Shown piece after piece: positions 1-64,000 of a stretch of 64,000 nt of DNA. The notes beneath the pieces were generated by a model. The model did not search any database, was not told where the DNA came from, and saw only the letters and a program-made list of their open reading frames with translations. The translations under genes were made by a program, and so were the position numbers. The stretch is from an uncultured Opitutia bacterium (GTDB taxonomy: Bacteria > Verrucomicrobiota > Verrucomicrobiia > Opitutales > Opitutaceae), in contig CAIMFY010000096.1 in the NCBI GenBank assembly GCA_903840415.1, positions 62,001-126,000 on the forward strand, written 5' to 3'. Each line of letters opens with the position of its first letter. Position 1 is the first letter of the stretch.

Positions 1-3000
1 CTGGCGACGGCGCCGATGCTGTGCACCTTCACGAACAGCGCATCTGCCGACGTGGATAGGGTGACGTCCTCGCGCGTGATGCCGAGATCGGGGCGCGACC
101 AGTAGGGCGTGCCGGGAGTTTTCAGCTTCAGCGTTAGCACCGTGGTGGCGCGCGGCGGGAGCGTGAGTTCGAGCGAGCTGGCGCGCTCGAATTTTTCCTC
201 GCGCGTGGCGATCGCCTGATCGGCGTTGTCGGTGTTCTTGGTATCGATGCCCTGCGTGATTTCCCAGATGCCGGGATCGATGTTCCAGCCGGTCATCGTG
301 GCGTGGACGGGCGTAGTTTCCAAATTATAGGCGATGACCTTGAAACCCGTCGGCATCCCGTTGGGCACGAGGATTGCGACGCTCTGATCGGTGGCAGGCG
401 CGGCGAAATTCCAACTGATGACGTGGCCGGGGAAAAGCGCGTTGCGGTTTAGCGCCACACCACCGAGGCGCGCGCGCTGGAGTTCGGTCGTCGGCACGCC
501 GACGCGGTCGATCCAGAGGCTGCCTTCGGTTTCGATATATTCGTTGGTGGCGCAGCCTTCGATTTGTTGGCCGTATACCCGCTCGAGGTGAGACTTGTCG
601 CCGTCGACCTGCCAGGCGAAGTGTTCGCCCGACGAGTTGCGGAAGCCGTTGGAACGGTTGCCCGGGCGCACGGCGCCGCGATCATCGCCGCGGCGACCGG
701 CGATCTCGGAAGGGGCGTTGCGCGCGGCCCAGTCTTTGCGGAGATTGAGCAAGTCGAGTACGTTGGCGTTGACCGACATGGTCGAGCCACCCTCGGTGAT
801 GGGTGCGAGATATTTCTTGTCGCCGGTCCATTTCCACGAGGCCCAGAACATGTGCCACGGGAAATAACCGCGGCCATAATCGCCGACTTTATCGTCGGAG
901 AAATGGATCGCGGACGCGAGGGTGATACGGCCGTTTTCATTGACCTGGCTATGGGCGAGCAATCCGTCGGCAAGCTCGAGTTGGATCTTTTCGGCGGCGG
1001 GGTTGCCGTTGAAATCGACGAGCAGTTGCGGCACCTGACAGACGAGATACGAGTAGGGTTTCGCCCAACCCCAGGGGTGCTCCTCGGCGGCCTTGAGGCC
1101 GTTGTAGTAGGCGGAGCGGATATGGCGGTGACCGGCGGCGTTGACGCCCGTGAGCCATTCGACGCCGCGGGCGGTGACCATGGCGCGTTCGATTTGCTGG
1201 GGATTGCCGTAGTCGAGGATGAGATTTTGGGCGAGGCAGTTGATGCCTTCCTCGTAGCTGTGGAGTTCGTCAGCCTGAATCATCGGAAGACCGTTGATGA
1301 ACATGCCGTTCTTAAATGCGGCCTCGAGCAACCGGTGTAGGGAGAGTTTCACTTTTTCCGGTTCGCTGCCCATGAGTGCGACGCCGGGCCACGTGTTGAG
1401 CAGATCGACGTCGTCAGAGATGCCGCCGCCGAAGTCACCGAATTCCGATTGGCGGTGGTCGATGTAATATTCGACGAAATGCTTCACCTGTCCGAGCAGG
1501 TAAGTCTGGCGGAATGCCCACAACGGCACACCCGCCGGCGGCTCGGGTTGCGTGAATTTCGGGCGTGTTGCACCGGGAATCGCGGCGGCCGCGGCATAGC
1601 GCTGGCCAAGAGCGTTGTCGGGATTGACGCGGAGAAGATCGTCAAGATCGCCCTTGAAGCGGACCCACATGTTGAGCTTCGGGTTGTTCGGGTGCTCTTC
1701 GACCAGCATCGCGTAGGTGTCCTTCGCCTGTGTGAGGCGATCGAGTTCGTGCTCGGGGAGCGCGGCTTCGCGGGGTTTGAAGACGAGGCGTAGTTTTGCC
1801 CCGGCAAGCGACAGCGCGAAGAAATCGGAATCGGCCGCGGCGACGGTCAGCCAAAAGGCTTTTCCGGGCGGCAGAAGGCGATCGCGGAGATCGAGCCAGA
1901 GCGTTTTGGCTTCGCCGGGTTTCACGCTGAAAGTGAAATCGAGCATGTCTCGCAAAGGCCAAAGCGGATCTTTGACCTGGATGTTGAGTGGGATGAGTCC
2001 GTTGGCTGCGGGCTTCAGCTTCAGTGCGGGCAGATCGAGCGCGATACCATCGAGGCCGTCGGTGAGCTTGTCCCATGTGTTGGGAATGAGGATGTGGACG
2101 AGCGGGAGCGAAACTCCGACCGAGGAAGGCTGGGCCGGGGCGGGTGATGCCGCCGGGACGGCCACCAAGGTGCTGCGTTCATCGGGAGCAAAGCGGCCCG
2201 CGATGAATTTTTGCAGCGGCGCCAGGCCGGCGTTGTCCGCCGCGGGAAATTGCAGCGAGTATTCGAGCTTCGCGCTGCCAGCGGGTTCTTTGCCAGCGGT
2301 GACGTTGTAGGCGACGAGTTCGCCGATAGGCTCTTCCTGGGCGACATTGGTGAAACGGATTTTCCGGCCGGCGAGCGCCTGTGTGAGGGTGTTTACCGTT
2401 TTTTCCTGATCTTTCGGACGCTCAAAAAGGATCGCTTCGGATCGAGCGGCGTAAGCGGCTTCGTTTTCCGTGCCGACCGGGAGCAGTTCCATTTTGCCCC
2501 ATGCAGCGCCAGAGATTTCGATGTGGTTCACTGGCTCGTTCGGGAGCGCGAAGGTGATCGCTTTGCCGGAGTCGACGTAGCAATCCCAGTCGGGCAACTG
2601 GAAGTAGTCGTTGCGGCCGGGGAGGCGCGAGCGGTTGTAGACGCCGGGCCAAGTGGTCTCGCGGATGCCGTCGGTGGCCTTCCACCACCAGCGCTTGATG
2701 TCATAGGCGTCGGTGATTTCGACTTTGCGAATCGCGACGCTCGGGCCGGCGGGGAGCGTGGGCGGCAGATCGTTCGGGCGGTTGAAACCGTAGCGGAGGA
2801 ACCACTCGTCGCGCGTGGCGGCGTTGGCGAGCGAGCGCGTCGGGAGCGGGGGTAGATCGGTGGGGGCATCGCCTTTGGCGAGCGTGGCGACGTTCTTGTC
2901 GTCGAGCGCACGATCATAGATGCGGACTTCGTCGATATCTCCGCCGCGGGTGAAGTTGTAGTCGCTCTGCACCTGCCACGAACTGATGATGCGCGAGTGC

Positions 3001-3647
3001 GGGCCGAACTGATCGAGGGCGGCGTTGAGCACGGCGATAGTTTTGTTTTCGGCGGCGAGTTTGCCGTTCACGTAGAAACGGATCCCGCTCGTCTCGTCCC
3101 ACGCGATGGCGAGATGGGTCCACGCTTTCGGATCGGGAAACGGCGTGAGCGGCACTGAGACGCGGACGCGAGCGAGGCTGGCGTCGGTCACGAAGGCGTC
3201 GAACCCATGGCCGTTGTAGTCAATGCGGAGCCAGACTTGATCCCAACTCGAGTGGTCAGCATACGCGACGCGAAAGATTGGAAATGCGGTCGGGCCGACC
3301 GGGTAGCGCGAGCGCCAGAAAAACGAGAGCGTGCCGCGCTGGGCGTAGATGTTGCCGGGCGCCGTGAAGGCGAGGCGTTGGTAGTCGCTGCATTCGAGCG
3401 CGGCGCCCTTAGCGCCGTCGGCGATTTTAGTGACTTCAGCGACGAAGTTTGGCTCGGCGGTGCCAGGCGCGGCGAAGTCGGCGGTCGTGCCTTTTTCGCC
3501 GGAAAGATAAAACAGAAGTCCCGGATCGGCTGCGGTCGAGGTTGCGGGAGACTGAGCACGCAGGACGGCGGAAGCACCGAGCGCGAGGAAGGTAACGGCG
3601 GCAACGGCGAATTTACGCCGGAAATCAGAGATGAGGTGGAATGACAT
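1..3647 (-). CDS. Exported LamG-domain protein with alpha/alpha-toroid-like region, 3'-truncated by window edge
   Basis: One uninterrupted minus-strand frame runs from an ATG at 3647 to the window edge, giving about 1215 residues without a stop. I checked the frame near 3.6, 2.4, 1.4 and 0 kb. Residues 1-32 form a signal peptide ending in LRAQ. Residues about 35-250 look like a concanavalin/LamG domain, ending with the usual IYDRAL sequence. The middle carries a Trp-rich stretch (KRWWWKATDGI). The later half, with GGGISDDVDLL, NGLPMIQ and SYEEGINCLAQ, looks like a helical toroid of the kind found in polysaccharide lyases and glycosidases. I infer an extracellular or periplasmic polysaccharide-acting protein but cannot name a family. 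The C-terminus lies outside the window. No clear ribosome site precedes the ATG. Confidence 0.8.
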   Translation of the reverse strand, partial: MSFHLISDFRRKFAVAAVTFLALGASAVLRAQSPATSTAADPGLLFYLSGEKGTTADFAAPGTAEPNFVAEVTKIADGAKGAALECSDYQRLAFTAPGNIYAQRGTLSFFWRSRYPVGPTAFPIFRVAYADHSSWDQVWLRIDYNGHGFDAFVTDASLARVRVSVPLTPFPDPKAWTHLAIAWDETSGIRFYVNGKLAAENKTIAVLNAALDQFGPHSRIISSWQVQSDYNFTRGGDIDEVRIYDRALDDKNVATLAKGDAPTDLPPLPTRSLANAATRDEWFLRYGFNRPNDLPPTLPAGPSVAIRKVEITDAYDIKRWWWKATDGIRETTWPGVYNRSRLPGRNDYFQLPDWDCYVDSGKAITFALPNEPVNHIEISGAAWGKMELLPVGTENEAAYAARSEAILFERPKDQEKTVNTLTQALAGRKIRFTNVAQEEPIGELVAYNVTAGKEPAGSAKLEYSLQFPAADNAGLAPLQKFIAGRFAPDERSTLVAVPAASPAPAQPSSVGVSLPLVHILIPNTWDKLTDGLDGIALDLPALKLKPAANGLIPLNIQVKDPLWPLRDMLDFTFSVKPGEAKTLWLDLRDRLLPPGKAFWLTVAAADSDFFALSLAGAKLRLVFKPREAALPEHELDRLTQAKDTYAMLVEEHPNNPKLNMWVRFKGDLDDLLRVNPDNALGQRYAAAAAIPGATRPKFTQPEPPAGVPLWAFRQTYLLGQVKHFVEYYIDHRQSEFGDFGGGISDDVDLLNTWPGVALMGSEPEKVKLSLHRLLEAAFKNGMFINGLPMIQADELHSYEEGINCLAQNLILDYGNPQQIERAMVTARGVEWLTGVNAAGHRHIRSAYYNGLKAAEEHPWGWAKPYSYLVCQVPQLLVDFNGNPAAEKIQLELADGLLAHSQVNENGRITLASAIHFSDDKVGDYGRGYFPWHMFWASWKWTGDKKYLAPITEGGSTMSVNANVLDLLNLRKDWAARNAPSEIAGRRGDDRGAVRPGNRSNGFRNSSGEHFAWQVDGDKSHLERVYGQQIEGCATNEYIETEGSLWIDRVGVPTTELQRARLGGVALNRNALFPGHVISWNFAAPATDQSVAILVPNGMPTGFKVIAYNLETTPVHATMTGWNIDPGIWEITQGIDTKNTDNADQAIATREEKFERASSLELTLPPRATTVLTLKLKTPGTPYWSRPDLGITREDVTLSTSADALFVKVHSIGAVA

Positions 3648-3728
3648 TGGGGCTAGGCGGGTTTCGGGACAAAATTAGGATACGTGTCCGCGTTCGAGGC
3701 GAGACGTTTCGCCGCGGCTTCGGTTGCG

Positions 3729-3757
3729 AAAAAAAGCCGGGCATCGGAAACGGTGCC
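3729..3757 (-). terminator. Probable rho-independent terminator downstream of the VOC gene
   Basis: Read on the minus strand, a 7-bp stem (ggcaccg/cgatgcc, one C-A mismatch) closes a TTTC loop. After cgg it is followed by seven T. It lies about 140 bases after the VOC stop codon and 80 bases before the LamG gene, so it would separate the two transcription units. The rest of the 3648-3898 gap shows nothing else I can support. Confidence 0.45.
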
Positions 3758-3898
3758 GTGGGCCGGCCAAATGTTCGGGAATGCCTCAGCCTAGCGCGCA
3801 TCGTCGGCTCGCGGGAGCTGAATACGGCGCGCGATCTGTCGCTGGAAGTTCGTGAGCGATCGGGCGAATGACTGTCACGGCCCGACGTCATCTTCATC

Positions 3899-4288
3899 TC
3901 ACGGCATTGGAAACGGCGCCTTACGGTGGCAGAATTGCAGCGCGAGGCCCCACGGATCGCGCATCATGAGCAGCCGCGAGCCGTCGGGGAGGGCATCTTC
4001 CCCGAAGAAGGTGGCGCCGGCCTTTTCGAGTCGCGCGCGGTCGGCGACGGTGTCGGTCGAAACCAACGCAAAGTGAAACACGAGCGGGTGCTGCGTCTTG
4101 TAGTCCGGCACGATGGCGCCGGGATTAGAGTAAAGTTCGACGACCACGCGACCGGTCTCGTCAGAGAGAAAGTGCATGTAGGGCACCGCTTCATTTTTGC
4201 GCGCGACGGTGAGGCCGAGGTGCGTGACGAGCCACTGCGCGTGGGCGCGGGCATCGGGGACGTTGAGGGCGAAGTGTTCGAATTTCAT
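3899..4288 (-). CDS. VOC (glyoxalase/bleomycin-resistance fold) family protein
   Basis: 129 residues, starting at an ATG (4286-4288) and beginning KFEHFALNVPDARAHAQW, the usual opening of a single-module vicinal-oxygen-chelate protein of two beta-alpha-beta-beta-beta units. Candidate metal ligands are His5, the His in VFHFALV and a Glu in VVVELYS. The usual terminal ligand Glu of the DP-G-x-x-x-E motif appears as Gln (DPWGLALQF). The family includes glyoxalases, dioxygenases and antibiotic-binding proteins, and the sequence does not tell which. It stands alone on the minus strand, with a likely terminator downstream. Confidence 0.8.
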   Translation of the reverse strand: MKFEHFALNVPDARAHAQWLVTHLGLTVARKNEAVPYMHFLSDETGRVVVELYSNPGAIVPDYKTQHPLVFHFALVSTDTVADRARLEKAGATFFGEDALPDGSRLLMMRDPWGLALQFCHRKAPFPMP

Positions 4289-4397
4289 GCGGATAAAAGT
4301 TGGCGGACCAGTCCAGAGTGAGGAGCGCGCGCGGCGGTTGTCGAGTCAGGTGCGCGTCTGAGGCGGATTTTTTTGCTGACCGAAGCCGGTGCCACAA

Positions 4398-5630
4398 TCA
4401 CGCGTCAGGTTTGTCGACGCGCTCGCTCAAGCGCACGGTGAGTCGGGTGTTGTTGGCATCGAGCTGCTCATTTTTCTGTCGGAGGTCATCGACCATGTCG
4501 CCGAGGGCGCCGCACATGGATTCGATTTCGCCGTGACCCGGCGGGCGCGGCATTTCCGAAAGGACATCGCCATTGCGAATGCGACCGGCGGCGGCCGCAA
4601 TCGCGGCCATCCTTCGGGTGATCCGGCCGGCGATCAACCAGCTCAGCACGGCGATCGCGACCGTGAAGACCGCGCCGGTCCGCACGATCCAGCGGCGCAC
4701 GTCGCTCGCAGCGGCGAAGGCGTCGGCCACCGGTTGGCGCACGGTGACGAGCCAGTTGACGCCGCGGAATTCGCGAAAGCCCTTGGTGCGGACGTAACCG
4801 GTGAGATAGTCGCCCTCATTGGGGACGGGTTCGGAAAAATATCCGCGCGCTCCGCTCCGATCGCCGGCGGCTTTGGGCGCTTCCGGCGGCTGGGTCCAGT
4901 TGGTCGCGCCCGAGTCGAGCAGCACCTCGCCATCCGGCGCGTAGATCGTGACGTCGATGTGCTCGCGGCGGGCGACATCGGTCACGACGGAGTGCTGCAT
5001 GTCGCGTGCCCAAGACCAACTCATTTGCGCACCGAGGACGCCGAGGAAATTTCCGCGGGCGTCATTCACGGGCACCGCGAGCGCGAGAAAACGCGGCTTT
5101 TCCACGCCGATACTCGGCAACTCACGGGCGAGGTCGGGCAGTTCGCGGACGCTGTCGATGAATGCTGCGCGCCGCGCGCCCCGAAACCAAGCCGCCTCAG
5201 CGACCGACGTGCCCTCGAAAAACTGCGGTGCCTCGGCCACGATCTCTCCGTCCCGATTGGCGAAGCCGAGCCAAACGCAATCGGGGGAGACATTGAGGAG
5301 CGCGTCGAGCAAGGCGCGGCGTTCGGCGGCGGGCGTCGCAGGATTTTTCAGCGATGCGAGTTGGGCGGTCAGCTGGAGCACGCGCTGCCGCTCGGCGAGG
5401 GCGCGATCGAGTTTGTCGCCGATCTGAAACGCTAGCGTCTCAAACGTCGGCCCGATCTGGCCGGCCAGCTGCTGGCGAAAATGCGTTTCCGCCACCCAGC
5501 CGAGCAGCAGAGAAAAGGCGAGCGCGAGCCCACCGAAAATGACGACCGCACGAGCGCGCAAACTTTGGCGCGGATCGAAGATCCACCACCAATCGTCGGG
5601 GTCGCGCAGGGCGGTGGACGAATGCTCCAT
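4398..5630 (-). CDS. Membrane sensor with periplasmic Cache-like domain and HAMP, no output domain
   Basis: About 410 residues from the ATG at 5630; ATG 5675 and GTG 5714 are in-frame alternatives. A transmembrane helix at about residues 28-46 is followed by a roughly 270-residue extracytoplasmic region. Its IYAPDGEVLLDSG and LGVLGAQMSW segments resemble double-Cache sensors. A second helix (about 315-334) leads to a HAMP-like segment (ITRRMAAIAAAAGRIRNGD) and a short coiled coil (LRQKNEQLDANNTRL). The protein then stops: there is no kinase, GGDEF, cyclase or MCP signalling domain. This is the topology of a bacterial ligand sensor without its effector. It may act through a partner or be a truncated relic. 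No neighbouring gene supplies an output module. Confidence 0.7.
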   Translation of the reverse strand: MEHSSTALRDPDDWWWIFDPRQSLRARAVVIFGGLALAFSLLLGWVAETHFRQQLAGQIGPTFETLAFQIGDKLDRALAERQRVLQLTAQLASLKNPATPAAERRALLDALLNVSPDCVWLGFANRDGEIVAEAPQFFEGTSVAEAAWFRGARRAAFIDSVRELPDLARELPSIGVEKPRFLALAVPVNDARGNFLGVLGAQMSWSWARDMQHSVVTDVARREHIDVTIYAPDGEVLLDSGATNWTQPPEAPKAAGDRSGARGYFSEPVPNEGDYLTGYVRTKGFREFRGVNWLVTVRQPVADAFAAASDVRRWIVRTGAVFTVAIAVLSWLIAGRITRRMAAIAAAAGRIRNGDVLSEMPRPPGHGEIESMCGALGDMVDDLRQKNEQLDANNTRLTVRLSERVDKPDA

Positions 5631-5753
5631 GGCCGGCAGGACGCATGGGCGCGGGCTTCGGTGCGCGGTTTGCATCACCACGTCACGTGACCGGGGTGTG
5701 CAACATTTGGCCACGCGCCACGTCTTTCGGTTGTCCGTTTTGCTTCGATCCCC

Positions 5754-7034
5754 ATGAAGTTGTTTTTTTGCGAGCGCGTTCTGGTTCCCGTGTTTTTCGC
5801 CGGCTGCTTGCTGTCGGCCGCTGACGCCCCGCGGCCGTGGCCACCGGATCAGTTTCTGCCCGTCACCGAGCAGCGCGTCGCGACGTTGACACTCACCGAG
5901 CAGCCGGCGTGGCGCGCGTATCTCAGCGCGTCGGCGGCGCGGACGAAGCTATTGTCCGGCGAGCGCGACCTCACAGATCGTTCGCTGCAAAAGCCGAGCG
6001 AAGGTCCGCCGATTCCATCGACCTACAGCAAAGGCGTGCGGCTCGGTGCGCCGGCGGCATTTTATGCCACGGAGGAAGGGCGCACGATCGCGGATCGCGT
6101 GGTGAACTGGCAAGTGCCGACGGGCGGCTGGGTGAAAACCGGTGACTACTCGCGTCGGCGCGAGCCGACGGACGACCACCACGACGCGTGGAGCTTCGGC
6201 ACCTTCGACAACGATTCCACGATCTACGAATTGCGGTATCTCGCGCTCGTGCTGACGGCGGCCGATGCCAGTGTGACGGCGGAGCGCGCGGGTGCGTGGC
6301 GGGAATCATTTTTTCGCGGGCTCAATTATATCTACGCATCGCAATATCCGAACGGCGGCTTTCCGCAGGTTTACCCGTTGGTCGGTGGGTATCACGACGC
6401 GATCACCTACAACGACGATGCGATGGCGCACATCGTCGAATTGCTGCGCGATATTCAGGAAGGGAAACCGGAGTTCGCCTTTGTGCCGAAGGTGATCGCG
6501 ACGGAGGCGGGTCGGCGTTTCGAGCGAGGCATCCAATGCTTTTTGGCATCGCAGCTGACGGGCGCGGACGGCCGCCGCACGGTCTGGGGCCAGCAGATTG
6601 ATGCGCTCACGCTCCGCCCCTGCGCCGCCCGCAACTTCGAACCGATCTCCGAGTGTTCGCTCGAGAGTTCCCACCTCGCGCGTTTTCTGATGACGATACC
6701 GCATCCGTCGCTGGCGGTGGTCACGGCCATCGACGATGCGCTGCGCTGGTTCTCGGCGCACGCTTTTCACAATGTCACTTGGGACCGCAACGACACGAAG
6801 GGATCGGGTCTGGTGCCGAAGATCGGTGCGCCGGATCTGTGGGCGCGGTTCTACGAAATTGGCACGGGCAAACCGCTCTTCGGCGATCGTGATCGGACGA
6901 TTCACTACGTCTTTGGCGAACTCTCGAACGAGCGACGCAAGGGCTACGGTTGGTATCAGCCCGGGATCGGTGCGGTGTTCGACGCCTATCAGGTGTGGAA
7001 GACGAAAATGGCGGCGCCCGTCGCGGTGAAATAG
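5754..7034 (+). CDS. pelA: Pectate lyase, polysaccharide lyase family 10
   Basis: 426 residues with an N-terminal signal peptide (about 1-25), so exported. It cleaves polygalacturonate by beta-elimination. Recognition rests on PL10 hallmarks: WQVPTGGWVKTGDY (about 119-132), DNDSTIYELRYLA (about 152-164) and QYPNGGFPQVYPL followed by YHDAITYNDDAM (about 197-224). The length fits PL10 with no extra module. The ATG at 5754 gives the signal peptide, and the gene is divergent from the sensor at 4398-5630. Its product would feed the pectin enzymes found elsewhere in the window (CE8-like, GH105, KduD). Confidence 0.9.
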   Translation: MKLFFCERVLVPVFFAGCLLSAADAPRPWPPDQFLPVTEQRVATLTLTEQPAWRAYLSASAARTKLLSGERDLTDRSLQKPSEGPPIPSTYSKGVRLGAPAAFYATEEGRTIADRVVNWQVPTGGWVKTGDYSRRREPTDDHHDAWSFGTFDNDSTIYELRYLALVLTAADASVTAERAGAWRESFFRGLNYIYASQYPNGGFPQVYPLVGGYHDAITYNDDAMAHIVELLRDIQEGKPEFAFVPKVIATEAGRRFERGIQCFLASQLTGADGRRTVWGQQIDALTLRPCAARNFEPISECSLESSHLARFLMTIPHPSLAVVTAIDDALRWFSAHAFHNVTWDRNDTKGSGLVPKIGAPDLWARFYEIGTGKPLFGDRDRTIHYVFGELSNERRKGYGWYQPGIGAVFDAYQVWKTKMAAPVAVK

Positions 7035-7101
7035 GGCGGCACGGGGCGGCGGATGATTCTTCGCTTCGCTCGGCAGGAGAAATCTGTTTCAGTCCGCCGC
7101 C

Positions 7102-8181
7102 ATGACGTTTCGTCTGCCGCCCCTCACCCTCGTTTCACTGCTGCTCCTGTCGCCAGGCGCGCTCCCCGCCTGGGACTACGAGGGTCATCGCATCGTCAAC
7201 CAGCTCGCGCTCGCGTCGCTGCCGAAAGACTTTCCGGCGTTCGTGCAAAAGCCCGCCAACACCGAGCGCATCGCGTTCCTCGCCGGTGAGCCCGATCGCT
7301 GGCGCAGCGTCCCGGATTTGCCCATCAAACAGGCCAATGGCGTGGATCACTACTGCGACCTCGAGCAGATTCCCGATGCCGGTTTGATCTACGCCACGCT
7401 GCCGTCGCTCCGCTACGTCTTTGCCACGCAATTCACCGCCGGTCGCGCCGCACACCCCGACAAGTTTCCCGACGTCGACGAAACGAAAAATCAGGATCAT
7501 TCGCGCGAGTGGTGCGGCTTCGCGCCATGGGCCATCACGGAATATTTCGGCAAACTGCGCGCGGCGCTTTCCTATCTGAAAACTTTTGAGGAGCTTGGCA
7601 CCCCCGAGGAAATCGCCAACGCGCAGGCCAACGTCATCTACCTGATGGGCGTGATGGGTCACTACGTCGGCGATGGTGCGCAACCGCTCCATACCACGAT
7701 CCATCACAACGGCTGGGTCGGCGCCAACCCGCACAGCTACACGACCTGGCCCGGCATCCACGGCTGGATCGACGGCGGCTTCATCGGCAAGGCCGGCATC
7801 AAGACCGCCGGCCTCGTGGGGCGCGTGACTCCCTCCGATGCCATTTCGCTCGCCCCGCGTGAGGACGGCCGCGATCCGATGTTTGTCGCCGTGCTCGATT
7901 ATCTGCTCGCGCAAAACCAACTCGTCGAACCGCTCTACCAATTGGAAAAGGCCGGCAAGTTCAGCCACGCCAAGGATGAGGTGCCAACGCCCGAAGGCCG
8001 CGCGTTTCTCGAAAAGCAACTCTTAGTCGGTGGCGCCGAACTCGCCGCCATCTGGGAAACCGCGTGGAAAAGCGCCGTGCCCGACACGTATCTCCGCGCC
8101 TCTCTCCTCAAACGCCAGGCCGCGAACGGTGTCGATGACAACGCGCCCGCCAAAAAGAGAAAGAAGAAAGCCGCGCCATGA
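7102..8181 (+). CDS. Secreted S1/P1-type zinc nuclease
   Basis: 359 residues. The signal peptide is predicted to end at LPA, so the mature protein would begin with Trp24, as S1/P1 nucleases do, because the N-terminal Trp binds zinc. All nine ligands of the family's trinuclear zinc site can be placed: Trp24, His29, Asp65, His83, His187, Asp191 and His197 (HYVGDGAQPLH), and His220 and Asp224 (HGWID). The last ligand being Asp rather than Glu, and the W-x4-H spacing, favour S1/P1 nuclease over phospholipase C. It would degrade single-stranded nucleic acid, or 3'-nucleotides, outside the cytoplasm. The lysine-rich tail (KKRKKKAAP) is unusual. The stop overlaps the crcB start by four bases (ATGA). 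Confidence 0.8.
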   Translation: MTFRLPPLTLVSLLLLSPGALPAWDYEGHRIVNQLALASLPKDFPAFVQKPANTERIAFLAGEPDRWRSVPDLPIKQANGVDHYCDLEQIPDAGLIYATLPSLRYVFATQFTAGRAAHPDKFPDVDETKNQDHSREWCGFAPWAITEYFGKLRAALSYLKTFEELGTPEEIANAQANVIYLMGVMGHYVGDGAQPLHTTIHHNGWVGANPHSYTTWPGIHGWIDGGFIGKAGIKTAGLVGRVTPSDAISLAPREDGRDPMFVAVLDYLLAQNQLVEPLYQLEKAGKFSHAKDEVPTPEGRAFLEKQLLVGGAELAAIWETAWKSAVPDTYLRASLLKRQAANGVDDNAPAKKRKKKAAP

Positions 8182-8543
8182 ACTTTGGTGCGCTGTGCCT
8201 CATCGCGGCCGGCGGTGCCCTCGGCTCAGTCGCGCGGGCTCTGGTCGGCTGGGCGATTCCCGCGGGCCGGCTCCCGTGGGCGACGATCATGATTAACGTC
8301 GCCGGCTCACTCCTCATCGGCTGGCTCATGGGCCGCCTCACACCCGTCAACGAGCATAATCTTCGTGAACACAGTTTCTGGGTCGTCGGGATCTGTGGCG
8401 GGTTTACCACTTTTTCCGCGTTCAGTTGGCAGACCGTGGAGCAACTCCAGAAAGGCCACGTCGGCGCAGCGGTCGCCAACGTCTTGATCTCCGTCGTCGC
8501 TTGCGTGTTCGCCACGTTGCTCGGCTGGAGGCTCACGCGGTGA
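8178..8543 (+). CDS. crcB: Fluoride ion channel CrcB/Fluc
   Basis: 121 residues with four predicted membrane helices. The family signatures are GGALGSVAR near the N-terminus, the pore Asn in MINVAGSLLIGW (Asn40) and GGFTTFSAFSWQT (about 74-86). Fluc channels work as antiparallel dimers that export fluoride across the inner membrane. The gene overlaps its upstream and downstream neighbours by four bases each (ATGA and GTGA), so the three genes are probably translated as one unit. I saw no crcB-type fluoride riboswitch ahead of it, which fits its internal position. Confidence 0.95.
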   Translation: MNFGALCLIAAGGALGSVARALVGWAIPAGRLPWATIMINVAGSLLIGWLMGRLTPVNEHNLREHSFWVVGICGGFTTFSAFSWQTVEQLQKGHVGAAVANVLISVVACVFATLLGWRLTR

Positions 8544-10201
8544 ATCGGCGGGCGGCGATTTTTTTTTGCGCCGGTTTGCACGTTTTGATGGTTGGCTCGA
8601 TGGGGCGTGCCGCCGCTGAGGACCTTGCCGCCCGCGTCGTCCTCCTCGCCAATTCCGCTGATCCCGACTCGGTGCGCGTGGCGCAGCACTACGCCGCGGC
8701 CCGCGGCGTGCCGGTGGTAAACATCATCGCGCTTCCGATGCCCGTGGCCGAGACGATCACCTGGCGCGAATTTGTCGCGACGATCTGGCAGCCGCTGGAA
8801 GACGAATTGATCCGCACTAAATGGATCGAGGGGATTCCGATGGCGCTGACGGACGCGGTTGGCCGAAAAAAGATCGACGTGGATCGGCACCGGATCGCCG
8901 CGTTGGTAGTGTGCCGCGGTGTGCCGCTCGCCATCGGCCACGACCCAGCGCTTTATGCCGAGGCGCCGCCGTTCACGGCGCACGGGGAGTTTCGCACCAA
9001 CGCCGGCGCGGTCGATTCCGAGCTGAGCCTGCTCGCACGGCCAAACTATCCCATCAATGCGTTCGTGCCGAATCCGCTCTTTCAAAACGATCACGTCTCG
9101 CCCTACGACCGCGAACGAATCGTCGAGGTCGCGCGGCTCGATGGCCCCACCGTTGATGATGCGTTGGCGTTGGTGGATCGGGCGCTCGCGGCCGAGCGCA
9201 GCGGACTCATCGGACGGGCTTATGTGGATATCGGCGGCATTCACCCCGACGGCGATCGGTGGCTCGAGGCGACGGTGAAGCAACTCGACGCGCTCAGCTT
9301 TGACACGGACGTCGATCGGGCACCCTCCACCATGCCCGGCACGGCGCGCATCGATGCGCCGGCATTTTATTTCGGCTGGTATGCCGGCGACCTTAACGGG
9401 CCGTTCGCACTGCCGGGTTTCCAATTTCCGCCGGGCGCGATCGCGCTCCACATTCACAGTTTTTCCGCGCGCACGCTGCGGTCGACAACGGCGGGTTGGA
9501 CCGGCCCGCTGATTGCGCGCGGCGCGACGGCGACCGTCGGCAATGTCTTCGAGCCTTATCTGCAGCTGACCCATCACCCCGATTTGTTGCTGCGTGCCCT
9601 CGTGCGCGGGGCGACGCTGGCCGAAGCGGCGTATTACGCGCTTCCCGCGCTCAGCTGGCAGGCGATCGTGATCGGCGATCCGCTTTACCGACCGTTTGCG
9701 ATTCCGTTCGATGAGCAGTGGAAGAATCTTCCGCGGCTGCCACCGTTGCTGGCGGGCTATGTGGCGCTGCGGCACATGCGGCAACTCGACGCGACGAACC
9801 GTCAGGACGAGGCGCTGGCATTTGCGCGAAAGGCGCAGCACGAGGCACCCAGCCTGGCCGTCGGCGTGGCCTTGGCGCACCGATTGATCGCGGCGGGCGA
9901 TGGTGCGGCGGCGATGAGTGCACTGGCGTTTGCCGCGCAGTTAAAGAATTTCCCCACCGACGAGTGGGCGCTGGCACGCGAGGCGGCCCAATTGCTGGAA
10001 ACGGGCGGTCGGCCGGCGCGGGCTGTTGAAGTTTGGCTGGAGCTGCTCGGCGCGTTGGAAATGCCGCGCGAACTGCGCCTACTCTGGCTACCGGACGCGA
10101 AGAAAGCCGCGCGCGCGGCGCAGGATTCCACCCAGGCTGAGATCTGGCAGAAGGAACTCGACCAACTGTCTCCGCCGTTGCCTCCGTCGGAAAATAAATA
10201 G
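8540..10201 (+). CDS. TIGR03790-family exported protein
   Basis: The start is taken as GTG at 8540, overlapping the crcB stop (GTGA), giving 553 residues. The frame is open further upstream only inside crcB. A signal peptide (about 1-26) is followed by DLAARVVLLANSADPDSVRVA and HYAAARGVPVVNIIALPMP, which match the start of the TIGR03790 family, found in Planctomycetota, Verrucomicrobiota and Acidobacteriota and of unknown function. The C-terminal 140 residues (QDEALAFARKAQHEAP, GDGAAAMSALAFAA) look like TPR-type helical hairpins. The signal-peptide region contains a run of nine T (8559-8567). It ends eight bases before the converging clpP gene. Confidence 0.75.
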   Translation: MNRRAAIFFCAGLHVLMVGSMGRAAAEDLAARVVLLANSADPDSVRVAQHYAAARGVPVVNIIALPMPVAETITWREFVATIWQPLEDELIRTKWIEGIPMALTDAVGRKKIDVDRHRIAALVVCRGVPLAIGHDPALYAEAPPFTAHGEFRTNAGAVDSELSLLARPNYPINAFVPNPLFQNDHVSPYDRERIVEVARLDGPTVDDALALVDRALAAERSGLIGRAYVDIGGIHPDGDRWLEATVKQLDALSFDTDVDRAPSTMPGTARIDAPAFYFGWYAGDLNGPFALPGFQFPPGAIALHIHSFSARTLRSTTAGWTGPLIARGATATVGNVFEPYLQLTHHPDLLLRALVRGATLAEAAYYALPALSWQAIVIGDPLYRPFAIPFDEQWKNLPRLPPLLAGYVALRHMRQLDATNRQDEALAFARKAQHEAPSLAVGVALAHRLIAAGDGAAAMSALAFAAQLKNFPTDEWALAREAAQLLETGGRPARAVEVWLELLGALEMPRELRLLWLPDAKKAARAAQDSTQAEIWQKELDQLSPPLPPSENK

Positions 10202-10208
10202 CGACCGA

Positions 10209-10916
10209 TTAGAATTTCTCGACGATCTTGTCGGCGAGTCCGTAGGCGATCGCTTCGCTCGCATTGAGATAGAAGTCGCGATCGGTGTCGCGGTTGATGC
10301 TTTCGAGCGGCTGACCGGAGGCGGTGGCGAGGATTTGGTTCAGCTCGGCGCGGAGTTTTTCCATTTCCTTAGCCTGAATGTTGATGTCCGTCGCAGGTCC
10401 GACCATGCGGCCGGAAATGAGCGGCTGGTGGATGAGCACGCGGGCGTGCGGGTAGAGGAGACGTTTGCCCTTGGCTGCGCCGCAGAGGAGAATCGAGCCC
10501 ATCGAGGCCGCCATGCCGGTGACGACCACCGTGATCGGCGACGCGATGAGCTGCATCGTGTCGAAAATTGCCATGCCGGCGGTGATCGAGCCGCCGGGGG
10601 AATTTAGGTAGAAGGTGATGTCTTTGCCGGGCGCATCGGACTCAAGGTAGAGTAGTTTTTCAGTGATGTCTTTCGCGGTGGCATCGGTCACGGCGCCCCA
10701 GAGGAAGATTTTTCGTTGCGCGAGAAATTTTTTCTGGATGACCATCGCGACGGGACCGCCACCTTTTTTCTCGGCGGGGGGCGTGGTCTCTTCCTCGTCA
10801 TCATCGTCATCGTCGGCGCGAGGGAGCGGAGCGGAGAGTCCGGGCTGGAGATTATCGAAATGCATACGAAGCGAAGGTTGGCGGTCGGCGGGCGGTTGGC
10901 AAGTGCTTCGGCTCAT
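10209..10916 (-). CDS. clpP: ATP-dependent Clp protease proteolytic subunit
   Basis: 235 residues from ATG 10916; an alternative ATG is at 10865. The core contains the Ser-His-Asp triad: Ser138 in GMAASMGS, His163 in ARVLIHQPL and Asp214 in RDTDRD, plus the LNSPGGSI oxyanion strand. ClpP forms a barrel of two heptamers with ClpX or ClpA. Odd points are a long N-terminal extension of about 55 residues with six Asp and three Glu in a row, where other ClpP have a short cleaved propeptide, and the absence of clpX next to it. The ATGA overlap with the upstream protease gene favours the 10916 start. It may be one of several ClpP paralogues in the genome. Confidence 0.9.
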   Translation of the reverse strand: MSRSTCQPPADRQPSLRMHFDNLQPGLSAPLPRADDDDDDEEETTPPAEKKGGGPVAMVIQKKFLAQRKIFLWGAVTDATAKDITEKLLYLESDAPGKDITFYLNSPGGSITAGMAIFDTMQLIASPITVVVTGMAASMGSILLCGAAKGKRLLYPHARVLIHQPLISGRMVGPATDINIQAKEMEKLRAELNQILATASGQPLESINRDTDRDFYLNASEAIAYGLADKIVEKF

Positions 10917-12508
10917 TTCGCCGGGGCTTTAGCATTCCAGACCGCCAGGGTGTCGGTCGAGCCCTGGGCGCGGACACCGTTGTCGGAGAGAATCTCGTCG
11001 GTGGCGGCGAGCATCTCCTTGCGGGTAAACACTAGGGCTTCCATATTGCGACCGACGAACTCGAAGGTGAGAAACTCGTCCTTCGTATCGCGCAACACCT
11101 CGACGAGGTGCTCCAGATTCTTGATCGCGATCCCGTTGACCGTCTTTACGGTGTGGAACGCGGGCCCGCCATAGCCCTTCGAGAGTTTGTGCGGGAAAAA
11201 CGGTGAGGAGACGGCGACGAGTTGCTCGCCGTCGAACGCTGGCTGGTCGCCGCGGCGTGTGACGAGCGGGCTGCCCATCGCACCGAATCCGACCACGAAG
11301 TTGGCGTTGCTGGCGAAGCCGGCGGTGAACTGCGCCGTGACCGTCGTGAACACGAGCGGCCCGAACACAAAATACGAAGGATAGGTGCCCCGCAGATCGG
11401 GGATCAGCATCGGGCGGTCGGGGGTGACGGGGAGGGCGACGGCCATTTCCTTGCCGCCGCGAACGATCATGAGCGGCACTTTGCCTTCCTTCGCGATTTG
11501 CTGGATGAGATATTGGAAGCGCACGCGGAGGTTCGTGCCGAGCTTGATCATGCCTTGGTCGTCGATCTTCGTGTCGCCGATTTTAGTGATGACGTCCCAT
11601 TCCTTAAGCGGATAGCTCGCATCGGTGCCGTAGGCCTCGTGGACGACCATGCCTTCAACGTCCTTGCCGAGCTTGAGCGAGGAGCGGAGGGCGGGGTTTT
11701 CTAGCGTCTGGAGTTCGTCGAACATCGCGGGTTTGCCGTCGTATTTGCCGTCGGCGACATCCTTGAGAAACAGTTCCACTTCCTCGTTGGGGATGATGTA
11801 ACCGATGTTTTGCGCGCCGCCGAGATGGCTGAACGCGAGCCCGATCATCTTGTCGCCCACGATCGCGGGGCCGCCGCTGTTGCCAGGATTGATCGCCGCG
11901 TCGATTTGGATGCGGAGGCCGGAGGTGGAGAGATTGTAGCCGGCGAACTCGATGCGCGAGACGATGCCCTTGGTGATCGATAGGCTGGTTCCGCCGGTGG
12001 GATAGCCGTAGGCGAGGACGGCATCCTTGATGTCAGGCAGCGTGCTGGCGCGGGCGAGCGGCGGGCGCGTGTCGAAGAACGATTCGTCATCGAGTTTCAG
12101 CACCGCGAGGTCGATGCCCTGTGCGATCGACTCGACGGTGGCGGAGATTTTGTCGCCGGCCTGGTTGGCCTGCACCTGCACTTGGCTCGCGTACAGGACG
12201 ACGTGGGCGTTGGTGAGGATGCGCTTGCCTTCGATGATGACACCGGTGCCGGTGGCCTCGGTCGGCGCCTGCTTCGACCACGGTTTGTAAGCGTCAGGGT
12301 AGCGCATCGTGGAAAAAACTTTCACGACGGCGTTTTCGACGGCGTTGGATTTAGCATCGGTGGCCGCAGTCGCACCTGCGGGGGCAGCCGGCGCGGCTGG
12401 ATCGATCTTAGCTGGCTCGTAGGCGAGCGAGACAGAAATCAAGGAGGCGAGCGCGGCAGTCCGAAAGGCAATCTGGCGCACGCTGGGGAGGCGCGAGGGA
12501 TGGGGCAT
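10913..12508 (-). CDS. Exported trypsin-like (DegP/HtrA-related) serine protease
   Basis: 531 residues from the ATG at 12508; a TTG 15 bases upstream is less likely. A signal peptide ends near LAYEPAK. The chymotrypsin-fold triad is visible as His102 (LTNAHVV), Asp133 (GIDLAVLKL) and Ser211 (NPGNSGGPA), the S1C pattern. Two later segments (about 255-350 and 440-500, with LKEWDVITKIGDTKIDD and HTVKTVNGIAIKNLEHLV) look like PDZ domains. HtrA-like proteases cut misfolded envelope proteins. The stop overlaps the clpP start (ATGA), coupling an envelope and a cytoplasmic protease. A hairpin sits just ahead of the start codon. Confidence 0.88.
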   Translation of the reverse strand: MPHPSRLPSVRQIAFRTAALASLISVSLAYEPAKIDPAAPAAPAGATAATDAKSNAVENAVVKVFSTMRYPDAYKPWSKQAPTEATGTGVIIEGKRILTNAHVVLYASQVQVQANQAGDKISATVESIAQGIDLAVLKLDDESFFDTRPPLARASTLPDIKDAVLAYGYPTGGTSLSITKGIVSRIEFAGYNLSTSGLRIQIDAAINPGNSGGPAIVGDKMIGLAFSHLGGAQNIGYIIPNEEVELFLKDVADGKYDGKPAMFDELQTLENPALRSSLKLGKDVEGMVVHEAYGTDASYPLKEWDVITKIGDTKIDDQGMIKLGTNLRVRFQYLIQQIAKEGKVPLMIVRGGKEMAVALPVTPDRPMLIPDLRGTYPSYFVFGPLVFTTVTAQFTAGFASNANFVVGFGAMGSPLVTRRGDQPAFDGEQLVAVSSPFFPHKLSKGYGGPAFHTVKTVNGIAIKNLEHLVEVLRDTKDEFLTFEFVGRNMEALVFTRKEMLAATDEILSDNGVRAQGSTDTLAVWNAKAPAK

Positions 12509-12512
12509 AACT

Positions 12513-12537
12513 CGCTGAGGCAAAACCAGCCTCGGCG
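12513..12537 (-). promoter_or_regulatory. Hairpin immediately upstream of the HtrA-like start codon
   Basis: A 9-bp inverted repeat (cgctgaggc/gcctcggcg, one mismatch) with a 7-base loop ends four bases before the ATG at 12508, covering the place where a ribosome site would lie. No T-run follows on the minus strand, so it does not look like a terminator for the upstream guanine deaminase gene. A role in translation control, for example melting under heat, is inference. Confidence 0.35.
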
Positions 12538-12589
12538 GAACGCCAGTTTCTTTTTTAGGGCGTCGCCCGGGTCGAACGGCGCGCGTGGG

Positions 12590-13060
12590 TCAGTAGCGGA
12601 CTTTGTCCGTCTTCTTCGCCCACTCTTTGAACGCCTCTTGCGCCTCGTCGCGCAGCAGCAGGGTCATCTTGATAGTGCGCTGGCTGGGTGGCAGCGGCAC
12701 TTGCTGGTAAATAAAATCGTCGTCGAAACCGATCGCCGCGGCGTCGGTGCGTGTGTTGGCGTAAAAGACTTGCGGGATGCGCGCCCAGTAAATTGCCGAG
12801 AGACACATCGGGCAGGGCTCGCAACTCGTGTAGAGTTCGCAGTCGTCGAGCTGAAACGTTTCGAGGTGAGCACACGCGTCGCGGATGGCGACCACCTCGG
12901 CATGAGCTGTGGGGTCGTTGGTCGAGGTCACGCGGTTGTGCCCGCGGCCGACGACTTCGCCCTTCCGGACGACGACGCAGCCGAATGGCCCGCCGCGACC
13001 GCTCCGCATCCCGACTTCGGCCAGATGCAGGGCTTCGCGCATGAATTTTTTATCGCTCAT
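12590..13060 (-). CDS. guaD: Guanine deaminase, cytidine-deaminase fold
   Basis: 156 residues from the ATG at 13060; upstream in-frame extension is ignored because MSDKKFMREALHLAE is the usual start of the family. Zinc ligands are His53 of HAEVVAIRDA, with Glu55 as proton shuttle, and Cys83/Cys86 of EPCPMC. The C-terminal RTIKMTLLLRDEAQEAF and WAKKTDKVRY fit GuaD, which turns guanine into xanthine and ammonia. A tRNA adenosine deaminase is less likely given the long C-terminal part and the location. It is divergent from a run of purine-degradation genes that end with xanthine dehydrogenase, the enzyme that would use its product. Confidence 0.85.
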   Translation of the reverse strand: MSDKKFMREALHLAEVGMRSGRGGPFGCVVVRKGEVVGRGHNRVTSTNDPTAHAEVVAIRDACAHLETFQLDDCELYTSCEPCPMCLSAIYWARIPQVFYANTRTDAAAIGFDDDFIYQQVPLPPSQRTIKMTLLLRDEAQEAFKEWAKKTDKVRY

Positions 13061-13137
13061 GAAGGTGTGGGGACGCGAAGCGTGCACTATCGTGCTGACA
13101 CGTGACAATGCCATATCTTTGCTCCGCACCCACCGCC

Positions 13138-14730
13138 ATGAATTCCCACTCCACGATCTCCGGTCTCGAAATCCGCGGCCCGCTCAGTCCGCGCCACGCG
13201 GAAATCCTCACGCCCGGTGCGTGCGCTTTCCTCGCGGACCTGTTCAAGAAATTCGGCGGGCGCCGCGAAGAACTCCTCGCGCGCCGCGTCGCCCGCCAGC
13301 GCGAACTCGACGCGGGCGTGCTGCCCGATTTTCCCGCGGAAACGGCGCACATCCGCAACGATCCGAGTTGGCGCGTCGCACCCACGCCCGCCGACCTGCA
13401 GGATCGTCGCACAGAAATTACCGGTCCGACTGACCGCAAGATGGTCATCAACGCGCTCAACTCCGGGGCGAAGGTGTTCATGGCCGACTTCGAGGATGCC
13501 ACGGCGCCGACGTGGGAAAACCTGCTCGACGGCCACCTCAACCTCCGCGACGCAATCCGCCGCACGATCACGTTGGAGATTCCCGGCGGGAAAAGTTATA
13601 AGCTCAACGACAAGGTCGCGACGCTGCTTGTCCGCCCACGCGGCTGGCACCTTCCGGAGAAACATGTGTGGATGGACGGTCAACCGGTTCCCGGCGGGCT
13701 CTTCGACTTCGGTCTTTATTTTTTTCACAACGCGAAAGAACTCCTCGCGCGCGGCAGCGGCCCATATTTTTACCTGCCAAAAATGGAGAGCCACCTCGAA
13801 GCGCGGCTCTGGAACGACGTCTTCACCCATGCTGAGGCGACACTCGGCGTCCCGCACGGCAGCGTGCGCGGCACGATGCTCATCGAGACGATTCTCGCGA
13901 CCTTCGAGGCCGAGGAGATGCTCTACGAACTCCGCGAACATGCGAGCGGGCTCAACTGTGGCCGCTGGGACTATATTTTCTCGCGCATCAAAAAGCTTCC
14001 GAAGCTCGGCATGTTCCCTGATCGCGCGTTGGTGACGATGACCTCGCCGTTCATGCGCGCCTATTCCCTTCACGTGATCAAGATTTGCCATTGCCGCGGC
14101 GCGTTCGCGATGGGCGGCATGGCCGCGCAGATTCCGATCAAGAACAACCCGGTGGCCAACGAGGTCGCTCTCGCGAAGGTGCTCGCCGACAAAGAGCGTG
14201 AGGCGACCGACGGCCATGACGGCACCTGGGTCGCTCATCCGGGCCTCGTGCCGATTGCGCTCCAAGCGTTCGACAAGCACATGCCGCAGCCGAACCAAGT
14301 CTCGCGCCAGCGACCCGATGTGAATGTAACCGCCGCCGAACTGCTCGCGGCGCCTCCGGGCAACATCACGGAGGCCGGCGTGCGGCTGAACCTCAGTGTC
14401 GGCGTGCAATACCTCGAGGCGTGGCTCGGTGGTCTCGGCTGCGTGCCGCTCTACAATCTGATGGAAGACGCCGCGACTGCCGAAATTTCGCGCGCGCAGC
14501 TTTGGCAGTGGCACCGCTTCGGCGCGGCGCTCGCCGACGGCCGCAAGATCACCAGCGAACTCTACGATCGTTTTATGGCCGAAGAATTGGTGAAGATTCA
14601 GGGCGAGATCGGTGCGGAGCGTTATGCGAAGGGTAATTTCCCGAAGGCGACTGAGATGTTCCTGCGGATGGTGAAAGCGGACAAATTCGACGAATTTCTC
14701 ACGTTGCCCGCCTACGAACAGCTCGCGTGA
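13138..14730 (+). CDS. aceB: Malate synthase A
   Basis: 530 residues from the ATG at 13138, matching the usual length of malate synthase A. It condenses glyoxylate with acetyl-CoA to malate. Recognition: [16 protein letters not shown] (substrate-site region), the family signature around [17 protein letters not shown], and [20 protein letters not shown]. No isocitrate lyase gene is near. Instead it heads five ureide-pathway genes on the same strand (eight bases to the next), so the glyoxylate is likely to come from purine rather than from isocitrate. The 77-base gap to guaD should contain divergent promoters; I cannot place them firmly. Confidence 0.95.
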
Positions 14731-14737
14731 GTTCGCG

Positions 14738-15247
14738 ATGCTTTCGCTCGCCGAGATCAATTCGCTCGACGGCGCGGCCTTCACCGCGGCGCTCGGCCAC
14801 CTCTTCGAGCATTCGCTGTGGGTCGCCGAGAGGACGTGGACGCAGCGACCTTTCCGCGATACCGCGCAACTGCACGCGGCGCTGTGCGCGACGATGCGGG
14901 CCGCGCCGCGTGATCGGCAACTCGCACTCATTCGTGCGCACCCCGATCTCGCCGGCCGGCTGGCGCAGCAAAATAGGCTCACGGTCGAATCGACGCGCGA
15001 GCAGGCAAGCGCCGGCTTAAGTCAGCTCACGGCGGCCGAACTCACCGCATTTCAGGAAAACAACGGCGCCTATCTCGCGCGCTTTGGGTTTCCATTCATC
15101 ATCTGCGCGCGGCTGACCAACAAGTCCGCCATTCTGGCGGCAATGCAGTCGCGCCTCGGAAATTCACCGGCCGAAGAATTTTCCACCGCTCTGGGGGAAA
15201 TCGAAAAAATCGCGCAGTTGCGCCTGAACGACGTTGTGCAAGGCTAG
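14738..15247 (+). CDS. uraD: 2-oxo-4-hydroxy-4-carboxy-5-ureidoimidazoline (OHCU) decarboxylase
   Basis: 169 residues, the family's normal length. OHCU decarboxylase makes S-allantoin from the product of HIU hydrolase, the last step of uricolysis. Key features are FEHSLWVAE near residue 23, RAHPDLAG (about 67-74, with the catalytic His), [20 protein letters not shown] (about 105-124) and a C-terminal helix with [10 protein letters not shown]. The gene lies between malate synthase and HIU hydrolase with intervals under ten bases, indicating one operon. Confidence 0.92.
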
Positions 15248-15251
15248 ACGC

Positions 15252-15596
15252 ATGCCCGCCAAACTGAGCACCCACGTCCTCGACCTCACGCGCGGCGCGC
15301 CAGCCGCCGGAATGAAGATCGAATTCTGGCGGCACGCCGACAAAGCCGAACTGATCAAGACCGTCGTGACCAACGTCGACGGCCGCACCGATACGCCACT
15401 GCTTGAGGCGAGCGCGATGGTGGTGGGTGATTACGAACTGGTGTTTCACGTGCGCCAGTATTTTGCCGCCCACAAGGTCGAGTGCTCTTTTCTCGATCGC
15501 GTGCCGATCCGCTTTCACGTGGCCGACGCCACGGCTGGCTACCATGTCCCGCTGCTGGTGACGCCGTGGGCCTACAGCACCTATCGCGGAAGCTGA
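15252..15596 (+). CDS. uraH: 5-hydroxyisourate hydrolase (transthyretin-like)
   Basis: 114 residues from the ATG at 15252. It starts with [18 protein letters not shown] and ends exactly in YRGS, both hallmarks of HIU hydrolases; transthyretins lack the terminal YRGS. The enzyme hydrolyses the unstable oxidation product of urate to OHCU. There is no signal peptide, so it is cytoplasmic. The gene starts four bases after the OHCU decarboxylase stop and ends one base before the next ATG. Confidence 0.96.
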
Positions 15597-15597
15597 G

Positions 15598-16833
15598 ATG
15601 CCACCTGCCGCGAAGCAACTGGCCCAGATGCTCGACGAACTCGGCCGCGTGACGGACGAGCCGGGAAAACTCACGCGCACCTTTTTGTCGCCCGCGATGC
15701 GGCGCGCAAACGCCCGCGTCGGCCAGTGGATGCGCGGCGCCGGACTCGCGGTGCGCGAAGATTCCATGGGCAACCTCATCGGCCGTGTCGAAGCACCGAC
15801 GGTCGGCGCGAAGACGCTGTTGCTCGGCTCGCACCTCGACACTGTGCGCGATGCAGGGCGTTTCGACGGCGCGCTCGGCGTGCTGCTGCCGATCGTGGCG
15901 CTCGGCGAACTCAAGCGCCGCGGGATCGCGCTGCCCTTTGCGATCGAAGTGATCGGATTTGCCGAGGAGGAAGGGGTGCGGTTTTCCAGTGCCTACCTTG
16001 GTAGCAAAGGCTACGCCGGGCGGTTGCGGGCGGTGGATTTGAAATTTCGCGACGCGCAAGGCATCAGCGCGGGTGACGCCCTGCGCGCGTTCGGGAACGG
16101 CAAATTCTCGTTGCCGCCAGCCCCGCACCGGGTGCGCGATTTGCTCGGCTACATTGAGGTTCACATCGAGCAGGGTCCGGTGTTGGAAGCAAAGAAGCTG
16201 GCGGTCGGCGTCGTCTCCGCCATTGCGGGTCAGACTCGCGGTCGGCTCACCTTTCAGGGGAAGGCCGGCCATGCCGGCACTACGCCGATGCACTTGCGGC
16301 GCGACGCATTGGCGGGCGCGGCGGAATTTATTCTCTTCGCGGAGACGCTGGCGCGCGGCTGCGAACCGCTGGTCGCCACCGTCGGCACGGCGGCCGTAGC
16401 GCCCGGTGCGCCCAACGTCATTCCGGGCGAGGTGAAGCTGTCACTCGACGTGCGCCACCCGCGTAACGACTCGCGGATCGCGGCACTCACGCTCTTGCTT
16501 GATGCGGCGAAGAAGATTGCCCGGCAGCGCAAACTCTCATGCGCGTGGCAGCCGACGCAGGATAATGGCGCAACGACATGTTCGCCGGACCTGACCGCGT
16601 TGCTCGAACAAAGCAACCGTGCGGTGCAGCGCCGGAGTCTTTCGCTCGTGAGCGGTGCGGGCCACGATGCAGTAGTGATGTCCACGCTTACGCCGGTCGC
16701 GATGCTGTTCGTGCGCTGTCGCGACGGACTCAGCCACCATCCAGATGAATTTGCGATGCCAGCTGACCTCGACATCGCGCTGCAGGTGGTCATCGATTTT
16801 CTCCTGCGTCTCGCGAAGGATTCTACACAATGA
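15598..16833 (+). CDS. allC: Allantoate amidohydrolase (M20 family)
   Basis: 411 residues. A binuclear M20 metal site is visible: GSHLDTVRDAGRFDGALGV (His, Asp), FAEEEGVRFSSAYLGS (Glu pair), HIEQGPVLE, and a C-terminal SGAGHDAVVMS with the last His. The RFDG version of the motif is typical of allantoate amidohydrolases, which release ammonia, CO2 and S-ureidoglycine. Related enzymes are ureidoglycolate amidohydrolase and N-carbamoyl-amino-acid hydrolase. Position directly before allantoinase, with a four-base overlap (ATGA), favours the allantoate role, though a ureidoglycolate activity cannot be excluded. Confidence 0.85.
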   Translation: MPPAAKQLAQMLDELGRVTDEPGKLTRTFLSPAMRRANARVGQWMRGAGLAVREDSMGNLIGRVEAPTVGAKTLLLGSHLDTVRDAGRFDGALGVLLPIVALGELKRRGIALPFAIEVIGFAEEEGVRFSSAYLGSKGYAGRLRAVDLKFRDAQGISAGDALRAFGNGKFSLPPAPHRVRDLLGYIEVHIEQGPVLEAKKLAVGVVSAIAGQTRGRLTFQGKAGHAGTTPMHLRRDALAGAAEFILFAETLARGCEPLVATVGTAAVAPGAPNVIPGEVKLSLDVRHPRNDSRIAALTLLLDAAKKIARQRKLSCAWQPTQDNGATTCSPDLTALLEQSNRAVQRRSLSLVSGAGHDAVVMSTLTPVAMLFVRCRDGLSHHPDEFAMPADLDIALQVVIDFLLRLAKDSTQ

Positions 16834-18239
16834 AAAGTTATCAGTCCTTTGCCAAGAAGGCGCCCCTCGAGCCGGATCGGCTCGATCTCGTCGTACGCGG
16901 CGGAAAACTTGTCACGCCCGACGGCGTCATTCGCGCCGATCTCGCCGTAATGCGCGGTCGCATCGCAAAGATTGCGCCAGAGATCTCCGACGGCGCGGTC
17001 ACTACGCTCGATGCTTCGGGCCGCTATGTGTTTCCGGGCATCGTCGATGCGCATGTGCATTTCAACGAGCCGGGACGCGTCGATTGGGAGGGGCTCGCCA
17101 CTGGCTCGGCGGCGCTCGCGGCGGGTGGTGGCACCTGTTTCTTCGACATGCCGCTCAACTCCGAACCTCCGGTGCTCGACGCTGCGGGCCTGCGGGAGAA
17201 GCGGGCGCTCGCCGAGGAAAAATCGTGCGTCGATTTCGCGCTCTGGGGCGGTCTCACGCCGCTCAATCTCGACAAACTCACCGGCCTGCGCGACGCCGGC
17301 GCGATCGGCCTCAAGGCGTTCATGTCGAACAGCGGCATCGAGAGTTTTCCGCACGTCGACGCGAAAATCCTGCGCGAAGGCATGAAGCGCGCTGCGAAAC
17401 TGGAGATCCTCGTCGCCGTCCATGCGGAGGATGAGGCGCTGGCGAACAAGTTCACCGCCGAGCAAAAAGCGAAGGGTCGCACCGATGCCAAGGCGTGGTT
17501 GGCGTCGCGCCCGGTCGAAGTCGAACTCGCCGCGATCCGCACCGCGATCGAGTTGGCCGGCGAGACTGGGTGCGCATTGCACATCGTGCATGTGAGTAGT
17601 CCGGAGGGCATCGCCTTGATCGACGAGGCGCGGGCGGCGCGCGTGGATGTCACCGCTGAGACGTGCCCGCACTATCTTTTGCTCAACGACAAGGACGTCG
17701 GTCAGCTAGGCGCGCTCGGCAAATGCGCGCCGCCGATTCGTGACGAGAAACGTCGGGTCGCGTTGTGGGAGGATTTGCGCGCGGGACGAATTCAGACGAT
17801 TGGCTCGGACCATTCGCCGTCGCGACCGGAGATGAAGGATTCGGCGAACATGTTTGCCGTCTGGGGTGGCATCGCGGGCTGCCAGCATGGCGCGCAACTG
17901 CTGATGTCAGAGTGCGCGAAAACCGCGGAAAAGGACTTGCCGATCCTCGCGGCCGTGCTGGCGCGCAACGTCGCACGTCGGTTCCGCATCGATGCGCGCA
18001 AGGGCGAGCTCGCCCTCGGACGCGATGCGGATTTCTCGCTGATCAAATTCGGCACCGTGCACGAAATCGAGGCGGACGAATTGTGGACACGCCACCGAAT
18101 CAGCCCGTATGTCGGTCGCCGCAGCCGGGTGCGTGTGACGGATACCTACGTGCGCGGCTGTGCAGTCTACGCCGCTGGCCGGTTGACGAATCTCCCTCAA
18201 CCCGGTCAATTTCTTACACCGCATCGCGGAAATTCATGA
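16830..18239 (+). CDS. allB: Allantoinase
   Basis: 469 residues, of the cyclic amidohydrolase superfamily. The metal site reads DAHVHFNEPGR (His75, His77), GLKAFMSNSG (the Lys that is carbamylated), VAVHAEDE, LHIVHVSS and TIGSDHSP (Asp). Allantoinase opens the allantoin ring to allantoate. Dihydropyrimidinase and dihydroorotase are relatives, but the NEPGRVDWEG sequence and the neighbours fit allantoinase. It overlaps both neighbours by four bases (ATGA each). Confidence 0.93.
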   Translation: MKSYQSFAKKAPLEPDRLDLVVRGGKLVTPDGVIRADLAVMRGRIAKIAPEISDGAVTTLDASGRYVFPGIVDAHVHFNEPGRVDWEGLATGSAALAAGGGTCFFDMPLNSEPPVLDAAGLREKRALAEEKSCVDFALWGGLTPLNLDKLTGLRDAGAIGLKAFMSNSGIESFPHVDAKILREGMKRAAKLEILVAVHAEDEALANKFTAEQKAKGRTDAKAWLASRPVEVELAAIRTAIELAGETGCALHIVHVSSPEGIALIDEARAARVDVTAETCPHYLLLNDKDVGQLGALGKCAPPIRDEKRRVALWEDLRAGRIQTIGSDHSPSRPEMKDSANMFAVWGGIAGCQHGAQLLMSECAKTAEKDLPILAAVLARNVARRFRIDARKGELALGRDADFSLIKFGTVHEIEADELWTRHRISPYVGRRSRVRVTDTYVRGCAVYAAGRLTNLPQPGQFLTPHRGNS

Positions 18240-18979
18240 GCATTCCCTACGGCCAGACCCGCACGCGCATCGCCGCGCGCCACGCCCTCATTGCCCCCGA
18301 CGGTCACGTGAAGAGCATAGTCCCCGGCGTCACCGGCGCCGCGACGATCATCCTCATCAACGAGGCGATAGGCGCGAAATTCGCGCAGGTGATGGTGACG
18401 TTTGAGTCGGGCGGCCGCGCGGCGCTGCCGGCGAACGACGTCGAAACCGCGGGCTACTTCGCGACGGGCGGAGGCACGCTGACGATTGGCGACGTAAAAG
18501 AAAAAGTGGCGGCAGGCGCGTTTTTTTTCGCCCCGGCGGGCGAAGCCTGGTCGATCACGGCGCCGAAGGCTGGCACGCGGGTGACACTCTTTCAGAAGAA
18601 ATTTGCACCCGTCGCCGGCGGTTCCACGCCGCCGCCGATCATCGGCGACGCGGCGAAGATCGAAGGCCAGCCGTTCCTGGGCGACCCGGATGCGCGGCTG
18701 CAAGTCCTGTTGCCCGATGTGCCGGCGTTCGATCTGGCGATGAACATTTTCACCTACCAGCCGGGTGCGACGCTGCCTTTTGTCGAGACGCACGTGATGG
18801 AGCACGGGTTGCTGATGCTCGCGGGGCAGGGCGTTTACCGGCTCGAGGATTCGTGGTATCCGGTCGCCGCCGGTGACGTGATTTGGATGGCGCCGTTCTG
18901 CCCGCAGTGGTTTGTCGCGATGGGTAAGTCGCCGGCGAGCTATCTATATTACAAGGATGTGAATCGCGCGGCGCTGTGA
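18236..18979 (+). CDS. allE: (S)-ureidoglycine aminohydrolase, bicupin
   Basis: 247 residues from the ATG at 18236 that overlaps the allantoinase stop. Two cupin repeats are present. The second carries the manganese-binding FVETHVMEHGLLMLAG, the strongest signature of this family (also called YlbA or UGlyAH). The enzyme removes ammonia from S-ureidoglycine to give S-ureidoglycolate stereospecifically. It closes the operon begun by malate synthase. A run of eight T at about 18519-18526 encodes part of AFFFAPAG. Confidence 0.93.
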   Translation: MSIPYGQTRTRIAARHALIAPDGHVKSIVPGVTGAATIILINEAIGAKFAQVMVTFESGGRAALPANDVETAGYFATGGGTLTIGDVKEKVAAGAFFFAPAGEAWSITAPKAGTRVTLFQKKFAPVAGGSTPPPIIGDAAKIEGQPFLGDPDARLQVLLPDVPAFDLAMNIFTYQPGATLPFVETHVMEHGLLMLAGQGVYRLEDSWYPVAAGDVIWMAPFCPQWFVAMGKSPASYLYYKDVNRAAL

Positions 18980-19030
18980 GGGGTGCGAGAGTTGAGTTGC
19001 CCGCGCGAGGTCGGTGCGTAAATAAGGAGC

Positions 19031-22000
19031 ATGAGTAACACCTCCGCCGCCTCGGTCAGTGCGGCGCCAACCGATTCGTTTGAATTTTCGCTCAACGGCC
19101 AGCCAGTGCGGGTCGAGGGTTTGCCCGCGACGACCACACTGCTCGAGTGGTTGCGCGCCACGGGTCGCACCGGCAGCAAGTGTGGCTGTGCCGAGGGTGA
19201 CTGCGGCGCGTGTTCGGTGGCGCTCGTCGAGCGCGATGCGACCGGCCGGCCGATCTACCGCGCGATCAACAGTTGCATTGCGCTGCTGCCAATGTTTGCG
19301 AGACGCGAGGTCGTGACGGTCGAGGGTCTCGCATGCGACGGGAGTGGTGAAGAAAAACTTCATCCCGTGCAGGCGGCGATGGTGGAGCACTACGGCTCGC
19401 AGTGTGGCTACTGCACGCCGGGCTTCGTGATGTCGGCGTTCGAGGGCTACTACCGCGACGGCGCGAAAACGCAGGCGCAACTCTGCGATCAACTCTGCGG
19501 CAATCTCTGCCGCTGCACCGGTTACCGTCCGATTCGCGATGCGGCGACCGATGCCTGGGCGCGGCGCACGCCGGAGCGCGATGCGGCTGATCCGTTTGCG
19601 CAGCGGCTGAACGAAGTGATCGAGCCGCTGACCGCTCTCAACTACGCGGGCGGCAGCGAGCAATTTTTCCGTCCGGCGTCGCTGGTAGAGCTCTTCGCGC
19701 TGCGCAGTCGCCACCCGCAGGCGAAGCTTGTCGCCGGTGCGACTGAGATCGGCGTGGAGCTGAACAAGAAATTCAGGCGCTTTCCCACCCTTATCTCGGT
19801 CGAGGGTGTGCCAGAACTGACGCGCATCGTGGCGGCGCCGACGGAATGGCGCATCGGCGCGGCCGCGACGCTCACGGCCGCCGAGGAGGCGCTCGCGGGG
19901 GAATTTTCGTCCGTGGCGAAGATGCTCGCGGTGTTTGCGGCGCGGCAAATCCGCAATCGCGCCACACTCGGTGGCAACCTCGTGACGGCTTCGCCGATCG
20001 GTGACAGCGCGCCGGTGTTGCTCACGCTCGATGCGAGCGTCGTGCTCGCCTCGACGCTCGGCGAGCGCACGGTGCCGCTGGATGGGTTTTTTACGGGCTA
20101 CCGGCAGACGCAGCTCCGGCCGGACGAAGTGATGAAGGAAATCGTGCTGCCGCGCGGCGGGCCAGCCGCAGGGCTCACCCGGCGAGTGGATTTCCAAAAA
20201 GTGTCTCACAGGCGCGAGCTCGACATCAGCATCGTGGCGGGTGCGTTCTGCGTGGACGTGGACGCGGGCGGCGTCGTGCGGAAGGCGCGCCTCGCCTTTG
20301 GCGGCGTGGCCGTGATGCCGCTGCGCGCGCGGCGGGCGGAGGCGGCGCTCGAAGGGAAAAAATTTGCCGAAGCCGCGAGCGCAGTGGCGGAGATTTTGCG
20401 CGGCGAGTTTGCGCCGATCGACGATGCGCGTGGGAGTGCAGAATATCGGCGCGGCGTGGTAGTTGCGCTCTGGGAGAAATTTGTCGCGGATGAGACGAGC
20501 CTCGCGGTGGATGCGCCGGCGAGTTTTGTCGGGAGCGCGCCGTGGCGGGTCGAGCCGGCGTCGAAACAACTGCGCCACGAGAGCGCAGTCGGGCATGTGA
20601 CCGGACGCGCGGAATATGTGGACGACACGGCGCAGAAGCGGCTGATGCTAGAGGTGTGGCCGGTGATGTCGCTGCATGCGCGGGCAAAAATCAAACGGCG
20701 CGACGCCGGGCCGGCGCGCGCGATGCCGGGCATTGCGGCAGTGCTGCTGGCCGAGGATGTGCCGGGCCACAACAACGTCGGCGTGGCGCGCCACGACGAG
20801 CCGCTCCTCGCAGCGGACGAAGTCTGCTTTCATGGGCAGATCGTGGCGCTGGTCGTGGGCGAGTCGGTCGCGGCGTGCCGAGCGGCTGCCGCGCTCGTGC
20901 AGGTGGAGTATGAACTGGTCCCGCCGGTGCTGACGATTCGCGACGCGATCGCGCGGGAAAGTTTTCATAGTCTGCCACGGGTGATGACTCGGGGCGATTG
21001 CGCGGAAGCGATGAGCATTGCACCACAGCGCCTCGCAGGTGAATTCGAGTTTGGCGGGCAGGAACATTTTTATCTTGAGACGCAGGCGGCGTGGGCGGAG
21101 CTGGGCGACGATGGCGATGTCTTCATCGCGTCGAGCACGCAGCATCCGTCCGAGATTCAGGCGATCGTGAGTGAAGTGCTCCACCTACCGCGCAACAAAG
21201 TCGTCGTGCAGGCGCCGCGGATGGGCGGCGGTTTCGGCGGCAAGGAAACGCAGGGCAACACGCCTGCCGCGCTCGTTGCTCTCGCTGCGCTCAAGACCGG
21301 CCGGCCCGTGCGACTCCAGTGGGATCGCGACCTCGACATGGCGCTCACGGGCAAGCGGCATCCGTTCTTCGCGAAATTCGAAGTGGGCTTTACCCACGAC
21401 GGCGTGATTCGCGCGGTGTCGGCGGACTTGGTTTCCGATGGCGGCTGGTCGCTCGATCTTTCGCAACCGATCATCGACCGCGCGCTGTTTCACCTCGACA
21501 ATGCCTACTACCTGCCGGCGGTGCATTTCACGGGACGCATCGCGAAGACCAACGTCGCCTCCAACACCGCGTTTCGCGGTTTCGGCGGCCCGCAGGGGAT
21601 GCTCATCATCGAGGAAATCATCGACCGCGTGGCGCGGACGCTGGGTTTGCCGCCGGAAGCGGTGCGCGAGCGGAATCTCTACCACGGCACCGGCGAGACC
21701 AACACGACGCACTACGGCGCCGACATCGGCGACAACCGAATCCAGAAAGTGTGGCGGCTCGTTCAGCAGCAGGCGAAGTTCCCGGAACGAAAAAATGAAG
21801 TCGCCGCGTGGAATCAAAAACGCCACCGCGTGAAGCGCGGGCTCGCGGTCACGCCGGTGAAGTTCGGAATTTCCTTCACGCTCACGCATTACAACCAGGG
21901 CGGCGCGCTCGTGCATATTTATCAGGATGGCACGGTGCAGGTAAACCACGGCGGCACCGAGATGGGGCAGGGGCTGCACACCAAGATTCTTGGCGTAGCG

Positions 22001-22843
22001 ATGCGCGAACTCGGGTTGCCCGCGTCGGCCATTCGGATGATGCGCACGAGCACGGAAAAGGTGCCAAATACGTCGGCGACCGCGGCGAGCGCCGGGGCGG
22101 ACCTCAACGGTGCGGCGGTGCTCAAAGCCTGCGCGATGTTGCGGGACCGGCTCATTCCTGTTGCTGGAAAACTTCTCAACGCCGCCGCGGGCGACATCGC
22201 GTTTTCTGACGGATTTGTTTTTGCGAAGGCGAACACCGAAACGCGCCTGCCGTTCGCTAAAATCGTCGCGACTGCCTATGCAGAACGCGTCAGTCTTTCT
22301 GCAACCGGCTATTATTCTACGCCGGGCATCCATTGGAACTGGGAGACGGTGTCGGGCCGGCCGTTTGCCTACTACGCGTGTGGCGCGGCGGTGGCGGAGG
22401 TGGAGGTGGACGGCTACACCGGTATGAGCCGCGTGCGGCGCGTGGACATCGTGCACGACGTCGGCGACTCGCTCAACCCGGGCATCGACCGCGGCCAGAT
22501 CGAGGGCGGCTTCGTGCAAGGCATGGGCTGGCTCACGAGCGAGGATTTAAAATGGGACGCCGCGGGCCGGCTCCTCACGCACAGCGCGAGCACGTATCAA
22601 ATTCCCGCTGTCAGCGACGCGCCGATGGAGTTCAACGTCACGTTGCTCCCCGACGCCGCGAACGAGAAGGCCGTGCACGGCAGCAAGGCCGTGGGCGAAC
22701 CGCCACTGATGCTGGCCTTCAGTGTCCGCGAAGCGATTCGCGATGCCGTCTCGAATTTCGGCAAACCCGGCGGCCAAGTCCCGCTGGCGTCACCGGCGAC
22801 CGGCGAGGCGGTGTGGCGGGCGATTCAGAGTCGAACACTTTAA
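19031..22843 (+). CDS. xdh: Xanthine dehydrogenase, single polypeptide (Fe-S/FAD/Mo)
   Basis: 1270 residues containing all three parts of xanthine dehydrogenase in one chain. The first [2Fe-2S] cluster uses Cys53, Cys58, Cys61 and Cys82; the second uses Cys125, Cys128, Cys160 and Cys162 (CGYC, LCRC). An FAD-binding domain (about 180-470, with LVAGATEIGVELNKKF) and a large molybdopterin domain follow (from about 520; GGGFGGKETQ, RGFGGPQG). The catalytic Glu of SKAVGEPPL is about residue 1223. It oxidises hypoxanthine and xanthine to urate. Many bacteria split this enzyme into two or three subunits. AAGGAG ends only one base before the ATG, a very short spacing. The XdhC insertion factor is not in the window. 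Confidence 0.93.
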   Translation: MSNTSAASVSAAPTDSFEFSLNGQPVRVEGLPATTTLLEWLRATGRTGSKCGCAEGDCGACSVALVERDATGRPIYRAINSCIALLPMFARREVVTVEGLACDGSGEEKLHPVQAAMVEHYGSQCGYCTPGFVMSAFEGYYRDGAKTQAQLCDQLCGNLCRCTGYRPIRDAATDAWARRTPERDAADPFAQRLNEVIEPLTALNYAGGSEQFFRPASLVELFALRSRHPQAKLVAGATEIGVELNKKFRRFPTLISVEGVPELTRIVAAPTEWRIGAAATLTAAEEALAGEFSSVAKMLAVFAARQIRNRATLGGNLVTASPIGDSAPVLLTLDASVVLASTLGERTVPLDGFFTGYRQTQLRPDEVMKEIVLPRGGPAAGLTRRVDFQKVSHRRELDISIVAGAFCVDVDAGGVVRKARLAFGGVAVMPLRARRAEAALEGKKFAEAASAVAEILRGEFAPIDDARGSAEYRRGVVVALWEKFVADETSLAVDAPASFVGSAPWRVEPASKQLRHESAVGHVTGRAEYVDDTAQKRLMLEVWPVMSLHARAKIKRRDAGPARAMPGIAAVLLAEDVPGHNNVGVARHDEPLLAADEVCFHGQIVALVVGESVAACRAAAALVQVEYELVPPVLTIRDAIARESFHSLPRVMTRGDCAEAMSIAPQRLAGEFEFGGQEHFYLETQAAWAELGDDGDVFIASSTQHPSEIQAIVSEVLHLPRNKVVVQAPRMGGGFGGKETQGNTPAALVALAALKTGRPVRLQWDRDLDMALTGKRHPFFAKFEVGFTHDGVIRAVSADLVSDGGWSLDLSQPIIDRALFHLDNAYYLPAVHFTGRIAKTNVASNTAFRGFGGPQGMLIIEEIIDRVARTLGLPPEAVRERNLYHGTGETNTTHYGADIGDNRIQKVWRLVQQQAKFPERKNEVAAWNQKRHRVKRGLAVTPVKFGISFTLTHYNQGGALVHIYQDGTVQVNHGGTEMGQGLHTKILGVAMRELGLPASAIRMMRTSTEKVPNTSATAASAGADLNGAAVLKACAMLRDRLIPVAGKLLNAAAGDIAFSDGFVFAKANTETRLPFAKIVATAYAERVSLSATGYYSTPGIHWNWETVSGRPFAYYACGAAVAEVEVDGYTGMSRVRRVDIVHDVGDSLNPGIDRGQIEGGFVQGMGWLTSEDLKWDAAGRLLTHSASTYQIPAVSDAPMEFNVTLLPDAANEKAVHGSKAVGEPPLMLAFSVREAIRDAVSNFGKPGGQVPLASPATGEAVWRAIQSRTL

Positions 22844-22847
22844 CGCA

Positions 22848-23204
22848 CTATGCGTCCCGGTGGACTGTCCCTGGCGAAAACGCCGGCAGGCACACCGCGA
22901 TGTATTCCGCGCCTTGCGGCGTCGAGTAGCGGACCCATTCGCCTTTGTGTGTGATGACGGCGGAGCCGGCTGCGACTTCGAGCGTGCCAGTCTTCGACTC
23001 GACGCGGAGCGCGCCGCGGAGGACGACCGTGAATTCGTCAAACTCGGGCGTCTGGCCGGGTTCGACCCAGCCGGCGGGGCTCGTCATGCGTGCGACGCTG
23101 AGGGCGTCGGTCTTTGAGTTCACGCGGCCGATGAACTCCTCGATTTTTTTCGGCGGCAGACCGGCGGCGGTGATGATGGACGGAGCTGGGATCAGGGTTG
23201 GCAT
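22848..23204 (-). CDS. Small single-domain cupin protein
   Basis: 118 residues from the ATG at 23204; an in-frame start 15 bases upstream is possible. It is a single beta-barrel cupin with WVEPGQTPEFDEFTVVLRG (first motif, with Glu and Asp but no His pair) and GSAVITHKGEWVRYSTPQG (second motif). It resembles EutQ-like or sugar-binding cupins of unknown activity. It faces xdh tail to tail with a four-base gap. The missing ureidoglycolate step makes a role in purine catabolism conceivable, but nothing in its sequence proves that. Confidence 0.65.
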   Translation of the reverse strand: MPTLIPAPSIITAAGLPPKKIEEFIGRVNSKTDALSVARMTSPAGWVEPGQTPEFDEFTVVLRGALRVESKTGTLEVAAGSAVITHKGEWVRYSTPQGAEYIAVCLPAFSPGTVHRDA

Positions 23205-23266
23205 GGTGGGAAACAACACTTTTTAACTCGGGATTGCACGGATGAACACGGATGGAGTCCGTGCGT

Positions 23267-23848
23267 CTATTGGTTGTTGGACTTGGTTCCAACCGAAACG
23301 CTGAGCCAGCCGCGCGCATCGAGGGCGCGATAAAACAGGGAGATGTGCATGACGTTCGTAAATTCGCCACTTCGGGTCATCGCGATGACTTCCGCGACCG
23401 AGAAGAATCGACTTTCGATCGCCTCGGTTTCGTCGAACTTCGTCGCTTGGGTAAGTTGCACATTTCGGGTGGCAAACCCATGCACGCGATTCGTGTGGCG
23501 TGCGGGATTGCTGTGATAGCCGCCGAGGTGTTCCCAAGAATCGCCCACTGCGCCGGTTTCCTCGCGCAGCTCGCGCTCTGCGGTCGCGAGCAACGTTTCT
23601 CCATCGTCAGCGGCACCGCCCGGAAATTCCCAGGAAAATTCCCCAACGGGGTGACGATACTGGCGCACGAGGAGAACCTGTTCCTCGCGATCGAACGCGA
23701 CCACGTGAACCCACTCGGGATACTCCATCACATAGTAGGGCTCGACGATGTGGCCCGGCGCGACCTCGCAACGGTCGGCCCGAAGTTGAATCCAGCGATC
23801 GCGCAGAATGTCGCGGGATGAAATTCGCTTCCAAGGATGAAGATTCAT
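23267..23848 (-). CDS. Nudix hydrolase, ADP-ribose pyrophosphatase-like
   Basis: 193 residues with ATG at 23848. The Nudix box is complete: GGAADDGETLLATAERELREETGA (about residues 77-100), following the G-x5-E-x7-REUXEEXGU pattern that binds magnesium. The N-terminal WIQLRADRCEVAPG and the VRQYRHPVGEFSWEFPGG strand match ADP-sugar pyrophosphatases of the NudF/YffH type, so a nucleoside diphosphate sugar is the likely substrate. It is separated from the cupin gene by 62 bases on the same strand. Confidence 0.85.
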   Translation of the reverse strand: MNLHPWKRISSRDILRDRWIQLRADRCEVAPGHIVEPYYVMEYPEWVHVVAFDREEQVLLVRQYRHPVGEFSWEFPGGAADDGETLLATAERELREETGAVGDSWEHLGGYHSNPARHTNRVHGFATRNVQLTQATKFDETEAIESRFFSVAEVIAMTRSGEFTNVMHISLFYRALDARGWLSVSVGTKSNNQ

Positions 23849-23899
23849 GAGATGGGTCGAAATCGAAAAGGTGTGCTCGGAAACGGTCGATGCCGGTGG

Positions 23900-26290
23900 T
23901 TATTTCGTCGTCGTGGCGCCCGGATAGGAAATTTCCAGTTTGCTGTAGACGTTGGTGCTGCCGCGAGGCCAATTCACTCCGGCGCCGCCGAAGCGGTTGG
24001 GTGCGATCGTGCCGGTGAGTGAAAGCGTTTCCTGATCCACGTCGTTCGACGCGGTCGCGCGGAGCGTGGTGCCGGTGACTTTGATCGTGAGCTGGGTTGT
24101 CGGTTTGAAAACACCGCTGAGCACCTGCCGGTCGTCGAGCGGCGAGCCGGCGCCGTTTTCGATTTTGTAGAATTGGAACATGCACTTTGCAGCGGACTGC
24201 GTCGTGCGCCAGAAGCGGAGCGCATAGCCGTTTTTGGTGCGCGGATCGTATTTGATGAGAATGTCCGCGTGGAGATTGCGCTCGCCGGAGTCGGCGGGTG
24301 AACCGGGGATGGAGAAGCCGGTGCCTTCGGTTTTCTCGGGCGTCATCACGAGGTCGAACTGCATGTCACCCGTTGCTGCATCGCGCTGGTATAGGAGCGA
24401 TCCCGGTGTGGTCGGATGGACGCCGTAGCCGCTGGAAAATTTTTCTTCCGCCACGGTCACCCACGTGCCCAAAACCGCCCAGAGGCCGTTCCCGCAGGTT
24501 TCGTTGGTCTCGGGCAGCCAGCTCTTGAAATCGACCGAGACGGTGGTCGCCATGAGATCGGATGCGGCGACGGGTTGGACGGACATCGCTTGGACGGACG
24601 GGCCAGGATCGCTGATGTTATGCTTGGGCTGAATTCCAACTCTGAGGAATTTGCCGACATAGCCCGGCGTCAACGCGAGTGACTTCAACGGCTGGTTGCC
24701 CCGGCTCACGGCCACGATTCGCGGATGCGCTCCAGTGGCATCGTCGCAGATCCACCACGAAACGAGTGACTGATCCAGTTTGCCACGCAGGTCGAGCTGG
24801 TAGGTTACGGAGACCGTGCCCTTGTCCGGAGGATTCAACGTCGGCCCGGCGATGACCGCTGGCGGATCGATGAACTTCGGCTCAACGAAAACCCACGCGG
24901 TCACGAAGAATCCATTCGAGGCGGTAGCGTTGATCGGAATCCACTCGGCGTATTCCGTGAGATTGCGGCCGGTGACCACGACCTTCGGGCCGGTGGTGGC
25001 GTTCAACGTGACGAGGTCGGATTTCGTGGACCATGTGATCGTTGCATCGGTCGCACGCGCGGGGGTGACGGTGGCGCCGATCGTCGCGCCTGGTCCGTCG
25101 GTGCGAATCGTCGGAGCGCCGCCCGTGAGTGCGATGCGGAAGGGCAAGTCACTCTGGCCGGCGGGTTCATATTTTACACGGACACCGGCGGGATCCCAAT
25201 TGTCGGCCGGGCCGGCGGTCGGCGCGCGGAGGAGATTCCACGGATTGTAGGCGGATAGTTCGCGCTCGGAGAGTTCGCGGGCATAGTCGAAGGTGGGTGG
25301 GCCGACCGTGCCGTCGGGAATCACGGCGGGCTGGCCGTCGGGATATTTCACCCGATAGGTGAGCGAATACTGACTCGGGCGCGGAGTGATTTTGCCGCGC
25401 GACCACGTGGTGTTGGGCGGCACGACGCAGTTGATGAGCGCGACCGGTCGTGCGGCGCTGCCGAATTCGACCTTGTAGAATTGCATCCGCTGGGCGGCCT
25501 CGAAGCGGCAGTTGAAAAACACGATGTTCGAGGACGACATCACTCCGCGACCGACCGAGTAAACGAGCGTGGAGTCCTCCCACACGCTCATCTGGCCGCC
25601 GCCCATCCAGTCGTCGGTGCCCTCGATGAAAACGTTTTTGAAGTAGGAGCGCGCCGTCCGGATAAACGTCGTGTCGAGCCGGCTCAGAAAAGCGACGTTC
25701 TCGTAAACGTGCTTGTCGCCCTGGCACTGCAGTGCGACCGCCTGCGTGATGACGTCGGAGCGCTTGATGAGATTCTTGCGCGGGTCGCCGGGATACTCGT
25801 AGTCGGTGTTGCAGTAGTTGAGGACGGTGAGGTTGCGCAGCGAGAAACCGGTGGCGTTGACGTCGAGGATGTAACCGTTGTCGTCGGCGCCCTGCTGGTT
25901 GCCGCGGTTGTCGGCGAGCACGACCGCCCGGCGGTTGTTGGTCAGGCCGAGAAACGTGATCCAGTTTTTCGTGATGCGCAGGCTCGGCGTGCGCGAGACG
26001 GTGCTAGGTAGCGGATAGACGTTTGGCTTGAGGCCGATGACGGTTGGGTGCGCCTCGGTGCCTGCGGGCGCGGCTTCGTAGGCGGCTTGGAGCGTCTTGA
26101 ATTTTTTGTTCGCGGCGTCATCTTGGGCGAGGTTGCCATCGACGAGAATGTCGTAGGTCAGCTTCGCCGGATCGATCGCGGCGACGATGGGCTCGGCGCT
26201 GCCGCGGACGTTGTCCTGGGCGTGGATGGAGCGGCTGGAGAACAGCGAGAGAGTGACGGCGAGAATCAGAAAGGCTTGGGGAGTTTTCAT
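23900..26290 (-). CDS. Exported pectinesterase-like (CE8-type beta-helix) protein with C-terminal accessory domains
   Basis: 796 residues from ATG 26290, which gives a clean signal peptide (MKTPQAFLILAVTLSLF ... IHAQ). Residues about 35-360 form a right-handed beta-helix related to pectin methylesterase. The FLSRLDTTFIR stretch matches the canonical QDTL strand, and EGTDDWMGGG matches GTVDFIFG with its nucleophile Asp kept. The sequence otherwise diverges from textbook CE8. After this come an Ig-like part (about 420-520) and a C-terminal beta-rich domain (about 600-796), perhaps carbohydrate-binding. De-esterification of pectin would open it to pectate lyase PelA encoded at 5.8 kb. Confidence 0.75.
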   Translation of the reverse strand: MKTPQAFLILAVTLSLFSSRSIHAQDNVRGSAEPIVAAIDPAKLTYDILVDGNLAQDDAANKKFKTLQAAYEAAPAGTEAHPTVIGLKPNVYPLPSTVSRTPSLRITKNWITFLGLTNNRRAVVLADNRGNQQGADDNGYILDVNATGFSLRNLTVLNYCNTDYEYPGDPRKNLIKRSDVITQAVALQCQGDKHVYENVAFLSRLDTTFIRTARSYFKNVFIEGTDDWMGGGQMSVWEDSTLVYSVGRGVMSSSNIVFFNCRFEAAQRMQFYKVEFGSAARPVALINCVVPPNTTWSRGKITPRPSQYSLTYRVKYPDGQPAVIPDGTVGPPTFDYARELSERELSAYNPWNLLRAPTAGPADNWDPAGVRVKYEPAGQSDLPFRIALTGGAPTIRTDGPGATIGATVTPARATDATITWSTKSDLVTLNATTGPKVVVTGRNLTEYAEWIPINATASNGFFVTAWVFVEPKFIDPPAVIAGPTLNPPDKGTVSVTYQLDLRGKLDQSLVSWWICDDATGAHPRIVAVSRGNQPLKSLALTPGYVGKFLRVGIQPKHNISDPGPSVQAMSVQPVAASDLMATTVSVDFKSWLPETNETCGNGLWAVLGTWVTVAEEKFSSGYGVHPTTPGSLLYQRDAATGDMQFDLVMTPEKTEGTGFSIPGSPADSGERNLHADILIKYDPRTKNGYALRFWRTTQSAAKCMFQFYKIENGAGSPLDDRQVLSGVFKPTTQLTIKVTGTTLRATASNDVDQETLSLTGTIAPNRFGGAGVNWPRGSTNVYSKLEISYPGATTTK

Positions 26291-26370
26291 CGGGGTAAGG
26301 CTTTGCTGCGGGTCAGCAACCTGACGCTTACAACTGCGCGAAGGACTCCGCTGCGTCGCGCCTTTGCACT

Positions 26371-27645
26371 TCAACCCCGAATCTGACCTGTGCCGTCGAT
26401 TACGAATTTGTAGGTGCAGAGTTCGCGCAAACCCATCGGGCCGCGGGCGTGGAGGCGATCGGTGCTGATGCCGATTTCGGCGCCGTAGCCGAATTCAAAG
26501 CCGTCGTTGAAGCGCGTGCTGGCGTTCCAGAAGACGGCGGCGCTATCGACGCTCGCCTGAAAACGCCGTGCGGCGGCCTCGTCGCGCGTCACGATGGTGT
26601 CGCTGTGCGCGGAACCATCGCGATTGATCGTCGCGATGGCAGTGTCGAGGGAATCGACGAGGCGCACCGCCAGAATGAGGTCGAGAAATTCAGCGGTGAA
26701 ATCGGCAGGCGCGGCGGCAGTGTGCGCGAGCTTCGCGTTTGCGAGAATCGCGGCGCTGGCGGTGTCGCAGCGAAGCTCCACATTCTTCGCGAGGAGTGCG
26801 GAGGCGAGGCGCGGGAGGAGTTTTTTGGCGATGGCGGCGTGGACGAGGAGTTGCTCGGCGGCGTTGCAGACGCCGGGGCGCTGGGTCTTGGAGTTGACGA
26901 GGATTTTTTCCGCGAGGTCGGGGTCAGCGTCGCGATCGACGTAGACGAAGCACACGCCGGTGTAGTGCTTGATGACGGGGATGGTGGAGTTTTCCGCGAC
27001 GTAGCGGATGAGGCTTTCGCCGCCGCGCGGGATGATGCAGTGTATGAGCGTGTCGAGCTTGAGCAGCGTGGTGAGCGCGGCGCGGTCCGTCGTCGGGATG
27101 AGTTGGACGGCGTCGGCCGGGAGTGACGCGGCCGTGAGCGCCTGCGAGATCAGCGCGGCGAGCGCGGTGTTGGTGTGGAAACATTCGCTGCCGCCGCGTA
27201 GGATGGCGGCGTTGCTGCTTTTCAGGCAGAGGATGGCGCAGTCGATCGTGACGTTGGGGCGCGACTCGTAGATGATGCCGATGACGCCGATGGGAACGCG
27301 GAGTTTGCGGATATGGAGGCCGTTGGGGCGCGTCCACGCCTCGAGTTCGGTGCCGACGGGATCGGGGAGCGCGATGACTTCGCGGACGGATTGCGCGAGG
27401 TGCGTGAGCTTGGCAGGCGTGATGGTGAGGCGTTCGCGGCCGGCTGGCGTCAGCGCCGCAGCCTCGGCGGAGGCGAGATCCGTTCGGTTCGCGGCGAGAA
27501 GGGCGGCGTGCGAGGCGTCGATCAGGTCGGCGAGTTTCGCCAGGGCGGAGTCTTTGGCGGTGGTCGGCGCCGTCGCGAGCACGAGCGACGCGGCGCGGGC
27601 GCGCTGCGCAAGGGACGTGACGAGGCTGGCGAGATCGGCGGACAT
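26371..27645 (-). CDS. proA: Glutamate-5-semialdehyde dehydrogenase (gamma-glutamyl phosphate reductase)
   Basis: 424 residues from the ATG at 27645; an ORF extension to 27663 is unlikely. It performs the second step of proline synthesis, reducing glutamyl-5-phosphate with NADPH. Recognition: GVIGIIYESRPNVTIDCA, CLKSSNAAILRGGSE, the catalytic Cys in TQRPGVCNAAEQLLVH, and the C-terminal MGLRELCTYKFVIDGTGQIRG. proB is not adjacent. The gene follows an ABC exporter on the same strand, with an unusual inverted-repeat region in between. Confidence 0.95.
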   Translation of the reverse strand: MSADLASLVTSLAQRARAASLVLATAPTTAKDSALAKLADLIDASHAALLAANRTDLASAEAAALTPAGRERLTITPAKLTHLAQSVREVIALPDPVGTELEAWTRPNGLHIRKLRVPIGVIGIIYESRPNVTIDCAILCLKSSNAAILRGGSECFHTNTALAALISQALTAASLPADAVQLIPTTDRAALTTLLKLDTLIHCIIPRGGESLIRYVAENSTIPVIKHYTGVCFVYVDRDADPDLAEKILVNSKTQRPGVCNAAEQLLVHAAIAKKLLPRLASALLAKNVELRCDTASAAILANAKLAHTAAAPADFTAEFLDLILAVRLVDSLDTAIATINRDGSAHSDTIVTRDEAAARRFQASVDSAAVFWNASTRFNDGFEFGYGAEIGISTDRLHARGPMGLRELCTYKFVIDGTGQIRG

Positions 27646-27673
27646 GGAAGCGCGGAATGTCACGCAATCGTGC

Positions 27674-27722
27674 CAGAGCGCAAAGGGAAAATCAGAGCGA
27701 AAGAACGCCGGTTTGCGCTCTG
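27674..27722. repeat. 11-bp perfect inverted repeat with a third, competing arm
   Basis: An 11-bp arm at 27674-27684 (cagagcgcaaa) is the exact reverse complement of 27712-27722. Between them, 27693-27699 repeats the first seven bases (cagagcg), so either copy could pair with the 3' arm. It begins two bases beyond the stop codon of the ABC permease gene and lies 29 bases before proA on the same strand. No T-run follows on the minus strand. It could be a transcript-end hairpin, an attenuator-like switch before proA, or a dispersed palindromic repeat. Confidence 0.7.
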
Positions 27723-27724
27723 CG

Positions 27725-29158
27725 CTATCCGAAGATCTTTCCGCGATTGAAACGCCAGACGGCGATGCTCATTACGAGCACGGTAATGCCGCCAAGGATG
27801 CCGAGGATGGGCAGGAGCTGAAAGAAAGACTGGCCGGCCCAGAGCACGGCGCTGAAGCCTTCCATCGACCAGTAAACGAGCGTGAGTTTACTGAATTGCT
27901 GGATAAAGACCGGCATCAGCGTGATCGGGAACCAGGCACCACCGAGCGAGCTCATGATCATGATGAGGAACGTGGCGAGGCCTTGGGCCGCCTCGGCGTT
28001 GGGTGAGAGCGCGGCGAGCAACATCCCAAACGAAGTGCAGGCGGCGGCGGCGAAGGTGCAGACAAGCACGAGGAGGACGAAGTGCTTCTCAACTTCGATC
28101 CCGAATAGGATGCGGCCGGCGACGAAGAGCACCATGAGTTGCACGATGCCGAGGATAACTCCGTAAAGAAACTTGCTCCAAAGGATGTGGGCGCGCGTAA
28201 CCGGGGCAGCGAGGAGTCGCTGAAAAATGCCAGCGTCGCGTTCGCGAAAGAGACTCGTGGCGGAGGCACTGAGCGCGAAAAGAAGAAACTGAATCGCCCA
28301 GCCACCGACGATGCTGGTGGCAAATGGGCTCTTCACGTCGGCGCCGACGACTTGAATCGTTTCAAGGCGAACGATGCGCGAGAGGGCGTCAACCGCGCCC
28401 GTGGTGGCGGGAGCGACAGCGGGTTGGGCGACTGAAGTCGGCGGTGCGTTCGACGTAGGATCTTTCGGAGCGTCAAGACGCCGGAGCGATCGGTCAGCGG
28501 GCTGGGTCGGCCCAGTGATCTGGCCAAAGCCGAAGTCGCCAGCCTCAAGATCGCGTTGGACCTGGTCCTTGTCGGCACCGAAGGCATCGCTGACCGCCGC
28601 GGCGATGGTGCCGTTGAATTGTTTGAACCGGGAGTCGCCGAGGAAGTTTTTTGCCCGAGCCTGCAGGGATTGGCCGAGGAGCTGCGGGACGGTGGTGAAG
28701 ATCGTTTTTTGGAGCATGCCGTTGACGGTCTGCGTCTCGATCTCGTTGCGCGGGTTGGAGAAGATTTTCAGGTGAAGGCCAAACGTCGTTTCGCTGACGA
28801 CGTCGGGAGGGATGACGAGGGCGAAGCGAAAGTCGGCGTCGGGCGCCTGCATCATCGATCGAAGGTCGGCTTCGGTGAGCGGGCGGGTGGACTTGTCCGG
28901 GTTGACGAATTTTGTGTAGACGTAGAAACTTTTCTCGGCTTGCAGTGCCGCGACGAGAGTGGCCGCGGCGGGATTGTCGCTGGCGTTTACGACAGCGAGG
29001 GGAATCCCATTCGGTCCGGAATCTTTTTTGTTTACGCCGAAAATGACACCGAAGAGCCAGATCATCGCGAAGGGAACGATGAACGTGAGGGAAACCGCCG
29101 CCTTGTTGCGGAAGAAATTAGTGAAATCTTTGCGGAGGAGAACGAGGATGGGGCGCAT
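27725..29158 (-). CDS. ABC-2 type exporter permease
   Basis: 477 residues with ATG at 29158. An N-terminal helix (about 20-42, AAVSLTFIVPFAMIWLFGVIFG) is followed by a roughly 240-residue extracytoplasmic domain and five helices at about 280-470, the YhhJ/DrrB-like layout of ABC2 membrane proteins. The sequence FRERDAGIFQRLLAAPVTRAHILWSK is the family's amphipathic segment. It would work with the ATPase encoded 11 bases upstream to export a lipid, drug or polysaccharide; the substrate is unknown. No HlyD-type adaptor is next to it. Confidence 0.85.
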   Translation of the reverse strand: MRPILVLLRKDFTNFFRNKAAVSLTFIVPFAMIWLFGVIFGVNKKDSGPNGIPLAVVNASDNPAAATLVAALQAEKSFYVYTKFVNPDKSTRPLTEADLRSMMQAPDADFRFALVIPPDVVSETTFGLHLKIFSNPRNEIETQTVNGMLQKTIFTTVPQLLGQSLQARAKNFLGDSRFKQFNGTIAAAVSDAFGADKDQVQRDLEAGDFGFGQITGPTQPADRSLRRLDAPKDPTSNAPPTSVAQPAVAPATTGAVDALSRIVRLETIQVVGADVKSPFATSIVGGWAIQFLLFALSASATSLFRERDAGIFQRLLAAPVTRAHILWSKFLYGVILGIVQLMVLFVAGRILFGIEVEKHFVLLVLVCTFAAAACTSFGMLLAALSPNAEAAQGLATFLIMIMSSLGGAWFPITLMPVFIQQFSKLTLVYWSMEGFSAVLWAGQSFFQLLPILGILGGITVLVMSIAVWRFNRGKIFG

Positions 29159-29169
29159 GGTGGGGCAAG

Positions 29170-30087
29170 TTACTCGCGAAGGGTGCGGCCGGTGAGATGG
29201 AGGAAAACGGCTTCGAGGGTGGGGCGTTGGCTGGTGAAGAGGCGGCCGGGCACCGCATGCGATTCGGCCCGCGCGTAGAAAGCCGATAGTTTGCAGTCGA
29301 TGTGGGGTCGGAAGCGATGCGAGCCGTCGGCCGTGGCGAGTTCGCCGAGCGCGGCGAGCTCAACCGCGAGGGGCGCGGTGGCGGCCGTGGCTGGGAATCG
29401 GATCTCTTCTTCGAACGGCAGGCGCGTGAGCAGTTCTTCGAGCGTGCCCAGCGCGAGAATTTTGCCGTGATCGATGATGCCGATGCGGGAGCACAGTCGC
29501 GTGGCTTCCTCCATGTAATGAGTGGAGTAGATGATGGTGAGGCCGTCGCGATTGAGCGCTTGCAGGTATTCAAAGATGGCGTTGCGAGACTGCGGGTCGA
29601 CGCCGACGGTCGGCTCGTCGCAGAGGAGGAGTTTGGGACGGTGGAGCAGGGCGGCGACGAGATTAAGGCGGCGCTGCATGCCCCCGGAAAAATTCTTCAC
29701 CGGATCGCGGCGGCGATCGGCGAGTTGGACCGCAGTGAGCGCGGTGTTGATGCGATCACGGAGGTCGGCGCCGCGGAGGCCATAGAGCGCTCCGAAGATG
29801 CGAAGGTTCTCGTCGGCGTTCAGTTCCGGATAGAGCGCGATGTGCTGGGGGACCAGCCCGAGCGACGTGCGGGAGGCGGCGTTGGCGGCAGTGAGCGGAG
29901 CACCATCGAGGTGGAGCGTGCCGGCATCGGCTGCGCGCAGGCCGGCGACGAGCGACATGAGCGTGGATTTGCCGGCGCCGTTCGGGCCGAGCAGGCCAAA
30001 GAATTCGCCGCGGGCGATATCGAGCGAGACGTCGTCCAGTGCGATGATCGTGCCGAAGCGTTTGGTGACGGAGCGGAGTTGCAGCAT
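29170..30087 (-). CDS. ABC transporter ATP-binding protein (exporter type)
   Basis: 305 residues from the ATG at 30087. Walker A is GPNGAGKS, the signature is NFSGGMQRRLNLVAALLHRPKLLLCDEP (LSGG-like plus Walker B), the D-loop is GVDPQSRN and the switch His is in IYSTHYMEEA. This places it in the CcmA/DrrA family of ABC-2 exporters. The C-terminal 80 residues are the regulatory extension common there. It is the first gene of a two-gene operon and is divergent from the pectin operon at 30219. Confidence 0.92.
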   Translation of the reverse strand: MLQLRSVTKRFGTIIALDDVSLDIARGEFFGLLGPNGAGKSTLMSLVAGLRAADAGTLHLDGAPLTAANAASRTSLGLVPQHIALYPELNADENLRIFGALYGLRGADLRDRINTALTAVQLADRRRDPVKNFSGGMQRRLNLVAALLHRPKLLLCDEPTVGVDPQSRNAIFEYLQALNRDGLTIIYSTHYMEEATRLCSRIGIIDHGKILALGTLEELLTRLPFEEEIRFPATAATAPLAVELAALGELATADGSHRFRPHIDCKLSAFYARAESHAVPGRLFTSQRPTLEAVFLHLTGRTLRE

Positions 30088-30218
30088 AGAAGCAGTTGTG
30101 AATGGACCGAGGAGAAACTCGACTCGAAACGAAAGGTTACCTGCATCGTCAGACTGCGCGGACACGAGTCCTTTGGCGTTGCGCGGATGGGGCTCGCGAG
30201 CCACATCTTTTTCTCCCC

Positions 30219-32387
30219 ATGGTGCGCTTCGCCTTCTGCCGGTTCGTAGTCGTCACGTCGCTCGCGTGCGCTCTCGCGCAGGCCGCGGAAAAGATCGATC
30301 GGCACGCGCTGGTCACCCGGCACAATCCGCACCTCACCGCCGTCGATCCGTGGGCGCCGCTGTCCGTGGGCAACGGGGAATTTTGCTTTACGGCGGACGT
30401 GACCGGACTGCAGACGTTCACGGACTACTATCATGCACATGGCATCGCCACCGGGACGCAGGCGCGCTGGTCGTGGCACACGAATCCGAATCCGAACGGC
30501 TATAATCTCGCCGATGCGAACCGGCCGTTTACGGCCTACGGCAAGACGCTCGGCTACCCGACGAACGACAAAAGTCCCGCGGGCCAATGGCTCCGCGAGA
30601 ACCCGCACGCGATGCCGCTGGGGCAGTTAGGCTTCGTGGACGAAAAGGGTGCAGCACTCGTGCTCACCGACATCGCGAATATCGACCAAACACTCGATTT
30701 GTGGTCGGGTGAGATCCGAAGCAGGTTCACCTGGCGCGGTGAGGCCGTTGAAGTGAGCACCCTGTGCAACCCGACCGTGGACCATATTGCGGTGAGAATT
30801 CGATCGAAAGCGGTTGCGAACGGGGCGCTGCGCGTGCGACTGGCGTTTCCGCGTGGGCATGACATCAAGACGAAAAACAACCCGGCCTTGGACTGGTCGC
30901 AGCCGGAAACGCATTCAACGAAAGTGTGGCCGGCGAATGGGCCGAAGGATTTTGTGCCGCCGGTTGAAACCGATCACGAGAGGTTTGAGCGCACGCGAGA
31001 CGATTTTAATTGTTCTGTAGAGTTAAACACCGTCGGCGGTGTGTTTTCGCGGCCGACAGCCGCTTCCCCGCATGCACTCTTCATTCATGGAGATCTTGGC
31101 GTCGATACTTTGAAGATTTCGGTTTTGTATTGGAACGGCCGAATTCAATTGGATTCATTCGATTGGGAGAAGACACGCGGGCAAGCTGCTAAATATTGGG
31201 AGGGTTTCTGGCAGAGCGGCGGCGCGATCGATTTTGCCGGCAGCACCGATCCGCGCGCGGCGGAGCTCGAGCGTCGCGTGGTGCTCTCGCAATATCTCAC
31301 GGCGATCCAGTGTGCGGGCGATTTTCCGCCGTCGGAGAGCGGGCTCACCCTCAGCACCTGGTATCAGAAACACCACACCGAGATGGTTTGGTGGCACACG
31401 GCGCACTTTGCCCTCTGGGGTCGCGACCCGTTTCTCGCTAAGAATCTCGACTGGTTTACCCGCGCGCTGCCGGTCGCCCGCGAAATTGCGAAGGGCCGCG
31501 ATCTCCGCGGCGCGCGCTGGCCGAAGATGATCGGACCCGACGGACGCGAAAGTCCCGGCGGCAATCCACTCATCTACTGGAACCAGCCGCATCCGATTCA
31601 CCTCGCAGAGTTGCTCTACCGCAACACTCCGACACCCGCGACGCTCGCCCGCTACCGCGAACTCGTGCAGGACACGGCCGATTGTATGGCGTCGATGCTG
31701 CACTGGGACGAAACGCGGCAGTGTTACAACCTCGGCCCGCCACTTTGGATCGCGCAGGAAATCTACGACCAATCGACCAGCGTAAATCCGTGCTACGAAC
31801 TCAGCTATTGGTCGCGCGGCCTTCAAATCGCGCAGCAATGGCGCGAGCGGCTCGGGCTCCCGCGCGACCCGGAATGGGACAAGATGATCAATGCCCTCGC
31901 GCCGCTCCCGCAGAAGGACGGAAAATACGTCGCCATCGAATCGCATCCCGACACGTGGGACAACGTCGCCAGCCGCCACGATCATCCGTCGTTCCTGATG
32001 GCGTTCGGGCAACTTCCCGGCGATGGCGTCGACCGCGCGGTGATGGCGCGGACGCTCGACGCCGTGCTGAAGACGTGGGACTGGGAGACGAAAATCTGGG
32101 GTTGGGACTACCCAATGATTGCGATGACCGCCGCGCGGCTCGGAGAACCGAAGCAGGCCGTCGATGTCCTGCTCAAGAGCGACGGACCGAACAACAGTTA
32201 CACCGCCAACGGCCACAACAAGCAGCGCGATGATCTGCCGGTTTACCTGCCGGGCAACGGTGCGCTCCTCTCCGCCGTTGCGATGATGGCCGCCGGTTGG
32301 GACGGCGCACCGTCGTACGATGCGCCCGGTTTCCCGCACGACGGCACATGGATCGTGCGCAGTGAAGGGCTGCATCCGCTGCCATAA
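30219..32387 (+). CDS. Exported six-hairpin glycosidase-like protein
   Basis: 722 residues from ATG 30219, with a signal peptide ending at AQAAEK. The N-terminal beta-sandwich has WAPLSVGNGEFCFTADVTG (about 40-58), the sequence by which GH65, GH95 and related enzymes recognise the glycone. The C-terminal half is an alpha/alpha-toroid with MVWWHTAHFALWGRDP (about 390-405) and a Pro/Trp-rich NPLIYWNQPHPIHLAEL. I cannot assign the family: it resembles clan GH-L (GH65-type) most. It begins an operon with a GH105 and a beta-helix enzyme, so a pectin or rhamnogalacturonan fragment is the probable substrate. Confidence 0.7.
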   Translation: MVRFAFCRFVVVTSLACALAQAAEKIDRHALVTRHNPHLTAVDPWAPLSVGNGEFCFTADVTGLQTFTDYYHAHGIATGTQARWSWHTNPNPNGYNLADANRPFTAYGKTLGYPTNDKSPAGQWLRENPHAMPLGQLGFVDEKGAALVLTDIANIDQTLDLWSGEIRSRFTWRGEAVEVSTLCNPTVDHIAVRIRSKAVANGALRVRLAFPRGHDIKTKNNPALDWSQPETHSTKVWPANGPKDFVPPVETDHERFERTRDDFNCSVELNTVGGVFSRPTAASPHALFIHGDLGVDTLKISVLYWNGRIQLDSFDWEKTRGQAAKYWEGFWQSGGAIDFAGSTDPRAAELERRVVLSQYLTAIQCAGDFPPSESGLTLSTWYQKHHTEMVWWHTAHFALWGRDPFLAKNLDWFTRALPVAREIAKGRDLRGARWPKMIGPDGRESPGGNPLIYWNQPHPIHLAELLYRNTPTPATLARYRELVQDTADCMASMLHWDETRQCYNLGPPLWIAQEIYDQSTSVNPCYELSYWSRGLQIAQQWRERLGLPRDPEWDKMINALAPLPQKDGKYVAIESHPDTWDNVASRHDHPSFLMAFGQLPGDGVDRAVMARTLDAVLKTWDWETKIWGWDYPMIAMTAARLGEPKQAVDVLLKSDGPNNSYTANGHNKQRDDLPVYLPGNGALLSAVAMMAAGWDGAPSYDAPGFPHDGTWIVRSEGLHPLP

Positions 32388-32397
32388 TTTTTTTGAC

Positions 32398-33813
32398 ATG
32401 AAAATACTCCAACGCTTCCGCTTCCCCGCGCTCGCGGGCTTTACTCTCGCCGTCGTCGCCACGCCATTGTTCGCCGAAGGCCCGTTCCGCAACCGGGACA
32501 ACAAAAATGCCGCCAAAGACACCGCCGAGGCCTCTTATCCTGTCCCTTATCAATTGCCGACGGTGGCCGAAGTCACCGAGTCGCTCGCTCGCATTCGCAA
32601 CTACCTCGATGTCGCCGCGCCGACGCGCGTCATCGACAGCGCGACGGGCAAGGAGATCACCGATTTTTCATCGCCCGTAGCGACAGCGGTGCTCGACCGC
32701 GGCGAGATGGAGTTCGGTCCGCTCCAATACGAAATGGGCGTCGTCCATACGGCGATGCTGCGCGCCGCGGCGGTGACCGGTGACGCGAAATTCTCCGACT
32801 ACACGAAAAAACACCTGCAATTCATCGCCGACCGGCTGCCGTATTTTCAGGCGGCGGCGAAGAAGTTTGGCGCCGATCGCAACGGTCTCCGCCAAGTGAT
32901 CGAGCCGCGGGCGCTCGACGACTGCGGTTCGATGTGTGCGGCGCTCATCCGCGCTCGTCTCGCGCACGTCGGCCCGGATCTCAAGCCCGTGATCGACAAC
33001 TGGTCTGATTGGGTCGCGCACAAACAGTTTCGCCTAAAAGACGGCACCCTTGCCCGGCAGCGTCCGCAGGCACAGTCGCTCTGGGCTGATGACGCCTACA
33101 TGGGCATCCCAGCGCTCGCCGAGGCGGGCCGCATGACCGGCGACCGCGCGTATTTCGATGATGCCGTGAAGCAAATCGAGTTGATGTCGGCGAAGCTCTT
33201 CAACCCGCAGGTAGGACTCTACGCCCACGGCTGGAACGCGCACCACCCCGATGCCCCGAAATTCTACTGGGGTCGCGCCACCGGTTGGATCGTCATCGCG
33301 ATGTGCGATGTGCTCGACGTGCTGCCGAAGGATCATCCGGGCCGCGAGAAAGTGCTGGCGCAGTTGCGCGCGACGTTGAAGGGCGTGGCGCAATACCAGT
33401 CGGGCAGCGGTCTCTGGCATCAGATGGTCGATCGCAACGATTCGTATCTCGAGACGTCGGCAACGGCGATGTTCACCTATGGCATCGCCCACGCGGTGAA
33501 CGAAGGTTGGATCAATCCGACCACCTACGGCTCCATCGCGCAGGCGGGCTGGTGCGGTCTGGCGACGAAGATCAATGCGCAGGGGCAAGTCGAGGGCTCA
33601 TGCGTCGGCACGACGTTCGCGGGCGACCAAGTTTATTACTACAACCGGCCGGCAAGCCCGAAGGCGCTGCACGGCTATGGCACGACGATGCTCGCCGGGA
33701 TCGAGATGATCCGGATGCTGAAAAATCCGGCGTTCATCATCGATTACAAGCTGCGCACTTACCACTACGTGCCGAAGGACGGCGGTGCGACCAGCTACCG
33801 CGAACACATGTAA
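32398..33813 (+). CDS. Unsaturated rhamnogalacturonyl/glucuronyl hydrolase, GH105 (GH88-like)
   Basis: 471 residues from ATG 32398, with a signal peptide ending at LFAEG. Motifs are LWADDAYMGIPALAEAG (catalytic Asp region), FYWGRATGWIVIAM, SGLWHQMVDRNDSYLETSATAMFTYGIA and TTFAGDQVYYYNRP, all standard for the GH88/GH105 toroid. These enzymes add water to the 4,5-unsaturated uronate that lyases leave at fragment ends, freeing the keto-sugar. It is ten bases after the preceding glycosidase gene and ten before the next, so operonic. Length is greater than the intracellular YteR type because of the export signal and N-terminal linker. Confidence 0.88.
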   Translation: MKILQRFRFPALAGFTLAVVATPLFAEGPFRNRDNKNAAKDTAEASYPVPYQLPTVAEVTESLARIRNYLDVAAPTRVIDSATGKEITDFSSPVATAVLDRGEMEFGPLQYEMGVVHTAMLRAAAVTGDAKFSDYTKKHLQFIADRLPYFQAAAKKFGADRNGLRQVIEPRALDDCGSMCAALIRARLAHVGPDLKPVIDNWSDWVAHKQFRLKDGTLARQRPQAQSLWADDAYMGIPALAEAGRMTGDRAYFDDAVKQIELMSAKLFNPQVGLYAHGWNAHHPDAPKFYWGRATGWIVIAMCDVLDVLPKDHPGREKVLAQLRATLKGVAQYQSGSGLWHQMVDRNDSYLETSATAMFTYGIAHAVNEGWINPTTYGSIAQAGWCGLATKINAQGQVEGSCVGTTFAGDQVYYYNRPASPKALHGYGTTMLAGIEMIRMLKNPAFIIDYKLRTYHYVPKDGGATSYREHM

Positions 33814-33822
33814 GCCTCAGCC

Positions 33823-36762
33823 ATGAAAACACGTGCTCTGCTTTTGATTCTTGGGTTTCTCGGCGGTTCGGCGTTGGGCTGCGCGGCAGACACGCCGGCC
33901 TCATTGATGGATTTTTCCGCGGCGGGCTACGGCGGAGGTGGAATCACGATTCCTCTCGTGCCAGCGAAATTTGCGGTGACGCCATCTGGAGGCGACGACA
34001 CTCGACTGATTCAAGCGGCCATCGACGCCGTGGGAAAACTGCCGGTCGGCGCGGATGGTTTTCGCGGCGCGGTGCTGCTGCGCGGCGGAACGTTTCGCGT
34101 GGAAGGACAACTGCGCCTCGACGCGTCGGGCGTGGTGTTGCGCGGCGACGGCGCGACGTTGCTCGCGGCTGGCAATTCGCGTCGCACGCTCATCGACCTC
34201 CGCGGCAAAACATCGCGCACCGTCGGGGCCGCCGTGCGCGTGACTGACGAGACGGTCGCGGTGGGTGCGAACACGCTCACGCTTGCCAATACTGATGGGC
34301 TCGCCGTCGGCGCTCGCGTGCTTGTCCGGCGGCCAAGCACGAAGGAGTGGATCGAGGCGATCAAAGCCAACGACTATCCCGTGATCGGCCAGTATCGCGA
34401 GCAACGCCTCGACTGGACGCCAGGTTCGCGTGACATCGAGTGGGAGCGCACGATCACCGCGATCGATGCGGCGACGAAAAGAATCGCGCTCGATGCGCCG
34501 ATCACCACCGCGCTCGAAACGAAATTCGGTGGCGCGACCGTGCACCCCCTCGCGTGGTCCGATCGCCTGCGAAATGTCGGCGTCGAAAATCTCACGTGCG
34601 TGAGCGAAGTCGGCGCGACGAATCCGCTCGACGAGGAGCACGCGTGGATCGCGGTGTCAGTCGGCGACGCGGAAAACGCCTGGGTGCGTCGTGTGAAAAC
34701 GAAGAAATTTGTGAGTTCGTGCGTGTGGGTGACCGACACGGCGCGGGCCGTGACGGTCGAGGATTGCGCGAACTCCGAGCCGGTTTCGGAAATCGGCGGC
34801 TGGCGGCGGGTGAGTTTTTATGTCGGCGGCCAGCAGGTGCTCGTGCAGCGCTGCACGGCCGAGGATGGCTGGCGCGATTTCGTCGTCGGCCACTGTTCGG
34901 CCGGACCGAATGTATTTCTCGAGTGCAAGGCGCTGCGCGCGAATGCCGACAGCGGGCCGTTCGAAAGCTGGGCGAACGGCGCGCTCTACGATCGCGTGTC
35001 GATTGCCGGCGCGGCCCTCGCGTTGGCGAATGTCCGCGAGAAAACACAGGGCGCGGCGTTGACGGCGGCGAATTGTGTGTTGTGGAATTGCGCATCGGCG
35101 GGGCGCATCGCGACCGACAATCCGCCCGGCGCGCCGAATCGCGCCGTCGTCGATGCGAAAACGCCGTCGCTCTATCGCGCGCAGCTCGCGAAACGCGCCG
35201 GGGAGCCCGCGCTCGCCGCGCTCACGGCGGCGACGTCGATGCCAGAGGCCGCGAAAGTGTCGGCGTTTACCGGCCCGGTTCCGGCCGTGACGGCGCGACC
35301 AGTGAAGGCGCTTTCGATCAACGGCGGCTATTTTGTCGTCGGCGGACGCGCGGTGTTCGGCGGCGCGACGGGCAGTGCGTTGTGGCAGGGCCAGTTGATT
35401 CCGGCCCGCGCCCGTCCGGCGTCGGCCGTGACGCGTTGGGCGCCCGGACGCGTGGGCCCATCGGCGACTGAGGATCTCGACGTGCTCACTGACACGATGG
35501 CCGCGCAACGCACGCCGTTTTATTATGCCTTTCCCGGGTTGTGGTATGACCGGCGGCGCGAAGGGCACACGATCATCAAGTGGGAAGATGGCGAAGTGTG
35601 GGGACCGTTTTATGAATCGCCGTGGGCGCGCAGCGGCCAAGGCAAAGCGTGGGACGGGCTGAGTAAATACGACCTGACGAAATTCAACCCGTGGTATTTT
35701 TCGCGGTTGCGCGAACTCGCCGACGACTGCACGGCGAAGGGCTTGATTTTTGTCGGCCAGGCCTACGACAATCACAACGTCGAGGAGGCGGCTGCGCATT
35801 GGGCGGAGTTTGCGTGGCGCGCGGCGAACTCGATTCAAGACGCGGGATTCTCCGAACCGCCCGACTGGGAAAACGCGACGCAGAGCCGCCACCACATCGC
35901 GGAGGAATTCTACGACGTGACGAACGCGTTCCGGCGCGACCTGCACGTGCGCTTCATCAACCACACGCTCGACGTGCTCGGCGACTCGCCGAATTTCGTG
36001 ATCACCGTCGGCTACCAGTTCGCGGGCCCGCTGCCGTTCCAGCAATTCTTCATCGACACGGTCGCGGCGTGGGGCAAAGCGCACGGACGGCACGTGCGGC
36101 AGCAATTGCAAACCAGCAAGGCGGTGACCGATGCGATCCTCGCGGACCCGGCGCGCGCGGCGCTCGTCGACGTGATCGACACGCGCTACTGGCAATACAC
36201 GGTCGACGGAAAACTCTTCGCACCGGACGGCGAGGGGAAACTGGCGTTCCGCGAAATTCGCAACAACACCTTCGGTCGTGAACTCGCGGTGCCGACGAAA
36301 GCGGAATACGCCTACAAAATCGTGCGCGAGTATCGCGACAAGTTTCCCGACAAGGCCGTCATCGCTGGCCACGGCGGCTTCGGGCCGATGCCGGTTTTGA
36401 TGGCGGGCGGCGCGTCGCCGATCAATGCGGAGGGCGGCGTCGGCCGCGCCGGCGCGCCGCGCGACGACGTGGCGTTGCTGAATTTTGTGGCCGAGCGCGT
36501 GGCCGATGTGCTGCCGACGATGCGGCCGGTCGAAGGGCTCGCGGGCGACGCATGGGTCCTCGCCGACGCGGCGCGGACCACAGTGCTGATTTATTCCGCC
36601 ACGGGAGAGGCGATCACTTTGGCTCAGCCGCTCACGGCAACGGCCGTGACTTGGTTCAACCCGCGCGATGGCGAGTCCACGACCGTCCCGCTCAGTGGAG
36701 CGAAAACGATCGCGAAGCCGAGTCACGAGGCCTGGCTGCTGCTCGCGCGGGTTGCGAAGTAG
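33823..36762 (+). CDS. Large exported beta-helix protein with C-terminal (DUF6298-type) TIM-barrel-like domain
   Basis: 979 residues with a signal peptide (about 1-22). Residues about 25-490 form a pectate-lyase-superfamily beta-helix: GGDDTRLIQAAIDAVGKLP, AVLLRGGTFRVEGQLRLD, and WVRRVKTKKFVSSCVWV. Residues about 500-979 look like a glycosidase-type barrel: TPFYYAFPGLWYDRRREGH, PWYFSRLRELADDCTAKGLIF, FINHTLDVLGDSPNFV, and AVIAGHGGFGPMP, ending in a small beta-domain. This combination matches what I recall as DUF6298-containing proteins of Bacteroidota and Verrucomicrobiota; activity is unknown to me. Last gene of the three-gene operon. Confidence 0.72.
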   Translation: MKTRALLLILGFLGGSALGCAADTPASLMDFSAAGYGGGGITIPLVPAKFAVTPSGGDDTRLIQAAIDAVGKLPVGADGFRGAVLLRGGTFRVEGQLRLDASGVVLRGDGATLLAAGNSRRTLIDLRGKTSRTVGAAVRVTDETVAVGANTLTLANTDGLAVGARVLVRRPSTKEWIEAIKANDYPVIGQYREQRLDWTPGSRDIEWERTITAIDAATKRIALDAPITTALETKFGGATVHPLAWSDRLRNVGVENLTCVSEVGATNPLDEEHAWIAVSVGDAENAWVRRVKTKKFVSSCVWVTDTARAVTVEDCANSEPVSEIGGWRRVSFYVGGQQVLVQRCTAEDGWRDFVVGHCSAGPNVFLECKALRANADSGPFESWANGALYDRVSIAGAALALANVREKTQGAALTAANCVLWNCASAGRIATDNPPGAPNRAVVDAKTPSLYRAQLAKRAGEPALAALTAATSMPEAAKVSAFTGPVPAVTARPVKALSINGGYFVVGGRAVFGGATGSALWQGQLIPARARPASAVTRWAPGRVGPSATEDLDVLTDTMAAQRTPFYYAFPGLWYDRRREGHTIIKWEDGEVWGPFYESPWARSGQGKAWDGLSKYDLTKFNPWYFSRLRELADDCTAKGLIFVGQAYDNHNVEEAAAHWAEFAWRAANSIQDAGFSEPPDWENATQSRHHIAEEFYDVTNAFRRDLHVRFINHTLDVLGDSPNFVITVGYQFAGPLPFQQFFIDTVAAWGKAHGRHVRQQLQTSKAVTDAILADPARAALVDVIDTRYWQYTVDGKLFAPDGEGKLAFREIRNNTFGRELAVPTKAEYAYKIVREYRDKFPDKAVIAGHGGFGPMPVLMAGGASPINAEGGVGRAGAPRDDVALLNFVAERVADVLPTMRPVEGLAGDAWVLADAARTTVLIYSATGEAITLAQPLTATAVTWFNPRDGESTTVPLSGAKTIAKPSHEAWLLLARVAK

Positions 36763-36954
36763 GGCGCGCCAGAATCGAGCGGCGATTGAATCGTTCGCGC
36801 GAGCTGCGGTCGAACGACGACGCCTCTGCACGTGACCGTGTCGGCGGCTTTGGTTAACTCGATCCGTGGTCCTCCACGCGCGGTGTGCTTCGGATCTGCG
36901 CTGGGACCGCGGCAGAGGGATTTCCACTGCTGGATCGAACATCTAATGCTGTGC

Positions 36955-36971
36955 AAACTCAGCTTGAGTTT
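36955..36971. repeat. 7-bp inverted repeat upstream of the coiled-coil gene
   Basis: aaactca and tgagttt are separated by gct, 66 bases before the ATG at 37037, in an AT-richer patch than its surroundings. It could be an operator or a small hairpin. The remainder of the 274-base gap (36763-37036) after the beta-helix gene shows no gene I can support. Confidence 0.35.
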
Positions 36972-37036
36972 ATCTAATGGTCGGTGATTATGAAGACCAA
37001 GTCGTTACGCTAGTTAACCCTCAATCTACCTCTACC

Positions 37037-37630
37037 ATGTCTGATCTTGTCCATGCTCCGCAGGAGCCGGAATCGAAGAGCAACCTTTCTTGGATCCTGG
37101 CAGCTGTTTTCGCGGCCGCACTTGTGCTGGTGGCTGCTGCTTTCAATAACTCGGTTCGCACCAAGAACGCCAAGGTGGCCGATCTTCAATCCGAATTGGA
37201 TCAAGCCAAGGCGGCCTCGGTCGCATTGCAGACGCAATTGGATCAAGCCAGAGCGGGTTCGGCCAAACTGCAGGTGCAGGTGGAACAAGGCAAACGAGAC
37301 TCAGATACGATGCAGGCGCAGGTGGATCAGGCCAAGGCGGCTTCGGTGCTGCTGCAGTCGCAACTCACCCAAGCCAAGGCCGCTGCGTCTTCACTGGAGT
37401 CGCGGCTAAATAAAGCCCAGATGGATATCGCCTCGCTGCAGATGCAAAGCGATCAAGCGAAGTCGAATTCGACCTCACTGCAGACGCAGTTGGAACGAGC
37501 TAAGACAGAGTCGTCCAAGCTGCAGGCCCAATTAGCAGATGCGACGGCCAAATCGTCAGACTTGGACGCAAAGCTTACCCAAGCCCAGAGCCAAATCGCC
37601 CAGCTTCAGGCTCCGTCAAAGAAAAAGTAA
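37037..37630 (+). CDS. Small membrane-anchored coiled-coil protein
   Basis: 197 residues from ATG 37037; the frame is open 60 bases further up. An N-terminal cytoplasmic stretch is followed by one membrane helix (about 17-38, LSWILAAVFAAALVLVAAAF) and then a long coiled coil. Residues 50-189 are exactly ten copies of a 14-residue unit (L-Q-x-Q-L-x-Q-A-K-x-x-S-x-x), that is twenty heptads, ending LQAPSKKK. The protein is single-pass, with the rod probably in the periplasm. I do not recognise a family; it recalls low-complexity LPXTG-free stalks and Lpp-like spacers only in form. It stands alone between the pectin operon and kduD. Confidence 0.8.
   Translation: MSDLVHAPQEPESKSNLSWILAAVFAAALVLVAAAFNNSVRTKNAKVADLQSELDQAKAASVALQTQLDQARAGSAKLQVQVEQGKRDSDTMQAQVDQAKAASVLLQSQLTQAKAAASSLESRLNKAQMDIASLQMQSDQAKSNSTSLQTQLERAKTESSKLQAQLADATAKSSDLDAKLTQAQSQIAQLQAPSKKK
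37184..37603 (+). repeat. Ten tandem 42-base (14-codon) repeats within the coiled-coil gene
   Basis: The block begins at the codon for Leu50 and contains ten in-phase units with no insertion. Units vary at several positions but keep Leu/Met at 1, mainly Gln at 2 and 7, Ala at 8 and Ser at 12. The near-identity of units 1 and 4 (DQAKAAS in both) suggests duplication within the array. The unit length equals two heptads, so changes in copy number would keep the coiled-coil phase. Confidence 0.85.
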
Positions 37631-37663
37631 GCGGCGACTCAGCAGCTTCCGTCAGTGAAGGTT

Positions 37664-37691
37664 TCGGACCGGGCAGGTTTTCGCGGTCCGA
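37664..37691. terminator. Candidate bidirectional hairpin between converging genes
   Basis: An 8-bp perfect stem (tcggaccg/cggtccga) with a 12-base loop lies between the coiled-coil gene (plus) and kduD (minus), whose ends face each other 79 bases apart. There is no T-run on either side, so termination is inferred from position. Confidence 0.4.
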
Positions 37692-37709
37692 TTAGGCGAG
37701 TCTTTGCGA

Positions 37710-38477
37710 TTACCTCGCGAGCCAGCCACCGTCGACGGCGACGGTGTAGCCGTTGACGTAGTCGGACGCGGACGAAGCGAGGAAGACGACGGCGCCCTTG
37801 AGATCGTCGGGCGTGCCCCAGCGACCGGCGGGGATGCGGGCGAGAATCGAGGCGCTGCGATCGGCGTCGGCGCGGAGCGGCGCGGTGTTGTCGGTCGCCA
37901 TGTAGCCGGGCGCGATGGCGTTGCAGTTGATGCCCTTGCCGCCCAGTTCGCTGGCGATGAGTCGCGTGAGGCCTTGCACAGCGCTCTTCGACGCGGTGTA
38001 GGACGGCACGCGGATGCCGCCTTGGAATGAAAGCATCGAGGCGATATTAATGATCTTAGCGGTGCCTTGGCGGGCCAGCGCCTCGCGGACGAATTGCTGG
38101 CTCAGGAAGAATACGGCGTTGATGTTGATGCCCATCACGTCGTCCCAGTCCTTCTCGGAAAATTTCTCAAAGTCTTCGCGACGGATGATGCCAGCGCAGT
38201 TCACGAGGATGTCGAGGTGGCTGGAAAATTTCTTTGCCTGCTCGACTATACCGGGGATTTGGGCGCGGTCGCCGAGGTTGCCGGCGATGGTGACGCATTT
38301 GCGGCCCATCGCTTCTACCTGTTTCTTGGTGTCGTCGGCGGGGAGGATGTCCACGGCGACGATGTCGGCGCCGGCTTCGGCGAGCGCGAGCGACATGCCC
38401 TGGCCGAGGCCGCGGGCGGCGCCAGTGACAATGGCGGTTTTTCCGTTAAGTTTGAAGCTGTCGAGGATGGAGCTCAT
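37710..38477 (-). CDS. kduD: 2-dehydro-3-deoxy-D-gluconate 5-dehydrogenase (KduD-type SDR)
   Basis: 255 residues, ATG at 38477. A short-chain dehydrogenase with TGAARGLGQG cofactor loop, NCAGI, catalytic Ser (IASMLSFQGG) and YTASK. The combination IIRREDFEKFSEKDWDDVMGININAVFFLSQ and the C-terminal IPAGRWGTPDDLKGAVVFLASSAS with VNGYTVAVDGGWLAR is typical of KduD, which acts on 2,5-diketo-3-deoxygluconate from unsaturated galacturonate. This links the lyases and GH105 of the window to central metabolism. KduI is not nearby. A relaxed-specificity gluconate dehydrogenase is the alternative. Confidence 0.88.
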   Translation of the reverse strand: MSSILDSFKLNGKTAIVTGAARGLGQGMSLALAEAGADIVAVDILPADDTKKQVEAMGRKCVTIAGNLGDRAQIPGIVEQAKKFSSHLDILVNCAGIIRREDFEKFSEKDWDDVMGININAVFFLSQQFVREALARQGTAKIINIASMLSFQGGIRVPSYTASKSAVQGLTRLIASELGGKGINCNAIAPGYMATDNTAPLRADADRSASILARIPAGRWGTPDDLKGAVVFLASSASDYVNGYTVAVDGGWLAR

Positions 38478-38615
38478 GAGTGATGGAGGATGGGATGTTG
38501 ATTAAGGGGCGAGGATGGGACGCAGGAAACCAAAATCGTGGGGATGACACATGAAGAATGCGCGGCTCGTTAAATTGACGGTCAAAAATTGGGCAGCGGA
38601 AATCACGCGTTTGAA

Positions 38616-40568
38616 TCACTTCAATTTTCCTTCCGCTGTCTGGAGTCGGGCAAGAATTTGACGCGCTTGCTCATCTTCCGGTTTGAGTCGCAAGACTTCG
38701 GTCAAATGAGACTGGGCTTCCTGTTTCCGGCCTGCGGCTAGCAACTCCAAGGCGAGGTTAAAGTGCGCCTCGGAGTAGTCGGGTTGGGCCGCAACGGCTG
38801 CCTCATAGTGCCGAATCGCCTCAATCGAGCGGCCGGTTTGGGAGAGCGCATTGGCAAGATTGTTATGAGTGCGGGCGTCGCGTGGATCGGCCTGCAGGGC
38901 GCTTTCGTAGTGGGCGATAGCAGCCGGCAGTCGGCCGGCTTGGGCGAGGGCATCACCCTGCGTGATGTGAGCGAAAGCGAGGCTGCGCCGCACCGCGGTG
39001 GAGGTGGGTTGGAGTTGCAGTGCTTGCTCCAGCGCAGCGATGGATTCTTCGATGTGGCCCGTCCGCGCCAGTGCGAGTCCCAGATGATACCGGGCATTCG
39101 GCAGCGAGGGCCTGAGCCGAACGGCTTCGCGATAGTGGTCGAGCGCCTCGGTCATGCGGTCCGCGCGCTCGAAGACCACGGCCAGATTGAAATGCGTGTC
39201 GGCGGCACCGGCGTTGAGTTCAAGCGCCTTCGTGTAGGCCGCGATGGCGTCGGTGGTGCGGTTTTCGCGGGAGGCGAGCGTGCCGAGATTGAGATAAGCG
39301 CGGTCGTTGCGTGGGTTGGCGGCGATCGCGCCGGCAATGAGCGACGACTCGCTGCGGTAGTCCTCATTTCGTCGGGCCGTAATGGCTCCGAGCCCGAGCG
39401 CGAGAACCGCCAATGCCCACACGGCGCGCGCGCCGAAAATCGTGCGAAATTCGGCGACGGCCAGCACAACGACGGCGGCGAGGGGTAGATACATTCGGTG
39501 TTCGGCGATTGGTTGCGTGACCAGCGGAACGACGCTCGAACTCGGTGCCAGAATCGCAAAGAAGCAGGCACCCGCAAAACCCGCCGCGGAGCCGCGCCGC
39601 ACGCCGACGACGATGACGATGGCCAGCGTGATCAGCGCGACGGCTTGGGGGACAACCTCCGCAGCGCGGGTCACAAGATCGGTTCCATAATCGATCACGA
39701 GCGGGTGGGGCCAGACCGCCAGCGTCAGATAAATTCCGATCGCGCGGCATTGCGTGAGCAGATAATGCCACGCGCTCACGCCGAGGCCAAATCCGACGGT
39801 GCCGCCGCGTTGTTGCGAAGTCAGCATCAACCCGGCCAGCACCAGCCACGTGCCGGCGAGCGCGAGATAAAATCCGCGGCGGCCGCGCCACGTCGCCCGA
39901 AACGATCCCGCAATGAACGTGCGATCATAGAGCAGAACTGCCAGCGGCGCCGAAACCACGACCTCCTTCGCCGCCATGCCCACCAGGCACGATATTACGG
40001 CGAGCGTTTGCCACTTGCCGCTGCTCGTGGATTCCGCACTGCGGGCGAAACAATAAAGTGTCAGCAGATAGAGCAATCCGGCGAGAACTTCGCTACGCTG
40101 GATCACGCAGGTCACCGACTCCGTCTGCAATGGATGCACTGCCCACAGGATGGCGGCAGTTAGCGCAAGGGGCCGGGCCTCGGCGGCGAACGAGGTCTTT
40201 TCCCAGGTGCGCCGCGCGAGACCGAACAACGCCAGCGCGGCCAACGCGTGGAGCACGACGTTCAGCGCATGATAGCCCCACGGTTGCAAACCGCCGAGTG
40301 CGTAGTTGATCGCGAGCGTGAGGTTGATGAGCGGGCGTCCGGCGGCGCCCGCCGCAAACGGCGGCGGCCGCAGCACGTCACCGAGGTTGGACAAGTCGCG
40401 GATGGTCGGATTGTCAACGATGGCGAATTGATCATCGAACACGAAGGGCGTCGAGAGGGTGTTGTGGTAGGCAGCCGCGGTGGCGAGGACGATGAGGGCG
40501 ATCGCGAACGGCAGGGACGGCCGGTCGCCACTTGGCGGATACAGGGTGCGGGTGGGCGACGCGATCAT
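38616..40568 (-). CDS. Membrane protein with TMTC-like GT-C domain and C-terminal TPRs (second of pair)
   Basis: 650 residues. The N-terminal 400 residues hold about ten membrane helices with FVFDDQFAIVDNPTIRDL (Asp45-Asp46, in the first lumenal loop), GRPLINLTLAINYALGG and HPLQTESVTCVIQRSEVLAG. These three motifs follow the order seen in eukaryotic TMTC O-mannosyltransferases (GT-C fold). The C-terminal 230 residues are about seven TPRs (NDRAYLNLGTLAS, ADTHFNLAVVFERA, ARTHNNLANALSQTG). I infer a transferase using a polyprenyl-phosphate sugar, with the TPRs as acceptor arm. The start overlaps the stop of the paralogue upstream (ATGA). Confidence 0.75.
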   Translation of the reverse strand: MIASPTRTLYPPSGDRPSLPFAIALIVLATAAAYHNTLSTPFVFDDQFAIVDNPTIRDLSNLGDVLRPPPFAAGAAGRPLINLTLAINYALGGLQPWGYHALNVVLHALAALALFGLARRTWEKTSFAAEARPLALTAAILWAVHPLQTESVTCVIQRSEVLAGLLYLLTLYCFARSAESTSSGKWQTLAVISCLVGMAAKEVVVSAPLAVLLYDRTFIAGSFRATWRGRRGFYLALAGTWLVLAGLMLTSQQRGGTVGFGLGVSAWHYLLTQCRAIGIYLTLAVWPHPLVIDYGTDLVTRAAEVVPQAVALITLAIVIVVGVRRGSAAGFAGACFFAILAPSSSVVPLVTQPIAEHRMYLPLAAVVVLAVAEFRTIFGARAVWALAVLALGLGAITARRNEDYRSESSLIAGAIAANPRNDRAYLNLGTLASRENRTTDAIAAYTKALELNAGAADTHFNLAVVFERADRMTEALDHYREAVRLRPSLPNARYHLGLALARTGHIEESIAALEQALQLQPTSTAVRRSLAFAHITQGDALAQAGRLPAAIAHYESALQADPRDARTHNNLANALSQTGRSIEAIRHYEAAVAAQPDYSEAHFNLALELLAAGRKQEAQSHLTEVLRLKPEDEQARQILARLQTAEGKLK

Positions 40569-42811
40569 TTTTCGCGGGGCGGAGTATTCTGCCGGGCGTG
40601 CAACTCGGCGAGATTGTTGCGCGCGCGCTCGTAGTCGGGCCGGAGCCGGAGTGCCGCCTGGAAATGTTGAATCGCTTGCGGGATTTGTCCGTTTTGCGCG
40701 AGGGCGAGGGCGAGATTGTTGTGGGCTTCGGCGTCGTTGGGTCGAAGGCGCACCGTCTCCTGCCAGTGGGGCAGGGCGTCGGCAAGGCGGCCGTTCATCG
40801 CGAAAATGTTGCCGAGCCGGAAATGAACCTCGGCGTCCGCGGGATCTAGGCGGAGGGCCCGGGCGAAAGTATCCGCGGCGCGGGCGATTTCGCCGAGCTG
40901 AAGTTCGACGACGCCGAGCCCGGTGAGCGCCGGGGCGTAGTCGGGCTGGATTTGCAGGGCGTGTTCGAAATGTGCCTTGGCCTCGGGCAGGCGATCGAGG
41001 GCGAGGAGGGCATTGCCGAGATTGTGATGGGTGACGGCGGCGTCGGGTTTTGCGCGCAGCACTTCCTCGTAGCTCCGGATGGCTTCGCTCGTGCGCCCGA
41101 GTCGGAAGAGGGCCGTGCCAAGAGCGTCGCGCGCATCGAGCAAGGTGGGATCAAGATCGAGGGCGCGCTGGAATTCACGGGCGGAAGCGTCGAGCTGGCC
41201 AACGCGAACCTGGATCAGGCCGAGGTTATAATGGGCGGCGGCATCGGCGGGGTGGAGCTGGACAGCGTGCTGCAACCACGCGGCCGCCTGGTCGTTTTGG
41301 CCGGCTTCGGCGAGAGTGGTGGCGAGGTTGATCTGCGCGTCGGCATAGTTGGGTTCGAGGCGGAGACTGGTCTCGTATTCGCGAATCGCTTCGTTGGTGT
41401 GGCCCTGGTCATGCAGCGCTTTCGCCAAGTTGTAGTGCAGTCGGCCGTCGTCGGGCGCGAGTTGCAGGGCGAGTCGATAGTGCCGGACTGCGTCGTCGAG
41501 TCGGCCGGCTCGGGCGAGCGCGTTGCCCAGATGATCGTGGGCGCGCGGGTTGTCCGGTTTTTTCGCCACGGCGTCGGACCAGAGCGTGAGCGCGTCGCGA
41601 TAGTCTTCGTTGCGCAGGACGGTCTCGGTGATCGATGCGAGGGCGACCACAAGCACGAGCCATTTGGTGGATAGCCCGATGACGTGGTAGGCGCCGAGCA
41701 CGAGACCCGCGATGATGGCGGCGAGTGGAAGATACAGGCGGCTTTCAGCGATGGGTTGAAGAACGACGGGCACGACGCTTGAAGTCGGCGCGAGAAGGAG
41801 AAAAAAACACAGACCCAAAAAGCCCGCCGCCGGTGCGCGGCGCAGGAGCAGGCCGGTTCCGCCCAGCAGCGCCACGAGCACCAACGCAGCGGGCAGCACG
41901 GCCAGTGGGTCGTGGACAAACTGCGCGCCATAATCGAACACGAGCGGATGCGGCCAGAGCGTCAACCCGGCGTAGTGAACGACGGCGCGGCTTTCGGTGA
42001 GGATACAGTCGCGCAGGCTCACCCCGTGTTCAAAACCGATCGAGTGCCGGCCGAGCGAGAGCATGAGCCACGCAAGCAGGAGCCAACTCGCGGCGAGTCC
42101 GGCGTAGAACCACCGGCGCGCGCGCCACGCTGCGGTCACGGTGCCGGCAACGAAGATGGCATCGAGCAGAAGGACGGCAACGGGCGCGGTCACCATTACT
42201 TCCTTTGTTGCCGTGCCGAGCCAGCAGCACGCCAAGGAAATCAAGAGCCAGCCCAGCGATGGGCGCGGCGGTTCCGCTGCGCGCAGAAAGCAGTAGAGCG
42301 TGAGCAGGTAGAACAGCCCCATGAGCGATTCCGCGCGCTGCGAGAGATAGGTGACGGACTCGGTGTGCAGCGGATGGACGACCCAGAGCAACGCAATCGC
42401 CGCGGCGAGCCAGCCGCCGGTGGCGGGAGTGAAACGCGCCCGCAGCCGGGGCGATTGCAGCGTGCGGCGCGCGACGCCGAAGAGGGCGAGCCCGGCGAGC
42501 GCATGGATGAGCGTGTTGACGAGATGATAGCCTTCGACAAGTTCGCCGCCGATGGCGTAGTTGAACGCGTAGCTGAGATTGAGCACGGGCCGGCCGCTCG
42601 GGCCGGAATCTTTCGGGGGCGATAACACTTCGCCCAACGCCCACAGGTGGCGAATCGATTCGTTTTTCGCGATCGCGCGCTCGTCGTCGAGCAGCAGGGG
42701 GACGTGCCGGCTGTTCCAATACGCAGCAAAGACGGCGGCGACGATCACCGCGGCGACCAGCAGTGAGCGACTGCGACTCCAAGTGGCGGCAGCGATTTCT
42801 CGGGCGGGCAT
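40565..42811 (-). CDS. Membrane protein with TMTC-like GT-C domain and C-terminal TPRs (first of pair)
   Basis: 748 residues from ATG 42811; the frame is open to 42958 but without a convincing start. It has the same plan as its neighbour: LLLDDERAIAKNESIRHLW (Asp42-Asp43), GRPVLNLSYAFNYAIGG, HPLHTESVTYLSQRAESLMG, about ten membrane helices, then about nine or ten TPRs of 34 residues (AHDHLGNALARAGRLDDAV, ADAQINLATTLAEAGQ, THHNLGNALLALDR). Clearly a paralogue produced by tandem duplication, with more TPR units. The ATGA overlap implies coupled production with the second copy. Function by homology only. Confidence 0.75.
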   Translation of the reverse strand: MPAREIAAATWSRSRSLLVAAVIVAAVFAAYWNSRHVPLLLDDERAIAKNESIRHLWALGEVLSPPKDSGPSGRPVLNLSYAFNYAIGGELVEGYHLVNTLIHALAGLALFGVARRTLQSPRLRARFTPATGGWLAAAIALLWVVHPLHTESVTYLSQRAESLMGLFYLLTLYCFLRAAEPPRPSLGWLLISLACCWLGTATKEVMVTAPVAVLLLDAIFVAGTVTAAWRARRWFYAGLAASWLLLAWLMLSLGRHSIGFEHGVSLRDCILTESRAVVHYAGLTLWPHPLVFDYGAQFVHDPLAVLPAALVLVALLGGTGLLLRRAPAAGFLGLCFFLLLAPTSSVVPVVLQPIAESRLYLPLAAIIAGLVLGAYHVIGLSTKWLVLVVALASITETVLRNEDYRDALTLWSDAVAKKPDNPRAHDHLGNALARAGRLDDAVRHYRLALQLAPDDGRLHYNLAKALHDQGHTNEAIREYETSLRLEPNYADAQINLATTLAEAGQNDQAAAWLQHAVQLHPADAAAHYNLGLIQVRVGQLDASAREFQRALDLDPTLLDARDALGTALFRLGRTSEAIRSYEEVLRAKPDAAVTHHNLGNALLALDRLPEAKAHFEHALQIQPDYAPALTGLGVVELQLGEIARAADTFARALRLDPADAEVHFRLGNIFAMNGRLADALPHWQETVRLRPNDAEAHNNLALALAQNGQIPQAIQHFQAALRLRPDYERARNNLAELHARQNTPPREK

Positions 42812-42854
42812 CAGGGGAAGATCCGGCGGGCCGCACGAGCGAGCGGCCGCGTGG

Positions 42855-43736
42855 CTACGGCTTGCCGTTGGGCACGACGACAGGCGTGCCGATCTCGACC
42901 CGGCCTTCGCGCACCGTCGGAACATCGAGGACCGTCGGGCCGATGGTCTCGTGGCCAAAGATAGCGCCGCCCGTCTTGATCAGGGCCGGCAGCACTTCGG
43001 CCATGTTCTCTCCGTCCGCCGGCACGCTCACTTTTGCGACCCAGAGCCGCACCTTTTTGTGCTGCTGTTGGTAGGCGTTGAAATCGTAGGCCGAGATCAT
43101 CACGAAGTAGCGGTCATCCTGGACGCCGGACCAGATTTCCTGCGTGCGCGAACTGAAATCCACGATGCTGTCGAAATTTTTTCCGGCGATCAGTCCGAGC
43201 ATCTGATTTTGGTTCAGCACGACTGGTGGGGTCGAGTCCATCACGTCGGCATTCACATCCATTTTCTCCGGACGGAGCGAACCCCAACTGAAGACGAGGA
43301 TGAGCGAGGGCGGTGGCTCCAGCGCCTTGGCGTGCGCCGCTGGCGGCGTGGCGGTGGCAGAACCGGCTGGAGCGGGCACTTCAATTTCACGGGACACCCG
43401 GTAGCCTTGGACGGCGAGGGCGAGCGCAAGTTCGTGAACAATGCCTTTGGCTGGGGGCGGTTTGTCGCCGGCGATTTTCGCGCCGAGTTCGGCGAAGCCG
43501 AGGACGACGGGAAAATAATAGACGGGTTGCTCCCGCGTGGGGTGTGTCAGCTTTCGCCCTTCGTCATACATGTCGCCGACGAGGCTCATCTGCCAAACCG
43601 AAGTAGCGGTGAGACGCAGCGGGAGCATCGCCGTGAATAAAATTGCCCAGCAGATGACGGCGCCGGAACGGGACGGGACTGGGAAGCAGGGTGCGGCTGG
43701 CACCGTGGGAACAGGCGTGTGGTGGGTTGCTTTCAT
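42855..43736 (-). CDS. Hypothetical protein with one N-terminal membrane segment
   Basis: 293 residues from ATG 43736; a further 30 bases upstream are open. A hydrophobic stretch at about residues 25-45 (GAVICWAILFTAMLPLRL) is either a signal anchor or an uncleaved signal. The rest is soluble with a Pro/Ala-rich linker (about 125-148) and the segments YVFPVVLG-like YYFPVVLGFAELGAKIAGD, LILVFSWGSLRPEKMD and YFVMISAYDFNAYQQQH. No family recognised and no catalytic motif seen. It lies 43 bases ahead of the tandem TMTC-like genes on the same strand, so probably the first gene of their operon. Confidence 0.6.
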   Translation of the reverse strand: MKATHHTPVPTVPAAPCFPVPSRSGAVICWAILFTAMLPLRLTATSVWQMSLVGDMYDEGRKLTHPTREQPVYYFPVVLGFAELGAKIAGDKPPPAKGIVHELALALAVQGYRVSREIEVPAPAGSATATPPAAHAKALEPPPSLILVFSWGSLRPEKMDVNADVMDSTPPVVLNQNQMLGLIAGKNFDSIVDFSSRTQEIWSGVQDDRYFVMISAYDFNAYQQQHKKVRLWVAKVSVPADGENMAEVLPALIKTGGAIFGHETIGPTVLDVPTVREGRVEIGTPVVVPNGKP

Positions 43737-43816
43737 TCGGTTTCGATCGGTCGATCTGACGGACATCGGTGGGAAAAGGAACGGAAATTTGCCGCGGTAA
43801 CTGCGGTGTGGGAGCC

Positions 43817-43847
43817 AAAAAAAGCCCGCCGGGAAATTCCGGCGGGC
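43817..43847 (-). terminator. Rho-independent terminator of the TonB receptor gene
   Basis: Perfect 9-bp GC stem (gcccgccgg/ccggcgggc), loop of six, and seven T immediately after it on the minus strand. It is located 19 bases past the receptor's stop codon. It is the clearest intrinsic terminator in the window and separates the receptor from the hypothetical/TMTC operon. Confidence 0.9.
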
Positions 43848-43866
43848 TGGCGTATAAGGAGTTCGC

Positions 43867-46353
43867 TTAATGCGCTGAGGAGTGAGTGAGCGTGTAGCTG
43901 AAGATCACAGAGCGGCGGTCGCCGAGCGTGACATTCGTTTTCAGGTATTGGCGGTCGAAGAGGTTGTTAAGATTGACGCCGAGCGTCTGGTTCCAGTGCT
44001 GGCCCAAGCGGGGCAGTTTATAGTGGAGCGCGATGTTCCAGAGCGTGACGGAGGGTATCCGCAGCATCCACGCGTCGGTGTGGGCGGTCACTGTCGGGAC
44101 ACCGCTCTTCATCACCACGGTATCGCCGGTGTTCGGCGCCTGCGTGGGAGTGGACGACACGTAACTCGAGAGGAGATTGACGTAGAGTCCCTTGAGCGGA
44201 CCGCTGTTGATGTTGTATTTCAGGTAAGCGCTGCCGTTCTCGGGGGTCACGCCGTTTACGCTGCGGCCAATGACCTCGGGAAACGCGCTGCCGAAGAAGG
44301 TATATTTCGAGTCTACGCGCCCGAAGCTGGCGCCAACCGTGAGATCGTTGGTCACGACATAGCTCAAATCGGTTTCCCAGCCGCGCACGAGTTGATCGCC
44401 GTCTTGCCGGGTGACGCTGACAAAGCTACCGGAGCCCGGGGGCGTCTCGACGAAGTCGGTGACGCTGACGTTGAACTGTTTGGTGTAGAATCCGCCGACC
44501 GTGAAGTTCAGGTGCTGGTCGAAGAAGGCGCCTTTGATTCCGTAGTCGACACCCTTGGCGGTAAACGGCGCATACGTCGAGGCAGCGATGACTGCGGGGC
44601 GCGAGGTTTGATCGACGAAGTAGGCTTCACTGTAGCTGCCGTAGAGGCGCAGGCTTGGCGTCGCCGCGTAATTGAAACCGACGTTGGGTTTTTTCTGGTG
44701 CACGAAGCGCCGCACTACGCTTCCACCCGGTTGGCCTGCACCGCCCGTGCCAGCGGGCAAGTTGGAGAAGCCCACGCTCGCGAACTGCACGGTGTAGTCG
44801 CGTTGGGAGAATAATACGTTGTCGAGACGGAGCCCAGCGTAGGCGATTAAGCGACCATCCAAGAGCATCATCTGCTGGCGGATGTTGCCGCCGAGCGAGG
44901 TGGTGCGGCGGCGGGTGAGCGTGCCACCGTTTAGCGCGGTGCCGCCGGTGATGTCGTTGCCGGGCGGCGTGAACAGCGCGAGATTCGACGCGGTATACAT
45001 GACCGGAAAATAATTGACCGGCGCCGTGGGGGCATAGTTGAGGCTGCCGGCTTGGGACGCGAGATTCACTACGCGGCCGGAGGCGGCCGCCGCCCAAGCG
45101 ACGAGCGTGGGATCGGTGTTGGCCGAGAATTCCCACGTCGGATCCCAGCGGTAATAGTCGTTCAGATCGACGGTGAAGAGCGTTTTGTTCTCAATCTTGT
45201 GATTCGCCAGAAAGTAGTGGGCGACGAGATCGGCTTGGAAGCCACCGCCGTCCTCCTGAATCTCGCCGCGGGACGGTAGAGAGCCACGCGTCGTCGTCAC
45301 GGTCGTGCCGGTGAGCGGGACGGTGATGGCGCCCCAGCCAGTGTTTTGGTTGAAGTCCCAACGGCGGGCCCGAAAATAATAGGCGCCGACGCGGGTGCTC
45401 CAGATGCTGTTGAACTGCTTGTCGTAGATGGCGGTGAACGTGCTGCTGCCGCGATTGAGTTCACTGTTCGGACCGTAGGGGTTAATGCCGGCGAGGGCCA
45501 TGTCGTAGCCGGCCACAGTGGAGGTGGCAGTGTTATCGGTGGTGGCGGCGCGGGCCAGACTCACGATCGGAGCGGTGGGCGGCGGCGAATGCTGGATTTG
45601 GAGGAAATACTCCGCGGAAAGCTTGAGGTGCGAACCGTCCGCAAAGTCGTGTTGGACGGCGCCGAAGATTTCACTGTTGCGGATGTGGCCCATGCCATCC
45701 GGGTAAAGCCGTCCGCGCTGAGCCACATCGAACACGTAGTAAGTCTTGGCAGCCTTGTCGATCGAGCCGGAGGCATAGAGTTCGGTCTTTGACTGATCGT
45801 AGCGGCCGTCGCTGAGCCGCACTTCCTGCACGTCCTGCTTTCTTGGCTGGAGGGAGATGAAATTAATCATGCCACCTGGCGAAGAGCGGCCATAGATCGC
45901 AGCATTTGGACCGCGAATGATTTCGACGCGATCGATGTTGCTGAGGCCATAGCGACCGAGGCGGTAAAACCCGTCCTTCATTTGGGACGTTGCGCTGAAG
46001 CCGCGCAGGGTGAAACCGCCGCCGATGCCGATGCCGGTCAGGCCGCCGATGTAGGTCATGTTCTCATCAAGGATGTCGATGTTGAAATCCTTGAAGAACT
46101 CGCTCGTGAGATTGACGATGCTGTAGGGCAAATCGACGATCTTGGTGTTGACGCGGCTGCCGGTCATCGTCTCCGAGGCGACGTAGGCGTTGGGCGACTT
46201 GTCGGAGACTTGGAATTCGGACAACTGGATGACGTCCTCCGATTTCTTGGCCGCCGCCGGATCGACTGGGGTGGTTTGGGCGCAGAGCGAGGCAGTCAGC
46301 AGGAGCGACGCGAAGGCGGCGGTGAGCTGCGAACGGTGGTGTAAATACTTCAT
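43867..46353 (-). CDS. TonB-dependent outer-membrane receptor
   Basis: 828 residues with signal peptide (about 1-25, ending SLCAQ). The region after it, DVIQLSEFQVSDKSPNAYVASETMTGSRVNT, is the N-terminal form common in Opitutaceae receptors. The plug carries LRGFSATSQMKDGFYRLG and IDRVEIIRGPNAAIYGRSSPGGMINFISLQP. The rest is a 22-strand barrel with paired aromatic strands, ending in a strand near VIFSYTLTHSSAH. It imports a bulky ligand, probably a glycan fragment or chelated metal, using TonB. There is no SusD gene beside it. Transcription starts in the 137-base gap shared with a divergent LacI-type gene. Confidence 0.9.
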   Translation of the reverse strand: MKYLHHRSQLTAAFASLLLTASLCAQTTPVDPAAAKKSEDVIQLSEFQVSDKSPNAYVASETMTGSRVNTKIVDLPYSIVNLTSEFFKDFNIDILDENMTYIGGLTGIGIGGGFTLRGFSATSQMKDGFYRLGRYGLSNIDRVEIIRGPNAAIYGRSSPGGMINFISLQPRKQDVQEVRLSDGRYDQSKTELYASGSIDKAAKTYYVFDVAQRGRLYPDGMGHIRNSEIFGAVQHDFADGSHLKLSAEYFLQIQHSPPPTAPIVSLARAATTDNTATSTVAGYDMALAGINPYGPNSELNRGSSTFTAIYDKQFNSIWSTRVGAYYFRARRWDFNQNTGWGAITVPLTGTTVTTTRGSLPSRGEIQEDGGGFQADLVAHYFLANHKIENKTLFTVDLNDYYRWDPTWEFSANTDPTLVAWAAAASGRVVNLASQAGSLNYAPTAPVNYFPVMYTASNLALFTPPGNDITGGTALNGGTLTRRRTTSLGGNIRQQMMLLDGRLIAYAGLRLDNVLFSQRDYTVQFASVGFSNLPAGTGGAGQPGGSVVRRFVHQKKPNVGFNYAATPSLRLYGSYSEAYFVDQTSRPAVIAASTYAPFTAKGVDYGIKGAFFDQHLNFTVGGFYTKQFNVSVTDFVETPPGSGSFVSVTRQDGDQLVRGWETDLSYVVTNDLTVGASFGRVDSKYTFFGSAFPEVIGRSVNGVTPENGSAYLKYNINSGPLKGLYVNLLSSYVSSTPTQAPNTGDTVVMKSGVPTVTAHTDAWMLRIPSVTLWNIALHYKLPRLGQHWNQTLGVNLNNLFDRQYLKTNVTLGDRRSVIFSYTLTHSSAH

Positions 46354-46475
46354 GGTTTATCAGGGTTTGGTTCGAGGTGTGGTCGACGCCACTGGGTGCG
46401 CCGGGTCGGCATTGTTGGGTAACAGGCTGCCGTCACATTTTCCCGTTGCGCCAGTCAACGAAAGCCCTGTCTTGC

Positions 46476-46490
46476 TTAAATCGTTAAATC
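46476..46490. promoter_or_regulatory. AT-rich repeat (ttaaatc twice) touching the LacI-type gene start
   Basis: Two copies of ttaaatc, one base apart, end directly at the ATG at 46491, in the receptor/regulator intergenic gap. They also form a TTAA-N4-TTAA motif. Such an AT-rich repeat in GC-rich DNA beside a LacI-type gene could be its own operator; the usual LacI-family palindrome with central CG is not clear. Confidence 0.3.
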
Positions 46491-47534
46491 ATGAGCAACG
46501 GCGTTACCATGAAATCGATCGCGGTGCAGGCAGGGGTCACGCAGGCCACCGTCTCGATGAGCTTGGCGAACAACCCCCGCATCCCGCCAGTGACGCGCGA
46601 GCGCATCCGTGCCATCGCCCAAAAACTCGGCTATCAGCCGAATCCCTACGTCTCGACGCTCATGCGCATCCGCCGCGCGGGCAAGCCGCTCCGCGACAAA
46701 CCTGCCCTCGCACTCGTCTGCGCCATGGGTGCCGACGACGGCTGGCGCAACCACCCTGCCACCACGATTCGCCAAATGCGCGAGGGTGCGCTCGAACGCG
46801 CCACGCTCCGTGGCTACCGCGCGCAGGAATTCTGGCTGCACCGCGACGGCATGTCGAACGAGCGCTTCTCCGAAATACTGCATGCGCGCGGCATCCAGGG
46901 CCTGCTGCTCAGCCCGCTTGGCGAAGGTGATCCGGCGCCGGCGTTGCGCTGGGATTATTTCGCGTCGGTCAGCCTGAGCGTGCCGTTGCCCTCGCTCACG
47001 GTCACGACTGTGTGCAACGATCACTATTTTTCCAGTCTGCAGGCGGTGCGGGAGTGTCACCGGCGCGGCTATCGCCGACCGGGGATAATCCTGCTCCGCA
47101 TCCACCCCAATCGTTTCCAAGGCCGCTGGCAGGCCGGCGTGCTTGTCGCAGGGCAGATGCTGTCCGGATTGACGGTGGCCGATCCGCTCTACATCGACGA
47201 CTTCAATGCCGCCGCGCCGATCTTGGCTTGGCTGAAAAAACAAAAGCCCGACGTGATCATCTCGCCGGGTGGGCCGCTGCTGAACGACATCCTGACGCGC
47301 GCCGGTTGGAAAATCCCCGGCGACATCGGCACCGTCTGGCTCGCCTGCCCGAACCTCGGCCATCCGGTCAGCGGCATCTGGCAAAATGGCCGCATGATCG
47401 GCGCGCTCGCAGTCGACACGCTCGTGAGTCAGGTCGAGCGCAACGAGCGTGGCCTGCCCGAACAGGCAACAACGCTGATGGTCGAGGGTCGGTGGAACGA
47501 AGGCCGAACGCTCCGGCCAGTGCTAGCGAAGTGA
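46491..47534 (+). CDS. LacI-family transcriptional regulator
   Basis: 347 residues. The helix-turn-helix at about residues 6-55 (MKSIAVQAGVTQATVSMSLANNPRIPP ... QKLGYQPNP) is LacI type, with the hinge helix formed by the NPYVSTLMRIRRAG region. A periplasmic-binding-protein-like ligand domain follows (GIQGLLLSPLGE, YRRPGIILLR, KPDVIISPGG, MIGALAVDTLVSQ). The ligand is unknown; relatives sense sugars. Its divergence from the TonB receptor gene suggests that it controls uptake of a saccharide and perhaps the nearby GH27/GH29 and sugar transporter genes. Confidence 0.88.
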   Translation: MSNGVTMKSIAVQAGVTQATVSMSLANNPRIPPVTRERIRAIAQKLGYQPNPYVSTLMRIRRAGKPLRDKPALALVCAMGADDGWRNHPATTIRQMREGALERATLRGYRAQEFWLHRDGMSNERFSEILHARGIQGLLLSPLGEGDPAPALRWDYFASVSLSVPLPSLTVTTVCNDHYFSSLQAVRECHRRGYRRPGIILLRIHPNRFQGRWQAGVLVAGQMLSGLTVADPLYIDDFNAAAPILAWLKKQKPDVIISPGGPLLNDILTRAGWKIPGDIGTVWLACPNLGHPVSGIWQNGRMIGALAVDTLVSQVERNERGLPEQATTLMVEGRWNEGRTLRPVLAK

Positions 47535-47640
47535 GGCGCGAATAAGCGTAGCACGGTTCACTCGCTCCGTTGCTCGTCGGCAACCTCCAGTGGACGTCAT
47601 CAACGAGACGATGGGATTCACGGCACTACGACGGTCACGA

Positions 47641-48603
47641 CTATTGTTTCCGCCGCTTCCACCGATCGAACAGCACGGCGGCGAGAAGGATGAGGCCGCG
47701 GGCGACGTATTGGTAGAACGTCGCGACGTTCATGAGGTTCATCGCGTTTTGGACGATGCCCATGATGAGCACACCCGCGATCACGAACGCCATGCTGCCC
47801 ACGCCGCCGGTCAACGACACGCCGCCGAGCACGCATGCCGAAATCACCTCGAGTTCGAAGCCCTGCGACGTGTTCGGTTGGCCGCTCGTCACGCGCGACG
47901 ACAGCACGATGCCTGCAAACGCCGCCATCACGCCCTGCGCCGTGAAGATTGCGATCTTCACGCGCGTGACGGCGATACCCGCGAGGTGCGCCGCTTCGGA
48001 ATTGCCGCCGACCGCGAGCGTGTCGCGGCCGAAGACGGTGCGGTTCAAAACGAATCCGAACACCGTGAAACACACCGCCGTAATCCAGATGGGAGTCGGC
48101 ACTCCGAGCAGCGCGGAGTTGCCGAGCCCGAAGAAGCCTTCGCGCGCGATACCGATGGCTGTGCCGCCGGAAATGATGAACCCGAGCCCGCGCACAATCT
48201 GCATCGTCGCGAGCGTCGTGATCAGCGCGTTGATCTTCAACTGGGCGACGACGAAGCCGTTGATGAAACCGACGAGCGCGCCGAGCCCCAGCGCCGCAGC
48301 CACGCCGAGCGTGATGCTCTCGCTCTTGTTCATGACGACCGCGGCCAGCACGCCGGCGCACGCGACGACTGATCCGACCGACAAATCGAAGTCACCCGCC
48401 GCGAGGCAGAACAGCATCGTGCATGAGACCATGCCCGTCATCGACACGGCGAGGGCGAGGCCCTTCATGTTCGCCAGCGAGAAAAAATTTTCGACGAAGA
48501 GCGAGCAGCCGAGGAAGAGGATCGCGAGCACGACCAGCATGCCGGCCTTGTCGAAGAACTCAGCGATTGGCTTGCGCGCGGTAGGAGAGTAGGCGGTGGC
48601 CAT
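47641..48603 (-). CDS. araH: Sugar ABC transporter permease, AraH/RbsC type
   Basis: 320 residues with 8-10 membrane helices and the family signature GNSEAAHLAGIAVTRVKIAIFTAQGVMAAFAGIVLSSR-type loop (about 200-235), plus NMKGLALAVSMTGMVSC and LAAGDFDLSVGSV. This is the BPD-transp-2 family of ribose, arabinose and galactose importers. Closest by eye to AraH of L-arabinose uptake, but the sugar is not certain. It follows its ATPase gene by 12 bases. The substrate-binding protein is not in the window. Confidence 0.85.
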   Translation of the reverse strand: MATAYSPTARKPIAEFFDKAGMLVVLAILFLGCSLFVENFFSLANMKGLALAVSMTGMVSCTMLFCLAAGDFDLSVGSVVACAGVLAAVVMNKSESITLGVAAALGLGALVGFINGFVVAQLKINALITTLATMQIVRGLGFIISGGTAIGIAREGFFGLGNSALLGVPTPIWITAVCFTVFGFVLNRTVFGRDTLAVGGNSEAAHLAGIAVTRVKIAIFTAQGVMAAFAGIVLSSRVTSGQPNTSQGFELEVISACVLGGVSLTGGVGSMAFVIAGVLIMGIVQNAMNLMNVATFYQYVARGLILLAAVLFDRWKRRKQ

Positions 48604-48615
48604 GACGAAGGTGAA

Positions 48616-50127
48616 TTAGGAGGCGCGCGCCGTTTCGAGCGGCAGCGCGAGCCGGAGGAGTTTTTCCTCGCTGGCATCCGCGCGGTCCAGGATGGCGGCG
48701 ATTTTCCCCTGTCGCATCACGGCAATGCGGTCGGACACCCCGAGCACTTCGGGCAGCTCGCTCGACACGACGATCACGCAGACGCCGGCCTTCGCGAGAT
48801 CCTGCATAATGCCGTAGATTTCGCTCTTCGCGCCGACGTCGATGCCGCGCGTGGGCTCGTCGAGCAGGATGACCTTCACCGTCTCGGAGAGCCAGCGGCC
48901 GAGGATGACTTTTTGCTGGTTACCGCCGGAGAGGTTGCGGATGAGCTGGCGCACCGACGGCGTCGTTACGCGAAGCTGAGCGCAGCGGTCCTTCGCGTTG
49001 GACTGCTCCCACGATTCGTCGATGAGGACGCCGGCGCGCGCCTTGCGGCGACGGGCTGATAGGTTGGTGTTTTCGAGCACCGAGCGCACGGGCACGATGC
49101 CCTCCTTTTTGCGATCCTCGGGGCAGAGGACGACGCCTGCCGCGATCGCTTCGCGCGGCGAGACAAAGTCCAGCGACTGCCCGCCAATGGTGAGGTGGCC
49201 GGCCGTCTTCGCTGTCGCACCGAAGAGGAGCCGCAGCAATTCGCTGCGACCCGCGCCGATGAGTCCGAAGAATCCAAGAATTTCTCCGGCTTTTGCCGTG
49301 AAGGAGCACGGCTCGGTGAGCCCCGGACCGCCCAATCCCTCGACGACTAGCCCGCTGTTACCGAACGCGCGCGGCGTGTAGTGGAAGACGTCGGCGAGCG
49401 TGCGGCCGACCATCCGCTGCACGAGTGTGTCGCGGGTGACGTTGGCGAGTTCGTTCGTTTCAACGTGCCGGCCGTCGCGCAAAATCGTGATGCGATCGCC
49501 GAGCTCGAAAATCTCCTCCATGCGGTGCGATACGTAGAGGATCGCGCAGCCGCGTGCCTTGAGTTCGCGAATGATCTTAAACAGCCGGCGTACCTCGCGG
49601 TCGGAGAGGCTGCTTGTGGGCTCGTCGAATGCGAGGATGCGGGCGCCGCGCGTGAGCGCCTTCGCGATTTCCACCATTTGGCGCTGGCCGAGCGAGAGCT
49701 GGCCGAGCTTCATCCACGGGTCGATGTCCTCGCCGATGAGTTCGAGCTGCCGGTGTGCGGCGGCGGCGAGCGCGCGGCGGTTCACGAGTCCGAAGCGCTG
49801 AGGTAAGTGGCCGAGGAAAAGATTTTCCGCCACGCTCATTTCCGGCACGAGATGCAGCTCCTGATAGATCACCGCGATGCACGCGGCGAGTGCGTGCGCA
49901 GTGTTGGTGAAGATCTTCCGTTGCCCGCCAATCACGAGTGTGCCGCCCGAGGGCACGTAGGCGCCGCTGAGAATTTTCAGGAGCGTGGATTTTCCGGCGC
50001 CGTTCTCGCCCATCAGCGCGTGGATCGATCCGGCACGCACGTCGAACGACACATCGTCGAGCGCTTTCACGCCGGGAAAGTCCATCGACACGTGGTCGAA
50101 CGCGAGGAGTGGGGTGGACGGGTTCAC
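48616..50127 (-). CDS. araG: Sugar ABC transporter ATP-binding protein, duplicated ATPase (AraG/RbsA type)
   Basis: 503 residues, starting at GTG 50127 (VNPSTPLLAFDHVSMDFPGV); the open frame reaches a TTG at 50175. Two ABC modules: the first with GENGAGKST, LGQRQMVEIAKALTRGARILAFDEPTSSL; the second with GAGRSELLRLLFG and NLSGGNQQKVILGRWLSE. This is the usual tandem layout of ribose/arabinose/galactose importers. The AraG assignment is by similarity to arabinose systems and by the arabinan content of pectin; RbsA or MglA are possible. Operon with the permease downstream. Confidence 0.85.
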   Translation of the reverse strand: MNPSTPLLAFDHVSMDFPGVKALDDVSFDVRAGSIHALMGENGAGKSTLLKILSGAYVPSGGTLVIGGQRKIFTNTAHALAACIAVIYQELHLVPEMSVAENLFLGHLPQRFGLVNRRALAAAAHRQLELIGEDIDPWMKLGQLSLGQRQMVEIAKALTRGARILAFDEPTSSLSDREVRRLFKIIRELKARGCAILYVSHRMEEIFELGDRITILRDGRHVETNELANVTRDTLVQRMVGRTLADVFHYTPRAFGNSGLVVEGLGGPGLTEPCSFTAKAGEILGFFGLIGAGRSELLRLLFGATAKTAGHLTIGGQSLDFVSPREAIAAGVVLCPEDRKKEGIVPVRSVLENTNLSARRRKARAGVLIDESWEQSNAKDRCAQLRVTTPSVRQLIRNLSGGNQQKVILGRWLSETVKVILLDEPTRGIDVGAKSEIYGIMQDLAKAGVCVIVVSSELPEVLGVSDRIAVMRQGKIAAILDRADASEEKLLRLALPLETARAS

Positions 50128-50227
50128 GGGCAATGCGAAAGCTTCACGGCTTCCGCGCGCACGGCAAGTGGCCAAGTTTGCCTGCTCCGATCTTGTCGCA
50201 CTGGGCGGAAGATCTCCGCGCGCGGGC

Positions 50228-50455
50228 TCAGCTCGCTGGCGGCGGAGTCTGGCTGTTACCGTTCTTTCGGGCGCGAAGCGCGAAGACGAGGCACAGCACG
50301 CCGAATCCCAGCAGCACCAGTCCCCAGTCCAGGTTGACGTTGATGCCGAGGGATTTTTTGTAGATCGCCGGATCGCTGATCAGGCCGAAGCCGGTGAGCA
50401 GCGCGCCGAAGAGCGTGAACATGAGGCCGAGAGGTAGGCGGAGGTCGAAATTCAT
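50228..50455 (-). CDS. Small two-helix membrane protein next to the symporter
   Basis: 75 residues, ATG at 50455. Two membrane helices (about 8-27 LGLMFTLFGALLTGFGLISD and about 43-61 DWGLVLLGFGVLCLVFALRA) with a short loop KKSLGINVNLDWG, and a basic, Pro-rich tail. Not recognised by me as a named family, but the size and the place, 18 bases after a sodium:solute symporter gene, suggest an accessory subunit of it. It has normal codon use for the region, so it is likely a real gene. Confidence 0.7.
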   Translation of the reverse strand: MNFDLRLPLGLMFTLFGALLTGFGLISDPAIYKKSLGINVNLDWGLVLLGFGVLCLVFALRARKNGNSQTPPPAS

Positions 50456-50473
50456 GGGAGGGGTTCCTTGGGG

Positions 50474-52186
50474 TTACCAGAAGATGACGTTCATTACGAC
50501 CGTGACGCCGAGCACGAGGATGCCGACGGTGACGGGTTGCTTGAACCACGGTTCGTGCTCCGATTTCGGTTTTGGCGTGAGCGAGTAGACGAGCCCGGTG
50601 AGTTCGGCGTCGGTCTTGGTGCGCGTAGTGGCGAGAGAGATGAGGATCGTGAGGACGAAGCAGGCCACCCACGCGACGATCGCCATGTAGAAATTCTGCG
50701 CCATCTCGGAGTGAAACAGGATTTTTTGCGCGATCCAGCCGCCCTTGATGCCCGGGGCATTGCCCGCCGCACTGGCAAGTCCGTGGAAGATCGCGGCACC
50801 GCCCGTGCCGCCGAGGAGGCCCCAGAAGGCGCCGTGACCGGTGGCGCGGCGCCAGAACATGCCGAGGAGGAACGTGGCGAACAGCGGCGCGTTCACGAAA
50901 CCGAACACGAGCTGAAGCATGTCCATGATGTTATTGAAGCGCGACGCGAGATAGGCGCAGCCGATGCTCACGATGATGCCAAAGACGGTGGCCCAGCGGC
51001 CCATCCAGAGGTAGTGTTTGTCGGATTTGTTTTTCGCGATGTAGCTCTGGTAGATGTCGTAGGTCCACACGGTGTTGAACGCGGTGACGTTGCCCGCCAT
51101 GCCGGACATGAAGGAAGCCATGAGCGCGGTGAAGCCGACGCCGAGCAGGCCTGCCGGCAGGTAGTGCGCCAGCAGGGTGGGGATGACCATGTTGTAGTCG
51201 GGGCCGCCGTCCGCGGCCTTCGGTAAAAAGGTGTTACCGCTCTGATAGTGCATCGCGATCGCGATCATGCCCGGCAGAATCACGAGCAGCGGGAACAGCA
51301 TCTTCGGAATCGCGGCGATGAGCGGCGTGCGGCGGGCGGCGGACATCGAGTTGGCCGCCATCGCGCGCTGCACCACGAGGAAGTCCGTGCACCAGTAGCC
51401 GAACGACAGCACGAACCCGAGGCCCATCACCATGCCGAACCACTCCACGCCCATCGGGTTGTCGGACGTCGAAGCCATGTGCGTCCACGATTGGGTCCAG
51501 GTGCCGGGCGCGAAGCCCTGGCTGGTGGCCACCGGCACGAGCTTGGCCTTTAAGGCGGTCCAGCCGCCGATGTCCTTCAGCGCGAGATAAACGAGCGGCG
51601 CAAAGCCGAGCACGATCATGAAAAACTGGAGCACCTCATTGTAAATTGCCGAGGTCAGTCCGCCGAGGAAGATGTAGACGAGGACAATCAGCGCGGAGAC
51701 CGCGATGCACATGTTGTAGTCCCACCCGAGCAACGTCTCAAAGAGCTTCGCCAGCGCGTGGAGCGAGATGCCGGAGGAGAACACCGTCATGACCGCGAAC
51801 GACATGGCGTTGAAGCCGCGGGTCTTTTCGTCGAAGCGGAGCTTGAGGTATTCCGGCACCGAGCGCGCCTTCGAGCCGTAGTAGAAAGGCATCATGAAAA
51901 TTGCGAGGAACACCATCGCGGGAATCGCGCCCACCCAGTAGAAGTGGCTCGTCATGATGCCGTATTTCGCACCGGAGGCGGCCATGCCGATGACTTCCTG
52001 CGCACCAAGGTTCGCCGAGAGGAAGGCTAGTCCCGTGATCCAAGCCGGGATCGAGCGGCCCGACAGGAAAAAGTCGGTGCTCCCTTTCATATAGCGCTTC
52101 AGCGCCCAGCCGATGCCGAGGACGAAACCGAAGTAGATAATCAGAATGGCATAGTCGATGCCGGACAGGGTAAGCGAATGAGGCAT
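50474..52186 (-). CDS. Sodium:solute symporter (SSS family, sugar type)
   Basis: 570 residues with 13-14 helices. IPAWITGLAFLSANLGAQEVIGMAASGAKYGI (about 45-77) contains the family's GAQE motif, and ALMASFMSGMAGNVTAFNTVWTYDIYQ (about 345-370) the sodium-site signature. This is the SGLT/vSGLT subgroup, which takes up galactose, glucose or other sugars with sodium. It is divergent from an alpha-L-fucosidase gene followed by an alpha-galactosidase gene, so fucose or galactose may be the sugar. The downstream 75-residue membrane protein probably belongs to the same transcript. Confidence 0.9.
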   Translation of the reverse strand: MPHSLTLSGIDYAILIIYFGFVLGIGWALKRYMKGSTDFFLSGRSIPAWITGLAFLSANLGAQEVIGMAASGAKYGIMTSHFYWVGAIPAMVFLAIFMMPFYYGSKARSVPEYLKLRFDEKTRGFNAMSFAVMTVFSSGISLHALAKLFETLLGWDYNMCIAVSALIVLVYIFLGGLTSAIYNEVLQFFMIVLGFAPLVYLALKDIGGWTALKAKLVPVATSQGFAPGTWTQSWTHMASTSDNPMGVEWFGMVMGLGFVLSFGYWCTDFLVVQRAMAANSMSAARRTPLIAAIPKMLFPLLVILPGMIAIAMHYQSGNTFLPKAADGGPDYNMVIPTLLAHYLPAGLLGVGFTALMASFMSGMAGNVTAFNTVWTYDIYQSYIAKNKSDKHYLWMGRWATVFGIIVSIGCAYLASRFNNIMDMLQLVFGFVNAPLFATFLLGMFWRRATGHGAFWGLLGGTGGAAIFHGLASAAGNAPGIKGGWIAQKILFHSEMAQNFYMAIVAWVACFVLTILISLATTRTKTDAELTGLVYSLTPKPKSEHEPWFKQPVTVGILVLGVTVVMNVIFW

Positions 52187-52275
52187 AAGGGGAGCGCCTT
52201 TTAGGCAGAAATGGCGGCCAAACGAAAGGCTTTCTTCGCGGTGTCGCGCTTTGGATCAGTGCGGACGCTTTTCCG

Positions 52276-52289
52276 TTTAACCATGTAAA
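52276..52289. promoter_or_regulatory. AT-rich palindrome-like site between symporter and fucosidase genes
   Basis: TTTAaccatgTAAA lies in the divergent 161-base gap, about midway between the symporter and GH29 starts. It resembles in composition the ttaaatc repeat near the LacI-type gene, and might be a shared operator. Evidence is weak: four-base arms only. Confidence 0.25.
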
Positions 52290-52347
52290 TTTGGCGGCGC
52301 TTTCGCTCGCCTGTGGACGGGGCACACTCATGGTTTCGTCCAACCCC

Positions 52348-54180
52348 ATGATGACCCCGCGCCTTCGCGTCGTTGTGTGTTCCCTTGTGCTGTGGCTGTC
52401 GGTTGCACTTCTTTGCGCCGCTGACCGCCCTGCGCCCGCCGTCGCGCTCCACTCGCTCGATGAGCCCGACTCGGCGCGAGATGAACGCGTCGCTTGGCAC
52501 ACCGAGGCGCGCTTCGGCTGTTTCGTCCATTGGGGTGTCTACTCGGCGCTCGGCAACGAATTCGAAGGACGCAAGGGCGGCACCTACGCCGAACACATCA
52601 TGCGCGTGCTGAAAATCCCGCGCGCCACCTACCTCGAGAATGTCGCGATGCCGTTCAATCCCGCGAAATTCGACGCCGATGCGTGGGTACGGCTCATGCA
52701 CGACGCCGGGATGCGCTATCTCATCATCACCGCAAAGCACCACGACGGCTTCGCGATGTGGCCCTCGAAAGTCAGCGGCTACAATCTCACCGCCGTCTCC
52801 GCGTTCAAACGCGACCCGATGGCCGAGCTCTCCGCTGCGTGCAAGAAATATGGCCTCAAGTTCGGCTTCTATTATTCGCACGCCTTCGATTGGGAGCACC
52901 CCGACGCGCCCGGCAACGACTGGGATTACACCAATCCCGGCGGTGACAAAAACCGCGACGATCCCAACTGGTGGAGCGGTCGCCGACCGGATTTTCTGCC
53001 GCGCGCTCAGCGCTACGTGACGGAGAAATCCATCCCGCAGATTCGCGAACTCATCGCGAAGTATCACCCCGACATCCTCTGGTTCGACACGCCGGGCAAG
53101 CTCCCGCCCGAAGAAAATCGCCGCATCCTCGAGGCGGTGCGCGCCGCCGATCCGCACGTCGTCGTCAACGGCCGCCTGCTCCGCAACTACGGCGACTACC
53201 AGTCGACGGCAGATCGGCCGGCGTATTTCCCGGACACGCCGGGCCACTGGGAAGGCATCCCGACGACCAACGAATCCTACGGCTTCAGCAAATTCGACAC
53301 GTCTCACAAACCGCCCGAGCACTTCATCCGCCTCCTGGCCGAGGCCGTTTCCAAGGGTGGCAATCTGCTGATGAATATCGGTCCGCGCGGCGATGGCACG
53401 ATCGACCTGCCCGACCAGCAAATTCTCCGTGGCGTGGGGGCCTGGATGCAGAAAAATTCCGCGAGCATCTACGGCTGCGGTCGCACGCTACTGTCCGTGC
53501 AAAACTGGGGTACTTCGACGCTCAAGGGAAACACGCTCTACCTCCACGTCTTTCGCTGGCCGAAGGATGGCAAGCTCCTCGTCGCCGGTCTGCAGAGCGA
53601 AATCCAGTCGGCGCGCGTGCTCACTACCGGCCGTGCGGTTGTCGTGAAACGTCTCAACCCCAACGACGTTGAACTCACCGTGCCCGGTGCAGCCTCCGAT
53701 CAAGTCGACAGTGTCATTACACTCGATGTCGCAGGACGAGTCGCGACCAATCCCGCGCGCCTCCTCGCCGCGAAAGGCGAGGCGACAACGCTCCACGTCT
53801 TCGACGGTCAACTCTTCGGCAAGGGCGTGCGCTACGGCGACGCGAAGCGCACCAACGATGTGATCAACTCGTGGACGAGCCTCGACGGCGGCATCGAATG
53901 GAAAGTGCGCGTGCTCGCGCCGACACGGTTCAAGATTGCCGCGATCTACAACACTGCCGCGAAAGACGCGCACGGCACCTTCGCCGTGACTGTTGCCGAC
54001 CAAAAACTCACCGGCCGCGTCACGCCGACTGACATCGCCACCAATTTCCGCACCGACTCGCTGGGCGAAATCGCGTTGCCCGCGGGTGAGTTTACGCTCT
54101 CCGTCCACGCCGTGGACCTTGGTGGCACGAACCTCATGCGCCTGCGCCAACTCGAACTCACGCCCGTTGCGAAAAACTGA
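52348..54180 (+). CDS. Exported alpha-L-fucosidase, GH29
   Basis: 610 residues from ATG 52348; ATG 52330 and 52351 are alternatives. Signal peptide ends around LLCAADRP. Catalytic barrel: RFGCFVHWGVYSALG (about 50-65), KYHPDILWFDTPG with the expected nucleophile Asp near residue 247, and MRYLIITAKHHDGFAMW for substrate binding. The last 150 residues are a beta-sandwich (FRWPKDGKLLVAGL onward). The WFDT sequence (usual WFDG) leaves sub-specificity unsure. It releases alpha-L-fucose from glycans such as pectic or algal chains. 16 bases separate it from the GH27 gene. Confidence 0.88.
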   Translation: MMTPRLRVVVCSLVLWLSVALLCAADRPAPAVALHSLDEPDSARDERVAWHTEARFGCFVHWGVYSALGNEFEGRKGGTYAEHIMRVLKIPRATYLENVAMPFNPAKFDADAWVRLMHDAGMRYLIITAKHHDGFAMWPSKVSGYNLTAVSAFKRDPMAELSAACKKYGLKFGFYYSHAFDWEHPDAPGNDWDYTNPGGDKNRDDPNWWSGRRPDFLPRAQRYVTEKSIPQIRELIAKYHPDILWFDTPGKLPPEENRRILEAVRAADPHVVVNGRLLRNYGDYQSTADRPAYFPDTPGHWEGIPTTNESYGFSKFDTSHKPPEHFIRLLAEAVSKGGNLLMNIGPRGDGTIDLPDQQILRGVGAWMQKNSASIYGCGRTLLSVQNWGTSTLKGNTLYLHVFRWPKDGKLLVAGLQSEIQSARVLTTGRAVVVKRLNPNDVELTVPGAASDQVDSVITLDVAGRVATNPARLLAAKGEATTLHVFDGQLFGKGVRYGDAKRTNDVINSWTSLDGGIEWKVRVLAPTRFKIAAIYNTAAKDAHGTFAVTVADQKLTGRVTPTDIATNFRTDSLGEIALPAGEFTLSVHAVDLGGTNLMRLRQLELTPVAKN

Positions 54181-54196
54181 CCGATCTCTTTTCCCC

Positions 54197-56197
54197 ATGA
54201 AACTCCGCCTCTGCTTCATTGCCCTTGTGTTGTCTGGCCCGCTGCGCGGCGAAGACGTGGCGCTCTCTGCCGTCGTCAATTCCCGCGATGCCGACAACGA
54301 ACACGCGCGCCCCGCGCTCGACAAAAGCGCCAAAAGCCAACCGCTGCGCCTCGCTGGCCGCGAATTCGCCAAAGGCGTTGGGATGCAGGCCGACAACCGA
54401 TCGGCCGTCGAACTCAATGGTGCGACCCGCCTCACTGCCCTCGCCGGCATCGACGATGCCACCGAGTCCGCTGCCGCCGTCCGCCTCGAAATTCTCGCCG
54501 ACAATCAGTCGCTCTGGCACCGCGAAATGAAAAAAGGCGACACGCCCATCGCCATCGATCTCGACCTGCGCGGCAGAAAAATCCTCGTCCTGAAAGTTGC
54601 CGACCTCGGCAACACCGAATCGCTGGTGCTGGCCGATTTCGCCGATGCGAAACTTTTCGTCGCGGACGGCGCCGCCGCGAAACCAAAGTCCGCCTTCCCG
54701 CCCGGGCGCGACGAGGCACCCGAGATTCTCACCCCAGCGGCGCCGGCCACGCCGCGCCTCAACGGACCGCGCGTGTTCGGTGTGCGCCCCGGCAATCCGT
54801 TTCTCTTCCAGATTCCTGCGACCGGTGAGCGCCCGATGAAATTTGCCGCAGACGGCCTGCCTGCCGGTCTCGTGCTCGACGCCGCGACCGGACTCATCAC
54901 CGGAAAAATTGCGATGCCCAGCACGCACCTCGTCACACTCCGCGCCACCAACGCCCGCGGCGCCGACGAGAAGCCGCTGCGCATCGAGGCTGGTGAAAAA
55001 ATTTCTCTCACGCCTGCGATGGGTTGGAACAGCTGGAATTGCTGGGGCACCTCCGTCGATCAGGAGAAGGTGCTCGCTTCCGCACATGCCATGGTAGCGC
55101 GCGGCCTCGTCGAGCACGGCTGGAGTTACATCAACATCGACGACGCGTGGCAGGGCGAGCGCACTGCCGCCGACCGGGCGTTGCAAGCCAACCCAAAATT
55201 TCCCGACATGAAGCAACTCTGTGACGAGCTCCACGCGATGGGGTTGCGTGCGGGAATTTATTCCACTCCGTGGGAATCGTCCTACGCCGGATTCCCGGGC
55301 GGCAGCGCCGACAACCCGGAGGGCAAATGGTCAAAAGCGCTGACCATGGAGAACGGGAAGAAGAGCCGGCATCAGGGAAAAATTTCCTTCGCCGACGCCG
55401 ATGCGAAGCAGTGGGCCGCGTGGGGTATGGACTATTTGAAATATGATTGGAATCCCAAGCAGCCCACGCCGCCTGAAACTTCCGATCAATTTCGCGACAA
55501 CATCGCCACGATGGCGCATGCGCTCCGGACCTCCGGTCGCGACATGATCTACAGTTACTCGAACAGCTTTCCGTTTGAGGAAATCGCTAAGGACGTCGAT
55601 CTGCTCCACTCGTGGCGCACCACCGGTGACATTCGCGACGGTTGGGGTTACCTTGTTGGGATCTGGGCGCAGCAGGAAAAATGGCGCCCGTTTGGCGGCC
55701 CCGGCCACTGGAACGATCCGGACATGCTCGTCGTCGGCCCCGTCGATGTTGGCAGCGGCAAAAACATCCGCCCCTCGCACCTCACACCCAACGAGCAATA
55801 CACCCACATTTCGCTCTGGTGCCTGCTCTCTGCGCCGCTGCTCATCGGCTGCCCGCTCGAGAAAGCTGACGACTTCACGCTTAGTCTCCTCACCAACGAC
55901 GAAGTCCTCGCCCTCGATCAAGACGAACTCGGCCAATCGGCCGCGCAACTCACCGTCGATGGCCGCAAACAAATCTACGTGAAGCCACTCGCCGACGGCT
56001 CGCGCGCGATCGGCTTTTTCAACCTCGCGTCGGAGTCGCAGGAAATTTCCGTCACGTGGGCGCAACTCGGGCTGACCGGTCAGCAACACATCAGAGACCT
56101 CTGGCGGCAAGAGGATCTCGGCGTGGAAAAGGAAAAATTCTCCGCGACGGTCGGTCGCCACGGCGTCGTGCTCGTCAGAGTGTGGCCGGCAAAATAG
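54197..56197 (+). CDS. Exported alpha-galactosidase, GH27, with N-terminal NPCBM-like domain
   Basis: 666 residues from the ATG at 54197, with signal peptide (about 1-18). Residues about 20-155 look like an NPCBM domain (GREFAKGVGMQADNRSAVEL), about 195-275 like a putative Ig domain (GLPAGLVLDAATGLITG), then the GH27 barrel: GWNSWNCWG, YINIDDAWQG, MDYLKYDWNPKQ with nucleophile Asp417, the acid/base Asp478 in TTGDIRDGW and GHWNDPDMLVVG. It releases terminal alpha-galactose. Operonic with the fucosidase. The usual NC after YLKYD is WN here, a modest change. Confidence 0.92.
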   Translation: MKLRLCFIALVLSGPLRGEDVALSAVVNSRDADNEHARPALDKSAKSQPLRLAGREFAKGVGMQADNRSAVELNGATRLTALAGIDDATESAAAVRLEILADNQSLWHREMKKGDTPIAIDLDLRGRKILVLKVADLGNTESLVLADFADAKLFVADGAAAKPKSAFPPGRDEAPEILTPAAPATPRLNGPRVFGVRPGNPFLFQIPATGERPMKFAADGLPAGLVLDAATGLITGKIAMPSTHLVTLRATNARGADEKPLRIEAGEKISLTPAMGWNSWNCWGTSVDQEKVLASAHAMVARGLVEHGWSYINIDDAWQGERTAADRALQANPKFPDMKQLCDELHAMGLRAGIYSTPWESSYAGFPGGSADNPEGKWSKALTMENGKKSRHQGKISFADADAKQWAAWGMDYLKYDWNPKQPTPPETSDQFRDNIATMAHALRTSGRDMIYSYSNSFPFEEIAKDVDLLHSWRTTGDIRDGWGYLVGIWAQQEKWRPFGGPGHWNDPDMLVVGPVDVGSGKNIRPSHLTPNEQYTHISLWCLLSAPLLIGCPLEKADDFTLSLLTNDEVLALDQDELGQSAAQLTVDGRKQIYVKPLADGSRAIGFFNLASESQEISVTWAQLGLTGQQHIRDLWRQEDLGVEKEKFSATVGRHGVVLVRVWPAK

Positions 56198-56219
56198 GTG
56201 ACCACGGTGGTGGTCCGCT

Positions 56220-57443
56220 TTACTGTTCCTCTGGTGGCTTAGTTTGGCGAAACGCCCGCCACAACATCACGTCGTAGCTGCTCTTCAACACGCCGCAGAT
56301 GAAGAACGGCAGGCCCGTTGCGGCGGCGGCACCAAATAGTTTTCCGGCAATGAGCGGGCCGAGCGCGGTGCCGAGTTGCTTCGCGGTCGTGGTCGCGCCA
56401 TTGGCAGCGGCACGCTCACCAGGCGAGACGACGGCGTTCACGTAGCTCTGCCGCGTGGGCACATCCATTTGCGAAAGCAAGTGCCGCGCAAACAGCGCCG
56501 CGATCGCGAGCGGCAGCGTCGGCATCAGCGGCACAAGCATGAGCAGCACATTCGAAGGAAGATGGGTCCAGACCATCGTGTTGATGAGACCGATTTTCTT
56601 GGCGAGTGGGACGGCGGCGAGTCCGGAGACACCGGAAAGCAGATTTGTGCCGAAGAACACGGCGCCGAGGACGGCGGCGTCGGCGCCAAATTTTTGCTGG
56701 AGCCACCACGCCAGAAAACTCTGCAACACAAACCCGCCGCCGAACGAGTCGAGCGCGAACAGCGCACTCAACCGCAGCACGAGCCCGCGCGATTCTCGCA
56801 GTCCGAGCAGTGTCGGGTCGGTGTGCGGCGCACCGCTCGCCGACACCTCGACCCCGGGCGAGAGTCGCAACGCGAGTAGACCAAGCACGACGCCGCATGC
56901 CGCGTAGGCCCAGAAGACGACGCGATAGGCCGCGACTCCATCGAGGTGCGATGTGCCGAGGAACCAGCCGACGGCGAGCGCGCCGAGCGCGGAGGAAAGA
57001 TAGCCGGCGAGGTTATACCAGGCGAAGAGCCGGGTGCGATTGCGGTCCGCGACTTCCTGTGCGAGGCATGCCTGCTCGACGGCTTGAAACGGACCGACCT
57101 CGCCGCCCGTCGGACTGATGACGCCGATCGTCGCGGCGGCGACGAGCACGAGAAAATTATTGCTCGCCGCCATGCCCACGCCGCCAAGCGCCATGAGCGC
57201 GGCGCCGACGATGAGCGTCTTCCGCCGGCCCCAGCGATCGGCGTGCGCCGTGAGCCAAAGCGAAATCGCCACGTCGCCGAGCAGCGTAAGGGAAAGCAGC
57301 AGTCCGATTTTTCCACCATCGAAACCGAGTCGCACGAGGTAGAGCACGAGGACAACGCCGAGCATCCCGTAGGCGAACATCCGCAGCAGCCGCGAGGCGA
57401 GGAGCACCCGCGTGTCCGTGGCGGCGGGTGTGGGCGGCATCAT
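56220..57443 (-). CDS. Major facilitator superfamily transporter
   Basis: 407 residues from the ATG at 57443; a TTG extension to 57479 is unlikely. Twelve helices and the motif A loop LTAHADRWGRRKTLIVGAALMALGG (about 62-85) show MFS. A second copy of a motif-A-like loop occurs near residue 265 (AVPLAKKIGL). No substrate can be told from sequence; drug or sugar efflux/uptake are both possible. It converges with the GH27 gene (22 bases between) and is divergent from the oligopeptide-type ABC genes, with which it may share a promoter region. Confidence 0.85.
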   Translation of the reverse strand: MMPPTPAATDTRVLLASRLLRMFAYGMLGVVLVLYLVRLGFDGGKIGLLLSLTLLGDVAISLWLTAHADRWGRRKTLIVGAALMALGGVGMAASNNFLVLVAAATIGVISPTGGEVGPFQAVEQACLAQEVADRNRTRLFAWYNLAGYLSSALGALAVGWFLGTSHLDGVAAYRVVFWAYAACGVVLGLLALRLSPGVEVSASGAPHTDPTLLGLRESRGLVLRLSALFALDSFGGGFVLQSFLAWWLQQKFGADAAVLGAVFFGTNLLSGVSGLAAVPLAKKIGLINTMVWTHLPSNVLLMLVPLMPTLPLAIAALFARHLLSQMDVPTRQSYVNAVVSPGERAAANGATTTAKQLGTALGPLIAGKLFGAAAATGLPFFICGVLKSSYDVMLWRAFRQTKPPEEQ

Positions 57444-57582
57444 GGCTGCAGCGTGCAATTCTCCAGGCAAACTCGGCAAGTGGGAAACAAGTCATCGGCC
57501 GTTCTCTCAGCTGCGAAACTGGGGCGACGATGTCGCACTTGCCACTTGCGGCCTCGCGGCACTGCATTTTCCTCGTTGCAGC

Positions 57583-58731
57583 ATGGCTGCTGCCGCCTAC
57601 ACCCCAGCGTTCAGCCCTGCCGCGCCCGACCCCGAGCCCGGCATGCTTTCGCCGTGGGCACTCATTGGCCGTCGGTTTACCCGACACCGGCTCGCCGTCG
57701 CGGCGCTATTTTTGCTCGCGTTGCTCTACACGCTGGCCGCGGGGGCCGAATTTTTTGCGCCCTATCCGCGCCAGTGGCGCGACCTGTCGCAAGCCTACTG
57801 TCCGCCGCAGCTTCCGAGTTTCTCCTTTGCGCACGGGGTGCACATCCTTGCCTTGCGAAGCCAAGTCGATCCGCTGACTTTCAGGAAAACTTACCTCGAA
57901 GATCGCGACCACGTAGTCCCACTTGGCTTTTTTGTGCGTGGTGAACCCTACCAATTCTGGGGTTGGTTCACGTGGGATCGGCACTTCTTCGGAGCGAACG
58001 CGCGGGGAGTGCTGTCCGCCGGCGGCCCGCAGCCGACGTTTTATTTCCTCGGGGCTGACAAATATGGTGAAGACATTTTCAGCCGCCTGATCTACGGCTC
58101 GCGCATCAGTCTGTCGGTCGGCTTGGTCTCGATCGCGGTCACGTTTGTGCTCGGTCTCACGATTGGTGGCGTGTCGGGTTATGTCGGCGGGATGACTGAT
58201 ACGGTCATCCAGCGGGTCATCGAAATCGTGAATGCGTTTCCGCAAATTCCACTCTGGCTCGCTTTTGGCGCAGTGCTGCCGCCGGAGTGGTCGCCGCTCT
58301 CGACCTATTTCGCGATCACGCTCGTGCTGTCGCTGCTCGGCTGGACCGGACTCGCCCGCGTCGTGCGCGGAAAAATTCTCGCCCTGCGCGAGGAGGAATA
58401 TGCCGTGGCCGCGCGACTGCTGGGCGCGAGTCACTCCAGAATTTTATTCCGACATCTGATCCCGGGGTTTGCCAGTCACATCATCGTCGTGCTCACGATG
58501 AGCGTGCCGGCCATGATTCTCGGCGAGACTTCGCTCTCGTTTCTCGGTCTCGGTCTGCGCGCGCCCATCGTGAGCTGGGGCGTGATGTTGCAGGACTGCC
58601 TCAGCATCCAAACGGTTGCCAATTATCCGTGGCTCTTGATGCCCGTGGTGCTCATCGTGCTCACTGTGCTCTGCTTCAATTTTCTCGGCGATGGTCTCCG
58701 CGACGCGGCTGACCCTTACGCGCACGCATGA
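57583..58731 (+). CDS. Opp/Dpp-type ABC transporter permease (OppC-like)
   Basis: 382 residues from ATG 57583. N-terminal RRFTRHRLAVAALFLLALLYTLA is the OppC opening; LGADKYGEDIFSRLIYGSRISLSVGL and LREEEYAVAARLLGASHSRILFRHLIP (EAA loop) confirm the family. Between helix 1 and helix 2 lies a roughly 110-residue extracytoplasmic insert (with VPLGFFVRGEPYQFWGWF) longer than in E. coli OppC. It would carry peptides or oligosaccharides. OppB and the binding protein are not encoded in the window. Stop overlaps the next ATPase start (ATGA). Confidence 0.88.
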   Translation: MAAAAYTPAFSPAAPDPEPGMLSPWALIGRRFTRHRLAVAALFLLALLYTLAAGAEFFAPYPRQWRDLSQAYCPPQLPSFSFAHGVHILALRSQVDPLTFRKTYLEDRDHVVPLGFFVRGEPYQFWGWFTWDRHFFGANARGVLSAGGPQPTFYFLGADKYGEDIFSRLIYGSRISLSVGLVSIAVTFVLGLTIGGVSGYVGGMTDTVIQRVIEIVNAFPQIPLWLAFGAVLPPEWSPLSTYFAITLVLSLLGWTGLARVVRGKILALREEEYAVAARLLGASHSRILFRHLIPGFASHIIVVLTMSVPAMILGETSLSFLGLGLRAPIVSWGVMLQDCLSIQTVANYPWLLMPVVLIVLTVLCFNFLGDGLRDAADPYAHA

Positions 58732-59561
58732 ACTCCGCGTCGTTACCCCTCCTTGAGGTCACGAATCTGCGCGTCTCGTTCGACTCGCATGCAGGCCTCG
58801 TCGGCGCAGTTCAGAATGTATCTTTTTCTATTCCACGCGGTCGCACGCTCGCGCTAGTGGGTGAGTCTGGCTCGGGCAAAAGCGTTACTGCCAGTGCGCT
58901 CCTGCGCATCGTGCCGCCGCCGGGTCGCATTGTGGGCGGCCGAATCGTGCTGCGCACACGGCGCGATGGCGACATCGACATCGCGCAACTCGACGAGAAA
59001 TCCGGCCTGCTCTATCGCGTGCGGGGCGGTCTCGTGAGCATGATTTTTCAGGATCCGATGTCTGCGCTCTCGCCAGTGCATACGGTCGGCAGTCAGGTGG
59101 CCGAGGCGATCCTCGTGCATCAGGATGTGAGCCCGGCGGCGGCACGCCGGCTGACAACCGAGATGCTCGCGAAAGTCGGCATCGCCAACGCCGCCGCTCG
59201 CTACAATCAGTTTCCGCACGAGCTTTCCGGCGGCCTCCGCCAGCGCGTGATCATCGCGATGGCGCTCGTCTGCCAGCCCGAGCTGCTCATTGCCGACGAA
59301 CCGACGACGGCCCTCGACGTCACCACGCAGGCGCAAATCCTCGGCCTGATCAAAAATCTCCAGCGCGAGCTGGGTTGCGCCGTGCTGCTCATCACGCACG
59401 ACTTCGGCGTGGTCGCGCAGATGGCCGACGAAGTCGCGGTGATGCACCGCGGCGAAATCGTCGAGCGTGGATCGGTGCGTGCGGTCTTGAAAACTCCGCA
59501 GCACGCCCACACCCGGGCGCTGCTAGATGCGCTGCCGTCGCGCCGCGTGCGGGTGGCATGA
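58728..59561 (+). CDS. Opp/Dpp-type ATP-binding protein, OppD-like
   Basis: 277 residues. Walker A is GESGSGKSVTASALL; the signature ELSGGLRQRVIIAMALVCQPELLIADEPTTALD and the H-loop LLITHDFGVV are intact. Unlike most OppD (about 330 residues), it ends near the ERGSVRAVLKTPQHAHTRALLDALPSR segment and lacks the cysteine-rich Fe-S tail. Coupled by ATGA overlaps to the permease upstream and the OppF-like gene downstream. Confidence 0.9.
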   Translation: MNSASLPLLEVTNLRVSFDSHAGLVGAVQNVSFSIPRGRTLALVGESGSGKSVTASALLRIVPPPGRIVGGRIVLRTRRDGDIDIAQLDEKSGLLYRVRGGLVSMIFQDPMSALSPVHTVGSQVAEAILVHQDVSPAAARRLTTEMLAKVGIANAAARYNQFPHELSGGLRQRVIIAMALVCQPELLIADEPTTALDVTTQAQILGLIKNLQRELGCAVLLITHDFGVVAQMADEVAVMHRGEIVERGSVRAVLKTPQHAHTRALLDALPSRRVRVA

Positions 59562-60436
59562 AACCAGCCGGATCAGTGCTGTCCGTCCGCGGGTTGACGA
59601 AACATTTCCCGATCGCGGGCCGCGGTATTCGCCGCCGCACCGCAGAAGTCGTGCGCGCCGTCGAGGACGTGAGCTTCGAACTGGCGGCCGGCGAAACGTT
59701 CGGCCTCGTCGGCGAAAGCGGTTGCGGCAAGACCACGCTCGCCCGCTGCCTCCTGCGGGCGCTGACGCCGACGTCCGGCGCGATTATTTTTCGCCTCCCC
59801 GACGGCCGCACCGTCGATCTCGCGCGACTCGCGGACCGCGAACTCAAGCCACTCCGCCCACACGCGCAGATGGTGTTTCAAGATCCGTTTTCATCGCTGA
59901 ATCCGCGCATGACCGTGCGCGATATCGTGGGCGAACCGCTCGTGATTCACCGGCTCGCGCGCGGGGCGGAACTCGACGATCGCGTGCGCGATCAACTCGG
60001 CCGCGTGGGGCTCGATCCGGCGCTGCGCGGGCGCTACCCGCATGCGTTCAGTGGCGGTCAGCGGCAGCGGATCGCCATCGCGCGGGCGCTCATCATGCGG
60101 CCCTCGTTGCTGGTTTGCGACGAGGCGACGAGTGCGCTCGACGTCTCCGTGCAGGCGCAGGTGCTCGATCTGTTGAAGGAGCTGCAACGCGAACTGCACC
60201 TCACTTATCTATTCGTCGCACACAATCTCGATGTTGTGCGCAATTTTTGCGACCGGGTGGCGGTCATGCGCCAGGGCCGCATCATCGAACTGGCGCCGGC
60301 GGCACAGATTTTTGATGCGCCGCAACACGCCTACACCCGCCTGCTCCTGTCCGCGATGCCGTCGCCCGATCCGGATGTGCTGATGAATTTCAATGCCGGC
60401 GACGACCTCGCCAAACTCGACTCGGCGACCGCCTGA
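59558..60436 (+). CDS. Opp/Dpp-type ATP-binding protein, OppF-like
   Basis: 292 residues, start fixed by the ATGA overlap at 59558. LSVRGLTKHFPIAGR and VRAVEDVSFELAAGE mark the OppF subtype; Walker A GESGCGKTTLARCLL, signature AFSGGQRQRIAIARALIMRP, Walker B LLVCDEATSALD, switch His in VAHNLDVV. It partners with the OppD-like ATPase on one permease pair. The next gene starts 25 bases on and may be cotranscribed. Confidence 0.9.
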   Translation: MKPAGSVLSVRGLTKHFPIAGRGIRRRTAEVVRAVEDVSFELAAGETFGLVGESGCGKTTLARCLLRALTPTSGAIIFRLPDGRTVDLARLADRELKPLRPHAQMVFQDPFSSLNPRMTVRDIVGEPLVIHRLARGAELDDRVRDQLGRVGLDPALRGRYPHAFSGGQRQRIAIARALIMRPSLLVCDEATSALDVSVQAQVLDLLKELQRELHLTYLFVAHNLDVVRNFCDRVAVMRQGRIIELAPAAQIFDAPQHAYTRLLLSAMPSPDPDVLMNFNAGDDLAKLDSATA

Positions 60437-60460
60437 AGCTTGGGTCGTGCTCCGGAAAAA

Positions 60461-61495
60461 ATGAAAGCGCTCGTGCTCAATCGCTACTCGCAGCTCGATT
60501 ATCAGGAATTTCCTACGCCCGTTCCCGCCGCCGATGAGGTGCTGATCCGGGTGCGCGCGTGCGGCATTTGCGGCAGCGACATCCACGGCTGGGATGGTTC
60601 GACGGGCCGCCGCCTGCCGCCGCTCGTCATGGGCCACGAGGCGGCCGGAGAAATCGCTGCCGTTGGACCGCGCGTCGAACGCTGGCGGGCCGGCGATCGG
60701 GTGACGTTCGATTCGATGATTTCGTGCGGCGCGTGTGCGTATTGCCGGAGCGGCCAAATCAACCTCTGTGAAAACCGCCGAATCATCGGCGTCGCGCCGG
60801 GCGAGTTTCGCCAGCACGGCGCGTTTGCCGAGTATCTTACGCTGCCGGCGCGCGGTGTCTATGCGCTGCCAGATGCACTGCCGTTCGAGCATGGCGCGAT
60901 GATCGAGCCCGTCTCGATTGCGATTCATGCGGTGCAGCGCGTGAAGATTCCGCGCGGTGCCAGCGCCGTCGTCGTCGGCGCCGGCATGATCGGGCTGCTG
61001 ATCGTGCAGGCACTGCGCTGGGCCGGCTGCGGCAACGTGATCGCCGTCGATCTCGACGACAAGAAGCTCGCCCTCGCCCGCGAACTCGGCGCGCAACACG
61101 CGCTGCGCTCCGACACCGCCGATCCCGTCGCGGAGATCGCGCGGCTCACGGGCGGGCAGGGCGCGGACTTTGCGTTCGAAGTCGTGGGCTTCACACCGAC
61201 GCTCGATCTGGCGCTGCGGGCGGTGCGTAAGGGCGGATCGGTCGTGCTTGTGGGCAATCTCGCAGCCAAAGCCGATTTTCCGCTGCAGTTCGTAGTCACG
61301 CGGGAACTCACCGTTTTCGGCAGTTGCTCCTCGGCCGGCGAATATCCGCTCTGTCTCGATCTCATTGCGAGTGGCGCGATTCGGGTGGCGCCGCTCATCA
61401 GCGCCATCGCGCCACTCGCGGAGGGCGAGACGTGGTTCAAGAAATTGAGCGTGCCTGGCGCCAGCGGCTTGATGAAGGTGATGCTGCAACCATGA
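60461..61495 (+). CDS. Zinc-dependent alcohol/polyol dehydrogenase (MDR family)
   Basis: 344 residues, ATG 60461. Catalytic zinc ligands Cys37, His59 and Glu60 (ACGICGSDIHGW, MGHEAAGE); structural zinc Cys89, Cys92, Cys95, Cys103; the Rossmann motif VVGAGMIGLLIVQALR. This pattern fits sorbitol, galactitol-1-phosphate or L-threonine dehydrogenases. The neighbours, an SDR with ATGA overlap and sugar-type transport genes, favour a sugar or polyol, with substrate unknown. Confidence 0.88.
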   Translation: MKALVLNRYSQLDYQEFPTPVPAADEVLIRVRACGICGSDIHGWDGSTGRRLPPLVMGHEAAGEIAAVGPRVERWRAGDRVTFDSMISCGACAYCRSGQINLCENRRIIGVAPGEFRQHGAFAEYLTLPARGVYALPDALPFEHGAMIEPVSIAIHAVQRVKIPRGASAVVVGAGMIGLLIVQALRWAGCGNVIAVDLDDKKLALARELGAQHALRSDTADPVAEIARLTGGQGADFAFEVVGFTPTLDLALRAVRKGGSVVLVGNLAAKADFPLQFVVTRELTVFGSCSSAGEYPLCLDLIASGAIRVAPLISAIAPLAEGETWFKKLSVPGASGLMKVMLQP

Positions 61496-62283
61496 GCGCC
61501 GCCCTCTTCGATCTCACCGGCAAGGTGGCGCTCGTCACTGGCGCGAGTCGTGGACTCGGGAAAACTTTTGCGCTGGCGCTGGCGCGCGCCGGCGCCGACG
61601 TCGCAATCACGAGCCGCACGCTTACGTCGCTCGACGAGACGCGCCGTGCAATCGAGGCCCTCGGCCGTCGCTGCCACGGCGTCGTGCTCGACGTGCGCGC
61701 GCAGGCCAGCATCGCGTTGGCGGTAGCGGAAGCGCATGCCCACTTCGGCCGGATCGATATTCTCGTCAACAACGCCGGATGCAACATCCGCAAGCCCGCG
61801 CTCGAGGTGACTTGGGAGGATTGGAACACGATCCTCGACACGAATCTCCGCGGCCCGTTTTTCGTGGCGCAGGCGGTGGCGCGGCGCATGGTGGCCGCCG
61901 GCCGCGGTCGGATGATCAACGTCGGCTCGGTGACGAGTGTCGCCGGCTACGCTGGGCTCGGGCCTTACACCGCGAGCCGCGGCGGCATCCGCCAGCTTAC
62001 GATGAGCCTCGCCGCCGAATGGGGCCCGCACGGCGTCACCGTGAATTGCCTTGCACCGGGCTGGTTTAAGACCGCCCAGACGGCGGTGCTGTATGAGGAT
62101 CCCGAGTGGGTCGCTTACCTGACAGACAAGATTCCGCTCCGCCGCCCTGGCCGGCCCGACGATCTCGTGGGCACCGTCGTGTTTTTGGCGAGCGACGCCA
62201 GCGCCTACATCACGGGGCAGTTGCTGCTCGTGGATGGAGGCATCTCTGTGAACGTGACCCGGGCCTTGCCGACAAAAAAATAA
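61492..62283 (+). CDS. Short-chain dehydrogenase, gluconate 5-dehydrogenase-like
   Basis: 263 residues; start at ATG 61492 overlapping the previous stop. Features are TGASRGLGKTFALALARAG, VNNAGCNIRKPALEVTWEDWN, Ser in VGSVTSVAGY, then YTASRGG where the usual catalytic YxxxK ends in Arg (Y-T-A-S-R). This Lys-to-Arg change at the catalytic lysine position needs checking; such variants may be impaired or have altered cofactor handling. The fold otherwise matches GNO/KduD-type sugar dehydrogenases. Confidence 0.85.
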   Translation: MSAALFDLTGKVALVTGASRGLGKTFALALARAGADVAITSRTLTSLDETRRAIEALGRRCHGVVLDVRAQASIALAVAEAHAHFGRIDILVNNAGCNIRKPALEVTWEDWNTILDTNLRGPFFVAQAVARRMVAAGRGRMINVGSVTSVAGYAGLGPYTASRGGIRQLTMSLAAEWGPHGVTVNCLAPGWFKTAQTAVLYEDPEWVAYLTDKIPLRRPGRPDDLVGTVVFLASDASAYITGQLLLVDGGISVNVTRALPTKK

Positions 62284-62303
62284 TCGTTTCCACTTTTACC
62301 GTC

Positions 62304-62603
62304 ATGCTCATCCACTCCGTCTTTTTCTGGCTTAAACCCGGACTCACTGCGGCGCAGCGCAAGCAATTCCGCCGCGCCGTGGAGTCGCTCGCCGGCATCA
62401 AGTCCGTCGAGAAGATTTATGTCGGCGCACCCGCTGCCACCGAGAAGCGCCCAATCATCGACGATTCCTACGCGGTGGCACTGACGGTGGTGTGCAAGGA
62501 TGTCGCCGCTCACGATGCCTACCAAGTCGATCCCCTGCACCTCGCGTTTGTGGCGCAATGCAAAACGTTCTGGTCGCGCGTGCAGATTTACGACGCGGCG
62601 TAG
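62304..62603 (+). CDS. Dabb (stress-responsive A/B barrel) domain protein
   Basis: 99 residues from ATG 62304. IHSVFFWLKPGLTAAQRKQF and IKSVEKIYVGAPAATEKRPI with DDSYAVALTVVCKDVAAHDAYQVDPLHLAFV are the standard dimeric ferredoxin-like Dabb fold. Function of these small proteins in bacteria is mostly unknown. It follows the SDR gene by 20 bases and probably ends that transcript. Confidence 0.88.
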   Translation: MLIHSVFFWLKPGLTAAQRKQFRRAVESLAGIKSVEKIYVGAPAATEKRPIIDDSYAVALTVVCKDVAAHDAYQVDPLHLAFVAQCKTFWSRVQIYDAA

Positions 62604-62626
62604 GTTGGGCGTTACTTAGCGTGGTA

Positions 62627-62650
62627 GGTAGTTGTGCGGTAGGAACTACC
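62627..62650. promoter_or_regulatory. Inverted repeat ahead of the response regulator gene
   Basis: ggtagtt and aactacc flank ten bases, 38 bases before the ATG at 62688. It could be a dimer-binding operator or the leader of a hairpin without T-run. A second palindrome with a related gtagttac core lies upstream of the sensor gene at 63633. Confidence 0.4.
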
Positions 62651-62687
62651 CATTAACTTCAGGCCGTGGATCGCGTATCGTCGGGGC

Positions 62688-63428
62688 ATGGAGTCAGAAG
62701 TCATTCCATTTCCCCACCAACGCTATCGCGTGCTGATCGTCGAAGATCATACGGCCATCAGCGAGATGCTCGGCATGCTCGTGCGATCACTGCCGGAATT
62801 CGAAATGGTAGGACGGGCGAGCACCTTGGAGCAGGCGAAACGGCTGGCGGGCGACCTGCGGCCGGAACTCGTGGTGCTCGACTGGATGTTTCCGGACGGC
62901 AGTGGCGCGGAGTTTTTGGCACAACTCAAGGCGGAGGCGCGGCTCACCGAGGTGCTGGTGTTTTCGGCCACGGCGAGTGCCCATGCCGTGCGCGAGGCGC
63001 TCATGGGCGGAGCCAAGGGTTTCGTCGAAAAAGGTGCGAGCATGACCGTCCTGACTGACGCGCTCCGGGCGGTCGCCGCGGGCCGGGTTTATTTTGGGCC
63101 GGCGACGGCACGCACGGTGGAGGAACTTGTCCGCCAACGCTCACCCGATTCAACCGCACTGTCCGAGCGCGAACGGGAAGTGCTCGGCGCGCTCGCGGAG
63201 GGACTTTCGACCCGAGAAATTGCTGTGCGGCTGAATGTGAGCGTCAAAACCGTGAACAACGTCCGATCGACGGTCGCGGCGAAAACCGGCCTGCACTCGA
63301 TTGCCCAGCTGACGATGCACGCGGCACGCCTCGGTTTGATTCCGGGGCCGCACGATACCTTCGAACGGCCAGTGGTGCCTCTGCCGACGGCCGCCTCGGT
63401 AGTCGAGCAACACAGGACCGCCCAATAG
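62688..63428 (+). CDS. LuxR/NarL-family response regulator
   Basis: 246 residues. Receiver domain 12-130: acidic Asp20, phospho-acceptor Asp65 (LVVLDWMFPDG), Lys in FVEKGAS. C-terminal helix-turn-helix (about 155-215): LSEREREVLGALAEGLSTREIAVRLNVSVKTVNNVRSTVAAKTGLHSIAQL. It is a transcription factor activated by phosphorylation. The partner kinase is not identified, but the truncated membrane protein starting 205 bases downstream may be it. Extra 30-residue tail of low complexity. Confidence 0.92.
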   Translation: MESEVIPFPHQRYRVLIVEDHTAISEMLGMLVRSLPEFEMVGRASTLEQAKRLAGDLRPELVVLDWMFPDGSGAEFLAQLKAEARLTEVLVFSATASAHAVREALMGGAKGFVEKGASMTVLTDALRAVAAGRVYFGPATARTVEELVRQRSPDSTALSEREREVLGALAEGLSTREIAVRLNVSVKTVNNVRSTVAAKTGLHSIAQLTMHAARLGLIPGPHDTFERPVVPLPTAASVVEQHRTAQ

Positions 63429-63600
63429 GTCCGCCGCCCGCGCGACGCGATTTTCGGTGTCGGAGGCGTTAATGCCCGAGCCAAGTCCCGCGACACCGAT
63501 TGGGATGACGTCCCGAGCATGAAAAGGCAGAATGCCTGACTTCGTGCTTCTGGCGGCTAATCTCGACGGCGTTTTTTTAAGTTAAGTGGGGTGGGGTCCG

Positions 63601-63616
63601 TGCCGTAGTTACGGCA
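63601..63616. promoter_or_regulatory. Palindrome tgccgta-gt-tacggca upstream of the sensor gene
   Basis: Perfect 7-bp arms around two bases, 17 bases before the GTG start at 63633. The form and the position suit a LuxR-type dimer site or a repressor operator. The rest of the 204-base gap (63429-63632) shows a run of seven T (about 63571-63577) and no gene. Confidence 0.45.
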
Positions 63617-63632
63617 ACTGCCATATTGTAGG

Positions 63633-64000
63633 GTGAAACTCCAAACCAAACTCCTGTTCGCGTTGTTAGGTGGCCTGCTGGCCGTTTACTTCGTATCATT
63701 TTTGTTTCAGCAATCCCGCAGCTCGCATGCCGTGGAGAGCTTTTCCACAAGCAGTCGCGGAGGGGAATTGGCTCGCCAGTGGGAATGGGTCGATCGGCTG
63801 CATTTCGCGGCCTCCGCGCCGTTGATGGATGCGATGGCTGATGGGGAAATGGACAAGTTCGCCAATCTCCTTGTCACGCTTCGCGGGGTGCCTGGGCTGC
63901 AGGAGCTTTCGCTGTTCAATCAATACGGGCGGGTGGTTAAATCTTCCGACCCGGCGCGAGTGAAAAAGGAACTCACTGCGGATTTGAAGCAAGCGCTCTA
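63633..64000 (+). CDS. Membrane sensor/signalling protein, 3'-truncated by window edge
   Basis: From a GTG at 63633 the frame stays open to the edge, 122 codons. It begins KLQTKLLFALLGGLLAVYFVSFLFQQ, one membrane helix directly after the start, followed by a periplasmic part with ELARQWEWVDRLHFAASAPLMDAM and a repeat-free helical stretch ending in LRGVPGLQELSLFNQYGRVVKSSDP. This resembles the ligand-binding N-terminus of methyl-accepting chemotaxis proteins and of histidine kinases. The output domain is beyond the window, and the neighbouring response regulator makes a kinase plausible. Confidence 0.7.
   Translation, partial: MKLQTKLLFALLGGLLAVYFVSFLFQQSRSSHAVESFSTSSRGGELARQWEWVDRLHFAASAPLMDAMADGEMDKFANLLVTLRGVPGLQELSLFNQYGRVVKSSDPARVKKELTADLKQAL

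Follow-up and report, generated by a model that had tools for sequence, protein, structure and literature searches.

Malate synthase requires acetyl-CoA for the condensation of glyoxylate to malate and does not discriminate among the sources of that glyoxylate. In Streptomyces coelicolor it is reportedly found among the allantoin genes of the AllR regulon, as Navone et al. are said to have described in 2015; the Streptomyces allantoin genes come with an IclR-type regulator and constitute a gene set unlike the Opitutaceae cluster considered here. The Bacillus-type pathway offers an alternative ending to the same degradation route, namely PucG, a ureidoglycine-glyoxylate aminotransferase, and enzymes of this type consume glyoxylate. 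In the apicomplexan Nephromyces, a urate pathway is accompanied by malate synthase and no isocitrate lyase, and it has been proposed both that urate-derived glyoxylate is converted to malate and that an amidohydrolase acts on ureidoglycolate (PMC6320678). In Pseudomonas aeruginosa and E. coli, glyoxylate from allantoin is channeled through the gcl/glycerate pathway, and in P. aeruginosa the Gcl pathway is encoded near the purine genes; the same source regards the malate synthase or glyoxylate-shunt avenue as inappropriate when the glyoxylate derives from allantoin (PMC12694930). As for urate oxidation, PuuD has been described as a cytochrome c urate oxidase (PMC4562309).

We analyzed a window of 64,000 nucleotides from an uncultured Opitutia bacterium of the family Opitutaceae (contig CAIMFY010000096.1, positions 62,001 to 126,000) and found in it a cluster of eight genes (Table 1), which in our interpretation very probably serves aerobic purine degradation, with malate synthase acting as an enzyme of this pathway and not as half of a glyoxylate shunt. 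All eight genes named in a preliminary description of the DNA are present, and searches of family or structure databases agree with the names: every protein passes the NCBIfam cut-off of its expected family, save GuaD and the small-subunit half of XDH, in which the small and large subunits are fused into a single chain of 1270 aa. GuaD shows in NCBIfam a sub-threshold TadA match alone, and its identity accordingly depends on its nearest solved structures, which are guanine deaminases. The same description had reported ATGA overlaps or gaps below 10 bases inside the run. This is true of the six genes from aceB to UGHY, which are separated by 7, 4, 1, -4 and -4 bases, and does not extend to the genes on either side: guaD is divergent from aceB, with 77 bases between them (an alternative longer frame has a GTG start at 13129), and xdh begins 51 bases after UGHY, with AAGGAG preceding its ATG. 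The six-gene run is likely to be co-transcribed, perhaps along with xdh; the stretch 12500-23300 has 11 terminator-like sites against a shuffle mean of 11.2, i.e. no excess, and no plus-strand site precedes the one at 22186. No IclR-type regulator was detected among the 20 neighboring window proteins scanned. Genes for a DegP-like protease and for ClpP adjoin guaD, and pectin-degrading genes flank the cluster on both sides.

Table 1. Genes of the purine and ureide cluster, in window positions, with the profile or structure matches that bear on their assignment
Gene and product	Positions	Strand	Matches
guaD, guanine deaminase (guanine to xanthine)	12590..13060 from ATG	-	PF00383 98 bits; 1tiy/1wkq 176 bits
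aceB, malate synthase A (glyoxylate + acetyl-CoA to malate)	13138..14730	+	TIGR01344 781.5 bits vs cut-off 594.5; 3cux 718 bits
uraD, OHCU decarboxylase	14738..15247	+	TIGR03164 199 bits vs cut-off 96
uraH, 5-hydroxyisourate hydrolase	15252..15596	+	TIGR02962 123 bits vs cut-off 87; C-terminal YRGS
allC, allantoate amidohydrolase	15598..16833	+	NF006775 523 bits vs cut-off 479
allB, allantoinase	16830..18239	+	TIGR03178 520 bits vs cut-off 358
UGHY, (S)-ureidoglycine aminohydrolase	18236..18979	+	TIGR03214 276 bits vs cut-off 200 (score taken on a longer frame, start 17765); ureidoglycine aminohydrolase structure 4e2q 160 bits
xdh, xanthine dehydrogenase	19031..22843	+	TIGR02965 978 bits vs cut-off 849.5; TIGR02963 (small-subunit half) 465 bits, just below cut-off 467

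GuaD, XDH, UraH, UraD, AllB, AllC and UGHY constitute a full ureide set of the UGHY-UAH type apart from two unlinked steps: the run by itself has neither a urate oxidase nor an enzyme that takes ureidoglycolate to glyoxylate. The preliminary reading of the run as a ureide pathway is thus right as to its genes and incomplete as to its steps; the run alone cannot make glyoxylate from xanthine because a PuuD encoded on contig C14 and a ureidoglycolate amidohydrolase (UAH) encoded on contig C119 are also needed. Urate oxidation in this genome is assigned to PuuD (G000:C14:91965-92855, PF06181 440 bits). Our protein shares with the described PuuD the full PF06181 domain and a C-terminal CXXCH, seen in the translated frame, but has no Pfam cytochrome c match at this motif and is encoded away from the cluster (PMC4562309). 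An earlier impression of a missing urate oxidase was set aside when the PF06181 model recovered PuuD after the PF01014 and HpxO models had failed: the soluble uricase (PF01014), present in 3 of 252 genomes of the family, was not found in this one, and all its HpxO matches are below 22 bits. Among 23 genomes, four (G001, G018, G065 and G208) have HpxO matches of 227-237 bits, below the cut-off of 500 and on contigs other than that of the cluster. Across 27 tested genomes, PuuD is present in all 17 UraD-positive genomes without PF01014 and additionally in G198; it is found in neither of the two UraD-positive genomes with PF01014 (G208 and G147), in none of the five UraD-negative ones, and in neither G117 nor G121.

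The candidate for the second unlinked step is another AllC-like gene (G000:C119:29224-30459), whose product is 57% identical to a paralog inside the cluster of G208 and scores 411 bits to the ureidoglycolate hydrolase 4pxe versus 190 to the allantoate amidohydrolase 1z2l; we predict that it has UAH activity. Proteins with at least 55% identity to that of the in-cluster gene of G208 are seen in 6 of 27 genomes (G208, G246, G198, G178, G001 and G000), and the G206 and G257 clusters likewise contain a UAH of this kind. The ureidoglycolate lyase AllA was recovered from none of 27 genomes, with E. coli as positive control.

AceB itself matches TIGR01344 over its full length (profile positions 1-510 of 511), and R166, R168, E250, D278 and D444, presumably the active-site arginine and acidic residues, are identical in all 114 aligned rows; it is predicted to catalyze the malate synthase A reaction. 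As to its usual partner in the shunt, no isocitrate lyase (ICL) was found in the genome that holds the window, a 4.9 Mb draft of 124 contigs and 98% completeness: the one match to PF00463, at 29 bits, is a methylisocitrate lyase (PrpB), which is above the methylisocitrate lyase NCBIfam cut-offs (418 versus 353 and 372 versus 354 bits). The preliminary statement that there is no ICL gene consequently holds for this draft genome, PrpB being the sole ICL-family match in it. Full-length ICL, with both halves of the model matched, was found in four of the 252 family genomes (G198, G130, G086 and G007) by a search of imperfect sensitivity, in that our PrpB, found in the single-genome search, is not among its listed matches; malate synthase adjoins ICL in all four, the other listed family matches are short like that of our methylisocitrate lyase, and the 60 genomes that pair aceB with uraD include none of these four. 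Glyoxylate carboligase (Gcl) is above the cut-off in none of 29 genomes (our genome reaches at best 346 bits, the cut-off being 711), as judged by a profile for which one of 14 control genomes is above the cut-off. These absences, like those of AllA and uricase, hold within draft-genome limits. Such limits leave some room for the alternative that AceB is a glyoxylate-shunt enzyme whose ICL was missed or has diverged, and that the cluster is a chance neighborhood, since drafts lose genes, the present one being 98% complete in its 124 contigs, and the family-wide ICL search overlooked at least one weak match. However, the rarity of full-length ICL in the family, its non-detection in the aceB-uraD genomes and the methylisocitrate lyase identity of our ICL-family protein, together with an Opitutaceae isolate reported to be without both glyoxylate-shunt enzymes (PMC12388122), render this alternative highly improbable.

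Across the 252 Opitutaceae genomes, UraD is encoded by 76 and a malate synthase of the aceB type by 64; 60 have both, 16 have UraD only, four have malate synthase only and 172 have neither (Fisher p 7e-38, a value that ignores shared ancestry and block transfer). Gene order in related genomes, which the preliminary description had put forward as a check, proves to be fully conserved: in 60 of the 60 genomes having both, aceB immediately precedes uraD and shares its strand, with 27-282 bases between the domain matches. In most of the family regions examined guaD is beside aceB, and clpP and degP are often retained on the far side of guaD; the family-wide adjacency may hence be plain conserved synteny. 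The four genomes with malate synthase and no UraD are G198, where the cluster genes are split between contigs and AceB is possibly chimeric, G066, where the contig is 3.7 kb long, and G117 and G121, which have an aceB-allB pair without UraD, PuuD or a UAH of the G208 kind. The count of aceB-type malate synthases was separated by E-value from weaker MS_C matches, which are a mixture of malate synthase G (G113, G163, G106, G031 and G246), malate synthase A beside ICL (G086, G007 and G130) and additional fragments of malate synthase A (G096 and G251); 18 genomes have a weaker MS_C match only, six of which were inspected.

The regions around uraD point to more than one way of finishing the pathway. 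We sought the aminotransferase in such regions from 40 genomes (24 + 16, in stretches of 3.7 to 30 kb). Of these, 24 contain aceB, and a ureidoglycine-glyoxylate aminotransferase is found in none of the 24. Nine others (G147, G149, G020, G218, G213, G009, G215, G216 and G221) contain the aminotransferase and lack both aceB and UGHY; thus, the Bacillus-type alternative takes the place of UGHY and aceB, and no region among the 40 combines it with aceB. The two aminotransferases that were checked (G218 and G149) retrieve as their top match 3nnk, a ureidoglycine-glyoxylate aminotransferase, and as their second 3isl, which is PucG. Neither aceB nor the aminotransferase is present in the remaining seven (G167, G246, G163, G113, G173, G220 and G247), among which G173 and G220 are on very short contigs. 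In four of these, G113, G163, G246 and G167, uraD is directly beside guaD and aceB is gone. Malate synthase G, the form associated with glycolate operons, is found in three of these four aceB-less clusters' genomes (full length in G113 and G246, a C-terminal piece in G163) versus two of the 60 aceB-uraD genomes (G106 and G031; Fisher p 9e-4). The fourth, G167, is 99% complete and retains the cluster, yet has no malate synthase of either type and no Gcl match that reaches the cut-off, which indicates that malate synthase is not strictly required.

These architectures make it likely that the family uses two mutually exclusive endings, and that aceB is a dedicated purine enzyme that marks the use of purine nitrogen and not growth on acetate. 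In the first ending, UGHY and malate synthase would operate together, with glyoxylate being set free and then joined to acetyl-CoA; in the second, the ureidoglycine-glyoxylate aminotransferase would use up the glyoxylate, and the cluster has neither UGHY nor malate synthase. Alternatively, AceB might be a general glyoxylate sink, fed mainly by glycolate oxidation (e.g. of algal glycolate) or by glycine, with its place in the ureide run being secondary. The general indifference of malate synthases to the origin of glyoxylate is compatible with such a role, and the title Baikal-deep of one Opitutus record that has the cluster hints at life in a lake; but the aceB type accompanies uraD in 60 of the 64 genomes that have it, always adjacent to it, and is missing from the nine clusters with the aminotransferase ending, which consumes glyoxylate, and the family has malate synthase G as a separate gene. 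We accordingly regard a general sink as unlikely and retain the view of aceB as a dedicated purine enzyme.

Beyond the family, we took the best 80 of 574 AceB loci from the named genome collection, some of which come from the same genomes as the family set (identical AceB in L159/G031 and L162/G208). Among these best 80, ICL is a neighbor in 35 and ureide genes are neighbors in nine, i.e. eight of the Opitutae type, some of them family members already counted, and one from Chthoniobacterales. Three alphaproteobacterial loci (L208, L225 and L228) have puuD divergent from aceB, with no other ureide genes there by the profiles used, and 33 show none of these neighbors in the available flank, which is short for some. 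The Chthoniobacterales locus (L164) encodes allC, uraD, uraH, allB-like pieces, UGHY and UAH, with aceB coming last; it has the same content as the Opitutaceae set in a different order. In a quick tree the AceBs of the family form one set (42 rows, SH-aLRT 98), with the verrucomicrobial L164, L163 and L170 next to it at lower support, and two other verrucomicrobial AceBs that are beside ICL (L202 and L237) are placed elsewhere. In a careful tree of 81 of the 114 rows, a branch supported at 100/100 separates the family set minus G198 (41 rows) from the rest. L179 and the copies of G253, G199 and G251 were left out of the AceB trees as their aligned pieces are short, and the change count omits seven rows with short flanks.

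G198 stands apart in these comparisons. Its gene order is guaD, aceB, ICL, with the contig ending just past ICL and other ureide genes being on another contig. Its AceB is Opitutaceae-like over approximately residues 1-255 and thereafter like other AceBs; it branches basally to the Opitutaceae set in the quick tree and outside it, with rows of other phyla, in the careful one. The idea that a single locus exchanges ureide for ICL partners, for which G198 was the candidate, was set aside on account of the mosaic AceB, the contig end and the split genes, and the aceB-ICL junction may be an assembly chimera.

The total adjacency of aceB and uraD, along with guaD, degP and clpP mostly staying in place beside the cluster, also admits the interpretation that the cluster is transferred or lost as a block, in which case the co-occurrence would reflect linkage and aceB would be a passenger. 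Several observations speak against this: four genomes no longer have aceB at its position, and malate synthase G is found in three of them; the Chthoniobacterales locus has the same content in another gene order; and the unlinked PuuD tracks the same distribution in the tested genomes. Further, aceB is under purifying selection, with a dN/dS of 0.076 (versus G001) that signifies strong constraint. A passenger role is thus very unlikely, and the interpretation of malate synthase as the probable sink for purine-derived glyoxylate is the one supported by comparative genomics.

In the mechanism that we propose, guanine would be deaminated to xanthine by GuaD, and xanthine oxidized to urate by XDH. 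Urate would be converted to hydroxyisourate by the membrane-bound PuuD, encoded elsewhere, hydroxyisourate to OHCU by UraH, and OHCU to allantoin by UraD. AllB would then take allantoin to allantoate, AllC would take allantoate to ureidoglycine, and UGHY would take ureidoglycine to ureidoglycolate, from which UAH, likewise encoded elsewhere, would release glyoxylate, ammonia and CO2. Finally, AceB would condense the glyoxylate with acetyl-CoA to malate, both clearing a toxic aldehyde and supplying the TCA cycle in a genome in which no ICL or Gcl was found. The enzyme activities, and the flux of purine glyoxylate into malate, are predictions from sequence. As the acetyl-CoA would have to come from another substrate, purines are likely to be mainly a nitrogen source and a source of anaplerotic C2 units, not a sole carbon source. 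Thus, members of the family with the aceB-type ending are predicted to use purine nitrogen only if another substrate supplies acetyl-CoA, and those with the aminotransferase ending are predicted to be independent of malate synthase.

Titles and the starts of abstracts, in a literature largely without subscription papers, yielded no description of a verrucomicrobial ureide cluster that includes malate synthase. The role proposed for malate synthase in the Opitutaceae ureide cluster has precedents in Nephromyces and, reportedly, in Streptomyces. Malate synthase is commonly taken to signal a glyoxylate shunt, and would mislead in this respect for about 60 genomes of Opitutaceae. Both Streptomyces, reportedly, and the Opitutaceae group malate synthase with allantoin degradation; the Opitutaceae differ in belonging to another phylum, in the lack of an IclR-type regulator among those 20 neighboring proteins, in the absence of full-length ICL from 248 of the 252 genomes and in the assignment of urate oxidation to PuuD. 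With Nephromyces the proposed logic is the same, whereas that organism is a eukaryote and its pathway is predicted to be peroxisomal and is transcriptome-based (PMC6320678). With P. aeruginosa and E. coli, the Opitutaceae share the principle of a dedicated sink for allantoin-derived glyoxylate, which in the former is Gcl with GlxR and in the latter would be malate synthase, making the Opitutaceae cluster a candidate counter-example to the statement made there on the malate synthase avenue (PMC12694930).

In G158, a relative from the Opitutaceae, a 5'-nucleotidase-type protein, possibly a further purine-scavenging enzyme, is encoded between guaD and aceB, the gene of malate synthase A (AceB). 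In the window, the small cupin gene beside the fused xdh has a counterpart at the same position in G001 (88% identity), and the ureide cluster is surrounded by genes for a pectate lyase, a pectinesterase-like protein and a GH88 hydrolase, which hints that plant matter is used.

Features of the ureide loci and their surroundings
Feature	Locus	Coordinates	Strand	Remarks
Pectate lyase	window	5754-7034		flanks ureide cluster
Small cupin protein	window	22848-23219	-	convergent with xdh
Pectinesterase-like protein	window	23900-26374		flanks ureide cluster
GH88 hydrolase	window	32320-33813		flanks ureide cluster
5'-nucleotidase-type protein	L106 (G158)	5297-6874		between guaD and aceB
guaD, aceB-allB pair	L092 (G117)	4951-7955		guaD divergent
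guaD, aceB-allB pair	L093 (G121)	8162-11154		guaD divergent
Whole ureide run	L095 (G167:C24)			no malate synthase; genome nearly complete
aceB, isocitrate lyase	L091 (G198:C228)	7821-10734		isocitrate lyase at contig end
Chthoniobacterales ureide cluster	L164	1962-9569		UGHY, UAH, aceB at tail

The aceB-allB pairs of G117 and G121 overlap by 4 bases and lack uraD; neither genome was found to encode the membrane urate oxidase PuuD or a ureidoglycolate amidohydrolase (UAH) with at least 55% identity to the UAH-like gene of the G208 cluster. In the G167 genome neither malate synthase A nor malate synthase G was found, and no glyoxylate carboligase match lay above the cut-off. A diverged second cluster type in the family (L099, L100, L101, L248-L251) carries PuuD and a ureidoglycine-glyoxylate aminotransferase, with L100 additionally encoding a 2OG-Fe(II) oxygenase and an 8-oxoguanine-deaminase-like protein (score below cut-off). 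The G198 AceB is mixed: residues ~1-255 are Opitutaceae-like and the remainder is closer to AceBs from other phyla, suggestive of either recombination or misassembly.

Outside the family, among the best 80 of 574 AceB loci in the named genome collection, the Chthoniobacterales cluster has the same content in a different gene order. In three alphaproteobacteria (L208, L225, L228), puuD and aceB are adjacent and divergent, and a pair of small genes that look alike lies behind puuD; this neighbourhood possibly represents an independent link between urate and malate synthase.
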